IMG/VR virus record: IMGVR_UViG_3300042527_000477
Span: 1 to 51,543 of that record
DNA: 51,543 bases
Direction: 5' to 3' (one strand)
Source of the DNA: a virus
This document shows positions 1 to 51,543 of this stretch, piece after piece. The notes below the pieces were generated by a model. The model was given only the letters and a program-made list of their open reading frames with translations. It ran no database searches and was not told the origin of the DNA. The translations under genes and the position numbers were made by a program. The stretch's first letter is position 1. Each line of letters opens with the position of its first letter.

Positions 1-44
1 ATGGAAGAAATAGCCTCTACGTTGATACTGCTAATAGGACACAT
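1..44 (-). CDS. 5' end of a leftward small gene, cut by the window edge
   Basis: An ATG at 44 opens a minus-strand frame that stays open for 14 codons to the window edge, beginning MCPISSINVEAISS. It lies 34 bp downstream of a good leftward promoter (78-106), as expected for the next gene of the array to the left. The ribosome binding site is weak (TTGGTGA). Nothing can be said about function from so few residues. The call rests on position and promoter rather than on the protein. Confidence 0.45.
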   Translation of the reverse strand, partial: MCPISSINVEAISS

Positions 45-77
45 GATTTCACCAAGTGTGATTGGTTAGCAGTCGCC

Positions 78-106
78 AATATACTGTCAGTATCGGGTTT
101 TGTCAA
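78..106 (-). promoter_or_regulatory. sigma-70-type promoter for the gene off the left edge
   Basis: On the minus strand TTGACA is followed after 17 bp by TATATT. It lies just left of repeat element E1, the same arrangement as at the other promoters of the array. Confidence 0.7.
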
Positions 107-127
107 TAGAATGCTTGAGATTTTTCT

Positions 128-204
128 AAGTCTATGGCAGATAAGACTTTACGTCAAAACCGTGCGGCGGGCCTCGCCCTAAACTCTTGGGATACAAGAA
201 CTTA
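128..204 (-). repeat. 77-bp cassette-boundary element E1
   Basis: Plus-strand motifs are AAGTCTATG, AAGACTTTA, AAACTCTTG and AAGAACTTA in the invariant 9-6-9-29-9-6-9 spacing. This is among the most diverged copies, and its internal hairpin is weak. It lies 32 bp beyond the stop of the 237-644 gene, the largest such gap in the array. Confidence 0.85.
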
Positions 205-236
205 GAGCGAGAACCCTTTTCACCAACACGAGAAAA

Positions 237-644
237 TCAGAAGAGAAGACTAGCCAAGCCGGTCTTGAATGCTGCACCAGCCAGCAATGGCCTACGGCAG
301 TTCACCGTACGCTCAGCATAGAAGTTGCGAATCTTACCATCAGCAGTCTGGCACGTTACCAGATGATTGGTACGCACAAACTGGCTATCATGGCGACGAT
401 AGTTGCTACGAGCATTGAGTCTGCGAATAGCATTTTCGTCGAGAATATGAACACTCAGTACCTTTGCCAGAAAACGCTCGGGATCACCAGCGTTAGGCTG
501 AAGATATTCAAAGTTATAGAACTCTCCTGGCCTTGCGGTAGAGAGAGAACCATAAGCACCACCATAGATGCCATACACAGCAAACATAGCGAGGCAGCAA
601 ACAACAATCGTAGCAATCGAACCAAACAACATCACATCGTTCAT
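237..644 (-). CDS. small membrane-anchored protein of unknown function
   Basis: A 135-residue protein with one hydrophobic N-terminal segment at residues 5-28 (LFGSIATIVVCCLAMFAVYG), so probably anchored in the inner membrane with a soluble C-terminal part. The remainder contains a RPGEFYNFEYLQP stretch and many basic residues (RRLNARSNYRRHD), and ends in a Gly/Ala-rich tail. No catalytic motif is visible and the family is not recognised. The start is supported by a GAAAGGG ribosome binding site and by a promoter at 687-714. It is the leftmost complete gene of the left-arm array and is followed by element E1. Confidence 0.75.
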   Translation of the reverse strand: MNDVMLFGSIATIVVCCLAMFAVYGIYGGAYGSLSTARPGEFYNFEYLQPNAGDPERFLAKVLSVHILDENAIRRLNARSNYRRHDSQFVRTNHLVTCQTADGKIRNFYAERTVNCRRPLLAGAAFKTGLASLLF

Positions 645-686
645 AGAAACCCTTTCGTGTAGTGAAAACCAAACCTTACGTCGCCT

Positions 687-714
687 AGTATACTCTATTA
701 TCGACCATTGTCAA
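687..714 (-). promoter_or_regulatory. sigma-70-type promoter for the 237-644 gene
   Basis: TTGACA, 16-bp spacer, TATACT on the minus strand. The spacer contains GGTCGATAATAG, the CGATAATA motif shared by many promoters of this arm. Confidence 0.8.
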
Positions 715-723
715 GACCAATCT

Positions 724-930
724 TTAAGAAATCTCTTCGCACCCAGCCCTACAGTCCTTGACTTGGTTACTCTGGATACAACGCCACAACTTCCCAGTTG
801 CATGAATAGCCACGCAGTTCATGGCCCCATGAATCTTACAGTGTGGAGTAGCCGCCACTTTGGCGTGAGTAGACTTGATTTCCACCAAGTCGAAACGGCT
901 ATTGTTGTCGTTGATCGGCTGAATATTCAT
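724..930 (-). CDS. small Cys/His-rich, probably zinc-binding protein
   Basis: 68 residues with a Cys/His pattern resembling a zinc ribbon or knuckle: HCKIHGAMNC, then KLWRC, then DCRAGC. The HGAMNC...WRC arrangement recalls small phage zinc-ribbon proteins, but the exact family is not recognised. The ATG lies only 6 bp after the promoter's TAGAAT box, so the transcript probably starts at or next to the start codon, and no Shine-Dalgarno sequence is present. This looks like a leaderless mRNA. Its stop is followed directly by the promoter of the next gene, with no 77-bp element between them. Confidence 0.7.
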   Translation of the reverse strand: MNIQPINDNNSRFDLVEIKSTHAKVAATPHCKIHGAMNCVAIHATGKLWRCIQSNQVKDCRAGCEEIS

Positions 931-936
931 GCTTGT

Positions 937-964
937 ATTCTACTATCTATTATCGGCATGTCAA
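937..964 (-). promoter_or_regulatory. sigma-70-type promoter giving a near-leaderless transcript
   Basis: TTGACA, 16-bp spacer with GCCGATAATAG, TAGAAT. The -10 box ends 6 bp before the ATG at 930, so the expected +1 falls at the start codon. Confidence 0.8.
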
Positions 965-995
965 GCCCCATTTCTTGAAAAATCTTTTGTGCTGT

Positions 996-1072
996 AAGGT
1001 ATTGCGGCGTAAGAGTTTGCGTCAAATCGGGGCGGCCACCCGTGCCGCAAAGTCTTATGCAGCAAGGGTTTG
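996..1072 (-). repeat. 77-bp cassette-boundary element E2
   Basis: Motifs AAGGTATTG, AAGAGTTTG, AAAGTCTTA and AAGGGTTTG in 9-6-9-29-9-6-9 spacing. The hairpin arms around motif 3 (CCCGTGCCGC and GCAGCAAGGG) pair at 8 of 10 positions. The stop of the upstream gene at 1077 is 4 bp away. Confidence 0.95.
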
Positions 1073-1076
1073 TGGC

Positions 1077-1316
1077 TCACTCAAAATCCACAAAGATAAT
1101 CTGGTTATATCCTCGCGGCTTCACAGTGTATCCGTCACCATAATCGTAGGTGTCGGCCTTCACAGAGGTCATGTTCGCCAATGCCTTGGCCTGTCGAACA
1201 ACGCTACGCTGAGACTCTGCATTACGAGGAGAAAACTCATAACGCTTCACCCAACCATAGTTAGCCTCTCCACCAAACGTATCAGTAACCGTTACAACAC
1301 ACTTAGGTTGTCTCAT
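1077..1316 (-). CDS. small protein of unknown function
   Basis: About 79 residues starting MRQPKCVVTVTDTF. The start at 1316 is chosen over an upstream ATG at 1361 because AAGGAGA sits 8 bp in front of it and because 1361 would overlap the preceding gene. The C-terminal half is Tyr/Gly-rich (KADTYDYGDGYTVKPRGYNQ) and probably a small beta-rich domain. No family is recognised. It is the second gene of a two-gene unit with the zinc-ribbon gene at 1336-1539 and shares that gene's promoter at 1575-1603. It ends 4 bp before element E2. Confidence 0.75.
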   Translation of the reverse strand: MRQPKCVVTVTDTFGGEANYGWVKRYEFSPRNAESQRSVVRQAKALANMTSVKADTYDYGDGYTVKPRGYNQIIFVDFE

Positions 1317-1335
1317 CTTGTCTTTCTCCTTAGTA

Positions 1336-1539
1336 TTACCAACCACTACGACGAAACTCATCCGCTTCTTCCTGCTCTTCCCTACGCTGACGCCGAGTCA
1401 CCGGAGGGCCAAATCCCATATTGTAAGCATCAACCGCAGCCTCGTATGCTTCATCACCACCACTCTCACAATGCTCTCCGCACCGAGGGCAAATGTCCTG
1501 ACAATGAACCGGAACACCGCAGCAGTCACTAATAAACAT
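1336..1539 (-). CDS. small zinc-ribbon-like protein
   Basis: 67 residues. The N-terminal half is cysteine-rich (CCGVPVHCQDICPRCGEHCE), containing CPRC and HC pairs that could form one or two zinc knuckles. The C-terminal half is charged (RRQRREEQEEADEFRR). Short proteins of the form CCGxP...CxxCGEHCE are common in phages, and no precise function is known to me. It is preceded by GAGGAG and the promoter at 1575-1603, and is the first gene of a two-gene unit. Confidence 0.8.
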   Translation of the reverse strand: MFISDCCGVPVHCQDICPRCGEHCESGGDEAYEAAVDAYNMGFGPPVTRRQRREEQEEADEFRRSGW

Positions 1540-1574
1540 CTTCGTCTCCTCTTTCTTCTACTTCTTATATCGGT

Positions 1575-1603
1575 ATTCTACAGTGCGAAACTTGAGAAGT
1601 CAA
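1575..1603 (-). promoter_or_regulatory. sigma-70-type promoter for the 1336-1539 / 1077-1316 unit
   Basis: TTGACT, 17-bp spacer, TAGAAT. The CGATA motif is here immediately downstream of the -10 box (ACCGATATAAGA) instead of in the spacer. Confidence 0.75.
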
Positions 1604-1625
1604 TAGGTATTTTTTGTTTTGTTGC

Positions 1626-1702
1626 AACTGCTTATCGGACAAGAGTTTACGTCAAACGCGGGCGTGGCCTTGCAACGTAAAGTCTTACGTCGCATGGCTT
1701 TA
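1626..1702 (-). repeat. 77-bp cassette-boundary element E3
   Basis: Motifs AACTGCTTA, AAGAGTTTA, AAAGTCTTA and ATGGCTTTA with unchanged spacing. The arms GCCTTGCAACGT and ACGTCGCATGGC pair at 10 of 12 positions. The neighbouring stop codon is 2 bp away. Confidence 0.95.
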
Positions 1703-1704
1703 TG

Positions 1705-2139
1705 TCAGTTGAGATTAGAGCAGCCGTAGTCGTCAACCACCACTTCGCAACCCAGATTCTCCAGTTCCTTCACGGCCTTGAGAACATCTGCCTTTGCCCC
1801 CGTGATGGTGGCGGGGGTGCCAGCCACACCATCCTTCCATCGGTGTTCGTTGTTGTAGTATCCGTCCTTGCCCAGCACAATCTCGACGAAATCCTTTGCC
1901 TCACGCAGTCCGAATCTCAGCGTATTCTTGAACACGGCTATAGCCCTAACCTTGTGATCCTTGGGAACGTATCGCAGCGTCAGGTTCAGGCGATTGGTGT
2001 TGCCGACGTTGAGTCCGCGTCCCTTGAAGGCGTTCTCGATAGCGGTGGCGACATCGTCCCTCACATCCAGCGGGAGCGTGACGTTACGCAGCAGCAGCAG
2101 GGCGTTGGTGATCGAAAGGGTCAGGGCGATGGTGTCCAT
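1705..2139 (-). CDS. L7/L12 C-terminal-domain-like protein
   Basis: 144 residues. The C-terminal half (about residues 62-140) has the pattern of the ribosomal protein bL12 C-terminal domain: a KVRAIAVFKN strand, then LRFGLREAKDFVE matching the GLKEAKDLVE helix, then after an insertion KADVLKAVKELENLGCEVVV matching the helix and final strand. The N-terminal 60 residues look alpha-helical and are not recognised. bL12 genes are known in viruses; here only the C-terminal domain resembles bL12, so a role in binding translation GTPases is possible but inferred. AAGGA precedes the ATG and the promoter is at 2176-2204. Followed 2 bp later by element E3. Confidence 0.75.
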   Translation of the reverse strand: MDTIALTLSITNALLLLRNVTLPLDVRDDVATAIENAFKGRGLNVGNTNRLNLTLRYVPKDHKVRAIAVFKNTLRFGLREAKDFVEIVLGKDGYYNNEHRWKDGVAGTPATITGAKADVLKAVKELENLGCEVVVDDYGCSNLN

Positions 2140-2175
2140 TGTGAATCCTTGTGATGATGGTGTTGTGATAAGCGT

Positions 2176-2204
2176 ATTCTACTACCTATTATCGGCATTG
2201 TCAA
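2176..2204 (-). promoter_or_regulatory. sigma-70-type promoter for the L7/L12-like gene
   Basis: TTGACA, 17-bp spacer beginning ATGCCGATAATAG, TAGAAT. It is a model example of the array's promoter type, with an A-tract (GATTTTTTCAAGAAAA on the minus strand) upstream of -35. Confidence 0.85.
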
Positions 2205-2225
2205 GTGGTTTTCTTGAAAAAATCT

Positions 2226-2302
2226 AAGTCGTTACCAGATAAGAGTTTATGAAAAATGGGGCCGTGGCCTTGCAGCGTAAAGTGTTACGCCACAGGGCTT
2301 TA
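2226..2302 (-). repeat. 77-bp cassette-boundary element E4
   Basis: Motifs AAGTCGTTA, AAGAGTTTA, AAAGTGTTA and AGGGCTTTA in standard spacing. The arms GCCTTGCAGCGT and ACGCCACAGGGC pair at 10 of 12 positions, counting one G-U pair. The neighbouring stop is 2 bp away. Confidence 0.95.
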
Positions 2303-2304
2303 GA

Positions 2305-2370
2305 TCATCTAGTCTTAGAGTCGTTCATTTTCTTTAAGGCTTCAACGATCATAGGAATACCGTCAAACAT
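2305..2370 (-). CDS. 21-residue peptide, last gene of a five-gene operon
   Basis: The frame MFDGIPMIVEALKKMNDSKTR starts 3 bp after the stop of the preceding peptide gene, with GGGG upstream as a weak ribosome binding site, and ends 2 bp before element E4. It is predicted helical and amphipathic. Length and position in a tightly packed operon support it, but it has no recognisable function and is too short for certainty. Confidence 0.5.
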   Translation of the reverse strand: MFDGIPMIVEALKKMNDSKTR

Positions 2371-2373
2371 GAT

Positions 2374-2448
2374 TCACCCCATAAGAAAAGTTGCGATACA
2401 ACCACAGATAAACGCCACAGAGAGCACGATCTTATTCTTATTGGTCAT
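2374..2448 (-). CDS. 24-residue single-pass membrane peptide
   Basis: MTNKNKIVLSVAFICGCIAT plus four residues: a short basic head followed by one hydrophobic segment, so an inner-membrane peptide with its N-terminus probably in the cytoplasm. AAGGAAG precedes the ATG at good spacing, and the start is 1 bp from the upstream stop. It belongs to a five-gene operon transcribed from 2977. Confidence 0.6.
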   Translation of the reverse strand: MTNKNKIVLSVAFICGCIATFLMG

Positions 2449-2449
2449 C

Positions 2450-2554
2450 TTACTTCCTTAATGGAAAAACAAGATCACAAACAAACCAAGCACAACCAAG
2501 GCCAACAACAAATCCCACACCGAAACTATTCCAGTCTAAATAGATATCGGCCAT
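2450..2554 (-). CDS. 34-residue single-pass membrane peptide
   Basis: Begins MADIYLDWNSFGVGFVVGLG, continues with a hydrophobic Cys/Trp/Val stretch and ends FPLRK. One membrane span of about 20 residues followed by a basic C-terminus suggests N-out, C-in topology. It is preceded by AAGGAAAGGG 6-10 bp before the ATG and packed between two other small genes of the same operon. Family unknown. Confidence 0.6.
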   Translation of the reverse strand: MADIYLDWNSFGVGFVVGLGCAWFVCDLVFPLRK

Positions 2555-2569
2555 CCGTAGCCCTTTCCT

Positions 2570-2713
2570 TTAGTTATACTTCATCCGAACCATCATCTGA
2601 ACAATCTCAGGACGAGTCATCACACACTCCCACATGTACCACTTACAGAAGTTGAGCCAACCCTGCTCAGTAATCTGTCCACGCTGAAACATAGTCCACA
2701 TGGTTTGATACAT
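2570..2713 (-). CDS. 47-residue Trp/Met-rich protein
   Basis: Starts MYQTMWTMFQRGQITEQGWL and contains NFCKWYMWECVMTRPE. It is rich in Trp and Met with helical character, and the hydrophobic residues are spread out and not in one membrane-length block. The ribosome binding site AAGGATTAGGTGA is 6-14 bp upstream, and the gene fits exactly between neighbours in the operon. No family assigned. A small early phage protein acting on a host enzyme is possible but unsupported. Confidence 0.65.
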   Translation of the reverse strand: MYQTMWTMFQRGQITEQGWLNFCKWYMWECVMTRPEIVQMMVRMKYN

Positions 2714-2721
2714 TTTATCAC

Positions 2722-2940
2722 CTAATCCTTACTATATCCACACAAAAACTTCTCGCCCTTATCATTAAAACCCACAAAGGCACCCTCTTCGTCAAATAAC
2801 CTTTTTAGTTCTTCAAGATCACTAGCCGTTACCCTATATCTCCAAGAGTTACCATCCAGAGTTTCCATAACCCAAGAGATAAAACACCCCAGACCAATAA
2901 CTCCGACAATCCCCACAAACCACAACAGTATTTCACTCAT
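2722..2940 (-). CDS. 72-residue membrane protein, first gene of the five-gene operon
   Basis: The N-terminal residues 4-24 are a clear membrane span (ILLWFVGIVGVIGLGCFISW). The soluble C-terminal part contains an acidic helix (ASDLEELKRLFDEEGAF) and a NDKGEKFLCGY end. The ATG at 2940 lies 9 bp after the TAGAAT box of promoter 2950-2977, so the transcript would have a leader of only about 2-3 nt and no Shine-Dalgarno sequence. The four downstream peptide genes have ordinary ribosome binding sites. Function unknown. Confidence 0.7.
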   Translation of the reverse strand: MSEILLWFVGIVGVIGLGCFISWVMETLDGNSWRYRVTASDLEELKRLFDEEGAFVGFNDKGEKFLCGYSKD

Positions 2941-2949
2941 ATCTGCACC

Positions 2950-2977
2950 ATTCTACCTTTCAAAGAGCCTTTGTCAA
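2950..2977 (-). promoter_or_regulatory. sigma-70-type promoter of the five-gene operon
   Basis: TTGACA, 16-bp spacer, TAGAAT. This promoter lacks the CGATAATA motif, and the first gene starts almost at +1. Confidence 0.75.
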
Positions 2978-3019
2978 GTCCCGACTATTTGGCTGACTAC
3001 AGCACAGTTAGCAACCCGA

Positions 3020-3223
3020 TTACATCGGGTGAGACAGATGGATGGTCAACCCTTCGCACTGTTCCAGATAGCACGACCTATACTTACCCTCTTCGATCTT
3101 CACGATCATCAAATGACCCTTGGGCTTGTCGTACACTCGACGAACCTCACCCGCAAAGTCCTTACCATGATACTTGAAACTCACGTTGTCATGACGCACA
3201 GGAACCAGCACAGCATCGCTCAT
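3020..3223 (-). CDS. small SH3-like protein of unknown function
   Basis: 67 residues from ATG 3223 (MSDAVLVPVRHDNVSFKYHG). A longer upstream reading is rejected because it would run through the promoter at 3252-3280, whereas GAGGAG sits just before 3223. The sequence alternates hydrophobic and charged residues (FAGEVRRVYDKPKGHLMIVKI), as in a small beta-barrel. No active-site motif. Its 3' end faces the promoter at 2950-2977 with no 77-bp element between. Confidence 0.7.
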   Translation of the reverse strand: MSDAVLVPVRHDNVSFKYHGKDFAGEVRRVYDKPKGHLMIVKIEEGKYRSCYLEQCEGLTIHLSHPM

Positions 3224-3251
3224 ATCTTCTCCTCGTTGTTGAATACCATCA

Positions 3252-3280
3252 AGTCTACATCTATTATCGGCATTTGTCAA
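3252..3280 (-). promoter_or_regulatory. sigma-70-type promoter for the 3020-3223 gene
   Basis: TTGACA, 17-bp spacer containing TGCCGATAATAG, TAGACT. Confidence 0.8.
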
Positions 3281-3313
3281 GGCTCGCCATTAGACAAATA
3301 GTTTTTGTGTCAT

Positions 3314-3390
3314 AACGTGTTGAAGCATAAGAGTTTGCGAGAAATGCGGGCGGTCGGCCTTGCTGCAAAGTGTTGTGCAGCAAGGCTTTA
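3314..3390 (-). repeat. 77-bp cassette-boundary element E5
   Basis: Motifs AACGTGTTG, AAGAGTTTG, AAAGTGTTG and AAGGCTTTA in standard spacing. This copy has the perfect form of the internal hairpin: GCCTTGCTGCA (3357-3367) pairs over 11 of 11 bases with TGCAGCAAGGC (3376-3386) around an 8-nt loop. Confidence 0.97.
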
Positions 3391-3456
3391 GGGTCAGTAG
3401 TCAGACTGATCGAAGTCGAGATCAGCGCTCTCGACGCTCTCGTCTTCCCCATCCCA

Positions 3457-3594
3457 CTACTCATCATCATCGTCACAATCGTCACGATGGTAGCAATCCT
3501 CATCACGCTCGTCGTCGTACCAGCGATCCTCGTCGCCGGTCCAGCCGCCGATATAGGATTCCATGAAAGAGTCGAGGTAAGAGTCTTCGAACAT
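3457..3594 (-). CDS. 45-residue acidic protein, possibly truncated by an amber codon
   Basis: Starts MFEDSYLDSFMESYIGGWTG behind a strong AAGGAGA site and promoter 3631-3659, and ends CDDDDE at a TAG (3457-3459). The same frame continues past the TAG for 20 more codons (WDGEDESVESADLDFDQSDY) to a TGA at 3394, which lies 3 bp from element E5, as expected for a cassette's true stop. The extension is equally acidic. Either the gene carries a nonsense mutation or the amber codon is sometimes read through. It resembles the acidic, Asp/Tyr-rich protein at 4459-4698. A role as a DNA-mimic or anti-repressor-like protein is speculation from charge alone. Confidence 0.65.
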   Translation of the reverse strand: MFEDSYLDSFMESYIGGWTGDEDRWYDDERDEDCYHRDDCDDDDE

Positions 3595-3630
3595 AGCGCG
3601 TTCTCCTTGGGGGTTGGTGATGATGTTCGT

Positions 3631-3659
3631 ATTCTACAAAGTATTATCGGCATTGTCAA
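3631..3659 (-). promoter_or_regulatory. sigma-70-type promoter for the acidic protein gene at 3594
   Basis: TTGACA, 17-bp spacer starting ATGCCGATAATA, TAGAAT. Confidence 0.85.
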
Positions 3660-3680
3660 GAGGATTTCTTGAAAAAATCT

Positions 3681-3757
3681 AAGTTGTTGTGCTGTAAGAG
3701 TTTGCGTCAAACGCGGGCGGCGGGCCTTGGCGTAAAGTGTTACGCTTCAAGGCTTTA
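3681..3757 (-). repeat. 77-bp cassette-boundary element E6
   Basis: Motifs AAGTTGTTG, AAGAGTTTG, AAAGTGTTA and AAGGCTTTA in standard spacing. The hairpin pairs GCCTTG with CAAGGC and GCGT with ACGC, with a 2-nt bulge. The neighbouring stop is 3 bp away. Confidence 0.95.
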
Positions 3758-3760
3758 GGC

Positions 3761-4084
3761 TCAGACGGGAGCAACCACCCAATCGGGGGTCACGATCATC
3801 CGATCCTCGAACGGAGTACCATCGCTGAGGAACCATTCGTAGTTCTTCTGGTACACTCGCACCGGGCTATACTTGTTGATACGATCCTTCGTGGTGCTTG
3901 TATGCCAGCCGCCGCTATTGAGCATCACACTATCGTCGGGATAAATCACCACAACATTTGTTCCGTGCAGTTCGATGGCAACGCTACCATCGGCCTGAAT
4001 GTATGCGTAGGTGTTGTTGCCAATCTTACGCTGGCCACGATTTCGCTTGCCCAAAACCATCTTAGTCGCTTCGGCGTGAGTCAT
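3761..4084 (-). CDS. conserved-looking small phage protein
   Basis: 107 residues, MTHAEATKMVLGKRNRGQRK at the N-terminus, then a predicted beta-rich body with NNTYAYIQADGSVAIELHGT, VVVIYPDDSVMLNSGGWHT and TTKDRINKYSP. Proteins with this 'V.LHxTxVVxxxPDxxVxLNSGGWxTxTTKDRxN' pattern recur in unrelated phages, so it is probably an authentic conserved family, but I know no function for it. It has AAGGAAAAG before the ATG and its own promoter (4120-4148), whose -35 box overlaps the stop codon of the upstream gene. Element E6 follows 3 bp after its stop. Confidence 0.8.
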   Translation of the reverse strand: MTHAEATKMVLGKRNRGQRKIGNNTYAYIQADGSVAIELHGTNVVVIYPDDSVMLNSGGWHTSTTKDRINKYSPVRVYQKNYEWFLSDGTPFEDRMIVTPDWVVAPV

Positions 4085-4119
4085 GTTCTTTTCCTTCTGG
4101 GTGATGTTCTCTTATCGAC

Positions 4120-4148
4120 ATTTTACAGGCCGAGACTTCAACTGTCAA
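4120..4148 (-). promoter_or_regulatory. sigma-70-type promoter for the 3761-4084 gene
   Basis: TTGACA, 17-bp spacer, TAAAAT, with TGTCGATAAGAG immediately downstream of -10. The -35 TTGACA contains the TGA stop of the upstream 46-residue gene. Confidence 0.8.
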
Positions 4149-4285
4149 CACCTGATGTGTCGCACCATGATATAGGCCATAGCGTCCGACTCATTATAGA
4201 AAGAGCAGATCATCATGGGCGGCCGACCGTTTACGAACGTCCTGTAATAGTCATACATACGGGTTTGCCAGTTGTAGCGAATCAT
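4145..4285 (-). CDS. 46-residue Tyr/Met-rich protein
   Basis: Begins MIRYNWQTRMYDYYRTFVNG, continues RPPMMICSFYNESDAMAYIM and ends VRHIRC. AAGGAACACAAA precedes the ATG and promoter 4320-4347 drives it. A compact alpha/beta fold is plausible from the alternation, with no known family. The gene and the promoter of the next gene overlap by 4 bp, so the left arm is compact. Confidence 0.7.
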   Translation of the reverse strand: MIRYNWQTRMYDYYRTFVNGRPPMMICSFYNESDAMAYIMVRHIRC

Positions 4286-4319
4286 TTTGTGTTCCTTGTG
4301 GATGTGTTCTCTTATCGAC

Positions 4320-4347
4320 ATTCTACACTCTATTATCGGCCTGTCAA
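4320..4347 (-). promoter_or_regulatory. sigma-70-type promoter with two CGATAA sites
   Basis: TTGACA, 16-bp spacer with GCCGATAATAG, TAGAAT, then TGTCGATAAGAG directly downstream. This is the only promoter of the array with both versions of the site. Confidence 0.85.
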
Positions 4348-4378
4348 TAGGTTTTCTTGAAAAAATGTTTTTTGCTGT

Positions 4379-4455
4379 AAGTCATTAGCAGATAAGAGTT
4401 TACGTCAAACGTGCGCGGCCCGCCTCGCCGCAAAGTCTTATGCGGCAAGGCTTTA
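4379..4455 (-). repeat. 77-bp cassette-boundary element E7
   Basis: Motifs AAGTCATTA, AAGAGTTTA, AAAGTCTTA and AAGGCTTTA in standard spacing. The arms GCCTCGCCGCA and TGCGGCAAGGC pair at 10 of 11 positions. The neighbouring stop is 3 bp away. Confidence 0.95.
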
Positions 4456-4458
4456 GGG

Positions 4459-4698
4459 CTAGTAGTCCTCTCCGCCGAAATAACCGTAATCCTCATCCGT
4501 TCCCCATCCGGCAGATTCCATCGCGGAGTCGTGGTCGCCATCCATGCTATCATCGTAATCGTCTTCATCGGTGAAGTCATCGAACTCTGGCGAATCATCC
4601 TCAAAATCATCAAAATGATTCTTTCGATCCCACGCGGGCGAGATGGATTCGTCGTGAAAATCGTTATAATCGTCATAAAGGGGATCAGGGTGACTCAT
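4459..4698 (-). CDS. small, very acidic protein
   Basis: About 79 residues from ATG 4698 (MSHPDPLYDDYNDFHDESIS), with Asp/Glu/Tyr-rich tracts such as FEDDSPEFDDFTDEDDYDD and a C-terminal DEDYGYFGGEDY. It is probably disordered. AAAGGAC lies upstream of the start, and a GTG one codon earlier is less likely. Charge and Tyr content resemble the acidic gene at 3457-3594. Strongly acidic small phage proteins sometimes mimic DNA, but nothing here proves that. Its normal TAG stop shows that amber is used as a stop in this phage. Confidence 0.75.
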   Translation of the reverse strand: MSHPDPLYDDYNDFHDESISPAWDRKNHFDDFEDDSPEFDDFTDEDDYDDSMDGDHDSAMESAGWGTDEDYGYFGGEDY

Positions 4699-4753
4699 CA
4701 CTTAGTCCTTTGCAAGAGTACACATACACAAACCAACATAGGCCATAACGAAC

Positions 4754-4782
4754 AGCATAGCACTAAACATAGTTTTTGTCAA
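4754..4782 (-). promoter_or_regulatory. sigma-70-type promoter for the acidic protein gene
   Basis: TTGACA, 17-bp spacer, TATGCT. The -35 overlaps the TGA stop of the upstream gene. No CGATAA motif. Confidence 0.7.
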
Positions 4783-4958
4783 GCCTCCACGATTTCGGGA
4801 TAAATATCTTCGACCAGAATCTCAGCCAGACCCGTGACTTCCGCCCAATCCATCGGGTGACACGTCGGCTCGTCAATCGGCTCGACCATCGGCTCCAGCG
4901 TACCCTGCTCGGCCAGTTGTGCCAGAATCGCGTTCACATCGTCGAAGTTGTTGAGCAT
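4779..4958 (-). CDS. 59-residue acidic protein of unknown function
   Basis: Starts MLNNFDDVNAILAQLAEQGT, with an amphipathic helix, then a Pro/Glu-rich middle (LEPMVEPIDEPTCHPMDW) and a hydrophobic-acidic C-terminus (LAEILVEDIYPEIVEA). CGGAGAACG precedes the ATG and promoter 4987-5014 is upstream. It is likely cytoplasmic and may be an adaptor-sized protein. No family recognised. Confidence 0.7.
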   Translation of the reverse strand: MLNNFDDVNAILAQLAEQGTLEPMVEPIDEPTCHPMDWAEVTGLAEILVEDIYPEIVEA

Positions 4959-4986
4959 CGTCGTTCTCCGTTGGGGTGATACTCGG

Positions 4987-5014
4987 ATTCTACATACTAT
5001 TATCGGCCTGTCAA
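4987..5014 (-). promoter_or_regulatory. sigma-70-type promoter for the 4779-4958 gene
   Basis: TTGACA, 16-bp spacer with GGCCGATAATAG, TAGAAT. Confidence 0.8.
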
Positions 5015-5046
5015 TACCCTTTTCTTCAAAAAATCTTTTTTGTTGT

Positions 5047-5123
5047 AACTCGTTGAACGATAAGAGTTTAGGTCGAGCGTGGCCGCGGAGCCTCGTCGCA
5101 AAGTGTTGTGCGACAAGGACTTG
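5047..5123 (-). repeat. 77-bp cassette-boundary element E8
   Basis: Motifs AACTCGTTG, AAGAGTTTA, AAAGTGTTG and AAGGACTTG in standard spacing. The hairpin uses GTCGCA/TGCGAC where other copies use GCTGCA/TGCAGC or GCCGCA/TGCGGC, a compensatory change. The upstream stop is 20 bp away. Confidence 0.95.
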
Positions 5124-5143
5124 GGATCAATCGCCCCGGCCTG

Positions 5144-5368
5144 TCAACCACAATAACTGTTCGTCAAATCTGGCCACACCAACGGAGCGTCAACCCAGCA
5201 CTCGTTAGGGTTTGGTGTGATGGTAACGACAGAAGGATTTTCGGGGAAGCGAACCCGATACATAGCCTCCCGATACTCATTGCCGGGGATGATATCGACC
5301 ACCACAGCCCTTTGGTCAGGATTGCCGATCCGCGAACCAACCATAACTTTGCTGCCGATATTGATCAT
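5144..5368 (-). CDS. small KOW/SH3-like protein (paralogue 1)
   Basis: 74 residues from ATG 5368 (MINIGSKVMVGSRIGNPDQR). A reading that starts further upstream would cross the promoter at 5397-5424, so it is rejected. The M-[IF]-x-IG-[SD]-[KR]-V-x-[VI/L]-G opening followed by AVVVDIIPG...AMYRVRFPE is the pattern of a small SH3/KOW-like barrel. Two neighbours, 5421-5615 and 6182-6367, share it, and DII/DIL-P...REAMYRVRF/RVAMYRVQF is shared with the first of them. The three are probably duplicates. Function unknown; a nucleic-acid or protein-binding role would be typical for the fold. Confidence 0.75.
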   Translation of the reverse strand: MINIGSKVMVGSRIGNPDQRAVVVDIIPGNEYREAMYRVRFPENPSVVTITPNPNECWVDAPLVWPDLTNSYCG

Positions 5369-5396
5369 GTTTTGCTCTTTCTTTTGTGTTGGATGG

Positions 5397-5424
5397 ATTG
5401 TAGACGATTTTTTCAGATTGTCAA
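5397..5424 (-). promoter_or_regulatory. sigma-70-type promoter for the 5144-5368 gene
   Basis: TTGACA, 16-bp spacer, TACAAT. It overlaps the 3' end of the paralogous gene 5421-5615 and has no CGATAATA motif. Confidence 0.7.
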
Positions 5425-5615
5425 TCCCATCCGTAGGGCTGATCAACAAACGGGCCATAGATCATGCCTTCGTCAAGCCAACGCTGGCTAGCATCGGAGT
5501 CAAACTGCACCCGATACATAGCGACACGATCACCGATAGCGGGCAGAATGTCCGTCACCGTGGCCCATGCCAAATCCGAACCAATCTGCACCCGGTCACC
5601 AATGTTGAACATCAT
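5421..5615 (-). CDS. small KOW/SH3-like protein (paralogue 2)
   Basis: About 64 residues (MMFNIGDRVQIGSDLAWATV at the start), with VTDILPAIGDRVAMYRVQF and a C-terminal EGMIYGPFVDQPYGWD. GAGAGGACG lies before two adjacent ATGs (5615 and 5612), and either could be used. The opening FNIGDRVQIGS and the MYRVxF strand pair it with 5144-5368, and it stands directly upstream of that paralogue, suggesting tandem duplication. Promoter at 5641-5668. Confidence 0.75.
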   Translation of the reverse strand: MMFNIGDRVQIGSDLAWATVTDILPAIGDRVAMYRVQFDSDASQRWLDEGMIYGPFVDQPYGWD

Positions 5616-5640
5616 CGTCCTCTCTTTCTTCTGTACCACT

Positions 5641-5668
5641 ATTCTACCATACATTATCGTCCTGTCAA
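5641..5668 (-). promoter_or_regulatory. sigma-70-type promoter for the 5421-5615 gene
   Basis: TTGACA, 16-bp spacer with GGACGATAATG, TAGAAT. Confidence 0.8.
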
Positions 5669-5699
5669 TACCTTTTTCTTGAAAAATCTTTTTTGTCGC

Positions 5700-5776
5700 A
5701 AATCCTTATGTCACAAGAGTTTACGTCAAGCGTGGGCGGCCGCGTTCGCCGTAAAGTCTTACGGCACAACGCTTTG
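5700..5776 (-). repeat. 77-bp cassette-boundary element E9
   Basis: Motifs AAATCCTTA, AAGAGTTTA, AAAGTCTTA and AACGCTTTG in standard spacing. The hairpin arms have GCGTT with AACGC in place of the usual GCCTT with AAGGC, a second clear compensatory change, plus GCCGT with ACGGC. The upstream stop is 17 bp away. Confidence 0.95.
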
Positions 5777-5793
5777 CGATTAGTGTACGGATG

Positions 5794-6123
5794 TCACCCC
5801 TCCGCGAAGGGGGAGACTTCCTCGCCGCAGGCAAGGATAGCGGCATACTGTTGTGCCAGAGCCGCCTTGCGTTCGAGCGAACCCGGCTTGCCAACCTTCA
5901 CGATCATCAAATCGTCACCCCCCTTGTAGCGGGGATCGGCCTTTTCGGCCTTAGTCTTACCAGCACGACGGAGAGCCTTGCGATTGAACTTCAGCACCTT
6001 CTCGCTACGGATCGGGCCATACGCACCATCGGCCAGGGTCGGCTGGTGAGGGATTGCGATGCCGAGAAAGCACAACCGAGCCTGACGCTTGGCATCTTCG
6101 ATGATCTTGAACTTGGTGGCCAT
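5794..6123 (-). CDS. basic small protein of unknown function
   Basis: 109 residues, MATKFKIIEDAKRQARLCFL at the start, with a basic centre (KFNRKALRRAGKTKAEKADPRYKGG) and DDLMIVKVGKPG followed by a helical tail. The high Lys/Arg content fits nucleic-acid binding, but there is no recognised fold. Promoter 6157-6185 overlaps the stop of the upstream KOW-like gene. Followed by E9. Confidence 0.75.
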   Translation of the reverse strand: MATKFKIIEDAKRQARLCFLGIAIPHQPTLADGAYGPIRSEKVLKFNRKALRRAGKTKAEKADPRYKGGDDLMIVKVGKPGSLERKAALAQQYAAILACGEEVSPFAEG

Positions 6124-6156
6124 TGTCGTTTTCCTCTTGGTGGTAGTGATGAACGT

Positions 6157-6185
6157 ATTTTACAGAAACTTTTTTACCGCGTCAA
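6157..6185 (-). promoter_or_regulatory. sigma-70-type promoter for the 5794-6123 gene
   Basis: TTGACG, 17-bp spacer, TAAAAT. The -35 contains the TGA stop of gene 6182-6367. Confidence 0.7.
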
Positions 6186-6367
6186 CCCCCACTTCCGCAG
6201 GACGCTTCCCATTCGTGCGGAATATAGCCATTGAGAATCTCTTGGGTCGAACACTCACAGCGAACACCCGCCAGATCGACCACCCACACATCACCCTCGT
6301 CGAAATACCATCCGACGATCACGCCAGAGATACCACCGAGCCGAACCTTATCGCCAATCTCGAACAT
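6182..6367 (-). CDS. small KOW/SH3-like protein (paralogue 3)
   Basis: 61 residues, MFEIGDKVRLGGISGVIVGW at the start, with DEGDVWVVDLAGVRCECS and a Cys/Gly-rich end. The opening matches the two KOW-like neighbours at 5144-5368 and 5421-5615. The rest is shorter and diverged. GAGGAGAACGC lies before the ATG, with the promoter at 6407-6434. Function unknown. Confidence 0.75.
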   Translation of the reverse strand: MFEIGDKVRLGGISGVIVGWYFDEGDVWVVDLAGVRCECSTQEILNGYIPHEWEASCGSGG

Positions 6368-6406
6368 CTTGCGTTCTCCTCTTTCTCTCTTACTTCTTAT
6401 ATCGAC

Positions 6407-6434
6407 ATTATACAGCGTATTCTTTAGGTTGCAA
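6407..6434 (-). promoter_or_regulatory. sigma-70-type promoter for the 6182-6367 gene
   Basis: TTGCAA, 16-bp spacer, TATAAT (consensus -10), with TGTCGATATAAG immediately downstream. Confidence 0.75.
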
Positions 6435-6524
6435 GCAAAATCTAGAGATTTTTATGTCAAGAAATTTTGACAAAACTTTTTAGCATTTCTTGTCGTTTTG
6501 GCACGATATTTGCTAGATCGACGT

Positions 6525-6601
6525 AAGTTATTGCCTCATAAGACTTTACATCAAACGCCGCCGCCACCGCTCGACGTAAAGTCTTGCGGCTATTGGGTTT
6601 A
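6525..6601 (-). repeat. 77-bp cassette-boundary element E10
   Basis: Motifs AAGTTATTG, AAGACTTTA, AAAGTCTTG and TTGGGTTTA in standard spacing. The inner pair forms a perfect 10-bp inverted repeat (AAGACTTTAC / GTAAAGTCTT). The TAA stop of the neighbouring gene (6599-6601) lies inside motif 4. Confidence 0.92.
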
Positions 6602-6814
6602 CGTTGCGTGGATGAAAACCTTATCACTCGTGGTCTGATTCGTGATGGTCACGATCCAGTTGCGACCACTACCATCCTCACGCATGATACCGTTGACGAG
6701 GCCAGCATACACCCTGCCCTTCGGGTCGATCACGCTAGTATACTTACCAGCGACCATAGATGCGAAGATGGTGCTGAGGCTATTCTTACGGGCGGCGTAT
6801 GCAGTGCCAAACAT
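6599..6814 (-). CDS. 71-residue protein of unknown function
   Basis: MFGTAYAARKNSLSTIFASM at the start, then YTSVIDPKGRVYAGLVNGIM and RNWIVTITNQTTSDKVFIHA, a likely small beta-sheet protein. AAGGAAAAAG is just upstream and the gene starts 11 bp after the stop of 6826-7050, so the two form an operon from promoter 7083-7110. No family recognised. Its stop codon is embedded in element E10. Confidence 0.72.
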   Translation of the reverse strand: MFGTAYAARKNSLSTIFASMVAGKYTSVIDPKGRVYAGLVNGIMREDGSGRNWIVTITNQTTSDKVFIHAT

Positions 6815-6825
6815 TTTCTTTTTCC

Positions 6826-7050
6826 TTATCGGGCTACGGCAATCATACCATTGAAATGCGAGAAAGTCAACGTGAGAACCCTATCGGGATACTTCTCATT
6901 GATGTACTTCTGTGCAGTAGCCTTACGGTTATCCGTAGCACCAACGTACTGAACAACCGTACCATCGGCATCGGTCACTTTCCAAACCTTTTTCTGCACG
7001 ATACGCGGAAGGCTGTTGATGAAGTCGTTAGTGTGAATCGTCTTTTCCAT
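6826..7050 (-). CDS. 74-residue protein, possible small alpha/beta fold
   Basis: MEKTIHTNDFINSLPRIVQK at the start, then VWKVTDADGTVVQYVGATDN, RKATAQKYINEKYPDRV and LTLTFSHFNGMIAVAR. The order strand-strand-helix-strand is suggested by residue pattern. No catalytic motif. First gene of a two-gene unit; AAAGAGAGAAAG lies before the ATG. Confidence 0.72.
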   Translation of the reverse strand: MEKTIHTNDFINSLPRIVQKKVWKVTDADGTVVQYVGATDNRKATAQKYINEKYPDRVLTLTFSHFNGMIAVAR

Positions 7051-7082
7051 TTTCTTTCTCTCTTTCTTACTCTATTATCGAC

Positions 7083-7110
7083 ATTATACGGGCGAATCCT
7101 TTAGGGTCAA
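7083..7110 (-). promoter_or_regulatory. sigma-70-type promoter for the 7050/6814 unit
   Basis: TTGACC, 16-bp spacer, TATAAT, followed by TGTCGATAATAGAG. Confidence 0.8.
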
Positions 7111-7144
7111 GTGAAAAGTTTCCTGAAAGTTTCGTAAGGTTCGT

Positions 7145-7221
7145 AAGTGCTTGTGATATAAGAGTTTACAGCAAACGCGGGCGCCCCGGCTTGACGTAAA
7201 GTCAATAGCCTAAAGGGTTTA
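7145..7221 (-). repeat. 77-bp cassette-boundary element E11
   Basis: Motifs AAGTGCTTG, AAGAGTTTA, AAAGTCAAT (diverged) and AAGGGTTTA in standard spacing. Instead of the standard arms it has TTGAC-GTAAA-GTCAA, a tight hairpin on motif 3, extended by GGCT/AGCC. An extra CGTAAGG half-motif lies just left of the element, as at E12. Confidence 0.93.
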
Positions 7222-7223
7222 GG

Positions 7224-7508
7224 TCAGCCGATCCGCTCGGCCATAACCTTGCCAGCCTTGAACCGCACCACCCGACGCTCACCGATCATCACACTCTCCC
7301 CCGTTCGGGGGTTGCGAGCCTTGCGAGGGGCGGTAACCTTCACGGTGAACACGCCGAAGTTTCGCAGTTCGATCCGACCGGTCGTGGCGAGCGTCTCGAT
7401 CATGCTGTCGAGCGTAGCCTGCACGATCTCGCGGGCCTGATCGCCCGTCACGCCAACCTTCTCCGCGATACCCTCAACCATGCTTCGCTTCGTTCCGACC
7501 ATTTTCAT
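7224..7508 (-). CDS. HU/IHF-family DNA-binding protein
   Basis: 94 residues. After a helical dimerisation half (GTKRSMVEGIAEKVGVTGDQ, with two helices), residues 46-60 read GRIELRNFGVFTVKV and the arm carries ARNPRTGE, the hallmark of the HU/IHF beta-arm with its proline. The end VVRFKAGKVMAERI matches the family's C-terminal helix. It should bend or bridge DNA as a dimer. As the only clear architectural DNA-binding protein within the repeat array, it is a possible cofactor at the 77-bp elements (inference). Promoter at 7531-7559. The start could be 7508 or 7502. E11 follows 2 bp after the stop. Confidence 0.93.
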   Translation of the reverse strand: MKMVGTKRSMVEGIAEKVGVTGDQAREIVQATLDSMIETLATTGRIELRNFGVFTVKVTAPRKARNPRTGESVMIGERRVVRFKAGKVMAERIG

Positions 7509-7530
7509 CGTCTCCAGTGGTGATGTCGCT

Positions 7531-7559
7531 ATTCTACCGAAAGTTTTTCAGCCTGTCAA
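7531..7559 (-). promoter_or_regulatory. sigma-70-type promoter for the HU-like gene
   Basis: TTGACA, 17-bp spacer, TAGAAT. No CGATAATA motif. Confidence 0.8.
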
Positions 7560-7577
7560 TCCCCCCTTATATGGGGA

Positions 7578-7793
7578 TCATGAGACGCCCATCCAAGCCG
7601 CGTTCTCAACGCAGTAATCGTAGAACATATCGTTCAGCACGGCCTCGAAGTTGCTTTCCGTGAGCCTGCGACGATCACCCGTGAAGTCACACTCCGCGAA
7701 CAGCCGACCGTCCGGCGTGAACACCAACACCACATGATACGTCTCGCTACCCCAGATAGCCTTGAGAGCGTCGTTCACCTTGCTCTTGTCCAT
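7578..7793 (-). CDS. 71-residue protein of unknown function
   Basis: Starts MDKSKVNDALKAIWGSETYH at ATG 7793 behind AGAGAGGA. A longer reading would pass through the promoter at 7825-7853. It contains VVLVFTPDGRLFAECDF and an aromatic C-terminal helix (NDMFYDYCVENAAWMGVS). Small alpha/beta protein, family unknown. No element lies between it and the HU gene promoter. Confidence 0.72.
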   Translation of the reverse strand: MDKSKVNDALKAIWGSETYHVVLVFTPDGRLFAECDFTGDRRRLTESNFEAVLNDMFYDYCVENAAWMGVS

Positions 7794-7824
7794 CGTATCC
7801 TCTCTTTCTTTCTCTGTTATCGAC

Positions 7825-7853
7825 ATTTTACCATCCCAAACTTCAACTGTCAA
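7825..7853 (-). promoter_or_regulatory. sigma-70-type promoter for the 7578-7793 gene
   Basis: TTGACA, 17-bp spacer, TAAAAT, followed by TGTCGATAACAGAG. Rightmost promoter of the array. Confidence 0.8.
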
Positions 7854-7886
7854 TAAAAAACTTCCTTAAAAGATCGTAAGGTTCGT

Positions 7887-7963
7887 AAGTCCTTATCCTA
7901 CAAGACTTTGGCACGACCCTTGCGCCTGAAACTCGTCGTAAAGTCTTACGCCACAACACTTTA
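7887..7963 (-). repeat. 77-bp cassette-boundary element E12, with no gene attached
   Basis: Motifs AAGTCCTTA, AAGACTTTG, AAAGTCTTA and AACACTTTA in standard spacing. Preceded by an extra CGTAAGG. Unlike the other eleven it has no credible gene ending near it: to its right is the composition junction. It therefore marks the outer end of the array. Confidence 0.92.
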
Positions 7964-8092
7964 GAGCAAGAGGGGGTTTTTTCATTTTTCTCGGCCCATT
8001 TATAAAATCACAAAAAATCGCCGGGTGGTCCAAACAAAATTGGCGCCATCTAAAATAATTGGCCGGTTTATTAGCCACTTTCCCCTAAGTTT
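7964..8092. other. non-coding junction between the GC-rich and AT-rich arms
   Basis: About 130 bp with no convincing gene. It holds G and T runs (GAGGGGGTTTTTTCATTTTT) and several restriction-like palindromes (GGCGCC, GGCCGG). A frame that could be read across it runs into element E12 and has no ribosome binding site. Base composition changes here from the GC-richer left arm to the AT-rich right arm. Confidence 0.6.
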
Positions 8093-8128
8093 TAAAAAAA
8101 AGAGCAGGCACCAACATGATGCCCGCTC
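8093..8128 (-). terminator. intrinsic terminator of the 8682-8159 operon
   Basis: On the minus strand GAGCGGGCA, a 9-nt loop, TGCCTGCTC (one G-U pair), then a run of eight T. It lies about 30 bp beyond the stop at 8159. The plus strand has only four T after the stem, so it is mainly a leftward terminator. Confidence 0.9.
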
Positions 8129-8158
8129 CTTTTGAATCAACAATTAGTTATCAGGAAT

Positions 8159-8449
8159 CTAATAGTTGTATCTTATCCAGTTATAATTTACAGGATAATT
8201 ATAGTAACCATATGGATAATAGATCACAGGCTGCTGTACTACTACTGGATATGTTACATACTGAGGTCTAATAACAGGAACCCACACTGTTTCTGTGTAT
8301 ACCACAGGACTATAAACCACACTATAGTTTACAACAGGAGATGCTACTACTGGCTGAGTCACAATTTCATTTCTAACAAATGAACGATGACCACACCAAT
8401 CTGCACCACAACAACAAAACAACAATAGTGCTAATAACATACTTTTCAT
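8159..8449 (-). CDS. secreted or lipoprotein-like Tyr/Val-rich protein
   Basis: 96 residues. MKSMLLALLLFCCCGADWCG is a short signal peptide with a Cys cluster that could serve as a lipobox (LLLFC or LFCC). The mature part is almost entirely Val, Tyr, Pro and Thr in strand-like repeats (VVNYSVVYSPVVYTETVWVPV, then YPVVVQQPVIYYPYGYY), so an extended surface or envelope protein. It overlaps the upstream gene by 4 bp (ATGA) and ends 30 bp before the terminator. Family unknown. Confidence 0.7.
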   Translation of the reverse strand: MKSMLLALLLFCCCGADWCGHRSFVRNEIVTQPVVASPVVNYSVVYSPVVYTETVWVPVIRPQYVTYPVVVQQPVIYYPYGYYNYPVNYNWIRYNY

Positions 8450-8682
8450 ATTTGGCCATTTTCCCCGTTAGTAGCCATAGCAACTGCTGGTCCATTCTTT
8501 CTTGGGCGACCACGCTGCTTTTTAATATTTAGCTTGCGTCTTTGACGTCTAATCATAGCAGTGCTAATATTTTGGCCAGTCATCTGACTCAACTTGGCAC
8601 TCAGTTCAAGATCATTCATAGTATTATGATTTTCCCTAACAAAACCTAGTTCACTTTCTGTCCATTTTTTATAATTAGCCAT
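8446..8682 (-). CDS. putative DNA-binding protein, Myb/SANT-like plus AT-hook
   Basis: 78 residues. The N-terminal part (WTESELGFVRENHNTMNDLE, with Trp spacing and three predicted helices) resembles SANT/Myb-like or HTH modules seen in phage DNA-binding proteins. Residues 55-63 contain KKQRGRPRKN, an AT-hook core GRPRK that binds the minor groove of AT-rich DNA. First gene of a leftward two-gene unit next to the divergent start of the rightward operon, so a regulator of that region is plausible. It is AT-rich, unlike the array to its left. Confidence 0.72.
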   Translation of the reverse strand: MANYKKWTESELGFVRENHNTMNDLELSAKLSQMTGQNISTAMIRRQRRKLNIKKQRGRPRKNGPAVAMATNGENGQI

Positions 8683-8765
8683 AAATTTTTCCTTTTCTTA
8701 TATTGCCTCAAAAACGATCAACATTACTATACTAATAGTTAGCAACTTTTGCGCAAGGAGAAAAA
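8683..8765. promoter_or_regulatory. divergent intergenic region
   Basis: Separates the leftward 8682 gene from the rightward block. Leftward, TATAGT could be a -10 box with a poor -35. Rightward no consensus promoter is obvious, but an AAGGAG ribosome binding site precedes ATG 8766. It must hold or closely follow the promoter of the right arm, unless transcription enters by read-around. Confidence 0.45.
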
Positions 8766-8918
8766 ATGACCGAACAGCCCTTAAATATAGTAGCATCAAC
8801 GCTTGATGTTAGAGCATCTGGTCTGCAATATGACCCTCAAGATGACTTAAATTTACCAGACGGTAAAAGCATAGCCGAATTATTAAATGAGCAAAAAGAA
8901 AAAAACAATAGCAAATAA
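8766..8918 (+). CDS. 50-residue protein opening the rightward operon
   Basis: Starts MTEQPLNIVASTLDVRASGL behind a strong AAGGAG, continues QYDPQDDLNLPDGKSIAELL and ends in a Lys/Asn-rich tail. It overlaps the following sigma-factor gene by 32 bp, suggesting translational coupling. Acidic and small, it could be a partner of the sigma factor (for example a co-factor or anti-sigma), but that is inferred only from position. Confidence 0.7.
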   Translation: MTEQPLNIVASTLDVRASGLQYDPQDDLNLPDGKSIAELLNEQKEKNNSK

Positions 8919-9534
8919 TAATAAAGTTTCTGAAAGCGAGTTTCTAGAAGTATTAGACAATATTAGTAAAAGGTTAGTTCATAAATTTAAATTTGGCTAT
9001 CACGATATTGATGATATGAAACAACAGGCCGCTATATTCGCTCTAGAAGGCTTAGAGAAATATGACAATAGTCGCCCATTAGAAAACTTCTTATGGACGC
9101 ACGTTCGTAATCGACTATTTAATTACAAGCGTAATAACTATCAAAGGCCCGATAAACCATGCTTAAACTGTCCACTTTACGATCCTACATATCGCAATAG
9201 CACCAGTCAATGTTCAAAATATAGCAACAAGAAAAACTGTGAACTATATGCTGCCTGGAGCAATCGTAATGAAAATAAGAAAAATATAATGCAGCCTAGC
9301 TATATTGATTATGATATTGAGCATAAAAATGATTTGGAGCATTTGATACAAAATAATGAAATAATAAAATTTCTTGATGAAAATATCCATGCTGATTATA
9401 GAGAATACTATTTACGATTAAAGCATGGAGAAAAATTAAATAAAAGTAAACTTACCAAACTGCAAAAACACATTAAAGACCTTATGGAGAGCGAGCTGTG
9501 GACAAAAAGATCCCTAAAAAACGAGGACAGCTAA
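8887..9534 (+). CDS. divergent sigma-70-family factor with Cys4 insert
   Basis: 215 residues. Residues 40-83 match sigma region 2: DIDDMKQQAAIFALEGLEKYD followed by ENFLWTHVRNRLFNYKR, the pattern YD...F..W...RNR..NY that contacts core RNA polymerase and melts the -10 element. Directly after come C92, C95, C109 and C118 (CLNC...C...C), a probable zinc-binding insert. A canonical region 4 is not evident, although the C-terminal 70 residues are helical. Likely role: directing host RNA polymerase to phage late promoters. It stands at the head of the structural gene block. Overlaps genes on both sides. Confidence 0.75.
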   Translation: MSKKKKTIANNNKVSESEFLEVLDNISKRLVHKFKFGYHDIDDMKQQAAIFALEGLEKYDNSRPLENFLWTHVRNRLFNYKRNNYQRPDKPCLNCPLYDPTYRNSTSQCSKYSNKKNCELYAAWSNRNENKKNIMQPSYIDYDIEHKNDLEHLIQNNEIIKFLDENIHADYREYYLRLKHGEKLNKSKLTKLQKHIKDLMESELWTKRSLKNEDS

Positions 9535-10319
9535 GCTTAGACGAAGAAAAATTTATTCGTGAAAACTATTCGTCTAGTACCATACAACAAATAGCAGACT
9601 CTTTAAATAGAAATATTGAGCCAATACAACGATATATAGATGAAAATAATCTGTTAATAGTTAGTGATTCTGAAGAAGCCAAAGGTAATGAACTATTAAA
9701 ACACAAATTGCATAGTAAAACATTCTGGCCCGAAATTAAGCGTCAATTTGATGCTGAAACGGGCGAACTTCAGTATTTTGAAGATACGTGGATTGGTCTT
9801 ATTAAACAGTTTAGAGAAGACGTATTACCAGCAGAAGAACTTCAGATTAAACAATTTATCACTATAGATATTCTTATTAATCGAAGCATGAAAGAAAGAA
9901 AGCGCCATATTAGTGAAACTGAAAAACTCCAAAAAGAAGTTGATAAAGAATATGCTAAACCTGAAGATATCAGAGATATTCCAAAGCTAGCGAGCATGGA
10001 AACTCAATTAAGTTTTGCTCGTAATAGTATTGCTAATTATACTAATGAATATACTAAACTATTAAATGAACAACAAAAAATAAGCAAAGATCTTAAGGCT
10101 ACCCGTGAACAACGCATTAAAAGAATAGAAGATGGTAAAAGCAGTTGGGTAGGACTAATACGAATGCTAGAGGACGAAGTTACCAGAGAAAAAGAAGGAC
10201 GAGAAATGGAAATTCTCAATATTGCCACCGAAAAATATAAAAATCGCCTTAATGAATATCACACCTTCCAAGATAATACAGTAGACAAACCATTCTTAAC
10301 ACCAGATAGTAAGGAATAA
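9498..10319 (+). CDS. terS: probable small terminase subunit
   Basis: 273 residues from a GTG at 9498, supported by GGAG 8 bp upstream inside the sigma gene. N-terminal residues 10-50 contain a helix-turn-helix-like segment (SLDEEKFIRENYSSSTIQQI followed by ADSLNRNIEPIQRYI), suited to recognising the packaging site. The middle (residues 130-230) is a long charged coiled coil typical of TerS oligomerisation regions, with EREMEI-like repeats. The assignment is based on architecture and on its place upstream of the large terminase. Sequence alone does not prove it. Confidence 0.6.
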   Translation: MDKKIPKKRGQLSLDEEKFIRENYSSSTIQQIADSLNRNIEPIQRYIDENNLLIVSDSEEAKGNELLKHKLHSKTFWPEIKRQFDAETGELQYFEDTWIGLIKQFREDVLPAEELQIKQFITIDILINRSMKERKRHISETEKLQKEVDKEYAKPEDIRDIPKLASMETQLSFARNSIANYTNEYTKLLNEQQKISKDLKATREQRIKRIEDGKSSWVGLIRMLEDEVTREKEGREMEILNIATEKYKNRLNEYHTFQDNTVDKPFLTPDSKE

Positions 10320-10321
10320 TT

Positions 10322-11326
10322 ATGACTAAAATTAGCCTAATTTCCGGAATAACAGGTCAAGACGGTAGTTATTTGGCCGATCTTCTTCTGCACAAAAACC
10401 ATAAAGTAATAGGACTACATCGACGCAGCAGTACTAATAACTTTGAAAGAATATCTCATATTAATCATCCTAATTTTATTTTAGAAGAATTTGATCTTAC
10501 AGATAGTAGCGGATGCAACAGAATAATTAACAAATATAAGCCAAATTATTTTTTCAATCTGGGTGCTCAGAGTCATGTTGGAACCAGTTTCAAGCAACCT
10601 ATCACAACATTTGAGGTTGATACTATAGGAGTAGTAAATATATTAGAATCCATAAGAAACTATAGTCCAGAAACTAGATTTTATCAGGCTAGTACTAGTG
10701 AAATGTTTGGCAAAAATTATTCAGAAAATATTATAAAAGGCAAATATCAAGATGAAAATACTCCTTTCTTACCTCAGAGTCCTTATGGGGTGGCCAAATT
10801 AGCTAGTCATCGCATGGTTCAATTATATCGTGAAGCATACAATCTATTTGCATGTTCGGGCATACTATTTAATCATGAAAGTCCACGACGCGGCGAAAAT
10901 TTTGTTACTCGTAAAATTACAAATTATATTGGTCAGTTAGTTAACGGAGTAGTTAGTAAAGATCAAAAGCTTCCACTGGGTAATTTAGCAGCTAAAAGAG
11001 ATTGGGGTCATGCTAAGGATTATGTAAATGCAATGTTTATGATGCTTGAACATTCTGAGCCAGATGACTTTGTTATTAGTACCGGGGATACTTTTAGCGT
11101 ACAAGACTTTTGTGATAAAGCATTTTCATTACTTAGATTAAACTATCAGGACCATATTTATATTGATCCAGAATTTTACAGACCATGTGAGGTAGATTAT
11201 TTAAAGGGGGATAGCAGCAAAGCTCGTAATGTACTAAATTGGCAACCTAAAATATCATTTGATCAACTAGTACAAGATATGGTTTATAGCGATGTTAGCA
11301 AATATAGTCATGACAAGAAATTTTAA
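10322..11326 (+). CDS. gmd: GDP-mannose 4,6-dehydratase
   Basis: 334 residues, full length for the extended short-chain dehydrogenase family. The NADP-binding loop is GITGQDGSYLADLLL (residues 9-23). The catalytic set is visible: T125-S126-E127 in QASTSEMFG, and Y155/K159 in SPYGVAKL. ESPRRGENFVTRKI is the GMD substrate-loop signature. The enzyme makes GDP-4-keto-6-deoxymannose, precursor of fucose, rhamnose or perosamine-type sugars. It is inserted between TerS and the nucleases, an unusual place, and no partner epimerase or reductase is in the window. AAGGAA precedes the start. Confidence 0.93.
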   Translation: MTKISLISGITGQDGSYLADLLLHKNHKVIGLHRRSSTNNFERISHINHPNFILEEFDLTDSSGCNRIINKYKPNYFFNLGAQSHVGTSFKQPITTFEVDTIGVVNILESIRNYSPETRFYQASTSEMFGKNYSENIIKGKYQDENTPFLPQSPYGVAKLASHRMVQLYREAYNLFACSGILFNHESPRRGENFVTRKITNYIGQLVNGVVSKDQKLPLGNLAAKRDWGHAKDYVNAMFMMLEHSEPDDFVISTGDTFSVQDFCDKAFSLLRLNYQDHIYIDPEFYRPCEVDYLKGDSSKARNVLNWQPKISFDQLVQDMVYSDVSKYSHDKKF

Positions 11327-11585
11327 TGATCCGTTATATAAACAGTGGAGAAACAAAGTTTACTCACGAGACAATCATTGTTGTCAATGGCCAGGGTGTA
11401 ATAAAACAAAGCGTTTGAATGCTCATCATATAAAAACTTGGGCAAATTTTCCTAGTTTGCGTTTCATGGTAGAAAACGGAATCACTCTGTGTTATCAGCA
11501 TCATAAAATGATTAGTGGCATAGAAGAGATTTATGAATCAGTATTTTTTAAGATACTATCAGACAAAAAAAATAAAAAACTATGA
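11292..11585 (+). CDS. HNH endonuclease
   Basis: About 97 residues (an alternative ATG at 11310 would give 91). Contains QWRNKVYSRDNHCCQWPGC, the zinc-binding CxxxC, then NAHHIKTW with the catalytic His pair (45-46), and NGITLCYQHH with N62 and the terminal metal-binding His. This is the McrA-type HNH fold common next to terminases, where it helps DNA packaging cleavage, though a homing nuclease is also possible. It overlaps the end of gmd. Confidence 0.9.
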   Translation: MLANIVMTRNFNDPLYKQWRNKVYSRDNHCCQWPGCNKTKRLNAHHIKTWANFPSLRFMVENGITLCYQHHKMISGIEEIYESVFFKILSDKKNKKL

Positions 11586-12070
11586 AAGAATACGACTTTA
11601 CAGTAATTATCGACACTAGAGAACAACAACCATGGGAATTTAAAAACTATGCTGTTGCTAATAGAAAACTAGATACTGGAGACTATAGTGTCGAGGGATT
11701 AGAACACTTATTATGTGTCGAAAGAAAAAAGAGCGTTAGCGAATTTGCAAATAATATCGTTGAAAGTAGATTCAAAGATGTTGTGATGAGAATGAGTCAG
11801 CTTAAATATTCATTTTTATTACTAGAATTCGACTTAGAAGATATAATGATTTATCCTGTTGGAAGTACTGTTCCTAGAAGAATGTGGGATAAGATAAAAA
11901 TTAGTCCAGCTTTCTTATTAAAAAGTATTTTAGATCTACAATTAAATCATAATATTATTGTTTATTTTTGTGGAGACAGCACTAATGCGGAAAAAATGGC
12001 AGAGTACATTCTTAAAAAAATATATTATCTAGAAAAAAATAATAGAAAGAATAAAGATGAAACTCAATAA
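11582..12070 (+). CDS. ERCC4-domain nuclease (XPF/Mus81 type)
   Basis: 162 residues. The catalytic signature of the ERCC4 family is complete: VIIDTREQQPW (D11, R13, E14), LDTGDYSVEG, then CVERKKSVSEF with the ERKK motif at 47-50. It covers only the nuclease domain and has no helix-hairpin-helix part. Such single-domain nucleases cut branched or flap DNA and could resolve replication or recombination intermediates before packaging. Starts 4 bp inside the end of the HNH gene (ATGA overlap). Confidence 0.88.
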   Translation: MKEYDFTVIIDTREQQPWEFKNYAVANRKLDTGDYSVEGLEHLLCVERKKSVSEFANNIVESRFKDVVMRMSQLKYSFLLLEFDLEDIMIYPVGSTVPRRMWDKIKISPAFLLKSILDLQLNHNIIVYFCGDSTNAEKMAEYILKKIYYLEKNNRKNKDETQ

Positions 12071-12629
12071 AACTATAAGATTAAAACCAACACCATATAA
12101 AGATGATCAAGGTAATATTTTTGTTCCAAAAATTATAGAAACTGATAATATCGATGTGTCATATATAGTTAGAAAAGAATCTAACATGGCATATGCTCAG
12201 ATAAACGGGATACCAGGAGTATTAGTTTTAACAACATCAGATCTCAATATTGGAACTATGACTATTAATGATTTAGAACAGAGCTTACGAACTAGGCTAA
12301 CTGATGATCCAGAAAAAATACTACAAAATTTATTTCCTAAAAGTTTAGATTCTGATCCGAACGGACCAGGAAGCGTATTATCAAATATGCTATCTTCTAT
12401 AGGAATTAAATCTTCTCCTACTTGTTCTTGTAAACAGCGAGCAATAGAAATGAATGAACAAGGAAATGATTGGTGCGAACAGAATATAGATACTATTGTG
12501 GAATGGCTCAGAGAAGAAAGTCAAAAACGCAGATTGCCATTTATAGAAACAGTGGCTCGATTATTGATTAAAAGATCTATTAGTCTATCACGAAAACTAA
12601 AGAGTAAGCATGAAAAAAACAGAATTTGA
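12057..12629 (+). CDS. conserved-looking protein of unknown function with Cys motif
   Basis: 190 residues. The N-terminal half is beta-rich (IRLKPTPYKDDQGNIFVPKI; VSYIVRKESN; AYAQINGIPGVLVL). After a Gly/Pro-rich linker the C-terminal part has TCSCKQRAIEMNEQGNDWCE followed by two helices with WLREESQKRRLPF. The CSCK...NxWG/N-x-W-C pattern occurs in other phage proteins near terminases, but I cannot name a function. Possibly metal-binding. Overlaps both neighbours, so it is part of the packaging operon. Confidence 0.7.
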   Translation: MKLNKTIRLKPTPYKDDQGNIFVPKIIETDNIDVSYIVRKESNMAYAQINGIPGVLVLTTSDLNIGTMTINDLEQSLRTRLTDDPEKILQNLFPKSLDSDPNGPGSVLSNMLSSIGIKSSPTCSCKQRAIEMNEQGNDWCEQNIDTIVEWLREESQKRRLPFIETVARLLIKRSISLSRKLKSKHEKNRI

Positions 12630-14628
12630 TGATGCTTGGCTAGGCTTAGGAGATATATCATCTCTTAGCATACCAAATAATCCAATGATACACAGATCAG
12701 AGCTGGAGATAGAGCAGCCTGATTTGCATCTTATGAGACTGTTAAGAAACCCAAAATATTTTGGATCAACATGCAAACTATTATTTAATATAGAATTACA
12801 TCCTATACAAATAGCTATACTTCAAGAGTTTTGGATAAGACCATTCCCAATGTTTATAGCATCTCGTGGTTTTGGTAAAAGCTTTATTATGGCATTATAT
12901 TGCATATTGCGTATGATGTTTAAACCAGGAAGTAAAATAGTAGTAGTGGGCGCTGCATTTAGACAGAGTAAAATTTTATTTGAATATATGGAAACTATAT
13001 GGCGTAGTAGTCCAATATTACGCAGTATTTTTAGTGGTAATGATGACGGCCCGCGACGAGATGTTGACAGATGTACTATAAGATTAGGCGATAGTTGGAC
13101 AGTAGCTATTCCTATGGGTGATGGTAGTAAAATCAGAGGTTTAAGAGCACACGTTATTATTGCAGACGAATTTGCATCTATCAGTCCAGATATTTATGAA
13201 ACAGTAGTGGCTGGATTCGCTGCCGTATCTGCTAGTCCTATACAGAACGTTAAAGAAGAAGCTAAAAAGAAAGCTATGATTGATGCTGGTTTATGGAATG
13301 AAGATCTTGAGGTATTAAATACCAAAATGGGTAACCAAGCTATCATTAGCGGAACAGCAGATTATGATTTTAAACATTTTGCTAGCTATTGGAAAAGATA
13401 CAAAGCTATTATAGATAGTAAGGGGGATAAGCAAAAACTAACTGAGTTATTTAAAGAAGAAGTACCAGAGAACTTTAATTGGAAAGACTATAGTATTGTT
13501 AGAATGCCATATGAACTAATTCCAAAGGGCTTCATGGACGATAAACAAGTTAGTCGCGCTAAAGCTACTATACATATTGGTATATATAATATGGAATATG
13601 CGGCATGTTTTGTTAAAGACAGCGAAGGATTTTTTAGGCGCAGTCTTATAGAGAGTTGTGTGGTGAATAATACTAATCTTACATATGATGATAAACCATT
13701 GCTATTTGATGCTACCATATCTGGAGATCCTAATAAACAATATGTTTTTGGAATAGACCCTGCTAGCGAACAAGATAATTTCAGTATTGTTGTTATAGAA
13801 TTACATCCTATTAATAATAGAATAGTTTATTGTTGGACAACAAATCGTAGTAACTTTAAAGAACGTTTAAAAACAGGATTAATTAAGGAGCATGATTTCT
13901 ACGGATTCTGTTCTAGAAAAATACGCAATCTGATGAAAACATTCAATCCGATAAGAATAGGATTAGATGCTCAGGGTGGTGGTGTTGCTATTGAAGAAGC
14001 GTTACATGACCCAGATAAGCTTGAGCCAGGAGAACAATTAATATGGCCAGTGATAGACTTTGACAAATCCAAGGATACTGATAGTCAACAAGGACTACAC
14101 ATATTAGAATTGGTGCAGTTTGCCAAGGCTGATTGGACAAGTCAGGCCAATCATGGACTACGTAAAGACTTTGAAGATAAAACTCTATTATTTCCTCGTT
14201 TTGATAATTTAACACTAGCATTAGCTATGGAAGCTGATGATAGAAATATTATCACAGACGATTTGAATCCATTATATGATAATGTTAGCGAATGCGTACT
14301 AGAGATAGAAGAACTAAAGAACGAATTGACCACAATAGTTATGAGCCAAACTAGTACAGGTCCTAATGCACGAGACAGATGGGATACTCCAGAAACCAAA
14401 TTGGCCGGTGGTAAAAAAGGCCGAATGAGAAAAGACCGTTATAGTTCACTATTAATAGCTAATATGATAGCAAGACAAATTAATAGAACATTAAAACCAG
14501 TAAATTATGATGTTATAGGATCTAACGCAAGATTAACAGAAAAAAATAGTGGAGCATTATATAAAGGACCAGAATGGTTCACTAGTGCCGCAAATGATGA
14601 TATTTATGGTGGAATTTATAGATCTTAG
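12610..14628 (+). CDS. terL: terminase large subunit (packaging ATPase-nuclease)
   Basis: 672 residues. The ATPase half has a Walker A ASRGFGKS (84-91) and Walker B VIIADEF (182-188, D186-E187). The region VVVGAAFRQSKILFEYM is the conserved segment after Walker A. The nuclease half shows VFGIDPASEQDNFSIVVIEL (first acidic residue of the RNase H fold) and IRIGLDAQGGGVAIEEAL (second). It moves DNA into the prohead and cuts the concatemer. Somewhat longer than most TerL proteins, mainly through the C-terminal extension. Its TAG stop is part of the late-promoter-like motif before the portal gene. Confidence 0.95.
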   Translation: MKKTEFDDAWLGLGDISSLSIPNNPMIHRSELEIEQPDLHLMRLLRNPKYFGSTCKLLFNIELHPIQIAILQEFWIRPFPMFIASRGFGKSFIMALYCILRMMFKPGSKIVVVGAAFRQSKILFEYMETIWRSSPILRSIFSGNDDGPRRDVDRCTIRLGDSWTVAIPMGDGSKIRGLRAHVIIADEFASISPDIYETVVAGFAAVSASPIQNVKEEAKKKAMIDAGLWNEDLEVLNTKMGNQAIISGTADYDFKHFASYWKRYKAIIDSKGDKQKLTELFKEEVPENFNWKDYSIVRMPYELIPKGFMDDKQVSRAKATIHIGIYNMEYAACFVKDSEGFFRRSLIESCVVNNTNLTYDDKPLLFDATISGDPNKQYVFGIDPASEQDNFSIVVIELHPINNRIVYCWTTNRSNFKERLKTGLIKEHDFYGFCSRKIRNLMKTFNPIRIGLDAQGGGVAIEEALHDPDKLEPGEQLIWPVIDFDKSKDTDSQQGLHILELVQFAKADWTSQANHGLRKDFEDKTLLFPRFDNLTLALAMEADDRNIITDDLNPLYDNVSECVLEIEELKNELTTIVMSQTSTGPNARDRWDTPETKLAGGKKGRMRKDRYSSLLIANMIARQINRTLKPVNYDVIGSNARLTEKNSGALYKGPEWFTSAANDDIYGGIYRS

Positions 14629-14634
14629 TGTATA
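14626..14634 (+). promoter_or_regulatory. candidate late promoter motif (TAGTGTATA)
   Basis: TAGTGTATA overlaps the terL stop, 55 bp before the portal ATG. One of six similar TAGGTGTATA-like sites upstream of structural units. Confidence 0.4.
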
Positions 14635-14651
14635 AAAAAGTATTGATTGCT

Positions 14652-14668
14652 TTGTAATACGATTACAA
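14652..14668. promoter_or_regulatory. operator-like dyad before the portal gene
   Basis: TTGTAAT-ACG-ATTACAA is a perfect 7-bp inverted repeat with a 3-bp centre in the 52-bp gap between terL and portal. The portal ATG 13 bp downstream has no Shine-Dalgarno sequence, so either a protein binding site or a small RNA hairpin may control it. Confidence 0.5.
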
Positions 14669-14680
14669 TTATATTAAAAT

Positions 14681-16879
14681 ATGAGCAAAAAAAGAACCAA
14701 AGACGAAGTACTATCCACAACTCCTATGATGCCAGAGGACGCATATGTCACATGGGGGGATGATTTGGCCAGTAAAGAGAGTGCTCTCAAAAGAGCATCA
14801 TCGTCTTTAGATGAATTTACACTGGTAGAAAAAGCTACTGCGGCTGGAGCAGGAAGAAGATATAATCTGGACTATTCTCGTTTAGATGGACAAACAGGAA
14901 GTCGCCCAGGATTAACAAAAGGCGATTACTATAATTTTAGACCAGAAGAAGCTCCTCCGTTTCATATCAAAGGCATATTGGTACGCGCCGATGATATTTA
15001 TCAACGAGTAGGATTAGTTAAAAATGTTATTGATCTTATGGGTGATTTTGCTAGTCAAGGAATAAGATTAGTACATAGAAATAAAAGAATAGAAAGATTT
15101 TATAGAAGATGGTTCAAAAAGATACACGGTAAAGATAGAAGTGAAAGATTTTTAAACAATCTATATAAAAGTGGAAATATTGTTGTAGATCGTAGAACAG
15201 CTAAAATTAGTATTAAAGTAGCAGATAAATTATATCAAGCATTAGGCAATGCAGATGCTCTAGTCAATGATATGCCATCAATAGAAGTTGAAAAAAGAGA
15301 AATTCCTTGGAAATATACTTTTATAGATCCTGTATTTGTTGATGTGGTTGGAGGATCATTATCTTCTTTTGTTGATGATAAAAGATACGAATTGCTGGTT
15401 CCTGGTAATCTTAGAAAAACCATTAATAGTCCTAAGACAGAAGCAGAAAAGGGTATTGTAGCACAGCTTCCTCCTCAAATTATTGAAGCAGCTAAATATA
15501 AAAAAGGATATCCCCTTGATCCTACTAAAACTCTAGTATTCCACTATAAAAAAGACGATTGGCAGAGTTGGGCATATCCTATGATATATGCTATTATGGA
15601 TGATATTACAGTTATAGAAAAATTAAAGCTTGCCGATATGGCAGCTCTTGATGGTGCAATAAGCAATATTAGAATTTTTAAATTAGGTAGTCTTGAGCAT
15701 AAGATTGCGCCAACAAAAGCAGCAACATCAAAACTAGCTAGTATTCTTGGTAATAATGTTGGTGGTGGAACAATGGATTTGATTTGGGGTCCAGATATTG
15801 AATTATTAGAAAGTAATACTAATGTTCATAATTTCCTTGGCGAAGGCAAATATATTCCACATTTAAATAGCGTATATGCTGGACTTGGTATTCCTCCAAC
15901 TCTCACAGGCACATTCGGTGCCGCTGGAACAACAAACAATTTTATTAGCTTAAAAACATTAACACAAAGATTACAGTATGGCAGAGATGTTTTAATGCAA
16001 TTCTGGGAACAAGAGATTGCATTAGTACAAAAAGCTATGGGATTTAAGTATCCAGCAAAAGTAGAATTTGACAGAATGGATCTTAGTAATGAAGACTCTG
16101 AAAAGGCTCTATTAATACAATTAGCAGATAGAAATATTATTAGCGACGAATTACTTCAAACAAGATTCGGATTTGATCCTGATATGGAAAAGAGCAGACT
16201 TAATAGAGAAAATAGAGAAAGAGATAGTAACCGTATGGTACAAAAGTCTGGCCCATGGTTTGATCCTGAGTTTGAAAATTCATTAAAGAAAATAGCATTA
16301 CAAACAGGTATAGTAACTCCTAGTCAAATTGGTCTAGAGTTGGATAAGAAAAAATCAGGAGAAAAAACAGCAATTGAATTAAAAATTCCTCCTATGCCCG
16401 GTATACCAACTAAGTTGGCAAAAGATTCGCCAGAATCTTTGCCTGGTCAACCACAGCAAGGAAGACCCAAGAACTCGAAGGATCAAGTAAAGCGCAAGTC
16501 AAAAACGTTTAGCCCACAAACAGGAGCCGCGCTTATGGTTTGGGCGAATAAATCGCAAGATAAAATTAATGAAATTATTAACCCTGTTTTACTAGATTTC
16601 TACAATAAGAAAAATCTTAGAAGTTTAACAGCATCAGAAACTAAAGAATTAGATATAATTAAAACTAAAATTTTATTTGCATTAGAGCCAAATAGTAAAG
16701 TATCGAAAGACACTATAATGAATGCTTTTGCAAATATAGATTCGACCAATATTAATCAAATGTATACTAAATATATGTATTGGCTAAAATTATTATCATC
16801 AGAATTAAATGAAGATTTATCAGTAGAAGATATCAAACAGGCTAAGGCTTCGTTCTATTTTATGGTGTATGATAATTAG
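14681..16879 (+). CDS. portal protein
   Basis: 732 residues, at the upper end for portals. After a Gly/Asp-rich N-terminus come FHIKGILVRADDIYQRVGLV and NVIDLMGDFASQGIRL, typical of the portal wing region, then helical and beta stretches. The C-terminal part has a disordered Pro/Lys linker (PESLPGQPQQGRPKNSKDQ) and a terminal helical domain of about 120 residues. Position directly after terL and before the protease-scaffold gene supports the call. It forms the dodecameric DNA entry ring of the head. No clear ribosome binding site. Confidence 0.85.
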   Translation: MSKKRTKDEVLSTTPMMPEDAYVTWGDDLASKESALKRASSSLDEFTLVEKATAAGAGRRYNLDYSRLDGQTGSRPGLTKGDYYNFRPEEAPPFHIKGILVRADDIYQRVGLVKNVIDLMGDFASQGIRLVHRNKRIERFYRRWFKKIHGKDRSERFLNNLYKSGNIVVDRRTAKISIKVADKLYQALGNADALVNDMPSIEVEKREIPWKYTFIDPVFVDVVGGSLSSFVDDKRYELLVPGNLRKTINSPKTEAEKGIVAQLPPQIIEAAKYKKGYPLDPTKTLVFHYKKDDWQSWAYPMIYAIMDDITVIEKLKLADMAALDGAISNIRIFKLGSLEHKIAPTKAATSKLASILGNNVGGGTMDLIWGPDIELLESNTNVHNFLGEGKYIPHLNSVYAGLGIPPTLTGTFGAAGTTNNFISLKTLTQRLQYGRDVLMQFWEQEIALVQKAMGFKYPAKVEFDRMDLSNEDSEKALLIQLADRNIISDELLQTRFGFDPDMEKSRLNRENRERDSNRMVQKSGPWFDPEFENSLKKIALQTGIVTPSQIGLELDKKKSGEKTAIELKIPPMPGIPTKLAKDSPESLPGQPQQGRPKNSKDQVKRKSKTFSPQTGAALMVWANKSQDKINEIINPVLLDFYNKKNLRSLTASETKELDIIKTKILFALEPNSKVSKDTIMNAFANIDSTNINQMYTKYMYWLKLLSSELNEDLSVEDIKQAKASFYFMVYDN

Positions 16880-16896
16880 ACCACCGGAGAAAAACT

Positions 16897-18426
16897 ATGC
16901 AAATTTTTCAACAAGAGTATGATGACGGATTAGCAGAATTAGTAAATGCATCTGCATCAGTTTCTTATGCTAGTCTAGTTGAGCCATGTGCAAATAAGTC
17001 TTTGGCTAGTTCATTAAAGCACATTAAGAGCTTAGCTTCTCTTAATGATCAAGATTTATATTATGTACAGTCTATTTTAGTTACATCTAGCTGGAATAAA
17101 AATGACGATATTTTTGATAGTAGAGAAGTATGGGCAGCTAGAAATACTCCAGAAGACAAACCAACCAATCTAGAGCATGATGAAAATATTATTATTGGCC
17201 ACATTACAGCAAACTGGCCAATCACAGAAGATGGTATATTAATTGATGAAAATACTCCAGAAGATAATTTACCTAATAAATTTCATATATTAACAGGTTC
17301 TGTTATTTACAAAGCTTTTTCTAATCAAGAACTTAGGGACCGATCAGAAAAATTAATAGCAGAAATAGAGAATGGTCAAAAATATGTTAGTATGGAGTGC
17401 TTATTTAAGGGGTTTGATTATGGACTCTTAAATAAGAGCACTGGAGAGTACAAAGTATTATCAAGAAATAATGATACTGCATATTTAACAAAATATTTAA
17501 GATCTTATGGTGGCATGGGCGAACATGATAACTATAAGATTGGTAGAGTATTAAGAAATATAACATTCTCTGGAAAAGGTTTTGTTAACAAACCAGCTAA
17601 TCCAGATAGCATTATATTTGCCAAAGATAGCTTTATTAAAAATTCATTTGATAATAAAGCGGAAAAAAATACGATTTTTTCAGTTGCGGGTGTATTTGAT
17701 AATCAATCACATAATATAGTGGAGAATAATACTATGAGTTCAGAAACAAAAGCATCAGAACAGACAGTTGAAAAACCAGTAGCAGAAACTACTGAAAATG
17801 TTGTTACCCAAGATGCTCAATCAGCCATGAATATGGATGAGCTAAAGAGTGCAATGATGAATAAAACTCAAGAGCTTGATGCTCTTAAGAAAACATACGA
17901 AGCATTAAAAATGCAAAAAGAAGAAGAAATGGCAACAATGCAAAAACAGCAAGAAGAAATGGCAATGATGATGAATAAAATGAAATCTGAACTCTCAGAA
18001 GCTCAAGAAGTCATTGCTGGTTACAAAACCAAAGAAGAAGAAATGATGAAGAAAGAAAAGAAGATGAAGAGAATGGCTTCATTGATCGAAAACGGTATTG
18101 ATAATGAATCAGCTGAAGCAACAGTTGATAAGTTTGAGAGCTTAGACGATGATGCTTTTGAAGCTATGACTTCTCTGTTTGCTGGGAAAATGCCTCCTTG
18201 GCTAGAAAAAATCAAAAAGAAAAAAGAGGATGATTCCAAAGCTACAGATAACGAAGCATCCAAAGAAGAAACAGAAGCAACTGTTGACCCTGAAGTATTG
18301 GAAACAGCAGAGGTCGAAGCTAATGTAAATCTTGCTATTGGTGGTGACACAGCAGATCCTGTCGAATCCACACGTGCAGCACTTGTCGAATTTGTTTCCA
18401 GCAGACTAGGTAAAAACTATAAATAA
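16897..18426 (+). CDS. prohead protease fused to scaffold
   Basis: 509 residues. N-terminal domain (about 1-250): NDDIFDSREVWAARNTPEDK, then NLEHDENIIIGHITANWPI with candidate catalytic His, and GQKYVSMECLFKGFDYG with candidate Ser, followed by GKGFVNKPANPDSIIFAK, a segment typical of phage maturation proteases. C-terminal part (about 280-509): acidic, Met/Lys/Glu-rich coiled coil (EELDALKK, MQKEEEMATMQKQQEEMAMM) typical of scaffolds. The protease would cleave scaffold and capsid arms during maturation. CCGGAG precedes the start. The scaffold half is probably also made alone from an internal start at 17734. Confidence 0.82.
   Translation: MQIFQQEYDDGLAELVNASASVSYASLVEPCANKSLASSLKHIKSLASLNDQDLYYVQSILVTSSWNKNDDIFDSREVWAARNTPEDKPTNLEHDENIIIGHITANWPITEDGILIDENTPEDNLPNKFHILTGSVIYKAFSNQELRDRSEKLIAEIENGQKYVSMECLFKGFDYGLLNKSTGEYKVLSRNNDTAYLTKYLRSYGGMGEHDNYKIGRVLRNITFSGKGFVNKPANPDSIIFAKDSFIKNSFDNKAEKNTIFSVAGVFDNQSHNIVENNTMSSETKASEQTVEKPVAETTENVVTQDAQSAMNMDELKSAMMNKTQELDALKKTYEALKMQKEEEMATMQKQQEEMAMMMNKMKSELSEAQEVIAGYKTKEEEMMKKEKKMKRMASLIENGIDNESAEATVDKFESLDDDAFEAMTSLFAGKMPPWLEKIKKKKEDDSKATDNEASKEETEATVDPEVLETAEVEANVNLAIGGDTADPVESTRAALVEFVSSRLGKNYK
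17734..18426 (+). CDS. nested scaffold protein from an internal start
   Basis: An in-frame ATG at 17734 (codon 280 of the fusion) is preceded by GTGGAGAATAATACT, a GGAGAA site at good spacing and nearly the same as the site used by neighbouring genes (GGAGAAAA). It would yield 230 residues beginning MSSETKASEQTVEKPVAETT: the acidic linker plus coiled coil and a C-terminal domain near residues 450-509 (ALVEFVSSRLGKNYK end). This is the same arrangement as lambda C and Nu3, where scaffold is made in excess of protease. Inferred from sequence; no expression evidence. Confidence 0.7.
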   Translation: MSSETKASEQTVEKPVAETTENVVTQDAQSAMNMDELKSAMMNKTQELDALKKTYEALKMQKEEEMATMQKQQEEMAMMMNKMKSELSEAQEVIAGYKTKEEEMMKKEKKMKRMASLIENGIDNESAEATVDKFESLDDDAFEAMTSLFAGKMPPWLEKIKKKKEDDSKATDNEASKEETEATVDPEVLETAEVEANVNLAIGGDTADPVESTRAALVEFVSSRLGKNYK

Positions 18427-18437
18427 GGGAGAAAACA

Positions 18438-18887
18438 ATGGCTCTTAAACCAGATCGTATCGAATTATTAACAGATATCTCATTCTTTATGAATACTGCT
18501 GCTGAAAGAGGCGGCGTTGTTAGTGTAGTAACATCAACAACAGGAGTTGGCGTATCTATGGACGATGCTAATGCTGTTGTAGAATATGCTGCTGGCTCCG
18601 GCGCTAAACCAGTCGGCATCCTATTAAATGATGTTGTTGACTATGATCTAACTCGTCAACATATCAATTGGTATCGTGACGAAATGCAGAAGGGTGGCAA
18701 AGTCACACTTCTACGTAATGGTCAGGTAACAACAAATATGATAGCATCTGCTGCTATACCAACTGCTGGTGCCGACGCTTATGTTGGCGTTAGTGGTTTG
18801 TTAGGTACCACAGGAGGAGCCAAAGTTGGCCAATTCCTCAGTGGTAAAGATGCAGATGGTTACGCCAAAGTATCAGTTAACCTATAA
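18438..18887 (+). CDS. probable head decoration protein
   Basis: 149 residues between protease-scaffold and capsid genes, the place of gpD in lambda. Starts MALKPDRIELLTDISFFMNT, then RGGVVSVVTSTTGVGVSMDD, and ends VGQFLSGKDADGYAKVSVNL. Rich in Gly/Val/Ala beta strands, which fits a small trimeric cementing protein on the capsid surface. No diagnostic motif, so the call is by context and composition. AAGGGAG precedes the start; codon use shifts to a more abundant-protein style, as in the capsid gene. Confidence 0.65.
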   Translation: MALKPDRIELLTDISFFMNTAAERGGVVSVVTSTTGVGVSMDDANAVVEYAAGSGAKPVGILLNDVVDYDLTRQHINWYRDEMQKGGKVTLLRNGQVTTNMIASAAIPTAGADAYVGVSGLLGTTGGAKVGQFLSGKDADGYAKVSVNL

Positions 18888-18908
18888 TTTCATCACAGGG
18901 AGAAAAAA

Positions 18909-19931
18909 ATGTCAGCTAACACAGAAAAATTTCAACCAACACCAGAACTTACTGAGCTTTTAGTACGCTCTGGTTCAGCAAATAGAGAAGTTTCTCTAGC
19001 TGCCAATGCAGAAATTGCTAAGGCTCTAGAGCTTCCATTGAGAAAAGGTCTTCTTAGTGGTGATATTCTAGACGGTATCTTTGAGCCAATTCAGCTTCAA
19101 CAGGGTGCCACACCAGAATTTCCACTTGACTTTTTATCACCTGGAACCGAGAAGGATTTCGTTGCCTATACGATTCCTAATCACGGATATATTCCAGAAC
19201 GTCACGTTGAAAGCGATTACGTCATGGTTCCAACCTATGATGTTGGCGCTTCAATAGATTATCTTCTAAAGTATGCCAGAGACGCTCGCTGGGACGTTGT
19301 TGGTCGTGCTATGGAAGTTCTTGAAGGCTCATTTGTTAAGAAGATGAATGATGATGGTTGGCACACACTATTAGCCGCTGCTGTTGACCGTAACATTGTT
19401 GTTTATGACAGCGATGCTGCTCCAAGTCAGTTTACAAAGAGATTAGTTTCTCTTATGAAGACTGTAATGCGCAGAAACGGTGGTGGTAACAGTGCTAGTA
19501 ATAACCGTGGTCTATTAACAGATCTTTATGTTTCTCCAGAAGCAATGGAAGATATTCGTAACTGGGGAGTTGATCAGGTTGATGAGATTACTCGTCGTGA
19601 GATTTACACAGCTGCTGACGGTACTCTTAACAGAGTATTCAGTGTTAATCTCCATGACCTTGATGAGCTTGGTGTTGGTCAACAATACCAGCTATTCTAT
19701 AGCAACGTTCTCAGTGGTACCATGCCAACCGGTGGTACTGGTAACGACACAGAGATCGTTGTTGGTCTTGATCTTCGTAAGAGAGACAGCTTTATTATGC
19801 CAGTTCGTGAACAAGTTCAAATCTTTGAAGACGAGTCACTACATCGTCAGAAGAGAGCTGGTTTCTACGGATGGGCCGAACAAGGCTTCGCTGTTCTTGA
19901 CAATCGTAGAGTTATACTCGGTTCTCTCTAA
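18909..19931 (+). CDS. major capsid protein
   Basis: 340 residues. The order and size fit an HK97-fold capsid: N-terminal helical arm (residues 1-60), VAYTIPNHGYIPERHVESDY with the E-loop region, the spine helix with DYLLKYARDARWDVVGRAME, then NRGLLTDLYVSPEAMEDIRN of the P/A domain and the terminal QKRAGFYGWAEQGFAVLDNR. The last phrase, W-x-x-x-G-FAVLDNRRVI, is typical of MCP C-termini. It is followed by a strong terminator, and the upstream GGGAG site is strong, as for the most abundant protein of the particle. Confidence 0.88.
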   Translation: MSANTEKFQPTPELTELLVRSGSANREVSLAANAEIAKALELPLRKGLLSGDILDGIFEPIQLQQGATPEFPLDFLSPGTEKDFVAYTIPNHGYIPERHVESDYVMVPTYDVGASIDYLLKYARDARWDVVGRAMEVLEGSFVKKMNDDGWHTLLAAAVDRNIVVYDSDAAPSQFTKRLVSLMKTVMRRNGGGNSASNNRGLLTDLYVSPEAMEDIRNWGVDQVDEITRREIYTAADGTLNRVFSVNLHDLDELGVGQQYQLFYSNVLSGTMPTGGTGNDTEIVVGLDLRKRDSFIMPVREQVQIFEDESLHRQKRAGFYGWAEQGFAVLDNRRVILGSL

Positions 19932-19962
19932 TCTAATCTTGTTCATACAAGACCTCAAAGGG

Positions 19963-19989
19963 AAAAGGCCGGCATTCGCCGGCTTTTTT
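19963..19989 (+). terminator. strong intrinsic terminator after the capsid gene
   Basis: GCCGGC, loop ATTC, GCCGGC followed by six T, with A-T and G-U pairs extending the stem. It separates the head operon from the tail-fibre operon. Confidence 0.95.
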
Positions 19990-19993
19990 CTTT

Positions 19994-20003
19994 TAGGTGT
20001 ATT
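19994..20003 (+). promoter_or_regulatory. candidate late promoter motif (TAGGTGTATT)
   Basis: Directly after the terminator and 39 bp before ATG 20042, so a new transcription start is expected here. No sigma-70-type -35 box is visible. Confidence 0.55.
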
Positions 20004-20041
20004 GAATATATGCATACGATCCATTATATAAAGGCTATACT

Positions 20042-20464
20042 ATGGCAGCTAGCAAGTATGATTTTGCTATAGAACAAGGGACATCTTTTAAACTTAGTAT
20101 AATATATAAAGATGCTAATGGAATACCTATTAATTTAACTAATTATTGTGCTCGTTTAACTTGGAAAACTAATAGCGGTATAACTCAAATTTTTAGTTCA
20201 GACAATAATGCTACATATGGCATGTACAGCTTCATAATTAACGATGAAGAGGGTAAATTAACTTTTTTATTACCAGCACACACTACTAATGGTTTTAATT
20301 TTACAGGAGCCAAGTACGATCTAGAAATACAATCTAATGAGCCATTTTATGGGGATGGATCAGATAACCAGGGTGGTAAAAAAACAACTAGACTGTTATT
20401 TGGTAATGTAGCTATAGTTAAGAGATATAGTCAATCTTCATCGGCATTGGACTGCGCCACATGA
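20042..20464 (+). CDS. structural protein with an IEQG-type N-terminal domain
   Basis: 140 residues. DFAIEQGTSFKLSIIYKDANG, then IPINLTNYCARLTWKTNSG and KYDLEIQSNEPFYGDG form a beta-sandwich pattern found in phage baseplate and tail proteins. It is paralogous to the N-terminal part of the 35216-36481 protein (NFIIEQGSTFTILFEYTDAT, then NYCIRLRLKSSDG). It probably binds or caps a tail structure. The 5' leader AAAGGCTATACT is shared with gene 34697. It overlaps the following gene by 4 bp. Confidence 0.68.
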   Translation: MAASKYDFAIEQGTSFKLSIIYKDANGIPINLTNYCARLTWKTNSGITQIFSSDNNATYGMYSFIINDEEGKLTFLLPAHTTNGFNFTGAKYDLEIQSNEPFYGDGSDNQGGKKTTRLLFGNVAIVKRYSQSSSALDCAT

Positions 20465-20847
20465 GCGACTTTATACTAGAAATTTTAGAGCCTACTATTA
20501 ATTATCTTGATGTAAGTACTAGTTTTATTGAGAATGTTAATAATATTGAAATAGAACGCTCAGAAAACTTTAATCTAGAAATAATAAATACAGAAAAAAT
20601 ACTTTGGAGCGATTTACCAGATAATATTCCTATTAGTAAAATTAGTGGTAATTTACATTATACTAGAATTGATGGTTTGGGATCATATGTCTCAGGAATT
20701 ATGATTTCTGGAATAAATTCTGTACATGTAGATGATCTAATTTGGGGTATAGATAGTGTAGGATTAGATGGTTATTTAGACCAATATTCATTTGATTGTG
20801 GAATTCCTAATCCTAGTTTATCAATTAGTGGAGAATTAGTAGAATAA
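20461..20847 (+). CDS. structural protein of unknown role
   Basis: 128 residues, beginning MSDFILEILEPTINYLDVST, rich in Ile, Ser, Gly and short strand-like segments; middle LWSDLPDNIPISKISGNLHY, later GIMISGINSVHVDDLIWG. It looks like a linker or collar protein rather than an enzyme. Coupled to gene 20042 by an ATGA overlap, and it precedes the fibre gene, so a fibre or baseplate attachment role is plausible. Confidence 0.6.
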   Translation: MSDFILEILEPTINYLDVSTSFIENVNNIEIERSENFNLEIINTEKILWSDLPDNIPISKISGNLHYTRIDGLGSYVSGIMISGINSVHVDDLIWGIDSVGLDGYLDQYSFDCGIPNPSLSISGELVE

Positions 20848-20875
20848 TTTCCTATAAATCACAGAGAGCAAAACA

Positions 20876-23791
20876 ATGCCAAATCAAACAAGAATTCAAT
20901 TAAGAAGAGGATACTCTATAGGCTATACTGGACCAATGATTGGTGGAATACCAACAGGCGTTTCAGGAACATGGGCAGTTGGAACATCGTTAGCTCCTGG
21001 TGAAATTGGATTTGAATTAGATACTGGTAAATTTAAAATCGGTACAAACGGTATTACAGCTTGGGGTAGTTTACCATATGCTGGAGGATCACTGCTATCT
21101 CCTGGTAGCGGCATAGCTTTAATCAAAGACGATGCGAATAATACTTATACGATATATAGTAGTATAATTCCTAGTGGTAGTGGTTTAACGGCAACTACCG
21201 GAGTATTTTCAGGAAACGGTACAACAGCAGCATCAGGATCCTACTACAGTATCGGATTATCCAATAGACTACAAAATTTATCATCATTAAGTACTAGTGG
21301 TATTGTTGTTTCTACGGACGCTACTGGCGTTGTGGTTAGAGGATTATCATCTGGTAATAATATTTTTATTAGTAATCCTAGCGGACTAGCTGGAAATCCT
21401 ACTATTAGTTTAAGTAGCGCATTAACTGGGCTTAGTAGTATTAGTGGAAATAATAATTTTTCCATAGTCTCATATAGTGGCATATCTATCAATGGTGGTA
21501 GCGGAACAGTTGATATTAATGATTTGACTGTTGGCGAATTAAATGTTGGTGGAAATATAAATATAAGTTTAGCGGCAGCTATACTTGCCACCGGCCCAGT
21601 AGCATTTTCTGGTAATCCTGTTTTAATTAGTGGAACTACATATTTTAATACTACTCCTTATGTTGGTCCTACTGGCGGAACATTAGGTAGTACTCTATTT
21701 CCAGTAAGCTTAAGTGGACATCAACACTCATGGACAGAAATTACAGAATTCTGCACAGGAGTAGCAAGTTGTGTAGATACTGCATTAACAGTTAGTACTG
21801 GTTTAAGAAGTGACTACAATAGTGAAACTAATAGTCTGCAACTAGCACTATCTGGCCAAGCAGCTAATATTCACACACTAACAGGAACAGGTTTTGTTGC
21901 AAGAACTGGTGGCGGAAATAATGAAGGATCATTTGCTGCAAGAAGCATAGCTAGCGGAGCAAATATAGATGTTCTCAATGGCAATGGAGTTGGTGGAAAT
22001 CCAACAGTATCGCTAGCTAGTACCGTAACTGGACTAACATCAGTTGAGGCGACTTCGGTATATACTAATAATATTTATCCAAAGGCTGGACAAAATACTT
22101 TCAATATTGGTGGATCGTATGTAAATGTTACTGGTGATCTTACTGTTGCTAATCTTACTGTTACTGGAACAACAACAACTGTTAATAGTACAACTATCAC
22201 TATCAACGATCCTGTGATTACTGTTGGCGGAACAGGAACACTAACATCTGCTGATGCTGCATTTGATAGAGGTATTCAATTAAGATATTGGAATGGAGCA
22301 GCCACTACGGGATTCATGGGTTGGAATAATCTTACTAGTGACTTTGTATTTTTAAGTTCTAGTACGGGCAATATAACAGTTAATGAATATGGCGCAGGAA
22401 CTTATGGCAGAATTAGAGCTGGAGAACTAGCTAGCACTGGAAATATTAGTGGCAATGCACTATATGCTTTAGGAGAAACAGCTAGTACTTTAGCAGTATT
22501 TGATGCTAATAAGAAGATTGTCTCTACCGGCTTCCCAACAATAACACAGCTCAGTTATGTTAGTGGTGTTAGTAGTAATATTCAAACTCAATTAAATAGT
22601 AAAGCGGCTTCTGGTGTCTCATTAACAGCAGGAGACGGCTTAACTGGTGGTGGATCACTAAGTGGCAACTTATCATTTAATGTAGGAGCAGGGGATGGTA
22701 TTTCGGTTGGTACTGATAATGTTTCTGTTAATTCAACAGTTATAAGAACCACTGGCCTACAAACAATAACAGCCGTTAAAACCTTTACTGTCGCACCAAT
22801 ATTCAGTGGTGGATATACATCATCTGGCACTATAAATCTACAGGTAGGATCAACATCTGTCTCTGGTACTCACTATCCTGTATTCAATAGTGATCCTAGC
22901 TCTTCATCCCAGCAACTCTATTCAAGAACAGCTGCACAAATCAGAACTGATCTTGGATCATCATCTAATAGTGGCAATATCCTTGTTCTTAGAGACTCTA
23001 ATGGTAATTTTACAGCATCTAATATTACGGCCACAGGTTTTATTGGATATGGTGGCGCAATTACTGGGCTTTATGCTAATAATCTTGCTAGCGGTACCAT
23101 TCCAACAGGTGTTTTAAGCGGAACATATAATATTAGCGTTACCGGAAATGCCGGAACTGTAACAAGTGGAGTTTATACATCTGGTACTCAAAATATTTAT
23201 GGACTAAAAACATTTTATGATAGACCAATATTCAATAGTGGTTTAATATCATCTGGAATATTTTCGGTACAAGCCAGTGGAGCATCATCAACCTCTGGCT
23301 TTGCTATATTTACTTCCTCTCCAACAGGAATATCTCAATCATTATTATATAGAACTGTTAGCGAAGTTAGAAGTGATCTTGGAGCCAGTATTAATACTGC
23401 TAGTACTTTAGTATTAAGAGATGCTAATGGTAACTTTAGCGCAGGATCCATTACTGGCACATCCTTTGTTGGATCCGGTAATTTACTAACTAACGTTAAC
23501 GCATATGCGCTCAATATTTATTCTAATACTCTAACTGATACTGAAACATCATTGGTTATGATAACTGGTACTAGTACTGGTAATTATAGACCATTTATTG
23601 ATAGTAAATTAAAATTTAATGCTAATAATAATACATTAATACTTGAAAATATTAGTGGTCTACTTACTGGATCTTATTTAAGTAATTCTCTTAATATTAT
23701 TGGAGCAACTTCTATCAGTGGCACACAAGGAAGTCCTGGTAATCCAGCCTCTCAATTATTGAACTTTATTGTTGATGGTGGTACTCCATAG
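20876..23791 (+). CDS. large tail fibre, Mtd-N-like head
   Basis: 971 residues. Residues 5-70 (RIQLRRGYSIGYTGP; SLAPGEIGFELDTGKFKIGT; TAWGSLPYAGG) match the N-terminal domain of the major tropism determinant family, which attaches fibres to the virion. The long remainder is a Ser/Gly/Thr-rich beta structure with repeated SGTxxxxSG, SGNILVLRDSNGNFTASNI and TLVLRDANGNFSAGSI segments and ends GNPASQLLNFIVDGG, typical of trimeric fibre shafts. It likely binds host surface glycans. No chaperone gene is obvious in the window. Confidence 0.85.
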   Translation: MPNQTRIQLRRGYSIGYTGPMIGGIPTGVSGTWAVGTSLAPGEIGFELDTGKFKIGTNGITAWGSLPYAGGSLLSPGSGIALIKDDANNTYTIYSSIIPSGSGLTATTGVFSGNGTTAASGSYYSIGLSNRLQNLSSLSTSGIVVSTDATGVVVRGLSSGNNIFISNPSGLAGNPTISLSSALTGLSSISGNNNFSIVSYSGISINGGSGTVDINDLTVGELNVGGNINISLAAAILATGPVAFSGNPVLISGTTYFNTTPYVGPTGGTLGSTLFPVSLSGHQHSWTEITEFCTGVASCVDTALTVSTGLRSDYNSETNSLQLALSGQAANIHTLTGTGFVARTGGGNNEGSFAARSIASGANIDVLNGNGVGGNPTVSLASTVTGLTSVEATSVYTNNIYPKAGQNTFNIGGSYVNVTGDLTVANLTVTGTTTTVNSTTITINDPVITVGGTGTLTSADAAFDRGIQLRYWNGAATTGFMGWNNLTSDFVFLSSSTGNITVNEYGAGTYGRIRAGELASTGNISGNALYALGETASTLAVFDANKKIVSTGFPTITQLSYVSGVSSNIQTQLNSKAASGVSLTAGDGLTGGGSLSGNLSFNVGAGDGISVGTDNVSVNSTVIRTTGLQTITAVKTFTVAPIFSGGYTSSGTINLQVGSTSVSGTHYPVFNSDPSSSSQQLYSRTAAQIRTDLGSSSNSGNILVLRDSNGNFTASNITATGFIGYGGAITGLYANNLASGTIPTGVLSGTYNISVTGNAGTVTSGVYTSGTQNIYGLKTFYDRPIFNSGLISSGIFSVQASGASSTSGFAIFTSSPTGISQSLLYRTVSEVRSDLGASINTASTLVLRDANGNFSAGSITGTSFVGSGNLLTNVNAYALNIYSNTLTDTETSLVMITGTSTGNYRPFIDSKLKFNANNNTLILENISGLLTGSYLSNSLNIIGATSISGTQGSPGNPASQLLNFIVDGGTP

Positions 23792-23802
23792 TAGACAAGG
23801 TA

Positions 23803-23810
23803 TAGGGTAT
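23803..23810 (+). promoter_or_regulatory. weak late-promoter-like motif (TAGGGTAT)
   Basis: TATAGGGTATTTATTATAAT begins at 23801, 55 bp before the ATG of the second fibre. It deviates from the other sites (GGGTAT for GGTGTAT). Confidence 0.3.
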
Positions 23811-23855
23811 TTATTATAATAGTAGATATGGGATATTTTAAATTATGGGACCAAT

Positions 23856-26800
23856 ATGCCAAGACAAAATAATATACGATTTAGAAAAGGATCATACTCT
23901 CAGTGGGACGCTAACAGCACCACAGTTTTAGGTAGCGGTGAACCAGGTTTTGCAACTGATTTTAATATTTTAAAAGTTGGTGATGGATCCAAAGAATGGA
24001 GTGATCTTCCAGCTATTAATGACAATTTAATTACTGTTGTTCGGAATGATACTGGCAGCACTATTAATAAAATGAGTGTTGTTTATATTAATGGAGCTTT
24101 AGGAGATACTCCTAGAATATCTTTATCCATAGCTAGTGGAGAAGCAACTAGTAGTAAAACTTATGGACTAGTAGTTAACAATATTGCTTCTGGTGGTGTT
24201 GGTACAGTTATTGTTGAAGGAACATTAAGAAATCTAGATACAAATTCTCAGTTTTCTGCTATTAGTGAAGGAACATCCTTATGGCTTAGTCCAACGGTAT
24301 CTGGAGGTATTACATCAACAAAACCACATACTCCAAACCATTCTGTATTTGTTGGAACATTAATAAGGAAACATTCTCAGCAAGGAGTTATTAATGTTAA
24401 AATTCAAAACGGATATGAACTAGAAGAACTTCATAATGTAGCAACCACGGGAGCGACCAACGGCCAGTTCTTGCAATATAATAGTGGTAGTGGATTGTGG
24501 GTACCAACTAGTAGTGGAAATTTTAACTCATTAAGTATTAATGGAGTGTCTGCTGCTACGGATAATACAACCATAGTAAGAACCTCCGGAAATCAAACAA
24601 TTAGTGGAATTAAAACTTTCAGTACCCTTAATTCAGATACTATATCTGCTACAATAAACTTGAGCGGCCCAGCAGGATTCATGGTTACAGATGAGGGCTT
24701 CTTTTTTGTCAATGCTACCAATAATTTTAATGTGGATACGGAAAATGGTGTTGCTAATTTTTTTAATTCTATGTATGTTGATACATCAAATGTTGGAATA
24801 GGGACTAGTAGTCCTGGAGCTAAGCTTCATGTGATAGGCAGCGGAATAATTTCTAATGATTTAATAGTTGGCGGAAATCTTGTTGTTAATGGAACAACAG
24901 TAACAGCCAATGTTGATACCGTCACGGTCGAGGATCCTATTATTACTTTAGGATTAAGTAGCGGGAATATTGTTCCTAATTTAACGCACGATAGAGGATT
25001 AGCATTAGTAAGAGGAACTGGTCTTACAGCTTTTATGGGTTGGGATACTAGTGCTTCTCAGTTTGTGATGCTAAGTAGTGGCATTGCTGGGGTTAATAGT
25101 GGAACATATACAGCAGGAACTTATGGAGATTTACAACTTAATAAACTTAATAGTGCTGAAATTAATGTTAATGAATTAATATCAATTATATCATCTGGTA
25201 TTTCATTTTCAAATTTTATTAAATTCAATGATAGTAGTACTGCAAATAGTCCATCGTTAGGGTCTATCAGTAATGGAACTAGACTATTATTGAATGAAAA
25301 TAATACTGATGGTCATAATGCTATTGGTATACAATATGCTGGTATTAATGGCACTTGGTTTAGTGTTCCTAGTGGTGGCACATTCACATTTTACAACGGA
25401 ACAGCTCCACAGCTTACAATAAATAGTACATCGTTAAATTATGGTAGTTTGACAGCTAGTCCGAACGGTAGTATAACGAGTGCTTCATGGGATGCCTCGA
25501 CAATAGCAGTCAATAAAGGAGGAACAGGGCGAACCAGCTATAGTAATGGTCAGCTGTTAATAGGAAGTGGTACTAGTCTTGTTGCTAATACATTAACTGC
25601 CGGTACTGGTATTAGTATAACTAATGGTAGCGGTACCATAACAATTAATACTAGTGGACTACAAACTAGTTTAAGTAATCCTGTAACAGGCACTGGAATA
25701 GCTAATCACATACCTTATTGGAGTAGTACTAGCGGATTATTAGCGGATAGTAGTCAACTATATTGGGATAATACTAATGATAGACTTGGTATAGGAACGT
25801 CATCTCCATCGGCTAGATTACATTCTGAAATTTCAGATGGTAATTCTGTATTCCTGTTACAGAGATCTAGTTCTCAAGGTGGATTGTCAGTAGATTTTAC
25901 AGGTGCTACTAGTAATTTACGATCATTAAATGGATTTAAAATATTTACTGGAAGCGTTGCAGCAAATAGTGGTACTGAAAGATTACATATTACATCAGGT
26001 GGAGATGTTGGAATAGGAACATCAAGTCCGTCTGATAAATTAAATGTTGTTGGAAACATTAGTGCAGGAACCTTAAGTACTACTCAGGGTAAATTTATAG
26101 CCTATGGGTCTAGTAGTCAGCCAAATCTTTTATTTGAAGGATTTGATGCTACTGGCAAAGCCAGAATATCAACTAATAGTGGGGCTAATAGACAACTTAA
26201 GATAGAAAACGACGGAGCTAGTAATACTTTAGGAGTATATATAGAAGGAGATGTGGGGATTGGTACAGATACTCCAACCTCTAAACTTCATGTTATTGGC
26301 AGTGGACTATTTAGCGGAGATGTCAGAGCTAGTGGCTCGTTTATCGGCGGATCCGGCACTGCTTCGTTACCATCTTTTGAATTTGTCAATGATCCTGACA
26401 CTGGATTGTTTTCTCCAGCTGCAAATGCTTTTGGTATTAGCACTAGTGGTGTTGAAAGATTACGGGTAGATAGTGCTGGAAATATTGGAATAGGAACAAC
26501 CAATCCTGGTTATAAATTACAGGTTAGTGGTAGTTTTGGCGCTACAACCAAAAGTTTCCGAATAGACCATCCTAGCAAACCAGGATTTAGCTTAGAATAT
26601 GGAAGTTTGGAAAGTCCGTATCACGGAGTAAGATTAACAGGTCGAGGAACTGTGATTAAAGGCATTGGGATGGTATCTCTGCCATCTTATTTAAAAGATT
26701 TGATTCACGATGATGATACTTTAAATATTCAAATTACTAATATTAAACATGGTAAAACTATTTATGTCGATAGTATTGATCTAAAAAATGATTGTTTTAT

Positions 26801-26906
26801 TGTTAAGGCTGATCGTGCTAAATCTCTAGGCGATTTGCATTTTTTCTGGACATTAACAGGAGTTCGTAAGGATGTGGAAAATCTAGTTGTTGAAAAAAGG
26901 AACTAG
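23856..26906 (+). CDS. second large tail fibre with conserved C-terminal domain
   Basis: 1,016 residues. N-terminal MPRQNNIRFRKGSYSQWDAN and LKVGDGSKEWSDLPAIN match the Mtd-N-like head. The body has GIGTSSPxAKLHVIG-type repeats (several between residues 310 and 890). The C-terminal 120 residues (SFRIDHPSKPGFSLEYGSLE, then GRGTVIKGIGMVSLPSY, later FFWTLTGVRKDVENLVVE) form the domain found at the end of many phage tail fibres. A segment near 26340-26520 is almost identical in sequence to one in the 29888 gene. Confidence 0.85.
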   Translation: MPRQNNIRFRKGSYSQWDANSTTVLGSGEPGFATDFNILKVGDGSKEWSDLPAINDNLITVVRNDTGSTINKMSVVYINGALGDTPRISLSIASGEATSSKTYGLVVNNIASGGVGTVIVEGTLRNLDTNSQFSAISEGTSLWLSPTVSGGITSTKPHTPNHSVFVGTLIRKHSQQGVINVKIQNGYELEELHNVATTGATNGQFLQYNSGSGLWVPTSSGNFNSLSINGVSAATDNTTIVRTSGNQTISGIKTFSTLNSDTISATINLSGPAGFMVTDEGFFFVNATNNFNVDTENGVANFFNSMYVDTSNVGIGTSSPGAKLHVIGSGIISNDLIVGGNLVVNGTTVTANVDTVTVEDPIITLGLSSGNIVPNLTHDRGLALVRGTGLTAFMGWDTSASQFVMLSSGIAGVNSGTYTAGTYGDLQLNKLNSAEINVNELISIISSGISFSNFIKFNDSSTANSPSLGSISNGTRLLLNENNTDGHNAIGIQYAGINGTWFSVPSGGTFTFYNGTAPQLTINSTSLNYGSLTASPNGSITSASWDASTIAVNKGGTGRTSYSNGQLLIGSGTSLVANTLTAGTGISITNGSGTITINTSGLQTSLSNPVTGTGIANHIPYWSSTSGLLADSSQLYWDNTNDRLGIGTSSPSARLHSEISDGNSVFLLQRSSSQGGLSVDFTGATSNLRSLNGFKIFTGSVAANSGTERLHITSGGDVGIGTSSPSDKLNVVGNISAGTLSTTQGKFIAYGSSSQPNLLFEGFDATGKARISTNSGANRQLKIENDGASNTLGVYIEGDVGIGTDTPTSKLHVIGSGLFSGDVRASGSFIGGSGTASLPSFEFVNDPDTGLFSPAANAFGISTSGVERLRVDSAGNIGIGTTNPGYKLQVSGSFGATTKSFRIDHPSKPGFSLEYGSLESPYHGVRLTGRGTVIKGIGMVSLPSYLKDLIHDDDTLNIQITNIKHGKTIYVDSIDLKNDCFIVKADRAKSLGDLHFFWTLTGVRKDVENLVVEKRN

Positions 26907-26909
26907 ATT

Positions 26910-27620
26910 ATGAGCGTATATGGCGGGCCAGATATAATTACCGATGGACTCATTCTTGATATGGATTTTGCTAGCACCAAATGCTATCCTGGTAGTGGAA
27001 GTTCTTGCTATGATATTAGTACTAGTAACATAATAGGAGAACTTGGAACGGCCGGTCTTTTTCAGCCAGTTTTTAATAGTTCTGTTAACAATAAATATTT
27101 TAGTTTTAATGGAGCTACAAATAATAGACTTATAAGAGCACCAAATAGCACACTACTTGATACTCAAACACCATCAGTGGAAGTTTGGATCAAAACCAAT
27201 GCCACTACTCAAAGTGGATTCTTTTTTGAAAAAGGAGTTGTTAATAGTCAATATAGCTTATTTCAAGAGGGCGGTTCTATAAGATGGAGAATAAACTTTA
27301 CTGTGGGTGGATTTAATTCTCTTGATATAACAACATCTAGTTTCATTAGTACATCATCATGGGCACAAGTAATAGGAACTTTTACTACTGGATCTAGAGC
27401 GCTTTATGTTAATGGAATATTAAGAAATAGTGATAGTCAAGCAGGAACTATTGCTACAAGCACTGGGGGTATGAGCATAGGAGTTTATGGAGGGTATGCT
27501 GGTAGTAGAGGATATTATTATAATGGAGACATTGCTATAGTAAGAGTATACAATAAAGCTTTGTCAGCTAGTGAAGTATTGTTTAATTATAATGCTCTTA
27601 AAGGAAGGTTTGGACTATAA
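26910..27620 (+). CDS. LamG-like tail adhesion protein
   Basis: 236 residues. DGLILDMDFASTKCYPGSGS, then VEVWIKTNATTQSGFFFEKG, GTFTTGSRALYVNGILRNSD and the ending ALSASEVLFNYNALKGRFGL are typical of LamG/concanavalin-like jelly-roll proteins of phage tails, often binding sugars. It is paralogous to 29172-29855, with which it shares the YNAxKGRF ending. Starts 3 bp after the fibre stop. Confidence 0.82.
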   Translation: MSVYGGPDIITDGLILDMDFASTKCYPGSGSSCYDISTSNIIGELGTAGLFQPVFNSSVNNKYFSFNGATNNRLIRAPNSTLLDTQTPSVEVWIKTNATTQSGFFFEKGVVNSQYSLFQEGGSIRWRINFTVGGFNSLDITTSSFISTSSWAQVIGTFTTGSRALYVNGILRNSDSQAGTIATSTGGMSIGVYGGYAGSRGYYYNGDIAIVRVYNKALSASEVLFNYNALKGRFGL

Positions 27621-28996
27621 TGGCTACTCATTATGGAAATATGAAGGCAACTTTTTATAGAGATTTTACAACTCAACAAAGTCTTAATCCGTCTACTGGG
27701 GCTATTGGCGGCCCAATAGTATTCACCAGATCGACTTCGGGTACATACATTGGAAGTGATGGATATATTAAAACAGCAGCAGTTAATGAACCAAGATTTA
27801 CATATGAATATGATAGTGGAGGAGTACTACAATACAGAGGATTGTATATTGATTCTCAAAGAACATCATATAATTATTTTAACTATAGTGAAGATTTTTC
27901 TCAAGCAGTTTGGACGAAAACAAATTCTAATATAAGTTCAACATCTACGTTATCTCCTGATGGAATTACTAATGGCTCTAAAATAGGTTTATTTTCTGCT
28001 GGTGGCAATATTAATTATGTCTTAACTTCTGCAGGCAATGCAAATACTGCTCTTATAAGACAATTAACAGTTAGTATTATGGCCAAGGCATCAGAGTGTC
28101 AACACTTAAATATTAAAATAGATAATGGAACTAATACTGTTGATTGTTATTATAATTTATCAACTGGAGTTTTAGGAAATAATACTAATGGAGTAGGAGC
28201 CCACTATCCATCAGCAGTTAATCAAAATGGTCTACAGTTCTTATATAAACATATTTGTAATATGGGCAATGGATGGTATAGATGTATTTTGAGTGTAGAA
28301 GACAAGATTACAGTAAATTCTGCTAATTATACTATTAGTTTTATTCCGTCGTCATCAGCATCTTCACTCACTATTAACAATACTAATGACGGAATATTAA
28401 TATGGGGAGCTATGGTTGATACTATATTAACAAGTTTTAACTATCATTACTGTTTTGCTAATTATATTAAAACGACAGGAAGTTCAGCTTCTTGTGGTAC
28501 TGAAACGTGCTATGTATCAAATAGTAATGCTACAGAAAATAATCTATTGGCAGGATATAGTGCGGACTCTTGTTCAGTATATGCTGAGTTTACAACTCCT
28601 TATTTTTTTATCGGAACAATAGTAGGTAATATTATCAGTCTTGGAGCAACATCAAAATATAATGCAAGTAATACTGCTACTATGAGAATTAATACCAATC
28701 AAAATACAGTCGGCTATATTACTTATCTATATAGGCCTCCAGGAGCACCATCATATGATTTTAATGCCGGAGCACCAGTCGCTATTTCTGCAACTAATAA
28801 TAAAATGATTATTACTAATAGACAATATGCTCCTGTAATGGCTGCTATGAATGGGACCACAGGGACATCTTCCAGTAGCTTAGTTCCTCAAAGATTCAAT
28901 ACATTTTCTTTGGGTGGAATAGCATGTTATAAAAAATTGTTTTATATTCCAACATATTTTAATTCATCACAATTAATCAGATTAACAACACTATGA
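27620..28996 (+). CDS. putative tail carbohydrate-binding protein
   Basis: 458 residues. FTRSTSGTYIGSDGYIKTAA, then VNEPRFTYEYDSGGVLQYRG and YIDSQRTSYNYFNYSEDFSQ are the features of a recurrent phage and bacterial cell-surface module (FTR-x-STATY...PRFDYD...GLLIE..RTN). The module is followed by a carbohydrate-binding-module-like beta fold, with WTKTNSNISSTSTLSPDG. A structural adhesin is likely. Start overlaps the previous stop (TAATG). Confidence 0.75.
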   Translation: MATHYGNMKATFYRDFTTQQSLNPSTGAIGGPIVFTRSTSGTYIGSDGYIKTAAVNEPRFTYEYDSGGVLQYRGLYIDSQRTSYNYFNYSEDFSQAVWTKTNSNISSTSTLSPDGITNGSKIGLFSAGGNINYVLTSAGNANTALIRQLTVSIMAKASECQHLNIKIDNGTNTVDCYYNLSTGVLGNNTNGVGAHYPSAVNQNGLQFLYKHICNMGNGWYRCILSVEDKITVNSANYTISFIPSSSASSLTINNTNDGILIWGAMVDTILTSFNYHYCFANYIKTTGSSASCGTETCYVSNSNATENNLLAGYSADSCSVYAEFTTPYFFIGTIVGNIISLGATSKYNASNTATMRINTNQNTVGYITYLYRPPGAPSYDFNAGAPVAISATNNKMIITNRQYAPVMAAMNGTTGTSSSSLVPQRFNTFSLGGIACYKKLFYIPTYFNSSQLIRLTTL

Positions 28997-29175
28997 CAAA
29001 TTTTGAATTTCATGTTATTATTTATGACAAATATAATCCATCAGCTGAAAATGAAGATGTGATAGAGATTAGTTTATATACAATAATAGTAGCAGAATCC
29101 GTAGAAGCTGCTATAGAAAAAATAAAAATCTTATATAATATAAAAACTATTATAAATATACAGGAAATATTATGA
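28993..29175 (+). CDS. small acidic protein of unknown function
   Basis: 60 residues, MTNFEFHVIIYDKYNPSAEN, then EDVIEISLYTIIVAESVEAA and a helical-Ile-rich end. It overlaps genes on both sides by 4 bp (ATGA), so it is translated as part of the adhesion operon. It may be a small assembly factor; no motif. Confidence 0.6.
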   Translation: MTNFEFHVIIYDKYNPSAENEDVIEISLYTIIVAESVEAAIEKIKILYNIKTIINIQEIL

Positions 29176-29855
29176 GTTACTCTAATGGTCCAAGAATAGT
29201 TACAGATGGATTAGTTTTGTATCTTGATGCTGGTAATAGTAAGAGTTATCCGGGGGCTGGAACTACTTGGACTGATTTGAGTGGGAATAATAATAATGGA
29301 ACGCTAGTTAACGGACCAACATTTAGTAGTGAAAATAAAGGGTCTATTGTTTTTGATGGGACTAATGATAGTTGTTCTTATTCTTTAGCTTTAAATAAAG
29401 CACTAACTGTTATAACATGGGCAAAATCACCAACTAGCACATGGAATGACACCGCCGGTTTGGGATCTTGTAGATTCCAAAATGGATTTATTATTCATAA
29501 TAATGAAAGCACTACAGTTATAGATGCTTACATTATGAATGGAAATGTATCGGCATCATACACCTATTTAGGATCTGCTACAGTTTCTAATATAACGATA
29601 CCTACTATGTATTCTTTTGTTACTAATGGTATAGATAGTCATCAATTTTATGTTAATAATTCTAGAATTGTAAATTCTGCCACCGCCATAAGTAGATCAG
29701 ATACTCCATCCTCTGTAGCGATCAATTTAGCAAGCGAGGGTGGTTCCAGATGGAATAATATTATACTATACTCACATTTACTATATAACAGAGTATTATC
29801 ACCAACAGAAATACTTCAAAACTACAACGCAACCAAAGGCCGATTTAACCTATAG
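29172..29855 (+). CDS. LamG-like tail adhesion protein (paralogue)
   Basis: 227 residues. DGLVLYLDAGNSKSYPGAGT, then WTDLSGNNNNGTLVNGPTFS and FDGTNDS, a WAKSPTSTW strand, and the ending LSPTEILQNYNATKGRFNL show the LamG jelly-roll pattern. Close in design to 26910-27620. Its TAG stop is the start of a TAGGTGTATA motif. Confidence 0.82.
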   Translation: MSYSNGPRIVTDGLVLYLDAGNSKSYPGAGTTWTDLSGNNNNGTLVNGPTFSSENKGSIVFDGTNDSCSYSLALNKALTVITWAKSPTSTWNDTAGLGSCRFQNGFIIHNNESTTVIDAYIMNGNVSASYTYLGSATVSNITIPTMYSFVTNGIDSHQFYVNNSRIVNSATAISRSDTPSSVAINLASEGGSRWNNIILYSHLLYNRVLSPTEILQNYNATKGRFNL

Positions 29856-29862
29856 GTGTATA
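29853..29862 (+). promoter_or_regulatory. candidate late promoter motif (TAGGTGTATA)
   Basis: Perfect match to the consensus, overlapping the stop of the LamG gene, 35 bp before ATG 29888 with CGGAG between. Confidence 0.55.
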
Positions 29863-29887
29863 TTAATATAAATCACGGAGAATAACT

Positions 29888-30943
29888 ATGCCAGATATTA
29901 TTATCACACCAAGCAGCGGAATCATTGACTTCTTTCCGGTTTTAGCACGAGTTGGCCGCATTGAAGGATCTGGAAATACTATAAATGTATTAAATCCATC
30001 AGGATATGTGGCGGTAAGTGGTAGTGGAATTAGTATCAATAGTTCAACACCTAACGCTACATTATTTGCATACTCGGCTACTTCTGGAGGCACAATATTA
30101 AATATTGAAGGAACCAATGGATCATTATTTAGTGTTGTTGATAATTTAAGCGGAAGTTTAATGAGTGTTAATAATAATGCTGGACTTCCAGTATTTGAAG
30201 TATTTAGCGATGATAGAGTTGTTGCTGGTCGTTTTGGTCAGAATGATTTTATTATGACTAGTGGTGGTAATGTTGGAATTGGAACGGGAGTTCCATCTAG
30301 TAAGTTCCATGTGATAGGAACTAGCACGTTTAATGGAGATGTATCTTCAACAGGATCTTTTATAGCCGGCTCAGGCACTGCTGCTTTACCCTCTTTTGAA
30401 TTTATTAATGATGTTGACACTGGGTTGTTTAGTCCAGCAACAAATACGTTTGGTATTAGTACTAGCGGGGTCGAAAGATTAAGAATAGATAGTGTTGGAA
30501 GATTAGGTATTGGAACAAGCAGTCCATCTAGCACGTTACAAGTTAGCGGATTGATAACAGCTAATAGTGGTAATTTTACTAATAGTTTACAATTGAACGG
30601 ATCTGGTGTTGGTCTATATGATACTTCAGTATTTAATCTTGGAACCATAAGTGGAACTAATGCTATTAATTGCGGTCAAGATCGTCAAATCCAGACTTTA
30701 ACACTTAACGGAGTTGCAACAACTTTCACAACAGGAACTGGTTGGCCAACAAGCAACTCTGTAGCAAGAGAAACTACACTCAATATTTTTGCTAGCGGAA
30801 ATACTAGCGTTACTTGGACCATAGTTAACGATTGGTACCGACAACCAGATTCTCCATTACCAAGCGGCAGACACATTGTATTATTACGATCAATTGGCAG
30901 TGGAACAATGCAAGGACACTATATAGGCAATAAGACCAACTAA
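29888..30943 (+). CDS. tail fibre protein with fibre-repeat segment
   Basis: 351 residues. MPDIIITPSSGIIDFFPVLA and VGRIEGSGNTINVLNPSGY give a short N-terminal part, then NVGIGTGVPSSKFHVIG-type shaft repeats. The stretch FIAGSGTAALPSFEFIND to LGIGTSSPSSTLQVSG closely matches the 23856 fibre. The end (WTIVNDWYRQPDSPLPSGRH) is distinct. The shared segment indicates recombination between fibre genes. Confidence 0.75.
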   Translation: MPDIIITPSSGIIDFFPVLARVGRIEGSGNTINVLNPSGYVAVSGSGISINSSTPNATLFAYSATSGGTILNIEGTNGSLFSVVDNLSGSLMSVNNNAGLPVFEVFSDDRVVAGRFGQNDFIMTSGGNVGIGTGVPSSKFHVIGTSTFNGDVSSTGSFIAGSGTAALPSFEFINDVDTGLFSPATNTFGISTSGVERLRIDSVGRLGIGTSSPSSTLQVSGLITANSGNFTNSLQLNGSGVGLYDTSVFNLGTISGTNAINCGQDRQIQTLTLNGVATTFTTGTGWPTSNSVARETTLNIFASGNTSVTWTIVNDWYRQPDSPLPSGRHIVLLRSIGSGTMQGHYIGNKTN

Positions 30944-30944
30944 C

Positions 30945-33566
30945 ATGAGTAGTTTATTAGCATCGACACAAAAAACTTATCCAGCAAGTTTATTATTAAG
31001 ATTTGATGGAGCTAATAATAGTACTACTTTTACCGATAGTAGTATATATAACCATACTATCACTCGTAATGGTGGAACAATTATTAGTACAGCTCAAAGT
31101 CAATTTGGTGGAAGTAGTGCTTATTTTGATGGTACTGGCGATTATCTGGAAACAGCGTCTAACTCTTTATTTGCTTTAGGGACCAGCGATTTCACCGTAG
31201 AATTATGGGCATATCCTTCTTCTTATCCTGGTAGTGATTTAAGATCATTAGTAGATACCAGATCATCAGGAGGTTCTGATGGATTCCTAATATGGATAGG
31301 AGCTGATCAAAAATGGGTTTGTTATACTAGTGCTGATGGTAATGCTATTCAAAGAACTGTATCTAGTATAGCAGACGCTTCGCTGAATACTTGGAGTCAT
31401 TTAAGAGCCACCAGATATAATGGAGTAATATATTTTTATGTAAATGGACAATTTCAAGGAAGTGCTGGAATAGCTGGTTCACCAGACAACTTATCTTCTA
31501 GTAATAGTTCTTTAGTAAGAATAGGAACAGCAGCTGATTCTCCTGGTAGCACCAGAATGTATATAGGATATATTGATGATTTACGAATTGTTAAAGGAGC
31601 AGATCTATATAATCAAGCCCTATATATTCAACAACCAACATCTTCTTTAGGTCCTAATCCAACAATTCTTCATAAAATATATAATCATCTATTATTAACA
31701 ACAGCCAAATCTACTGGACAAGTTACTGGTATTATTGAGAGTAGCACAGGATATTATGCTGTAGCTTGGTGGGACGGAACAACAACTATATATGACTCAA
31801 ATGATTCTTTTGGTAAAGATGCAATAGGAGGAACAAGAGATTTTGTTATATATGCTTGTACTAGTAGTGGAGCTATGAGCGGATATATGACATTTATAGA
31901 TATTAGTAATAATGATTTAACATCAGTTAGAGCATTTAATCAAACTATAGGTAGTACAGCTGGCTCAACAATACCAGGATATGGTAAATGGACTTATTAT
32001 TATTATACTTATTATAATAGATATAGATGGACATGGGTACCCGGTCAGTTTATTCCTGGTGATCCTAATTATTTTAATATATCTTATAATAATCTGAGTA
32101 GTTCAGCAATTGATCAACTATATACAGATTTATTAAATGGAGATGGAACCATAGATGTTACAGACAACCCTGGTGTTTCTGGTGATACAACAAGCATAGC
32201 AACTAACAAAGGATATACTGTATTTGGATCAACGTCTCCAACTGTTGAATTATTATTAAATCTTAACGGAACTAATGGAAGTACGACCTTTACAGATAGC
32301 GGCTCTAATAACAGATCTATTACTGTGCAAAATGGTTCTCCTAGTTTAACCACTACTGATCCTAAATTTGGTAGTGCTAGTTTAAATTGTAATAATGGTG
32401 TTATTGGTAATAGTTCAGCAATTATTGGAGATATATCAACTGTTGATTATACAGCAGAGGCGTGGATTTATAAAACTACAACAACCCCGCAAACTATAAC
32501 AAATTGTTCAGTTAATCCGGTTGGCGGTAGTACAAACGGCATCAGTTTTTATCTGGATACCAATAATATTGTAACACTTAATAATGGAAATACAGTAAGC
32601 GCATACTCTATAGGATCTGCTCCCACAGGAGTTTGGACTCATTTGGTTGGTATAAAAAAAGATAATAAAAAATATATATATATTGATGGTATTCTTGTTA
32701 ATCAACCAGTTTCACAAACAGAATTTGCAGGACCATATTATGCTTATATAGGAGGATTTAGATCAGGAGGGTCTTACTTTTACACAGGAACGATGAAAAT
32801 TGATGACTTTAGACTAGTAAAAGGTAAAGCTATATATGATAATGATTTTGTTCCTCCGACTGGCGCTTTAACAAACAGCACAACATCAATTAATCCTGGA
32901 ATAACAGTTTTATTATTAAATTGTAATGGGTCTAATGGTAGTACAACTTTTACAGATAGTGGGCATAAAATCTTGACACCAACAGTTAATGGAAATGCTC
33001 AAATTAGCACCACTCAAAGTAAGTTTGGTGGGGCCAGTGCCAGTTTTGATGGTACTGGTGACTATTTAATTTATAGTAATGGAAAAGATAATTTTAATTT
33101 ATTTAATAGTAATTTTACCATAGAATGCTGGATAAGAATGAACAATACTACTGGAACACAAAGTATATTTTCAAAAAGAACCAATACTGTCACTTACGGA
33201 GGTTTAGCATTCGCTATTATTTCTGGTAAACCAACATGTAGTGCAACATCAAATGGTTCATCTTGGGCAGTGGATTTTAATACAGGATCAACTACTTTGT
33301 CAACAAATACTTGGTATCACATTGCCTTAACTCGTTTATATAATACTTTTAGAATATTTGTAGACGGCATAGAAAGAGGATCGTCTACAGTATCAGATTT
33401 TATTATTACTGGTAATAGTGATAATATGGTGATAGGAGCAGGAGGAGCAACAGGAGGTCAAGAATTTAATGGATATATTGATGATTTAAGAATAATTCGT
33501 GGAGTATCATTATATAATGGAAACTTTACAGCACCAACAGCAGCACTAGGGAAATATCCATCATAA
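30945..33566 (+). CDS. triple-LamG tail adhesin
   Basis: 873 residues with three LamG/concanavalin-like repeats at about residues 10-225, 425-640 and 655-870. Each begins LLLxxxGxNxSTTFTDS (LLRFDGANNSTTFTDSSIYN, LLNLNGTNGSTTFTDSGSNN, LLNCNGSNGSTTFTDSGHK) and ends in a conserved IDDLRIVKG / IDDFRLVKG / IDDLRIIRG segment. Between repeats 1 and 2 lies a 200-residue insert with many Tyr residues (WTYYYYTYYNRYRWTW). A multivalent surface-binding role is likely. The first and third repeats share GTGDYL. Confidence 0.82.
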   Translation: MSSLLASTQKTYPASLLLRFDGANNSTTFTDSSIYNHTITRNGGTIISTAQSQFGGSSAYFDGTGDYLETASNSLFALGTSDFTVELWAYPSSYPGSDLRSLVDTRSSGGSDGFLIWIGADQKWVCYTSADGNAIQRTVSSIADASLNTWSHLRATRYNGVIYFYVNGQFQGSAGIAGSPDNLSSSNSSLVRIGTAADSPGSTRMYIGYIDDLRIVKGADLYNQALYIQQPTSSLGPNPTILHKIYNHLLLTTAKSTGQVTGIIESSTGYYAVAWWDGTTTIYDSNDSFGKDAIGGTRDFVIYACTSSGAMSGYMTFIDISNNDLTSVRAFNQTIGSTAGSTIPGYGKWTYYYYTYYNRYRWTWVPGQFIPGDPNYFNISYNNLSSSAIDQLYTDLLNGDGTIDVTDNPGVSGDTTSIATNKGYTVFGSTSPTVELLLNLNGTNGSTTFTDSGSNNRSITVQNGSPSLTTTDPKFGSASLNCNNGVIGNSSAIIGDISTVDYTAEAWIYKTTTTPQTITNCSVNPVGGSTNGISFYLDTNNIVTLNNGNTVSAYSIGSAPTGVWTHLVGIKKDNKKYIYIDGILVNQPVSQTEFAGPYYAYIGGFRSGGSYFYTGTMKIDDFRLVKGKAIYDNDFVPPTGALTNSTTSINPGITVLLLNCNGSNGSTTFTDSGHKILTPTVNGNAQISTTQSKFGGASASFDGTGDYLIYSNGKDNFNLFNSNFTIECWIRMNNTTGTQSIFSKRTNTVTYGGLAFAIISGKPTCSATSNGSSWAVDFNTGSTTLSTNTWYHIALTRLYNTFRIFVDGIERGSSTVSDFIITGNSDNMVIGAGGATGGQEFNGYIDDLRIIRGVSLYNGNFTAPTAALGKYPS

Positions 33567-34291
33567 TGTATTATTATACTACTCCAAATTATAATGCGGC
33601 ACTTAATGCCAAAGTTGGTTCTTCAACATTAGCACGAGCCATTATTCGTCAGTACTATCCTAAAGAAAATGAAAAAATAATTCATACTAAAACACCATCA
33701 AATATTTTGGAAAATGATAAACAGTGGCACTGGTTGTGTCCAGGTACCAGTGATCCTGATAAACCTATAGTTTTATTTGTAAGAGATCCAATTAGTCGCT
33801 TTATTAGTGCTTGTCAACAAATTAGAATAAATAATAGTGATTTAGATAATCTTATTAATTCTTTGATAAATGATGTTCATTTTATAAGAGAACCAAAGAT
33901 CGAAATGCTAAGAAAAGACTATTCTGAACAAATTCAAAAAATAGATAAACTAAACGAACAAAGATTACAACAAAGAAATAATAGAATTGCTAATGGAGAT
34001 AGTGTCAGAGCCAGATTTAGAAGAATAGGATTTATTAGAGATGATATACATTTTTGGCACCAGCATGAATTCATTAAACATGAAACATATTGTTTTAAAT
34101 TTCCAGAACATTTTAATGAGGGATTAAAATTTATTGGTTTAGATATAAGTTCTATTCCTCGTGTTAATGTTGCCAAAAGAGAAAAACTTACTCTTTCAGA
34201 AAAACAATTACACAGTGTAATTAAATATTATAATAAAGATATACAATTATTTGAATCTATAAAGCAACCTGGCCAGTTTATTAATTTATAA
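33566..34291 (+). CDS. sulfotransferase-like protein
   Basis: 241 residues. LNAKVGSSTLARAIIRQYYP resembles the 5'-phosphosulfate loop of sulfotransferases (K-V-[GA]-[CS]-[ST]-T-L/I), and IVLFVRDPISRFISACQQIR matches the 3'-phosphate signature RDP...R..S. The C-terminal YNKDIQLFESI is the usual Y..D..L[YF] end of this family. It would transfer a sulfate group to a sugar or protein. In a tail-adhesion operon it could modify virion or host glycans. The central coiled region (residues 105-150, QKIDKLNEQRLQQRNNRI) is unusual. Sequence-based call. Confidence 0.7.
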   Translation: MYYYTTPNYNAALNAKVGSSTLARAIIRQYYPKENEKIIHTKTPSNILENDKQWHWLCPGTSDPDKPIVLFVRDPISRFISACQQIRINNSDLDNLINSLINDVHFIREPKIEMLRKDYSEQIQKIDKLNEQRLQQRNNRIANGDSVRARFRRIGFIRDDIHFWHQHEFIKHETYCFKFPEHFNEGLKFIGLDISSIPRVNVAKREKLTLSEKQLHSVIKYYNKDIQLFESIKQPGQFINL

Positions 34292-34302
34292 GGAGCATTA
34301 TT

Positions 34303-34638
34303 ATGCCGTTAGATTTTAGTCCAAAGCCAATACCAACAGAACCACAAGAAATTGCAGAGTCATTAAAAACTCAAGCTAAAAGTATATATAATAATATGGT
34401 AAATACATTTAATAGAGGATCAAAAATGTTTTGGTCATCACCGTCTGCTACTCCAGTAGAGATAGCGGCCGCATTAGGCAATGATGGCAAACAACTTTTT
34501 GAGTTACATTATAAATTAGGTCAATTAATATCAACAGTAAATCCAATGGACATAGCACAAGGATCAACTGTTATCGGTCAATTTACTATGAATGAAGATG
34601 GTACAGTGACAGTGCTTCCTTCTAGCGGAAATCCTTAA
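34303..34638 (+). CDS. small structural protein of unknown function
   Basis: 111 residues; MPLDFSPKPIPTEPQEIAES, then a predicted helix and MFWSSPSATPVEIAAALGND, GKQLFELHYKLGQLISTVNP, then a Gly/Thr end. AAGGAG precedes the start. A small helical protein at the end of the fibre operon; the alternation ALG-D-G-x-x-LFELHxKLG looks conserved among phage proteins. A fibre-associated role is possible, with nothing specific seen. Confidence 0.6.
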   Translation: MPLDFSPKPIPTEPQEIAESLKTQAKSIYNNMVNTFNRGSKMFWSSPSATPVEIAAALGNDGKQLFELHYKLGQLISTVNPMDIAQGSTVIGQFTMNEDGTVTVLPSSGNP

Positions 34639-34646
34639 TAGGACTA

Positions 34647-34656
34647 TAGGTGTATA
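34647..34656 (+). promoter_or_regulatory. candidate late promoter motif (TAGGTGTATA)
   Basis: Perfect match, 41 bp before ATG 34697, in a 58-bp gap with a leader (AAAAAAGGCTATATT) like that of gene 20042. Confidence 0.55.
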
Positions 34657-34696
34657 CTATAATGTAAGGATCACATTTTATAAAAAAGGCTATATT

Positions 34697-35206
34697 ATGT
34701 CATGGACTATAGAGATTCCTATTATTGTTAGAACTTTAATTAATGATTTAGAAGATCAGCCGGTTTATTCTGATGAGAGACTACTTCAAATAATAACAGT
34801 TGCTGCAAAATATGTTCAATTTGATGTGGTTTTAAATCACCAATATAATATTGATGTTTCTACAGGAACTATTAGTCCTGATCCCACTGATGACAGGGAT
34901 GAAATTTTTATTAGTTTAGTTTCATTGAAAGCGGCATGTATAGTTGACCAGAGTGTACTAAGAACTAAAGCCGCAACAGAAGGTATTAGAGCAGCTTTAG
35001 GGCCTGCATTATTAAGTGTTAATGGTAGTTTAGATGGAATTAAATTAATTCTAGAGATGGGCCCATGTGCAGCATATGACGAGCTAGTGTCTCACTGGGA
35101 TGTTGGTCAAGCAACTACAGCAGTTGCTATACTCAGCCCATTTGTTGGTAATAAATTTGATCCAAGATCTTTACATAGCAATAAAACAAGAAGAAATTTT
35201 TACTAA
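34697..35206 (+). CDS. probable head-tail connector (neck) protein
   Basis: 169 residues. VYSDERLLQIITVAAKYVQF, then ISPDPTDDRDEIFISLVSLK, AACIVDQSVLRTKAATEGIR and AAYDELVSHWD with ILSPFVGNKFDPRSL form a helical pattern like phage neck/adaptor proteins that bind under the portal. The region ends in a basic NKTRRNFY tail. The call rests on pattern and on its position with the next completion genes. Confidence 0.65.
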   Translation: MSWTIEIPIIVRTLINDLEDQPVYSDERLLQIITVAAKYVQFDVVLNHQYNIDVSTGTISPDPTDDRDEIFISLVSLKAACIVDQSVLRTKAATEGIRAALGPALLSVNGSLDGIKLILEMGPCAAYDELVSHWDVGQATTAVAILSPFVGNKFDPRSLHSNKTRRNFY

Positions 35207-35215
35207 GGACAACAT

Positions 35216-36481
35216 ATGCCAGCAGCTATACATAATTTTATTATTGAACAAGGTAGTACATTTACTATATTATTTGAATATACAGATGCTACCGGTAATT
35301 TACAAGATATTAGCAATTACTGTATTCGTTTAAGATTAAAATCTAGTGATGGATCAGATATTAGGCTCTATAGTAGTAATGAATCTGGATCTGAATCTAG
35401 TTTAACAAATATTTCTACTGGTATTGTGCGTTGGTTTTTGTCTAGTAATATTACATCAACATTCAAATTTGCTGCGGCTTCTTACGATTTAGATATTACT
35501 TCTAATGAAACTGGTTATATTACGAGATTAGCCACTGGTACTATACAAGTAATAGCCAATAGTTTTCCAGAATGTCCAGATAATTCAAAAACGTATTGTA
35601 AAACTTGCTCAGATATCAAAGCGTCTGATGGAACAGGAAATAGTGGCGGCGTCCCGACATCAGGATCAGTCACTTCCACACCAACACCCACGGTAACTAT
35701 AACCGGTGGAGGAAATGAAGAGACTGTAGAGTCACTAGACTTATGCGACTATTTATGTCAAGATATAGATATTTTTGCAAAATTATATGATTATCAATCT
35801 TATATTAAACATGTTAGTGGGGTTACATCTGGCAATTTGATAGCAACATCTGGTCAAACAGAATTTAGTCTTAATAAACCATATGTTGTTGGACTACTAG
35901 ATGTTTACTTAAATAATAATCAGTTAGTATATGCTACTGATTATACAGCATCTAATGGCGCATCCTTTGTTTTGTCTAGTGGTGCTAATAATGGAGATCT
36001 ATTAACTTATATTAATAAGGGATTATATTTATCAGATATGGCCTCTATTACAGGAGCTATTACTGTTCCTGATACTGGATCTATTACTAATGTTGAAGTT
36101 AGCATAGTAGGGTTGAAACATCAAAATCCTCAAGATTTATCTATGCTATTAGTTCCACCAACAGGCAATTCTATACTTTTATCTGCATATAGTAAAATTA
36201 ATAATTATAGTGCTAGTAGCGGACTAACTTATACTTATTCTAATAAAGCAATTCCAGGAACATATCTATATAATAGATCAGCATTTGATAATTATGTGAA
36301 TATATACAATAAAACTGGAATATATCCTGGCACAACAGTGGCATCATTAACTCAATTAACTGGCATAGTTCCATCTGGAGATTGGAAATTAATAGTTAAT
36401 GATTCTGATCCTGGAAGTAGCGGAACACTAAATGGTTGGAATCTTATTATCACATATAGTCCACCAGCATATAGTGAATAA
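35216..36481 (+). CDS. tail protein with IEQG domain and P-domain
   Basis: 421 residues. N-terminal residues 5-120 share NFIIEQGSTFTILFEYTDAT and NYCIRLRLKSSDG with the 20042 protein. A linker (residues 120-170) has four Cys (CPDNSKTYCKTC) and Thr/Pro-rich text. The C-terminal residues 280-418 look like a proprotein-convertase P-domain: ITNVEVSIVGLKHQNPQDLS, then MLLVPPTGNSILLSA, and SGDWKLIVNDSDPGSSGTLN then GWNLIITY. P-domains usually sit on secreted or surface proteins as a stable beta jelly roll; here it may bind ligands at the tail surface. No protease domain is present. Confidence 0.75.
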   Translation: MPAAIHNFIIEQGSTFTILFEYTDATGNLQDISNYCIRLRLKSSDGSDIRLYSSNESGSESSLTNISTGIVRWFLSSNITSTFKFAAASYDLDITSNETGYITRLATGTIQVIANSFPECPDNSKTYCKTCSDIKASDGTGNSGGVPTSGSVTSTPTPTVTITGGGNEETVESLDLCDYLCQDIDIFAKLYDYQSYIKHVSGVTSGNLIATSGQTEFSLNKPYVVGLLDVYLNNNQLVYATDYTASNGASFVLSSGANNGDLLTYINKGLYLSDMASITGAITVPDTGSITNVEVSIVGLKHQNPQDLSMLLVPPTGNSILLSAYSKINNYSASSGLTYTYSNKAIPGTYLYNRSAFDNYVNIYNKTGIYPGTTVASLTQLTGIVPSGDWKLIVNDSDPGSSGTLNGWNLIITYSPPAYSE

Positions 36482-36483
36482 AT

Positions 36484-36699
36484 ATGAAAATTGCAAATGT
36501 TGTTTATAACACACTATTTAAATTAAAAGCTACCATACCAAATACTATTAAACTAACAACTATTGATTATTCGTCTACAGAAACTGAAAGAGTTATTATT
36601 AGGTCAGAAACTGTTAGTAGTACTAATTTTATAGATAGCGAACAAAGAGTTGTTATACTTAATAATGAAACCATACCATTGGCAAAGATAATTAAATGA
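36484..36699 (+). CDS. small structural protein of unknown function
   Basis: 71 residues; MKIANVVYNTLFKLKATIPN, then beta-rich SETVSSTNFIDSEQRVVI. It overlaps the next gene by 4 bp. A small neck or completion component is plausible by position. Confidence 0.55.
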   Translation: MKIANVVYNTLFKLKATIPNTIKLTTIDYSSTETERVIIRSETVSSTNFIDSEQRVVILNNETIPLAKIIK

Positions 36700-37196
36700 T
36701 AATATCAGAAGCTTTGAAAAATTTATACAAGACACAAATTAACGAATTGTTGTCATCTCATGGACTAACAAACCAATGCACTTTGAATTTTAACAACGGT
36801 TCTGCGGACTATTGTAATAATTGCGTATATGACAGTATATCAAAAGTCTCTGCTAATATTTATAATGGAAGTGGACCTCAGTCATTTCCAGAATATACTA
36901 TGTGTCCTGTTTGCATGGGACTAGGCGTCAAGAAGACTAATGCTAAAACCAAAACTATATATCTAGCAGTTATTTTTGATAGTAAATATTTTATTAATCT
37001 TAATAGTAGAGTAGCGAATATTCCTGATGGCACAATTCAAACTATATGTCATAAAAATTATACTCTAGATATTAGAAACTCATCTTCATTATCGATTAGC
37101 ACAGTTCCTAATATTTTTTACGAGAGAATAGAGGATGTCAATCCTGTTGGTTTAGGTGATCTAGATTATATATTTACAACTTGGAAAAGACTATGA
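36696..37196 (+). CDS. zinc-binding-like neck/head-completion protein
   Basis: 166 residues with two Cys pairs, CNNCVYD and MCPVCMGLG, that likely bind one zinc. Between them SKVSANIYNGSGPQSFPEYT. The pattern CxxC...GxGPxxFPxxxxCPxCxGxG is seen in phage head-completion/neck proteins. The C-terminal half is a beta domain. Fits a head-to-tail joining role. It overlaps the next gene (ATGA). Confidence 0.65.
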   Translation: MIISEALKNLYKTQINELLSSHGLTNQCTLNFNNGSADYCNNCVYDSISKVSANIYNGSGPQSFPEYTMCPVCMGLGVKKTNAKTKTIYLAVIFDSKYFINLNSRVANIPDGTIQTICHKNYTLDIRNSSSLSISTVPNIFYERIEDVNPVGLGDLDYIFTTWKRL

Positions 37197-37837
37197 AATT
37201 TTCTTTAAGACTATTAGAATCTGATACTGAGATAAGATCACAAATACTAAACGCTATGAAAAGCGATATCGACGCCGCATTGACTGCTACCGCAAGAAGT
37301 ATTAAGCAAGATATATTTGACATTGTAAAAGATGCTCTTGAAACAGAACCTGAGTTTTCTTCGCTTATAGCAGGAGAGCTTCGTAAGGAATTTGGTATTC
37401 AGGACACATCTAATGTACAGATGGCTGTGAATAATATAGCAAATTCTATAATTATAGATAAAGTACCAGTTAGTATTAATAATACTGGTATTTCAGGTGG
37501 ATTAAAAATTAGTATTATCAATAATAGAGATTATGGTGGTGCATTAGGTGACACTAGCGCATTTGTAGTAGATGACCAAAGAGGGTATAGTCTTCCATGG
37601 TTAGAATGGCTCCTATTAAAAGGAAATCAGATAATAGTAAGAGACTTTGCTGTTAAATTTGGACCAAATCCTAATTCGCGAACTGGTGATGCTATTATGG
37701 TTCCTAGTTCTTCCAATTGGAGAGTACCTCCAGAATTTGCGGGAACAATAACTGATAATTGGACAACAAGAGCATTATCTAAAATAGATGATAAAATTAC
37801 TAGCATAATACAAAGCGCATTTGTGAGGAACTTATGA
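37193..37837 (+). CDS. putative tail completion/neck protein
   Basis: 214 residues from ATG 37193 (overlapping the previous stop as ATGA); a TTG 4 codons earlier is less likely. MKFSLRLLESDTEIRSQILN, then a helical region with DAALTATARSIKQDIFDI, later GYSLPWLEWLLLKGNQIIVR and the beta-rich end RTGDAIMVPSSSNWRVPPEF. Gene order and residue pattern resemble HK97 gp10-like minor tail proteins. Moderate confidence by context. Confidence 0.6.
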   Translation: MKFSLRLLESDTEIRSQILNAMKSDIDAALTATARSIKQDIFDIVKDALETEPEFSSLIAGELRKEFGIQDTSNVQMAVNNIANSIIIDKVPVSINNTGISGGLKISIINNRDYGGALGDTSAFVVDDQRGYSLPWLEWLLLKGNQIIVRDFAVKFGPNPNSRTGDAIMVPSSSNWRVPPEFAGTITDNWTTRALSKIDDKITSIIQSAFVRNL

Positions 37838-38772
37838 TAGGCTTTCAGCATGTAGATAGTATAGGGAATAAATTATCAATATCTTCATTAGAAGATAATA
37901 TGAAAAGTTTATTAGATTATAGTTTTTTAAAAATTGGTGGGTTTATTGATGTTAATATTCCCACAAGTGGATTGTATGGTGGAGATTTTGCAACTTTAAA
38001 ATTTGGTTATGATCCTGTATTACCTAGTGGATGCGTGTGGGAAACACCAAGAAAAGACTGGGTTTATGAAACTGGTATTTGTCATAGTGGAAGATGTCCA
38101 GTACAAGTATCAGGAATTTATCTGAATAATGTATTCTTACCAGCCCCAACCGGCACATCATCTGTTCCATATCGACTAAATTATAAAGATGGTCAAGTTA
38201 TTTTTCCAACCGCCAAGCCATCTACTAGCAATATTAAAATGGGTTATAGTTATAGATATATTCAAATATATAAATCTAATGAAAGTCCATGGTTTAAAGA
38301 AGTTCAGCAATATTCTTATAATCCAGCTTTGTTAAACAAAACAAATGGCCAAATCATTACGGCCAACCATAGAATTCAGCTGCCATGCATAATAGTTCAA
38401 ATGATAGCCAGAACAGTTCAAGAACCATATCAGTTAGGCACAACCGATAATATTATATCTCAAGATATATTATTACATGTATATACAGAGAACCCAGCAC
38501 AAAGAGATAGTATTATAAATATGCTAATATTACAAAAGGATAATGAATCCCGTTTGTATGATATTAATAAAGTGGTCAAAAATAATGTAAATGGTTTAAA
38601 TTATAATGGATCTCTTAATATTAATAGATTAAATTATGATCAAATTTTACTCAATCCAGAATATGGGACACAAATTTTTTATGTTGAGTCAGCTTCTATT
38701 ACCGAATTAAATTCAATATCATCATCTTTGTATAATGGTATTGTCAGATGGACAATAAAAATATATCCCTAG
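37834..38772 (+). CDS. tail-terminator-like or neck structural protein
   Basis: 312 residues. MIGFQHVDSIGNKLSISSLE, then a Cys-rich loop (CVWETPRKDWVYETGICHSG and RCP), PYRLNYKDGQVIFPTAKPST, LLHVYTENPAQRDSIINMLI and the end ITELNSISSSLYNGIVRWTI. The last part, with strand-helix-strand, resembles tail terminators or sheath-initiator-like proteins. No firm family; position before the tail tube gene supports a tail-end role. Confidence 0.55.
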   Translation: MIGFQHVDSIGNKLSISSLEDNMKSLLDYSFLKIGGFIDVNIPTSGLYGGDFATLKFGYDPVLPSGCVWETPRKDWVYETGICHSGRCPVQVSGIYLNNVFLPAPTGTSSVPYRLNYKDGQVIFPTAKPSTSNIKMGYSYRYIQIYKSNESPWFKEVQQYSYNPALLNKTNGQIITANHRIQLPCIIVQMIARTVQEPYQLGTTDNIISQDILLHVYTENPAQRDSIINMLILQKDNESRLYDINKVVKNNVNGLNYNGSLNINRLNYDQILLNPEYGTQIFYVESASITELNSISSSLYNGIVRWTIKIYP

Positions 38773-38779
38773 TTTTTTT

Positions 38780-38789
38780 TTGGTGTATA
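38780..38789 (+). promoter_or_regulatory. candidate late promoter motif (TTGGTGTATA)
   Basis: TTGGTGTATAATTTC follows a T run and precedes ATG 38839 by 49 bp. It would drive the tail tube gene. The -10-like TATAAT lies within it. Confidence 0.5.
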
Positions 38790-38838
38790 ATTTCAATGAG
38801 TTCTTATTAACAAATCACACATAAGGTCGGAGAATATC

Positions 38839-39855
38839 ATGGCACAAAATAAGAGAATTTTTTACGCTACACAAGGCTTTACTTTAGCTCCAGTAAACGA
38901 AGCTGGAACAGTCGCCTCTGCCCTTAAAGTCGGTGGCGTTCAAAGCTTAGGTATCAATACAAATTTCAATCTAGAAAGAATCTTCCAACTAGGTCAGCTT
39001 GAACTTTATGATACAGTCGAAAACAATCCCGAAGTAGAAATCACAATCAATAAAGTTCTAGATGGCACAAAGCCATTATTTTTAATCACAATGGGTGGAA
39101 CAGCAAGTGCCACCAGCGGTAGTATCGTTACATTACAGAATAATAGAGTAAATCTTGATCTTTATATTCACAAAGATACAAATCAGGGTACTGCTGCAAG
39201 TTCTGGTGTTGCTAAACTATCATGCACAGGTTTGTATGCTTCAAACTTCACATACACATTCCCAACAGATGGAAATGCCACAGAAGAAGTTACCCTCGTT
39301 GGTAATCACAAAGCTTGGTCATTACCAAATACTGGAGCAACAGTTTTCGGTAGTGATGTTACTGCCAAGTCCATAGCTCGTAGATGGAAGTTTGACACAG
39401 CTAGTTGCAGATTCCCAACAGGCAGTGGCGGTATCTATCCATCAGATTCTCCACTAACAAATGTTACTGTTAGTTTCGATCTTGGTCGTGAAGCTATCTA
39501 TACACTTGGTTCATATACTCCATATTTACGTTATGTTAATTTCCCAATTGAAATTACAACAGAAATTACAACACTTGGTACAGACGGTGACTTTATCGAT
39601 CTTAACGAAAGTGTTTATAGTTGCACAGGTACCAGACAGTCCGCCGTATCCGATAAAGAAATCAAATTCGTTATCTGTGGTAGTGGTGGAAATGGTAGTC
39701 TAACTCTTGATCTTGGAAACAAGAATAAGCTACAGTCTGTTAACTATACTGGTGGTGATACTGGTGGTGGTAACGTTGAAGTTAGTTATAGCTTCACAAC
39801 AAATAACACCTTCATTATGACAGCTAGTGGTCACTATACTGGTGTTGTCGCCTGA
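38839..39855 (+). CDS. major tail tube protein
   Basis: 338 residues. MAQNKRIFYATQGFTLAPVN, then GVQSLGINTNFNLERIFQLG and QLELYDTVENNPEVEITINK are the beta-sandwich pattern of tail-tube subunits. LDGTKPLFLITMGG and later VTVSFDLGREAIYTLGS follow. Codon use is that of a highly expressed gene, like the capsid. The tube is a hexameric ring stack guiding DNA. Preceded by GGAGAA and the late-promoter-like motif. Confidence 0.82.
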   Translation: MAQNKRIFYATQGFTLAPVNEAGTVASALKVGGVQSLGINTNFNLERIFQLGQLELYDTVENNPEVEITINKVLDGTKPLFLITMGGTASATSGSIVTLQNNRVNLDLYIHKDTNQGTAASSGVAKLSCTGLYASNFTYTFPTDGNATEEVTLVGNHKAWSLPNTGATVFGSDVTAKSIARRWKFDTASCRFPTGSGGIYPSDSPLTNVTVSFDLGREAIYTLGSYTPYLRYVNFPIEITTEITTLGTDGDFIDLNESVYSCTGTRQSAVSDKEIKFVICGSGGNGSLTLDLGNKNKLQSVNYTGGDTGGGNVEVSYSFTTNNTFIMTASGHYTGVVA

Positions 39856-39921
39856 ATTGACGGCGGGCCAACTCCATAAGGTTTTTGAAGAATAAAGAGG
39901 CTAGGACTTTAGGACATTAGA

Positions 39922-40074
39922 ATGGAAGATTTATATAGTATTATAGGAAAATTATATGTAGATATATTTCAAGCTCAGAAATATATATCTATGCTACAAG
40001 ACGAAAATAAAGAAAAAGACAAAACCATAGCAGAACTAAGGATCGAGCTAAAAAAACTAGATGACAGACAATGA
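39922..40074 (+). CDS. 50-residue helical protein
   Basis: MEDLYSIIGKLYVDIFQAQK, then YISMLQDENKEKDKTIAELR and IELKKLDDRQ, a clear coiled coil over residues 18-48. Starts 66 bp after the tube gene and overlaps the next gene by 14 bp. A tail chaperone or assembly subunit is plausible, no more. Confidence 0.65.
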   Translation: MEDLYSIIGKLYVDIFQAQKYISMLQDENKEKDKTIAELRIELKKLDDRQ

Positions 40075-41104
40075 TTCAGAAGTTTTATTATATAGGATAT
40101 TATCTGGAAAAACTATTTTTCACTATAATAATGAAAGATATGTTTTGTATGCCCCGTCTTTAGAAATTAAATACGAAGCATCTTTAATTTTTGATAATAT
40201 CATTAATGAAGAAAAATACCATGATTGGATAAGAGAAGAGTATGCTACTAATATTATGATGAGTCTTGGATTATGGAATATGCATACTGACAGAGCATTA
40301 AAAGACTTGAATAAACAATTAGATAATTTAAAAGTGGATCTTTTTAGTAATTTTATGGTACCAAGTAAAACTAAACAAATTAGACAAAAAATTAAGAATA
40401 CCAAAGAAAGTATAGGCAAGATCAATTTCACTAAACAAAATTTCTTATCCAATACTTTAGAAGGATATGCAGGATCAATTAAAAACGAATATATAATTTG
40501 TAATACTTTATATAAAAACGATAAACTAGTTTTTGGATACGATAATGATTATAAATCTTACACATTATTTAATAGTCTTGTACAGCATATAGATTCTCTT
40601 ATTATTACTACAGAATTATTTAAAAAGTTAGCACGATCAGATATTTGGAGAGCATACTGGAACTCTTGTAAACATAATGATTTGTTTGACTCGGCTGTTA
40701 TTCAATTAACAGACGAACAAAGAGCAATAATTAATATTAGTAAAATGTATGATAATATCTATGAGCATCCAGAATGTCCAGAAGATAATATTATTGATGA
40801 TGATGACGCTCTTGACGGATGGATGATTCTGCAAAAACGAAAGAACGACAAACATAAAAAACAAGCAGCTTTTAATGAATCTAATCAAAACTTGAAGAAT
40901 GCAGGAGAAGTATTTTTGTTTGCTGAGAATGAAAATGATGTTGAATCAATTACAGAAATGAATGATTACGAATCAAAAATAGCACTAAAGCAAAAAATGT
41001 CATACATCAATGCAAAAGGTGGAGAAATTGAGGATGGAGAATTGCCGGATGTACAAATGGATATTCAAAAAGCAATATCTGAATTAAAGAAAAATAAGAG
41101 GTAA
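40061..41104 (+). CDS. probable tail assembly protein (chaperone candidate)
   Basis: 347 residues between the tail tube and tape measure genes, where tail assembly chaperones lie. YHDWIREEYATNIMMSLGLW and helical stretches with SSLIITTELFKKL-like segments, then an acidic DDDDALDGWMILQKRKNDKH and a charged tail. Similar DDDALDGWMIxQKRK-style ends occur in large phages. No frameshift site was found. Assigned by position and helical content. Confidence 0.55.
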   Translation: MTDNDSEVLLYRILSGKTIFHYNNERYVLYAPSLEIKYEASLIFDNIINEEKYHDWIREEYATNIMMSLGLWNMHTDRALKDLNKQLDNLKVDLFSNFMVPSKTKQIRQKIKNTKESIGKINFTKQNFLSNTLEGYAGSIKNEYIICNTLYKNDKLVFGYDNDYKSYTLFNSLVQHIDSLIITTELFKKLARSDIWRAYWNSCKHNDLFDSAVIQLTDEQRAIINISKMYDNIYEHPECPEDNIIDDDDALDGWMILQKRKNDKHKKQAAFNESNQNLKNAGEVFLFAENENDVESITEMNDYESKIALKQKMSYINAKGGEIEDGELPDVQMDIQKAISELKKNKR

Positions 41105-41108
41105 TATT

Positions 41109-41402
41109 ATGAATCAACGACAGAATAAATTGATCAAGGACATTGAAAAAAAATGTACTACTATTATGATAGGATCAATTGCTAGATTTGAAAGAGTATT
41201 TGGTCATTTATGGGATAATGAAGACGAGCAAGGTGACAAAAATTATGAAGATTGGCAAACTGCTCGTCACGAAATATTAAATTTTGGAAATAATCAAATT
41301 AGGGACGCTGTAGAAAATTTATATAAGTTTTTTATAGACGAAAAAAGAAACACATATGAATACGAAATTCGTTTTGACAATAAAAAAGGAGATAAAGAAT
41401 GA
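41109..41402 (+). CDS. 97-residue tail assembly candidate
   Basis: MNQRQNKLIKDIEKKCTTIM, then SIARFERVFGHLWDNEDEQG, a helical acidic-basic protein ending in NKKGDKE. Overlaps the next gene by 4 bp (ATGA). Part of the three-gene block between tube and tape measure; function unproven. Confidence 0.55.
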   Translation: MNQRQNKLIKDIEKKCTTIMIGSIARFERVFGHLWDNEDEQGDKNYEDWQTARHEILNFGNNQIRDAVENLYKFFIDEKRNTYEYEIRFDNKKGDKE

Positions 41403-42310
41403 AGACTAAGACTTTTAAGATTACTGTAGATGGCACAGAAAAAGAGTTTCTAGTAAAGAGTCCAACTCTTGAGAATCAAAGAGAAGCTCAGAAGGTTTAT
41501 AATCAGGCTTTCACGGACGCTATTAAGAGCAAGAGCGTTGTTAGGGCAAAGCTTGATGAGCTACTAGAAGAACAAGGACTATGGAACAGTGAAAAGCAAG
41601 CCAAGTTCACACTACTGCAAAAGGAACTTCTTGATGGCGAAAAGAAATTGGCTAAGGGTGGATTCAGTTTAAATGAAGCTAAGGATTTAGCCATTAAAAT
41701 GAAAAAGATCAGAGATGATATTAGAGATCTTATTAGTGTAAGAACAAGTTTAGACAATCATAGTGCAGAAGGTCAGGCTGATAATGCTAGATTTAACTAT
41801 CTAGTTAGTGTTTGTGTGGTGTATAATGATACTAAGCAGCCATATTTCAACAACTTGGAAGATTATCTAAACAAATCGACCGATCCTGTTGCAATATCGG
41901 GTGCTCAAAATTTGGCTAACATGCTTTATGGTCTGGATAATGATTATGAAACTAATCTTCCAGAAAATAAGTTTTTAAAGAAATATAAGTTTATTGATAG
42001 CAAGCTCAGACTAGTCGATAAGAAAGGAAGACTAATTGATAGTGAAGGACGCCTTATCGACGAGAGCGGCAGATTTGTTGACGAAAATGGTAACTTTATA
42101 GACAAGTTTGGCAACAGGGTAGATGCTGATGGCGAATACATTGTTGAACAACAGCCGTTCCTTGATGATGATGGAAATCCAGTAGTAGTTGAGGAAACAA
42201 AAACAGATGACTCTAAGACAACCACAACAGAGCCAGCAGTTGCAGAAGCATCAGTGCCAGATGCTAGTACAGCCGCACCAGTTCAACAAGAACCTCCAGC
42301 AGCTTCTTGA
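41399..42310 (+). CDS. tail assembly protein with heptapeptide repeats
   Basis: 303 residues. N-terminal MKTKTFKITVDGTEKEFLVK and helical region through residue 190. Residues about 200-246 have six tandem copies of a 7-residue unit R-[LF]-[IV]-D-x-x-G (RLVDKKG, RLIDSEG, RLIDESG, RFVDENG, NFIDKFG, NRVDADG). The C-terminus is Thr/Ala/Pro-rich and disordered. The repeat probably forms a stacked beta structure. It is followed by a terminator. The tail chaperone candidate is by position. Confidence 0.65.
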   Translation: MKTKTFKITVDGTEKEFLVKSPTLENQREAQKVYNQAFTDAIKSKSVVRAKLDELLEEQGLWNSEKQAKFTLLQKELLDGEKKLAKGGFSLNEAKDLAIKMKKIRDDIRDLISVRTSLDNHSAEGQADNARFNYLVSVCVVYNDTKQPYFNNLEDYLNKSTDPVAISGAQNLANMLYGLDNDYETNLPENKFLKKYKFIDSKLRLVDKKGRLIDSEGRLIDESGRFVDENGNFIDKFGNRVDADGEYIVEQQPFLDDDGNPVVVEETKTDDSKTTTTEPAVAEASVPDASTAAPVQQEPPAAS

Positions 42311-42338
42311 TAGTGTTTTATCAGTCTCCTTTTTGAGT

Positions 42339-42379
42339 AAAAACAACCCTTCTTCCGTAACTGGCAGAGGGGTGTTTTT
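42339..42379 (+). terminator. terminator before the tape measure gene
   Basis: AAAAACAACCCT pairs with AGGGGTGTTTTT at 11 of 12 positions over a 17-nt loop and ends in T. It lies 28 bp after the stop at 42310. Some read-through must feed the tape measure gene, or a promoter lies just upstream of it. Confidence 0.7.
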
Positions 42380-42397
42380 ATATACTGAGGTATTATA

Positions 42398-45300
42398 ATG
42401 GCTTCCGCATTCAATCTAACTGCACAACTAAATTTGCGTGGCCCTAGTAATGTTAGACAAATAGTGTCTGATATTAGACGAGAATTAGGAACAATTACTG
42501 GAGATATTAATCTTAGAGTAAATACTCAAGCTACCAGAAATATTACCCAATTAAATTCTGCTATCAGAACTCTGAACGATGCTTTGGTCACCACAAGAGG
42601 CAATGCTACGCAGGCTGCTAATGCCATATCGGCTTTTGCTAATGCTGCTAATTCAATTAATAGAGCAACAGCATCAACTTCTAGAAATATTACAAATGTC
42701 ACTTCTGCAACTCAAAGATTAACAGCAGAGCAGGGCAAGGCAGCAAAGAATATATCTAGATCTTCTTCAGAAATGGAAGAATTCGGTAGACAGGCTGCTT
42801 TAGCAGTTAGAAGATTTGCTGCCTATTCGACTGCTGCTGGTGCGGTATTATCTTTAACAAGCGCATTAAAGAGTGGTTTATCAGCATTTATTGATTATGA
42901 AAAAGAATTTGTAAAATTACAACAGGTTACAGATAAAACAGCAGCTCAACTATCTGGACTAGACAGAGAGATTTCAAGATTATCAGTTGGACTTGGAGTT
43001 TCATCAGATGAGTTAATTAAGGTATCATCAACATTGGCACAGGCCGGTTTGAGCGCCAGAGATACACAAAAAGCTTTGCAGGCCCTAGCATTAACTGACT
43101 TGGCTCCATCTTTCGATAATTTAAATGATACGGTAGAAGGAAGTATTGCTTTAATGAGACAGTTTAGTATTGGTGCTGGACAACTTGAACAAGCGTTAGG
43201 CTCGGTTAATGCTGTTGCTGCCGCTTTCGCAGTAGAATCTAGCGACTTAATTTCTGCTATACAGCGTACTGGTGGTGTGTTCGCTAGCGCTAGCAAAGGA
43301 GTTAGCGATGGCACAAAAGCATTAAATGAATTCTTGGCTGTATTTACAAGTGTTAGACAAACTACTCGTGAAAGCGCCGAAACTATTGCTACTGGATTAA
43401 GAACAATATTTACCAGAATACAAAGAGAAGATACTATAGAGGCTCTTAGAGAGTATGGAGTTAATTTAGTCGATGTAGAAGGCAAGTTCGTTGGAGCTTA
43501 TAAGGCAGTACAATTATTAAGCGAAGGCTTGGGAAAAATTGATCCAAGAGATTTAAAGTTTAGTCAAATTGTCGAAGAGCTTGGTGGATTCCGACAAATT
43601 GGAAAAGTAATTCCGCTTATTCAGCAATTTAGCGTTGCACAAGAAGCTCTTGGAATAGCTCAAAGAGGATCAGGATCATTAGCCAAAGATGCTGTAACGG
43701 CACAATTAAGTTTAGCTAATCAGATTAAAAAGGTTAGAGAAGAATTCTTAGCATTAATGAGAAGTATAGGTTCTGGCGACACATTCCAAACTTTAGCCAA
43801 GGGCGCATTAGGATTTGCTAGCGCATTAATAAAAATTGCAGATAGCGTAAAAGGCATATTACCAATTTTAGCAATTATAGGAGCCGGAACAGCGGCTCGC
43901 GCTCTTAGTAGATTTGGTACTGGATTTGTTAGCGGATTAAGACGCACAGGAGACGAGGGAGGTGGCGGAGGTAATGCGCCAAGACCTTCTCCTATTTTTG
44001 GTGGCGGTGGCGGATCAAATATGCCAGCAAATTTACCAAGAGATTTATCATTATTAGACGATATATTAAGGACTAATACAAGAGCAATAGATAATCTTAG
44101 AACAAGCTTAACAGGAGTATCGTCTGCTCTTGGTTCAATGGATCAATTTTCTTTAGCAATACAGGCTAATACAGCATCATTAACATCGAATACAGCAAGC
44201 ATAGACGCCCTAACATCTGCACAAGGTAGTATGCTAGTAGCTGTTATGGAACTGACAGACGCAATTAGAAACTCTGGATCTGCACCATCAGCAGGATTAA
44301 ATAGTGGGGGGGTCGTTAGAAAATTTGCAAGAGGTGGTGTGGTTCCTGGTAGTGGAAATAGCGATACCGTACCAGCAATGCTTACGCCAGGAGAATTTGT
44401 AATCCGTAAAAAAGCTGTTGAAACTATTGGTGCTGATAATCTTCATAGTATGAATAAGTATGGGGACGGTGGAAGTATCAAATCAGGAAGATCCAATAGA
44501 AGAAAAAAGTTTGCTGGTGGTGGTCCAGCCATAGCAGAAATACAGTCTATAGAGGAAATTGTTGACGGAGATACTTTTGATGCTCAAGTTGTTCCAAAAT
44601 CAGAGCCTTATAGGGCAAGATTTAGACTATTGAATTATGATGCATATGAGACTGGAAATAGATATAGTAAGATTACTCCAGATAAATGGAATACAATAAG
44701 CAAATATCCATCTAATGCTGGAATAAAAGATCAGGTTAAACAAGCTAGAGATGGAAGCTTTAAAATACCTCCTAGTACTATTGTTGGAAGAGGAGGATTA
44801 ACAGCTGCATCTGCTGGTAGTAAAGCAACAGATGATTTGGTTGCATTTATTGATAAAACAAATAAAAATGATCTATTAAATAAAGTTAATAATAAAAAAG
44901 ATGTTGGTTTTGGCAGAATAGGTATAGACCTAAGCAAGGTATTCTCATCATCATATATTACAGGTAGGTACGCTGATGATGATACTGATGAATATGCATT
45001 AGGTGGTAAAATTCAAAAATTCATGGCGGGAGGAAAAGCAAAACCTAAAACATCTAAGACATTAGATATGCCTGATCCTCCAGCTGGTACTAGTGATGAA
45101 CTTAAGTCTGTAATAGATGAAAGTAAAAGTCGCGGTTCGTCATATGCTTTAACAGTTTGGAGAGATGCAATAAAAGAAAGACTTACTAGTGCATATAAAG
45201 GGGTTCTTTTTCCTGGACTAAAGCCTACTGAAGATAAAATCACACCAGATACTATAATTAGTATGTATAGTGAAAATGCTGGAAACTATATTAAAACTTC

Positions 45301-48300
45301 TATTAAATCATTAGAAGCTGATTTAGATTATATCGAGAAAGCAACAGGACAAAAAGAAGGCTTAGTAGCAACTAAAAAATATTCAATCTCTGATATGCTA
45401 GATTCTATTAGAGCATATCAAGCCTTCGGATTAGATTCGACAATAAATGAATATGCTGCTAAAAAGAAATTAAATACTAAGCTAGGCTCCATAATATCAG
45501 ATGAAGATAAGAAAAAGTATGCTGGTCTTGTTGATAAACCATTATCATTTTTTGCTGGTTCACTAGATAGCAGTATGCAATTTAAAATGCCAGAAAAATT
45601 GTATGCTGGATTAGGCGTTAGTAAACAAAAATTATTATTAGAATCTGCAGGAATATCTATCAATGATGAAAAAGATATTCAAAAATTGAAGGGTAAAACA
45701 GTCAATATGCCATCATTCTTGTCTAGTTCTGATACAGAAGGTGTTGCTTCAACATTTTCACGAACAGGCATGATGACCATACTAACTAACAAGAAACGCA
45801 AAGGATTAGATGTTAATTTAGCCAAACAATCAACAGTTAATAGAGATCCAAAATCACAGAGAGAAGCTGGCAATAGATTAGTTTTTGATGATGAGTCTGG
45901 CAAATTTGGTGAACAATTTGCAGATGATATGGATTTTGAGAGTGAATTTATATTTCCACGTAATTCGAAATTTAAAGTTTTGAATGTTAAAAGTTCAATT
46001 TGGAATAAAAATAAAGATCCTGACAAACCATGGACTATTGATTGGGATGTTCAACAATTAGCCAAGGGTGGAGAAGTTTTTGGTACTGGAGAAACTAAAT
46101 TCCCGAAGCGAATAACAAATGCCTATGCTAAAGAACTACAGAAAAAAATAGATCAAGAAAGAGTAAATAATGCTTTTGATCCTTATCCGACTAACGAAAG
46201 AATAACAGTAGATCCTGCAGAAGTAGAACAAAAATTTCAGAGCGAACCATTTGATCGACAAAGATTTTTAAGTTTATTCAAGACTAAAATTAGTCGTGAT
46301 GAATTGGTAGGTAATCTGTCCGACTTTGCTAAATTTATAGGATTACCATCAGAGGATTTAACTGCGGTTTTACCACAAACTATAGATTTTGGTGGACAGC
46401 TGCAAACCATGGGATATCGTGGAAGATTTAGTAGAGATCCATTAGGTAGTCAAGGATATGACGACAAAGGATTAGAAGCTTTTGGGTTTACAACAGCAGA
46501 CGAACAAGATTTATTTGGATATCAAAAGTTATTAACAGAAAAAGAAAAAGAAATTAAAAAAATCTTAAAGACGCCAGTAACAACATATGAGGATGGATCA
46601 TTCAGTTATGATAGTGTTGCTTTTAATAAGGCTATGGATGAAAAGTTAGCTCTTGGTAAAAAAGTATCACAAATTATGGACAAAAGAGCAATTGCTCGTA
46701 AAGCTTTGTCGGATCAAAAGAAGGGTCTCTTAGAATCAACAGGACGCGGGTTTGTTTCAATATCTAGTAACACATTTGAGCGTAATCAGCCAAAAAATGT
46801 TTTATATCATGAATTAACACACCAATTATTAAATTCTTTAAGAACCAAATCAGAAGATAGTTTTACCAAATATAAAGAAAGAGTATCTCAATTATTTAGT
46901 GGAGATAATGATGATTTAGCAGACGCTTTTGATGCGCTGGGTGGCAGCTATAATAGTGCGGATGTTGTTTATGGTCGATCTTATAAAAATGGATTGCTTG
47001 ATTATGTTTTACAAGATTTAAGACGAGGAACAATTAGTTCAGGAGGAAGAAGTCCAAATCCTGAATTATCTAAAGAAGCATACTCTATGTGGGTAGAGTC
47101 TGACAAAAAGAAAAATGCTCGCGAATATCGTCCAATCAATCCAAAAATTAATGATATCTTATTAAGAGGAGGACAAAAACAAGAAACATTAGATCAAGTA
47201 GAAGACTATGGTAAGGAAGAATTTTTAACTACTCTTATTCAGAATGCCCCTAAATTAGATTCTAATATGCAGGGAATATTAGACTCTACATTAAATGAAT
47301 TGCTAGGTAATGCTGGAATTCAAAGACAGCAGTATGCTGAGGGCGGCAAGGTTACCAGAAATTTAGGATATATTGATTTTGATGTAATTAATGACCCAGC
47401 AAATGCTGAAGTTATTGAACAGGCTATGAAAAAAGCTGGTGTTGATGGACCCAGAAAATATACTGAATATTTAATGAATCTAGCTACTAAAGCCAGAAAA
47501 GATACTAGTATTAAAAAATTAACAGCATTATATGGTGTTGCTGGCGCTGGAAAAAGCAGTATCGCAATGGGGCGTGGAGCGAATGATGCTGGCAGATTAA
47601 GAGAAACCAATCGCTTTCCAATATTAACTCCTGAAGATATATCAAAAGCTTCTGAAGTTATGCTATTAACCAGTACCGTTTCTCAAGATAAATTAGAAGG
47701 AATGTTTAAAGAAGCTGATAAAATTTATGGATTATCAACCACAACACAAGAAGAAAAAGACAGAGTTCGTAAACAAAGAACAATGAGAGATATTAGTGGA
47801 ATAGGACTATTTGGCAGAGAGGCTGGGAGCACAACAGGCGCACAAACAGACACCGCAAAAGAAGAAGCCCTTTTAATGGATAGATTTGGCGATAAAACAA
47901 TGATTTTGGGACGCGGAGATTCTAATAGACTACGCAGAAAAAGAGGAAATGAATTAGTAGAAATCACAAAGAAAAAACTAGCCTTTACATGGGGAGGTTT
48001 CTCTCCAACAACAGCGGGTCATGAATCTATTATGGAAGCAGCAAAAGCTGCTGGCATACCTTATGAAGATTTTATAGCTTTAGTAGGAGCAAATGAAGCC
48101 GTAGATGCTCAAAGCTATAGAACAGCAATATTTGATCAAGACTTTAGACTAGCATTAGCAAAAGCAGGATTTGGATCAAAGGGCGCTTCTGTATTACCAA
48201 AAGCATTTGGAGATATGAGTGTCCCGTTAGCTTTTGATATGGGAGAGAGAGGTGGTCGTAGACAAATTACATTAGCTGGTGCAGGAAGCATGGCTTTTGT

Positions 48301-51300
48301 TGCAGATAAAACAGAGCAACAAATGGAAAAATATAGGAAAGCAGGATATGGTGTTTCTAATTTAGAAAGAACAGGTGGAATAAGTGGAACACAAGTTAGG
48401 GATTTAATACTAAATGGAGATTTAGAGGGTTTACAGAAAGTTGTTTCTCCTGGAGTATTCTCTTTACTTAAAGATAATTTATCACAACTACAGAATAGAT
48501 CAAATATATTACCATCACTTATACAGCAAGCACAGGATATTTATCAACAACAAGTAGTATCAATTGATGAGCAATTAGCCGCTACTGGTATAACAAGGGC
48601 AGATAATAAAAAAGCAGCAATAGACCCAGAGTATGCTGCTAAATTAGAAATTTATCAGTCTCTTAAAGAAAAAAAGAAAAAACTAGCCACTAAAGCATCA
48701 TTTGAACCATACAGACTATTAAGCCAACTAGCAGAAGCAGAACCAGATAAATACGCATTAAAATTAGACAGAGCGGCGACAGAAGGAGCTGGTGGTCCAT
48801 CTACAACATCCGGCCTACAAGAGGCTATACTAAAAAAGGTTGCCAAAGAAACAGCTGTTAAAAAATCTTCTGGAATATTACCAGCACAAGGATCAGAGAT
48901 TCTAAAAAGATTTGGAGCAGACAGATTGCCAACAGACGCTATGTTTGGTCCGTTCGCAGGAAAAACGGTACGAGACACAGCTGAAGGCGGAAAATTAAAA
49001 TACTGGAATTCTGCTTTTAGACCAGAAACTAAAGCAGATAAGCTGGCCTACTATACAGCAACAAGAGATTACTTAATAGATAAATTTAATGAATCACAAG
49101 GAACTCAAAAGGCTACAGCACTGGCAGAAACAACTAATGCTGTATTATCGTCAAAACAATTAGGACTAGTTGGATTAAATCCGCTAGGATACACTGGATT
49201 ATTAGGGCCAGAAACTTGGAATCTTGGAGTCGATCCATCTGGACAAACAAGATCAATAGATGCATCAATAGTTCAAAGAGGACTACCAACACAATATCAA
49301 AACGTTATTGACTATTTAAGCGGAGAAACAGAACAGTTAGTCGGAGGAGCTGCTAAATTGCTTGGTATTACTCCAAAAAAACTAACCCAAAAACAAAGAG
49401 AAACATTAGGTCAAGGAAATATAGAAGGAGCACTACTAGAACAAATTTTTGGATCAGCAGACGCTACAATATTAGATGATGCTTTAAGAACCCGCCCAAT
49501 AGACTTTCCAATGGGCATAGGAGCAAAAGCTGCAAAAATTTTTGGTATTGATCCTGATATTCCCACAGAAGTTAAAAGAACAATAGATAGTAATAGCAGA
49601 GGTAAGGCTGTTGAAGAATTTCAAAAATATTTTAGACAACAATATGGAATCCCAGACCCAGATAAAGTGGCGCCACAAGCTTTTGCATCTGGTGGAAAAG
49701 TAGATCCATTACTAGAGAAATATAAGAGTGTTATAGCCAGCATAATGCCACCAGAATATATTGGTAAAGATGGATTTTTAATGACCCCTGGTGGAGAAAG
49801 TCACAAGACAACTATTGCTGGGCGATCAATGTTAGATTCAATTATGTCTCTTTTTAAACCAATCAAGTCCTCATATTCTGGAAAACAATCAAGCATATTA
49901 ATTAATAAATTAAGAGGCAATGCAAAATTATTTGAAAAAAATGATTTAAGTAAAATTATTTCTTTAGTTGATGAGAATATGAGAGCATCATCGACTATAG
50001 TATTACCAAAAGGAAAAGAATATGATTTAGCACATGAGACTTTTCATGATATTCAAGGATATTTATATAGATATTATCCAGAAATTATTGAAAAATTAAA
50101 TATTAGTACAACAAAATATATTGATGAATTTAAGAAAATTTATTTATCATCTAATATTAAAGATAGATATCCATTAGAAAAAATATTACCTAATAGCACA
50201 AAAGAGAGCGCATATCCAGATGCATATATAGAGGCTGGAAATACACTAATAAGTAAATTTCCAAAATCATCAAAAGGTATATCAAAATCAATACAAGATG
50301 CAAATATACAATACTCTAATGATGAAATAATCCCACTACTATTATCTGCATCACAGCAAAATAATACAAAAGCGACAGAACTATTACAAAGAATTTTCAG
50401 TGATGCTGGATTGAACAGCGGATTTATAGAAACTATGCCACAAGGATTTTTCTGGGGTGGCAAAGTTGATCCGTTAGCAAAGAAGTACGGCATAACTCAA
50501 AAAGAATTCTTAGAACAAAAGAAAATAGCAGAGGCTATGGGATTAGATCCATCTCAGCTAGAAGAAAAATTATCGCTATATGCTGCACAAAAGAACAGAT
50601 TAAAAGAAAAGAAATTTGCCGCGTTAGATGCTACAGCAGATGCTTCTGTTGCTGGAAAAAGAGTTACAGATCAACAAAAGGCATTAGATGAGTTTTTACA
50701 AACTAATAAGTTTGCAGAAGGTGGTGTGGCTACACTAGAAAAAACTTCTAAAAATTATGGTAAAATAAGTATAACCGAAGACGGAAATACTCTTAGTGCT
50801 GGATATCTCAAAGGCAATGATAGATCAGGATATATTAACGCTTATAAGATGAGAGACTATCTATATTATGTTGGTTTATCTAAGGCCACAAGTGGCTATG
50901 GGCCTAGGCTATATGATGTTGTTATGGAAGCTGCTACTGAAAAAGGGGCAATGTTAACTTCTGATAGAAGTAGTGTCAGTGGAGATGCTAAAAGAGTTTG
51001 GGAATATTATTTTAAGAATAGAGCAGACGTTAAAAAGACTCCTCTCAAACCTGATGACTGGACAAAAAATCAAGCAAACATTGATCCTAAACTATACGGT
51101 AGAGAAGAAACATGGCCACCATCTGATGATCCAGCATGGATACTACAAAGCGGTTATAGTAAATCTCCTTCTTTAATTAATGACCCAAATTCTGTTGTAA
51201 GAACAGACAGGAAACAAGACTCTAGATCTATGGCTTTGGAATTCTTTCAGAGAGCCGCTACTGGTGGATCTATAAGAAAATTTGCACAAGGAGGTTCAAC

Positions 51301-51543
51301 TGAAGATACTGTACCAGCACTATTAACTCCTGGTGAATTTGTTATTAATAAAAAAGCTGCTGAAAGAATAGGTTATGGTAAATTAGAAAAACTAAATAAG
51401 GCTGATAAACTTCAAGGATATAATAAAGGAGGAACAGTTGGTGGACGATTAAGATTTGCTGGTGGTGGACGCGCTCCTGGGGATGAGGAAGCATCTATTC
51501 AAAGATTGATGATGGAGTTTGAAAATTTAGCCAGATCTGTAAG
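42398..51543 (+). CDS. giant modular tape measure protein, cut by the window edge
   Basis: An open frame from ATG 42398 (MASAFNLTAQLNLRG) runs without a stop to the edge, more than 3,048 codons. Residues 165-430 are a TP901-type tape-measure core (YEKEFVKLQQVTDKT; LSVGLGVSSDELI; FTRIQRED). A hydrophobic stretch is at 485-510. Modules then follow: SNase-like (722-760, VDGDTF, RLLNYDAYE), ART-like (1068-1200; SFLSSS; ESE 1181-1183), HExxH at 1471 (HELTH), P-loop GVAGAGKSS (1713), nucleotidyltransferase SPTTAGH (1869-1875) and ISGTQVR (about 1995), a second HExxH at 2546 (HETFH), and a GNAT-like region (2786-2888). Two copies of DTVPAxLTPGEFVI occur, near 658 and 2968. GG linkers separate modules. 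Such modules may be delivered with the DNA; that is inference. Confidence 0.85.
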   Translation, partial: MASAFNLTAQLNLRGPSNVRQIVSDIRRELGTITGDINLRVNTQATRNITQLNSAIRTLNDALVTTRGNATQAANAISAFANAANSINRATASTSRNITNVTSATQRLTAEQGKAAKNISRSSSEMEEFGRQAALAVRRFAAYSTAAGAVLSLTSALKSGLSAFIDYEKEFVKLQQVTDKTAAQLSGLDREISRLSVGLGVSSDELIKVSSTLAQAGLSARDTQKALQALALTDLAPSFDNLNDTVEGSIALMRQFSIGAGQLEQALGSVNAVAAAFAVESSDLISAIQRTGGVFASASKGVSDGTKALNEFLAVFTSVRQTTRESAETIATGLRTIFTRIQREDTIEALREYGVNLVDVEGKFVGAYKAVQLLSEGLGKIDPRDLKFSQIVEELGGFRQIGKVIPLIQQFSVAQEALGIAQRGSGSLAKDAVTAQLSLANQIKKVREEFLALMRSIGSGDTFQTLAKGALGFASALIKIADSVKGILPILAIIGAGTAARALSRFGTGFVSGLRRTGDEGGGGGNAPRPSPIFGGGGGSNMPANLPRDLSLLDDILRTNTRAIDNLRTSLTGVSSALGSMDQFSLAIQANTASLTSNTASIDALTSAQGSMLVAVMELTDAIRNSGSAPSAGLNSGGVVRKFARGGVVPGSGNSDTVPAMLTPGEFVIRKKAVETIGADNLHSMNKYGDGGSIKSGRSNRRKKFAGGGPAIAEIQSIEEIVDGDTFDAQVVPKSEPYRARFRLLNYDAYETGNRYSKITPDKWNTISKYPSNAGIKDQVKQARDGSFKIPPSTIVGRGGLTAASAGSKATDDLVAFIDKTNKNDLLNKVNNKKDVGFGRIGIDLSKVFSSSYITGRYADDDTDEYALGGKIQKFMAGGKAKPKTSKTLDMPDPPAGTSDELKSVIDESKSRGSSYALTVWRDAIKERLTSAYKGVLFPGLKPTEDKITPDTIISMYSENAGNYIKTSIKSLEADLDYIEKATGQKEGLVATKKYSISDMLDSIRAYQAFGLDSTINEYAAKKKLNTKLGSIISDEDKKKYAGLVDKPLSFFAGSLDSSMQFKMPEKLYAGLGVSKQKLLLESAGISINDEKDIQKLKGKTVNMPSFLSSSDTEGVASTFSRTGMMTILTNKKRKGLDVNLAKQSTVNRDPKSQREAGNRLVFDDESGKFGEQFADDMDFESEFIFPRNSKFKVLNVKSSIWNKNKDPDKPWTIDWDVQQLAKGGEVFGTGETKFPKRITNAYAKELQKKIDQERVNNAFDPYPTNERITVDPAEVEQKFQSEPFDRQRFLSLFKTKISRDELVGNLSDFAKFIGLPSEDLTAVLPQTIDFGGQLQTMGYRGRFSRDPLGSQGYDDKGLEAFGFTTADEQDLFGYQKLLTEKEKEIKKILKTPVTTYEDGSFSYDSVAFNKAMDEKLALGKKVSQIMDKRAIARKALSDQKKGLLESTGRGFVSISSNTFERNQPKNVLYHELTHQLLNSLRTKSEDSFTKYKERVSQLFSGDNDDLADAFDALGGSYNSADVVYGRSYKNGLLDYVLQDLRRGTISSGGRSPNPELSKEAYSMWVESDKKKNAREYRPINPKINDILLRGGQKQETLDQVEDYGKEEFLTTLIQNAPKLDSNMQGILDSTLNELLGNAGIQRQQYAEGGKVTRNLGYIDFDVINDPANAEVIEQAMKKAGVDGPRKYTEYLMNLATKARKDTSIKKLTALYGVAGAGKSSIAMGRGANDAGRLRETNRFPILTPEDISKASEVMLLTSTVSQDKLEGMFKEADKIYGLSTTTQEEKDRVRKQRTMRDISGIGLFGREAGSTTGAQTDTAKEEALLMDRFGDKTMILGRGDSNRLRRKRGNELVEITKKKLAFTWGGFSPTTAGHESIMEAAKAAGIPYEDFIALVGANEAVDAQSYRTAIFDQDFRLALAKAGFGSKGASVLPKAFGDMSVPLAFDMGERGGRRQITLAGAGSMAFVADKTEQQMEKYRKAGYGVSNLERTGGISGTQVRDLILNGDLEGLQKVVSPGVFSLLKDNLSQLQNRSNILPSLIQQAQDIYQQQVVSIDEQLAATGITRADNKKAAIDPEYAAKLEIYQSLKEKKKKLATKASFEPYRLLSQLAEAEPDKYALKLDRAATEGAGGPSTTSGLQEAILKKVAKETAVKKSSGILPAQGSEILKRFGADRLPTDAMFGPFAGKTVRDTAEGGKLKYWNSAFRPETKADKLAYYTATRDYLIDKFNESQGTQKATALAETTNAVLSSKQLGLVGLNPLGYTGLLGPETWNLGVDPSGQTRSIDASIVQRGLPTQYQNVIDYLSGETEQLVGGAAKLLGITPKKLTQKQRETLGQGNIEGALLEQIFGSADATILDDALRTRPIDFPMGIGAKAAKIFGIDPDIPTEVKRTIDSNSRGKAVEEFQKYFRQQYGIPDPDKVAPQAFASGGKVDPLLEKYKSVIASIMPPEYIGKDGFLMTPGGESHKTTIAGRSMLDSIMSLFKPIKSSYSGKQSSILINKLRGNAKLFEKNDLSKIISLVDENMRASSTIVLPKGKEYDLAHETFHDIQGYLYRYYPEIIEKLNISTTKYIDEFKKIYLSSNIKDRYPLEKILPNSTKESAYPDAYIEAGNTLISKFPKSSKGISKSIQDANIQYSNDEIIPLLLSASQQNNTKATELLQRIFSDAGLNSGFIETMPQGFFWGGKVDPLAKKYGITQKEFLEQKKIAEAMGLDPSQLEEKLSLYAAQKNRLKEKKFAALDATADASVAGKRVTDQQKALDEFLQTNKFAEGGVATLEKTSKNYGKISITEDGNTLSAGYLKGNDRSGYINAYKMRDYLYYVGLSKATSGYGPRLYDVVMEAATEKGAMLTSDRSSVSGDAKRVWEYYFKNRADVKKTPLKPDDWTKNQANIDPKLYGREETWPPSDDPAWILQSGYSKSPSLINDPNSVVRTDRKQDSRSMALEFFQRAATGGSIRKFAQGGSTEDTVPALLTPGEFVINKKAAERIGYGKLEKLNKADKLQGYNKGGTVGGRLRFAGGGRAPGDEEASIQRLMMEFENLARSV

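Follow-up and report, generated by a model that had tools for sequence, protein, structure and literature searches.

The gene array and its 77-bp element

The window, i.e. the whole stretch of 51,543 nucleotides that was analysed (IMG/VR record IMGVR_UViG_3300042527_000477), carries in its left arm an array of small co-directional genes, of which there are about 10-25 per phage. Single copies of a 77-bp element separate gene modules of 0.3-1.5 kb, and nearly every module has its own promoter. The genes end at the edge of the element that lies opposite the promoter, in most copies with the stop codon no more than 5 bp away, and the orientation of the element relative to the genes is mixed. Among the modules are those for an HU-type DNA-binding protein (7224..7508, minus strand) and for a member of the Kyanoviridae Gp96 family (3761..4084, minus strand), which are 98-100% and 97-100% identical, respectively, in several other phages. 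The array genes are probably early host-takeover genes.

Two further genes lie beside the array start. One is conserved there and encodes a 215-aa protein with weak similarity to sigma-70 region 2 (8887..9534, plus strand). The other, always found at this place, encodes a 78-aa protein with an AT-hook-like tail (8446..8682, minus strand). This protein may bind the element, but as a regulator it is an unproven candidate only: a helix-turn-helix fold is predicted, but there was no significant structural match in the PDB, and its resemblance to the small terminase fold suggests that it could also be a small terminase.

All of the twelve element copies claimed in the sequence-only reading are present, at 128..204, 996..1072, 1626..1702, 2226..2302, 3314..3390, 3681..3757, 4379..4455 (copy 7, nearest to the family consensus), 5047..5123, 5700..5776, 6525..6601, 7145..7221 (copy 11, in which the third box is degraded to AAAGTCAAT) and 7887..7963 (no strand is assigned to any of them). 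Copy 12 is upstream-most in the direction of transcription, i.e. this first element precedes the first promoter and no gene ends next to it; the sequence on its outer flank, GCAAGAGGGGGTTTT, is found again at the corresponding place in other phages. The spacing 9-6-9-29-9-6-9 was found in every window copy, as had been claimed. The literal motif AAGnnnTT[AG] that was proposed for all positions is less general than the geometry, as it occurs in 7/12, 12/12 and 7/12 copies for motifs 1, 2 and 4, and motif 3 reads AAAGTSTTR in 10/12. Motifs 2 and 3 are indeed inverted copies of each other. Motifs 1 and 4 add another two inverted copies, and all four boxes hence represent one motif, (TYGNCG)TAAANNCTTA, which occurs as two inverted pairs. 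Each palindromic operator thus consists of two inverted 10-bp boxes that flank a free 5-bp spacer, the centre of the element is always 28-29 bp, and 53 bp, i.e. about five helical turns, lie between the two operator centres.

The significance of the spacing was evaluated with the inner motif pair AAGASTTTR-N29-AAAGTSTTR (at most 3 mismatches) and dinucleotide shuffles of the window. The pair occurs 26 times (each of the 12 elements counted on both strands, and one further pair due to chance) versus 0.99 expected, and none of 100 shuffles reached this number. A gap-tolerant nhmmer profile run over related loci gave 333 full-length places, some of them in overlapping loci, that comprise 203 distinct sequences without a single indel. 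Only 5 places were partial, 2 of them at contig ends. Among 182 copies the two 5-nt spacers are hypervariable (94 and 67 different sequences), while the boxes are conserved. Conserved boxes, hypervariable spacers and the absence of indels in the 203 distinct copies together point to recognition with fixed spacing.

Copies of exact geometry were found in 38 IMG/VR contigs besides the window, only in phages and as one array per genome. The element-bearing phages form a family of uncultured large phages, whose terminase has distant matches only (22-33% identity, mostly Bacillus, one Microcystis phage). A search of 84,980 species genomes gave one chance match only, 50,697 phage records gave none, and no Rfam family matched. 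As far as these Rfam, phage-record and genome-contig searches go, the statement that no described element has such a geometry stands. A looser inner-pair pattern with a variable gap was also tried on viral contigs and set aside, as nearly all of the matches listed were single chance matches.

Promoter phasing and the question of a folded strand

A sigma70-type promoter is found on one side of every window element (12/12), in 11 cases at 20-33 bp. All are on the minus strand, and their -35 boxes start past the element by 20 bp (78..106, TTGACA-17-TATATT; 2176..2204; 3631..3659), 21 bp (1575..1603), 30 bp (937..964; 4320..4347; 5641..5668), 31 bp (4987..5014), 32 bp (3252..3280; 7825..7853) or 33 bp (7083..7110). 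The exception is copy 10, where the promoter-like site is 89 bp away (6407..6434) and a sigma54-like site is nearer. Across the family, 67% of the copies have a promoter past the element in the direction of the genes according to a strict scan, versus 11-22% for the other directions; for about a third of the copies, the 150 bp around them contain no clear sigma70 promoter. At the array border of three phages there are single operators, located close to or spanning other promoter-like sites.

The -35 starts across the family cluster at 19-21, 28-34 and 40-44 bp (approximately 20, 30-33 and 41), i.e. one helical turn apart. The phasing gave a Rayleigh p of about 1e-7 when a loose redundancy filter left 43 leaders; the value rose to about 2e-4 to 0.01 when filtering was stricter, and was 0.01-0.03 with the 13-17 independent leaders left by the strictest filters. 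The position of a CRP class I activator was considered and rejected: the box 1 centres (-60.5, -71, -81.5) fit it, but the operator centres (-68, -79, -89) do not.

The sequence-only reading had proposed either a distance-reading protein or a folded single strand. The 53-bp operator spacing and the phase lock to the -35 box make the protein the better-supported half; covariation does not support the folded strand. In a long hairpin, covariation of the pairs outside the box cores is lower than expected by chance (z = -5.1), and the complementarity of the boxes follows from their being palindromic. A shorter local hairpin has weak covariation support (z = 2.2, one clearly covarying pair), and the folding energy is moderately below that of mononucleotide shuffles (mean -29.2 vs -23.6). 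These two values, together with the position between a stop codon and the next promoter, are what an RNA-level terminator or 3'-end processing hairpin closing each gene, similar to the stem-loop of PeSL cassettes, would have in its favour. We find this explanation quite improbable, since neither a consistent fold nor a U-tract directly after the element was found, the last array gene has a separate canonical intrinsic terminator ahead of its element, and the first element has no gene directly ahead of it. Moreover, the rigid length is unexpected for terminators, and the element belongs to no Rfam family.

Module exchange and switch points within the element

Modules of 97-100% identity are shared by phages in which the flanking core proteins have an identity of 55-64%. 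In other words, the array genes are traded between distantly related phages, and the switch points are concentrated in the element: gap-aware mapping (the leaders carry 1-nt indels) gave 2-12 swap breakpoints per 10 bp within the element versus 1-2 outside. These breakpoints range over q0-q80 and are most frequent at box 1, and no single crossover bond is apparent. In its inheritance the element is tied more closely to the upstream gene than to the promoter that it would serve, and the downstream module starts at box 1.

Such recent transfers between diverged phages could suggest an integron-like site, i.e. the gene and its 3' element would form a mobile cassette, which a tyrosine-type recombinase would move by acting on the box pairs in the way that IntI acts on attC. 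The single array per genome, the one element per module close behind the stop codon and the co-inheritance with the upstream gene agree with this, and box-n5-box resembles a core recombination site. Nevertheless, we regard it as rather unlikely. Searches of 16 records, several of which are fragments, gave no tyrosine recombinase (PF00589), and thus no IntI in cis; a serine recombinase was likewise absent from 19 records, among them those of 175 kb and 159 kb. The spread of the breakpoints differs from a single crossover at R', and the negative covariation score argues against an attC-type bottom-strand hairpin with R''-R' and L''-L' pairing. The R' GTTRRRY / R'' RYYYAAC box is absent (box 1 ends in (A)CTTA, then C/G), and there is no terminal structure of variable length. 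The promoter phasing is not explained by a recombination site, and the orientation of the element relative to the genes is mixed. The arms are inverted as in dif/loxP-type core sites, but a 6-8 bp overlap identical between partners is not present; ordinary double-strand exchange is disfavoured because it needs identical overlaps while the spacers differ between copies. Identity with attC, which geometry, post-stop position and identity profiles had suggested, lost support once breakpoints had been mapped, covariation evaluated and recombinases searched for, and membership in the integron attC class is not supported. As for REP/BIME elements, a search for the Y1 transposase (PF01797) gave one sub-threshold match in 19 records.

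A broader variant, which we hold to be unlikely, is that the elements are substrates of an unrecognised phage- or host-borne cassette-recombination system, in which the same bound protein would control the promoters and synapse the elements, exchanging modules between distant phages as an integron counterpart with dual palindromic core sites. The element could also act chiefly as a recombination hot spot that homology alone maintains, i.e. a linker repeat homogenised by gene conversion without any protein reader. Breakpoints throughout the element, modules common to diverged phages and a RecA encoded by the 175-kb record are consistent with this, but under homology alone every position should be equally conserved and indels should be tolerated, whereas here the boxes are invariant, the spacers random and the length absolute, which makes it very improbable.

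A probable double-operator site and its known relatives

The 77-bp element is most likely a pair of protein-binding sites on one helix face. With modest confidence we lean towards a double-stranded, phase-locked regulatory site of the early-gene array that doubles as a seam for module shuffling. A dedicated DNA-binding protein, encoded by phage or host, would bind to the two operators from the same side of the helix and act on the sigma70 promoter 20, 30-33 or 41 bp downstream, either activating or silencing it. The length would be rigid because one inserted base would rotate an operator relative to the other operator and to RNA polymerase. The elements would thus form a shared regulatory node of the array, presumably early in infection. 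Recombination between elements, probably homology-driven and carried out by a putative recombination enzyme, would shuffle modules within and between phages; as modules begin and end in the same element, shuffling leaves the control intact.

Several observations count against the double-operator site. A regulatory site would not have to lie exactly where the genes stop. The tighter co-inheritance is that with the upstream gene, not with the promoter served. The array promoters are UP-element-like and look strong without an activator, about a third of the copies lack a clear promoter, and the binders are candidates only, the nearest conserved one being the small-terminase-like 78-aa protein.

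Tandem operators of bacterial repressors and activators (lambda OR/OL, GalR OE/OI) are palindromic sites that lie whole helical turns apart beside a promoter. The element shares this arrangement, with whole-turn spacing of its palindromes both to each other and to the promoter, but differs in its approximately 10-25 co-located copies per genome, its identical 53-bp spacing and its exchange between phages.

With integron cassettes and phage-borne CALINs (PMC9892861) the array shares modules of one to two genes that are bounded by a bipartite inverted-repeat site and exchangeable between genomes, and, as in CALINs, no integrase lies alongside. It differs in that R' GTTRRRY, a variable loop length, a supported hairpin and a single crossover are lacking, and in that nearly every module has its own promoter. 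In the Campylobacter group II phages CP21/CP220, likewise large phages, repeat units of 72-86 bp are thought to mediate module rearrangement (PMC4546147). Theirs are tandem clusters with a 13-bp core and modules of 28-55 kb, whereas here single copies with four boxes bound much smaller modules.

The functional position of the element, i.e. between gene stop and early-type promoter and at module seams, matches that of cassettes already described in T4-type phages, named PeSL for promoter early stem-loop (Arbiol et al. 2010; Comeau et al. 2014, cited through PMC4503421 and its reference list). In the account given there a composite element lies between the end of a small gene and the next early-type promoter, and modules are shuffled in a hypervariable region. 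Here too, a conserved intergenic element precedes an early-type promoter (67% of the copies, 12/12 in the window) and modules are shuffled with breakpoints in the element. As far as that account goes, the conserved part of PeSL is a stem-loop terminator, whereas ours is a promoter-phased operator pair of absolute length without covariation, and the phages that carry PeSL cassettes are T4-type, which the element-bearing phages need not be.

This phage family keeps a swappable pool of small genes in a single array, with a regulatory seam common to nearly every module, so that incoming genes would already be wired to the same control. The fixed-spacing pattern is a sequence handle for finding such modules across metagenomes, and the element marks the boundaries of hundreds of genes that probably serve host takeover. 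It also connects promoter regulation with module exchange in a testable manner, in viruses without cultured relatives among the phage records searched.

Geometry and anatomy of the element

The window is a linear IMG/VR virus record of 51,543 bp, whose left 8 kb holds small minus-strand genes with 12 copies of a 77-bp element between them. The coordinates, the exact length and the 9-6-9-29-9-6-9 spacing given by the sequence-only reading were reproduced in all 12 copies, whereas its literal box motif was looser than claimed (7, 12, 10 and 7 of the 12 copies for boxes 1-4). Chance does not account for the window copies (26 matches vs 0.99 expected). A profile search permitting gaps gave 333 full-length places, a count inflated by overlapping loci (203 distinct sequences), and none of the 333 had an insertion or deletion.

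Element positions were numbered q0-q77 in transcription orientation. All four boxes share a single motif, TYGNCG-TAAANNCTTA, which runs forward in boxes 4 and 2 and backward in 3 and 1; in other words, the element consists of two palindromic sites (operators), centred at q12 and q65 and separated by 53 bp (5.05 turns), with GC-rich sequence in the middle. The 5-nt spacers vary freely, with 94 and 67 variants among 182 copies, and differ even where the junctions are otherwise conserved. A conserved G.G asymmetry of the inner boxes gives the element a weak polarity, which is mixed relative to gene direction, though the array genes are almost all co-directional.

A folded single strand had been proposed as one possible reader of the spacing, a protein as the other. 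Among 181 gap-free copies (effective number about 58), covariation of the long, attC-type hairpin was below expectation (z -5.1), that of the local hairpin was weak (z 2.2) and other hairpins showed none, which lends the folded strand no support; the outer-outer and inner-inner complementarity arises because each box is nearly palindromic. The rigid geometry, the promoter phase described below and the absence of covariation point instead to double-stranded DNA recognised by a putative protein.

Gene ends, promoters and array borders

Of the copies with a clear ORF, roughly two thirds have the upstream stop codon no more than 5 bp from q0, either at -3, -4 or -5 or formed by the element's own TAA. 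On the downstream side is a promoter of the form TTGACA-17-TAnAAT, whose leader is often A/T-rich and UP-like. Its -35 begins 20, 30, 21, 20, 32, 20, 30, 31, 30, 33 and 32 bp from 11 of the 12 window elements and 89 bp from the remaining one; family-wide, the distances cluster at 19-21, 28-34 and 40-44 bp. With redundancy loosely controlled this periodicity is strong (n=43, p about 1e-7); with strict filters it is moderate (n=27, p about 2e-4; n=17, p about 0.01). In many array promoters the spacer between -35 and -10 carries a conserved GCCGATAATAG (e.g. window 2176-2204, 3631-3659 and 4320-4347), possibly a second regulatory site.

Sigma54-like sites (TGGCAYN5TTGCT) were also seen: the array loci (507 kb) contain 52 of them, vs 1.3 in shuffles. 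An element lies within 60 bp of 28 of them, about half of which point toward it, and such a site accompanies some of the elements that lack a nearby sigma70 promoter. Examples are window 6499-6514 (plus strand) and, in related array loci, L130:7309, L143:12226, L128:466 and L162.

The first element of the array has the promoter and lacks the adjacent gene end, while the last array gene (DUF932) has its own intrinsic terminator ahead of its element. Three phages have single operators just beyond the array, close to promoter-like sequences or overlapping them. Adjoining the array start are genes for a 78-aa HTH protein, AT-hook-like in part (window 8446-8682, minus strand), and a sigma-70 region 2-like protein (8887-9534, plus strand); about 30 related loci have such genes at the same place, and the 78-aa protein has no relative among 50,697 phage records. 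A sub-threshold Rfam match to the L20 leader (8090-8180, minus strand, 28 bits) is probably chance; the stretch resembles an intrinsic terminator. At the far end, a stop-free plus-strand frame of more than 9 kb (42389-51543) runs off the contig and probably encodes a giant structural or tape-measure-like protein; a frame of 5,986 aa is present in the 175-kb relative.

Exchange of modules at the element

The units between elements (modules) form 76 families, and their order, presence and neighbours vary among contigs. Module genes such as HU and the Gp96-like gene reach 97-100% identity in phages that share only 55-64% protein identity in the neighbouring core genes (78-aa HTH, sigma-like). Breakpoints are concentrated in the element, with a maximum at box 1 (11.6 per 10 bp vs 1-2 outside). 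Junctions with the same upstream gene also agree in the first part of the element; in those with a common downstream module, identity begins at box 1. Individual breakpoints fall at q0-10, q32-50 or q63-80, or else in the promoter region, i.e. not at one crossover bond. The spread agrees with repeated exchange driven by homology at any point of the element, the left comparison presumably revealing the leftmost event and the right one the rightmost.

Neither a tyrosine recombinase (16 records) nor a serine recombinase (19 records) was detected; the 175-kb record encodes RecA, SSB and DNA polymerase III alpha. We consider it unlikely that the element is an integron-like cassette-recombination site: phage-borne attC arrays without integrase do exist (PMC9892861), but several tested attC features are absent here.

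Distribution and relation to known cassettes

The fixed-geometry pattern was found in 49 stretches on 38 viral contigs, the longest of 175 kb. Neither the 50,697 phage records nor Rfam gave a match to the element. Scanning 84,980 species genomes with the fixed-geometry pattern gave a single match, in a Flavobacterium MAG, which was rejected as chance because the reversed control pattern is even commoner there and no array is present. In these searches the element family was found in phages only. Copies occupy one region of about 17-19 kb in two long records (135.5-154.1 kb in G002, 17.6-34.6 kb in G004); the array of the 175-kb record takes up its final 16 kb, and a profile scan found no operator elsewhere in that record. 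That array is GC-richer too, as in the window (48% in 1-8000 vs about 33% for the remainder), which suggests a different origin or a common pool of module genes.

The promoter early stem-loop (PeSL) cassettes of T4-type phages, as far as the summary in PMC4503421 describes them, are matched in position and evolutionary behaviour but not in anatomy; the element therefore appears to be a new form akin to PeSL cassettes rather than one of them. Campylobacter phage repeat regions (PMC4546147) are a looser parallel.

We propose that the element is a paired-operator regulatory site common to all modules, with a putative binding protein and a presumed sign and early timing of control. Incoming modules would thereby be placed under the same control, and recombination within the element, by whichever pathway we may suppose, could shuffle them safely.
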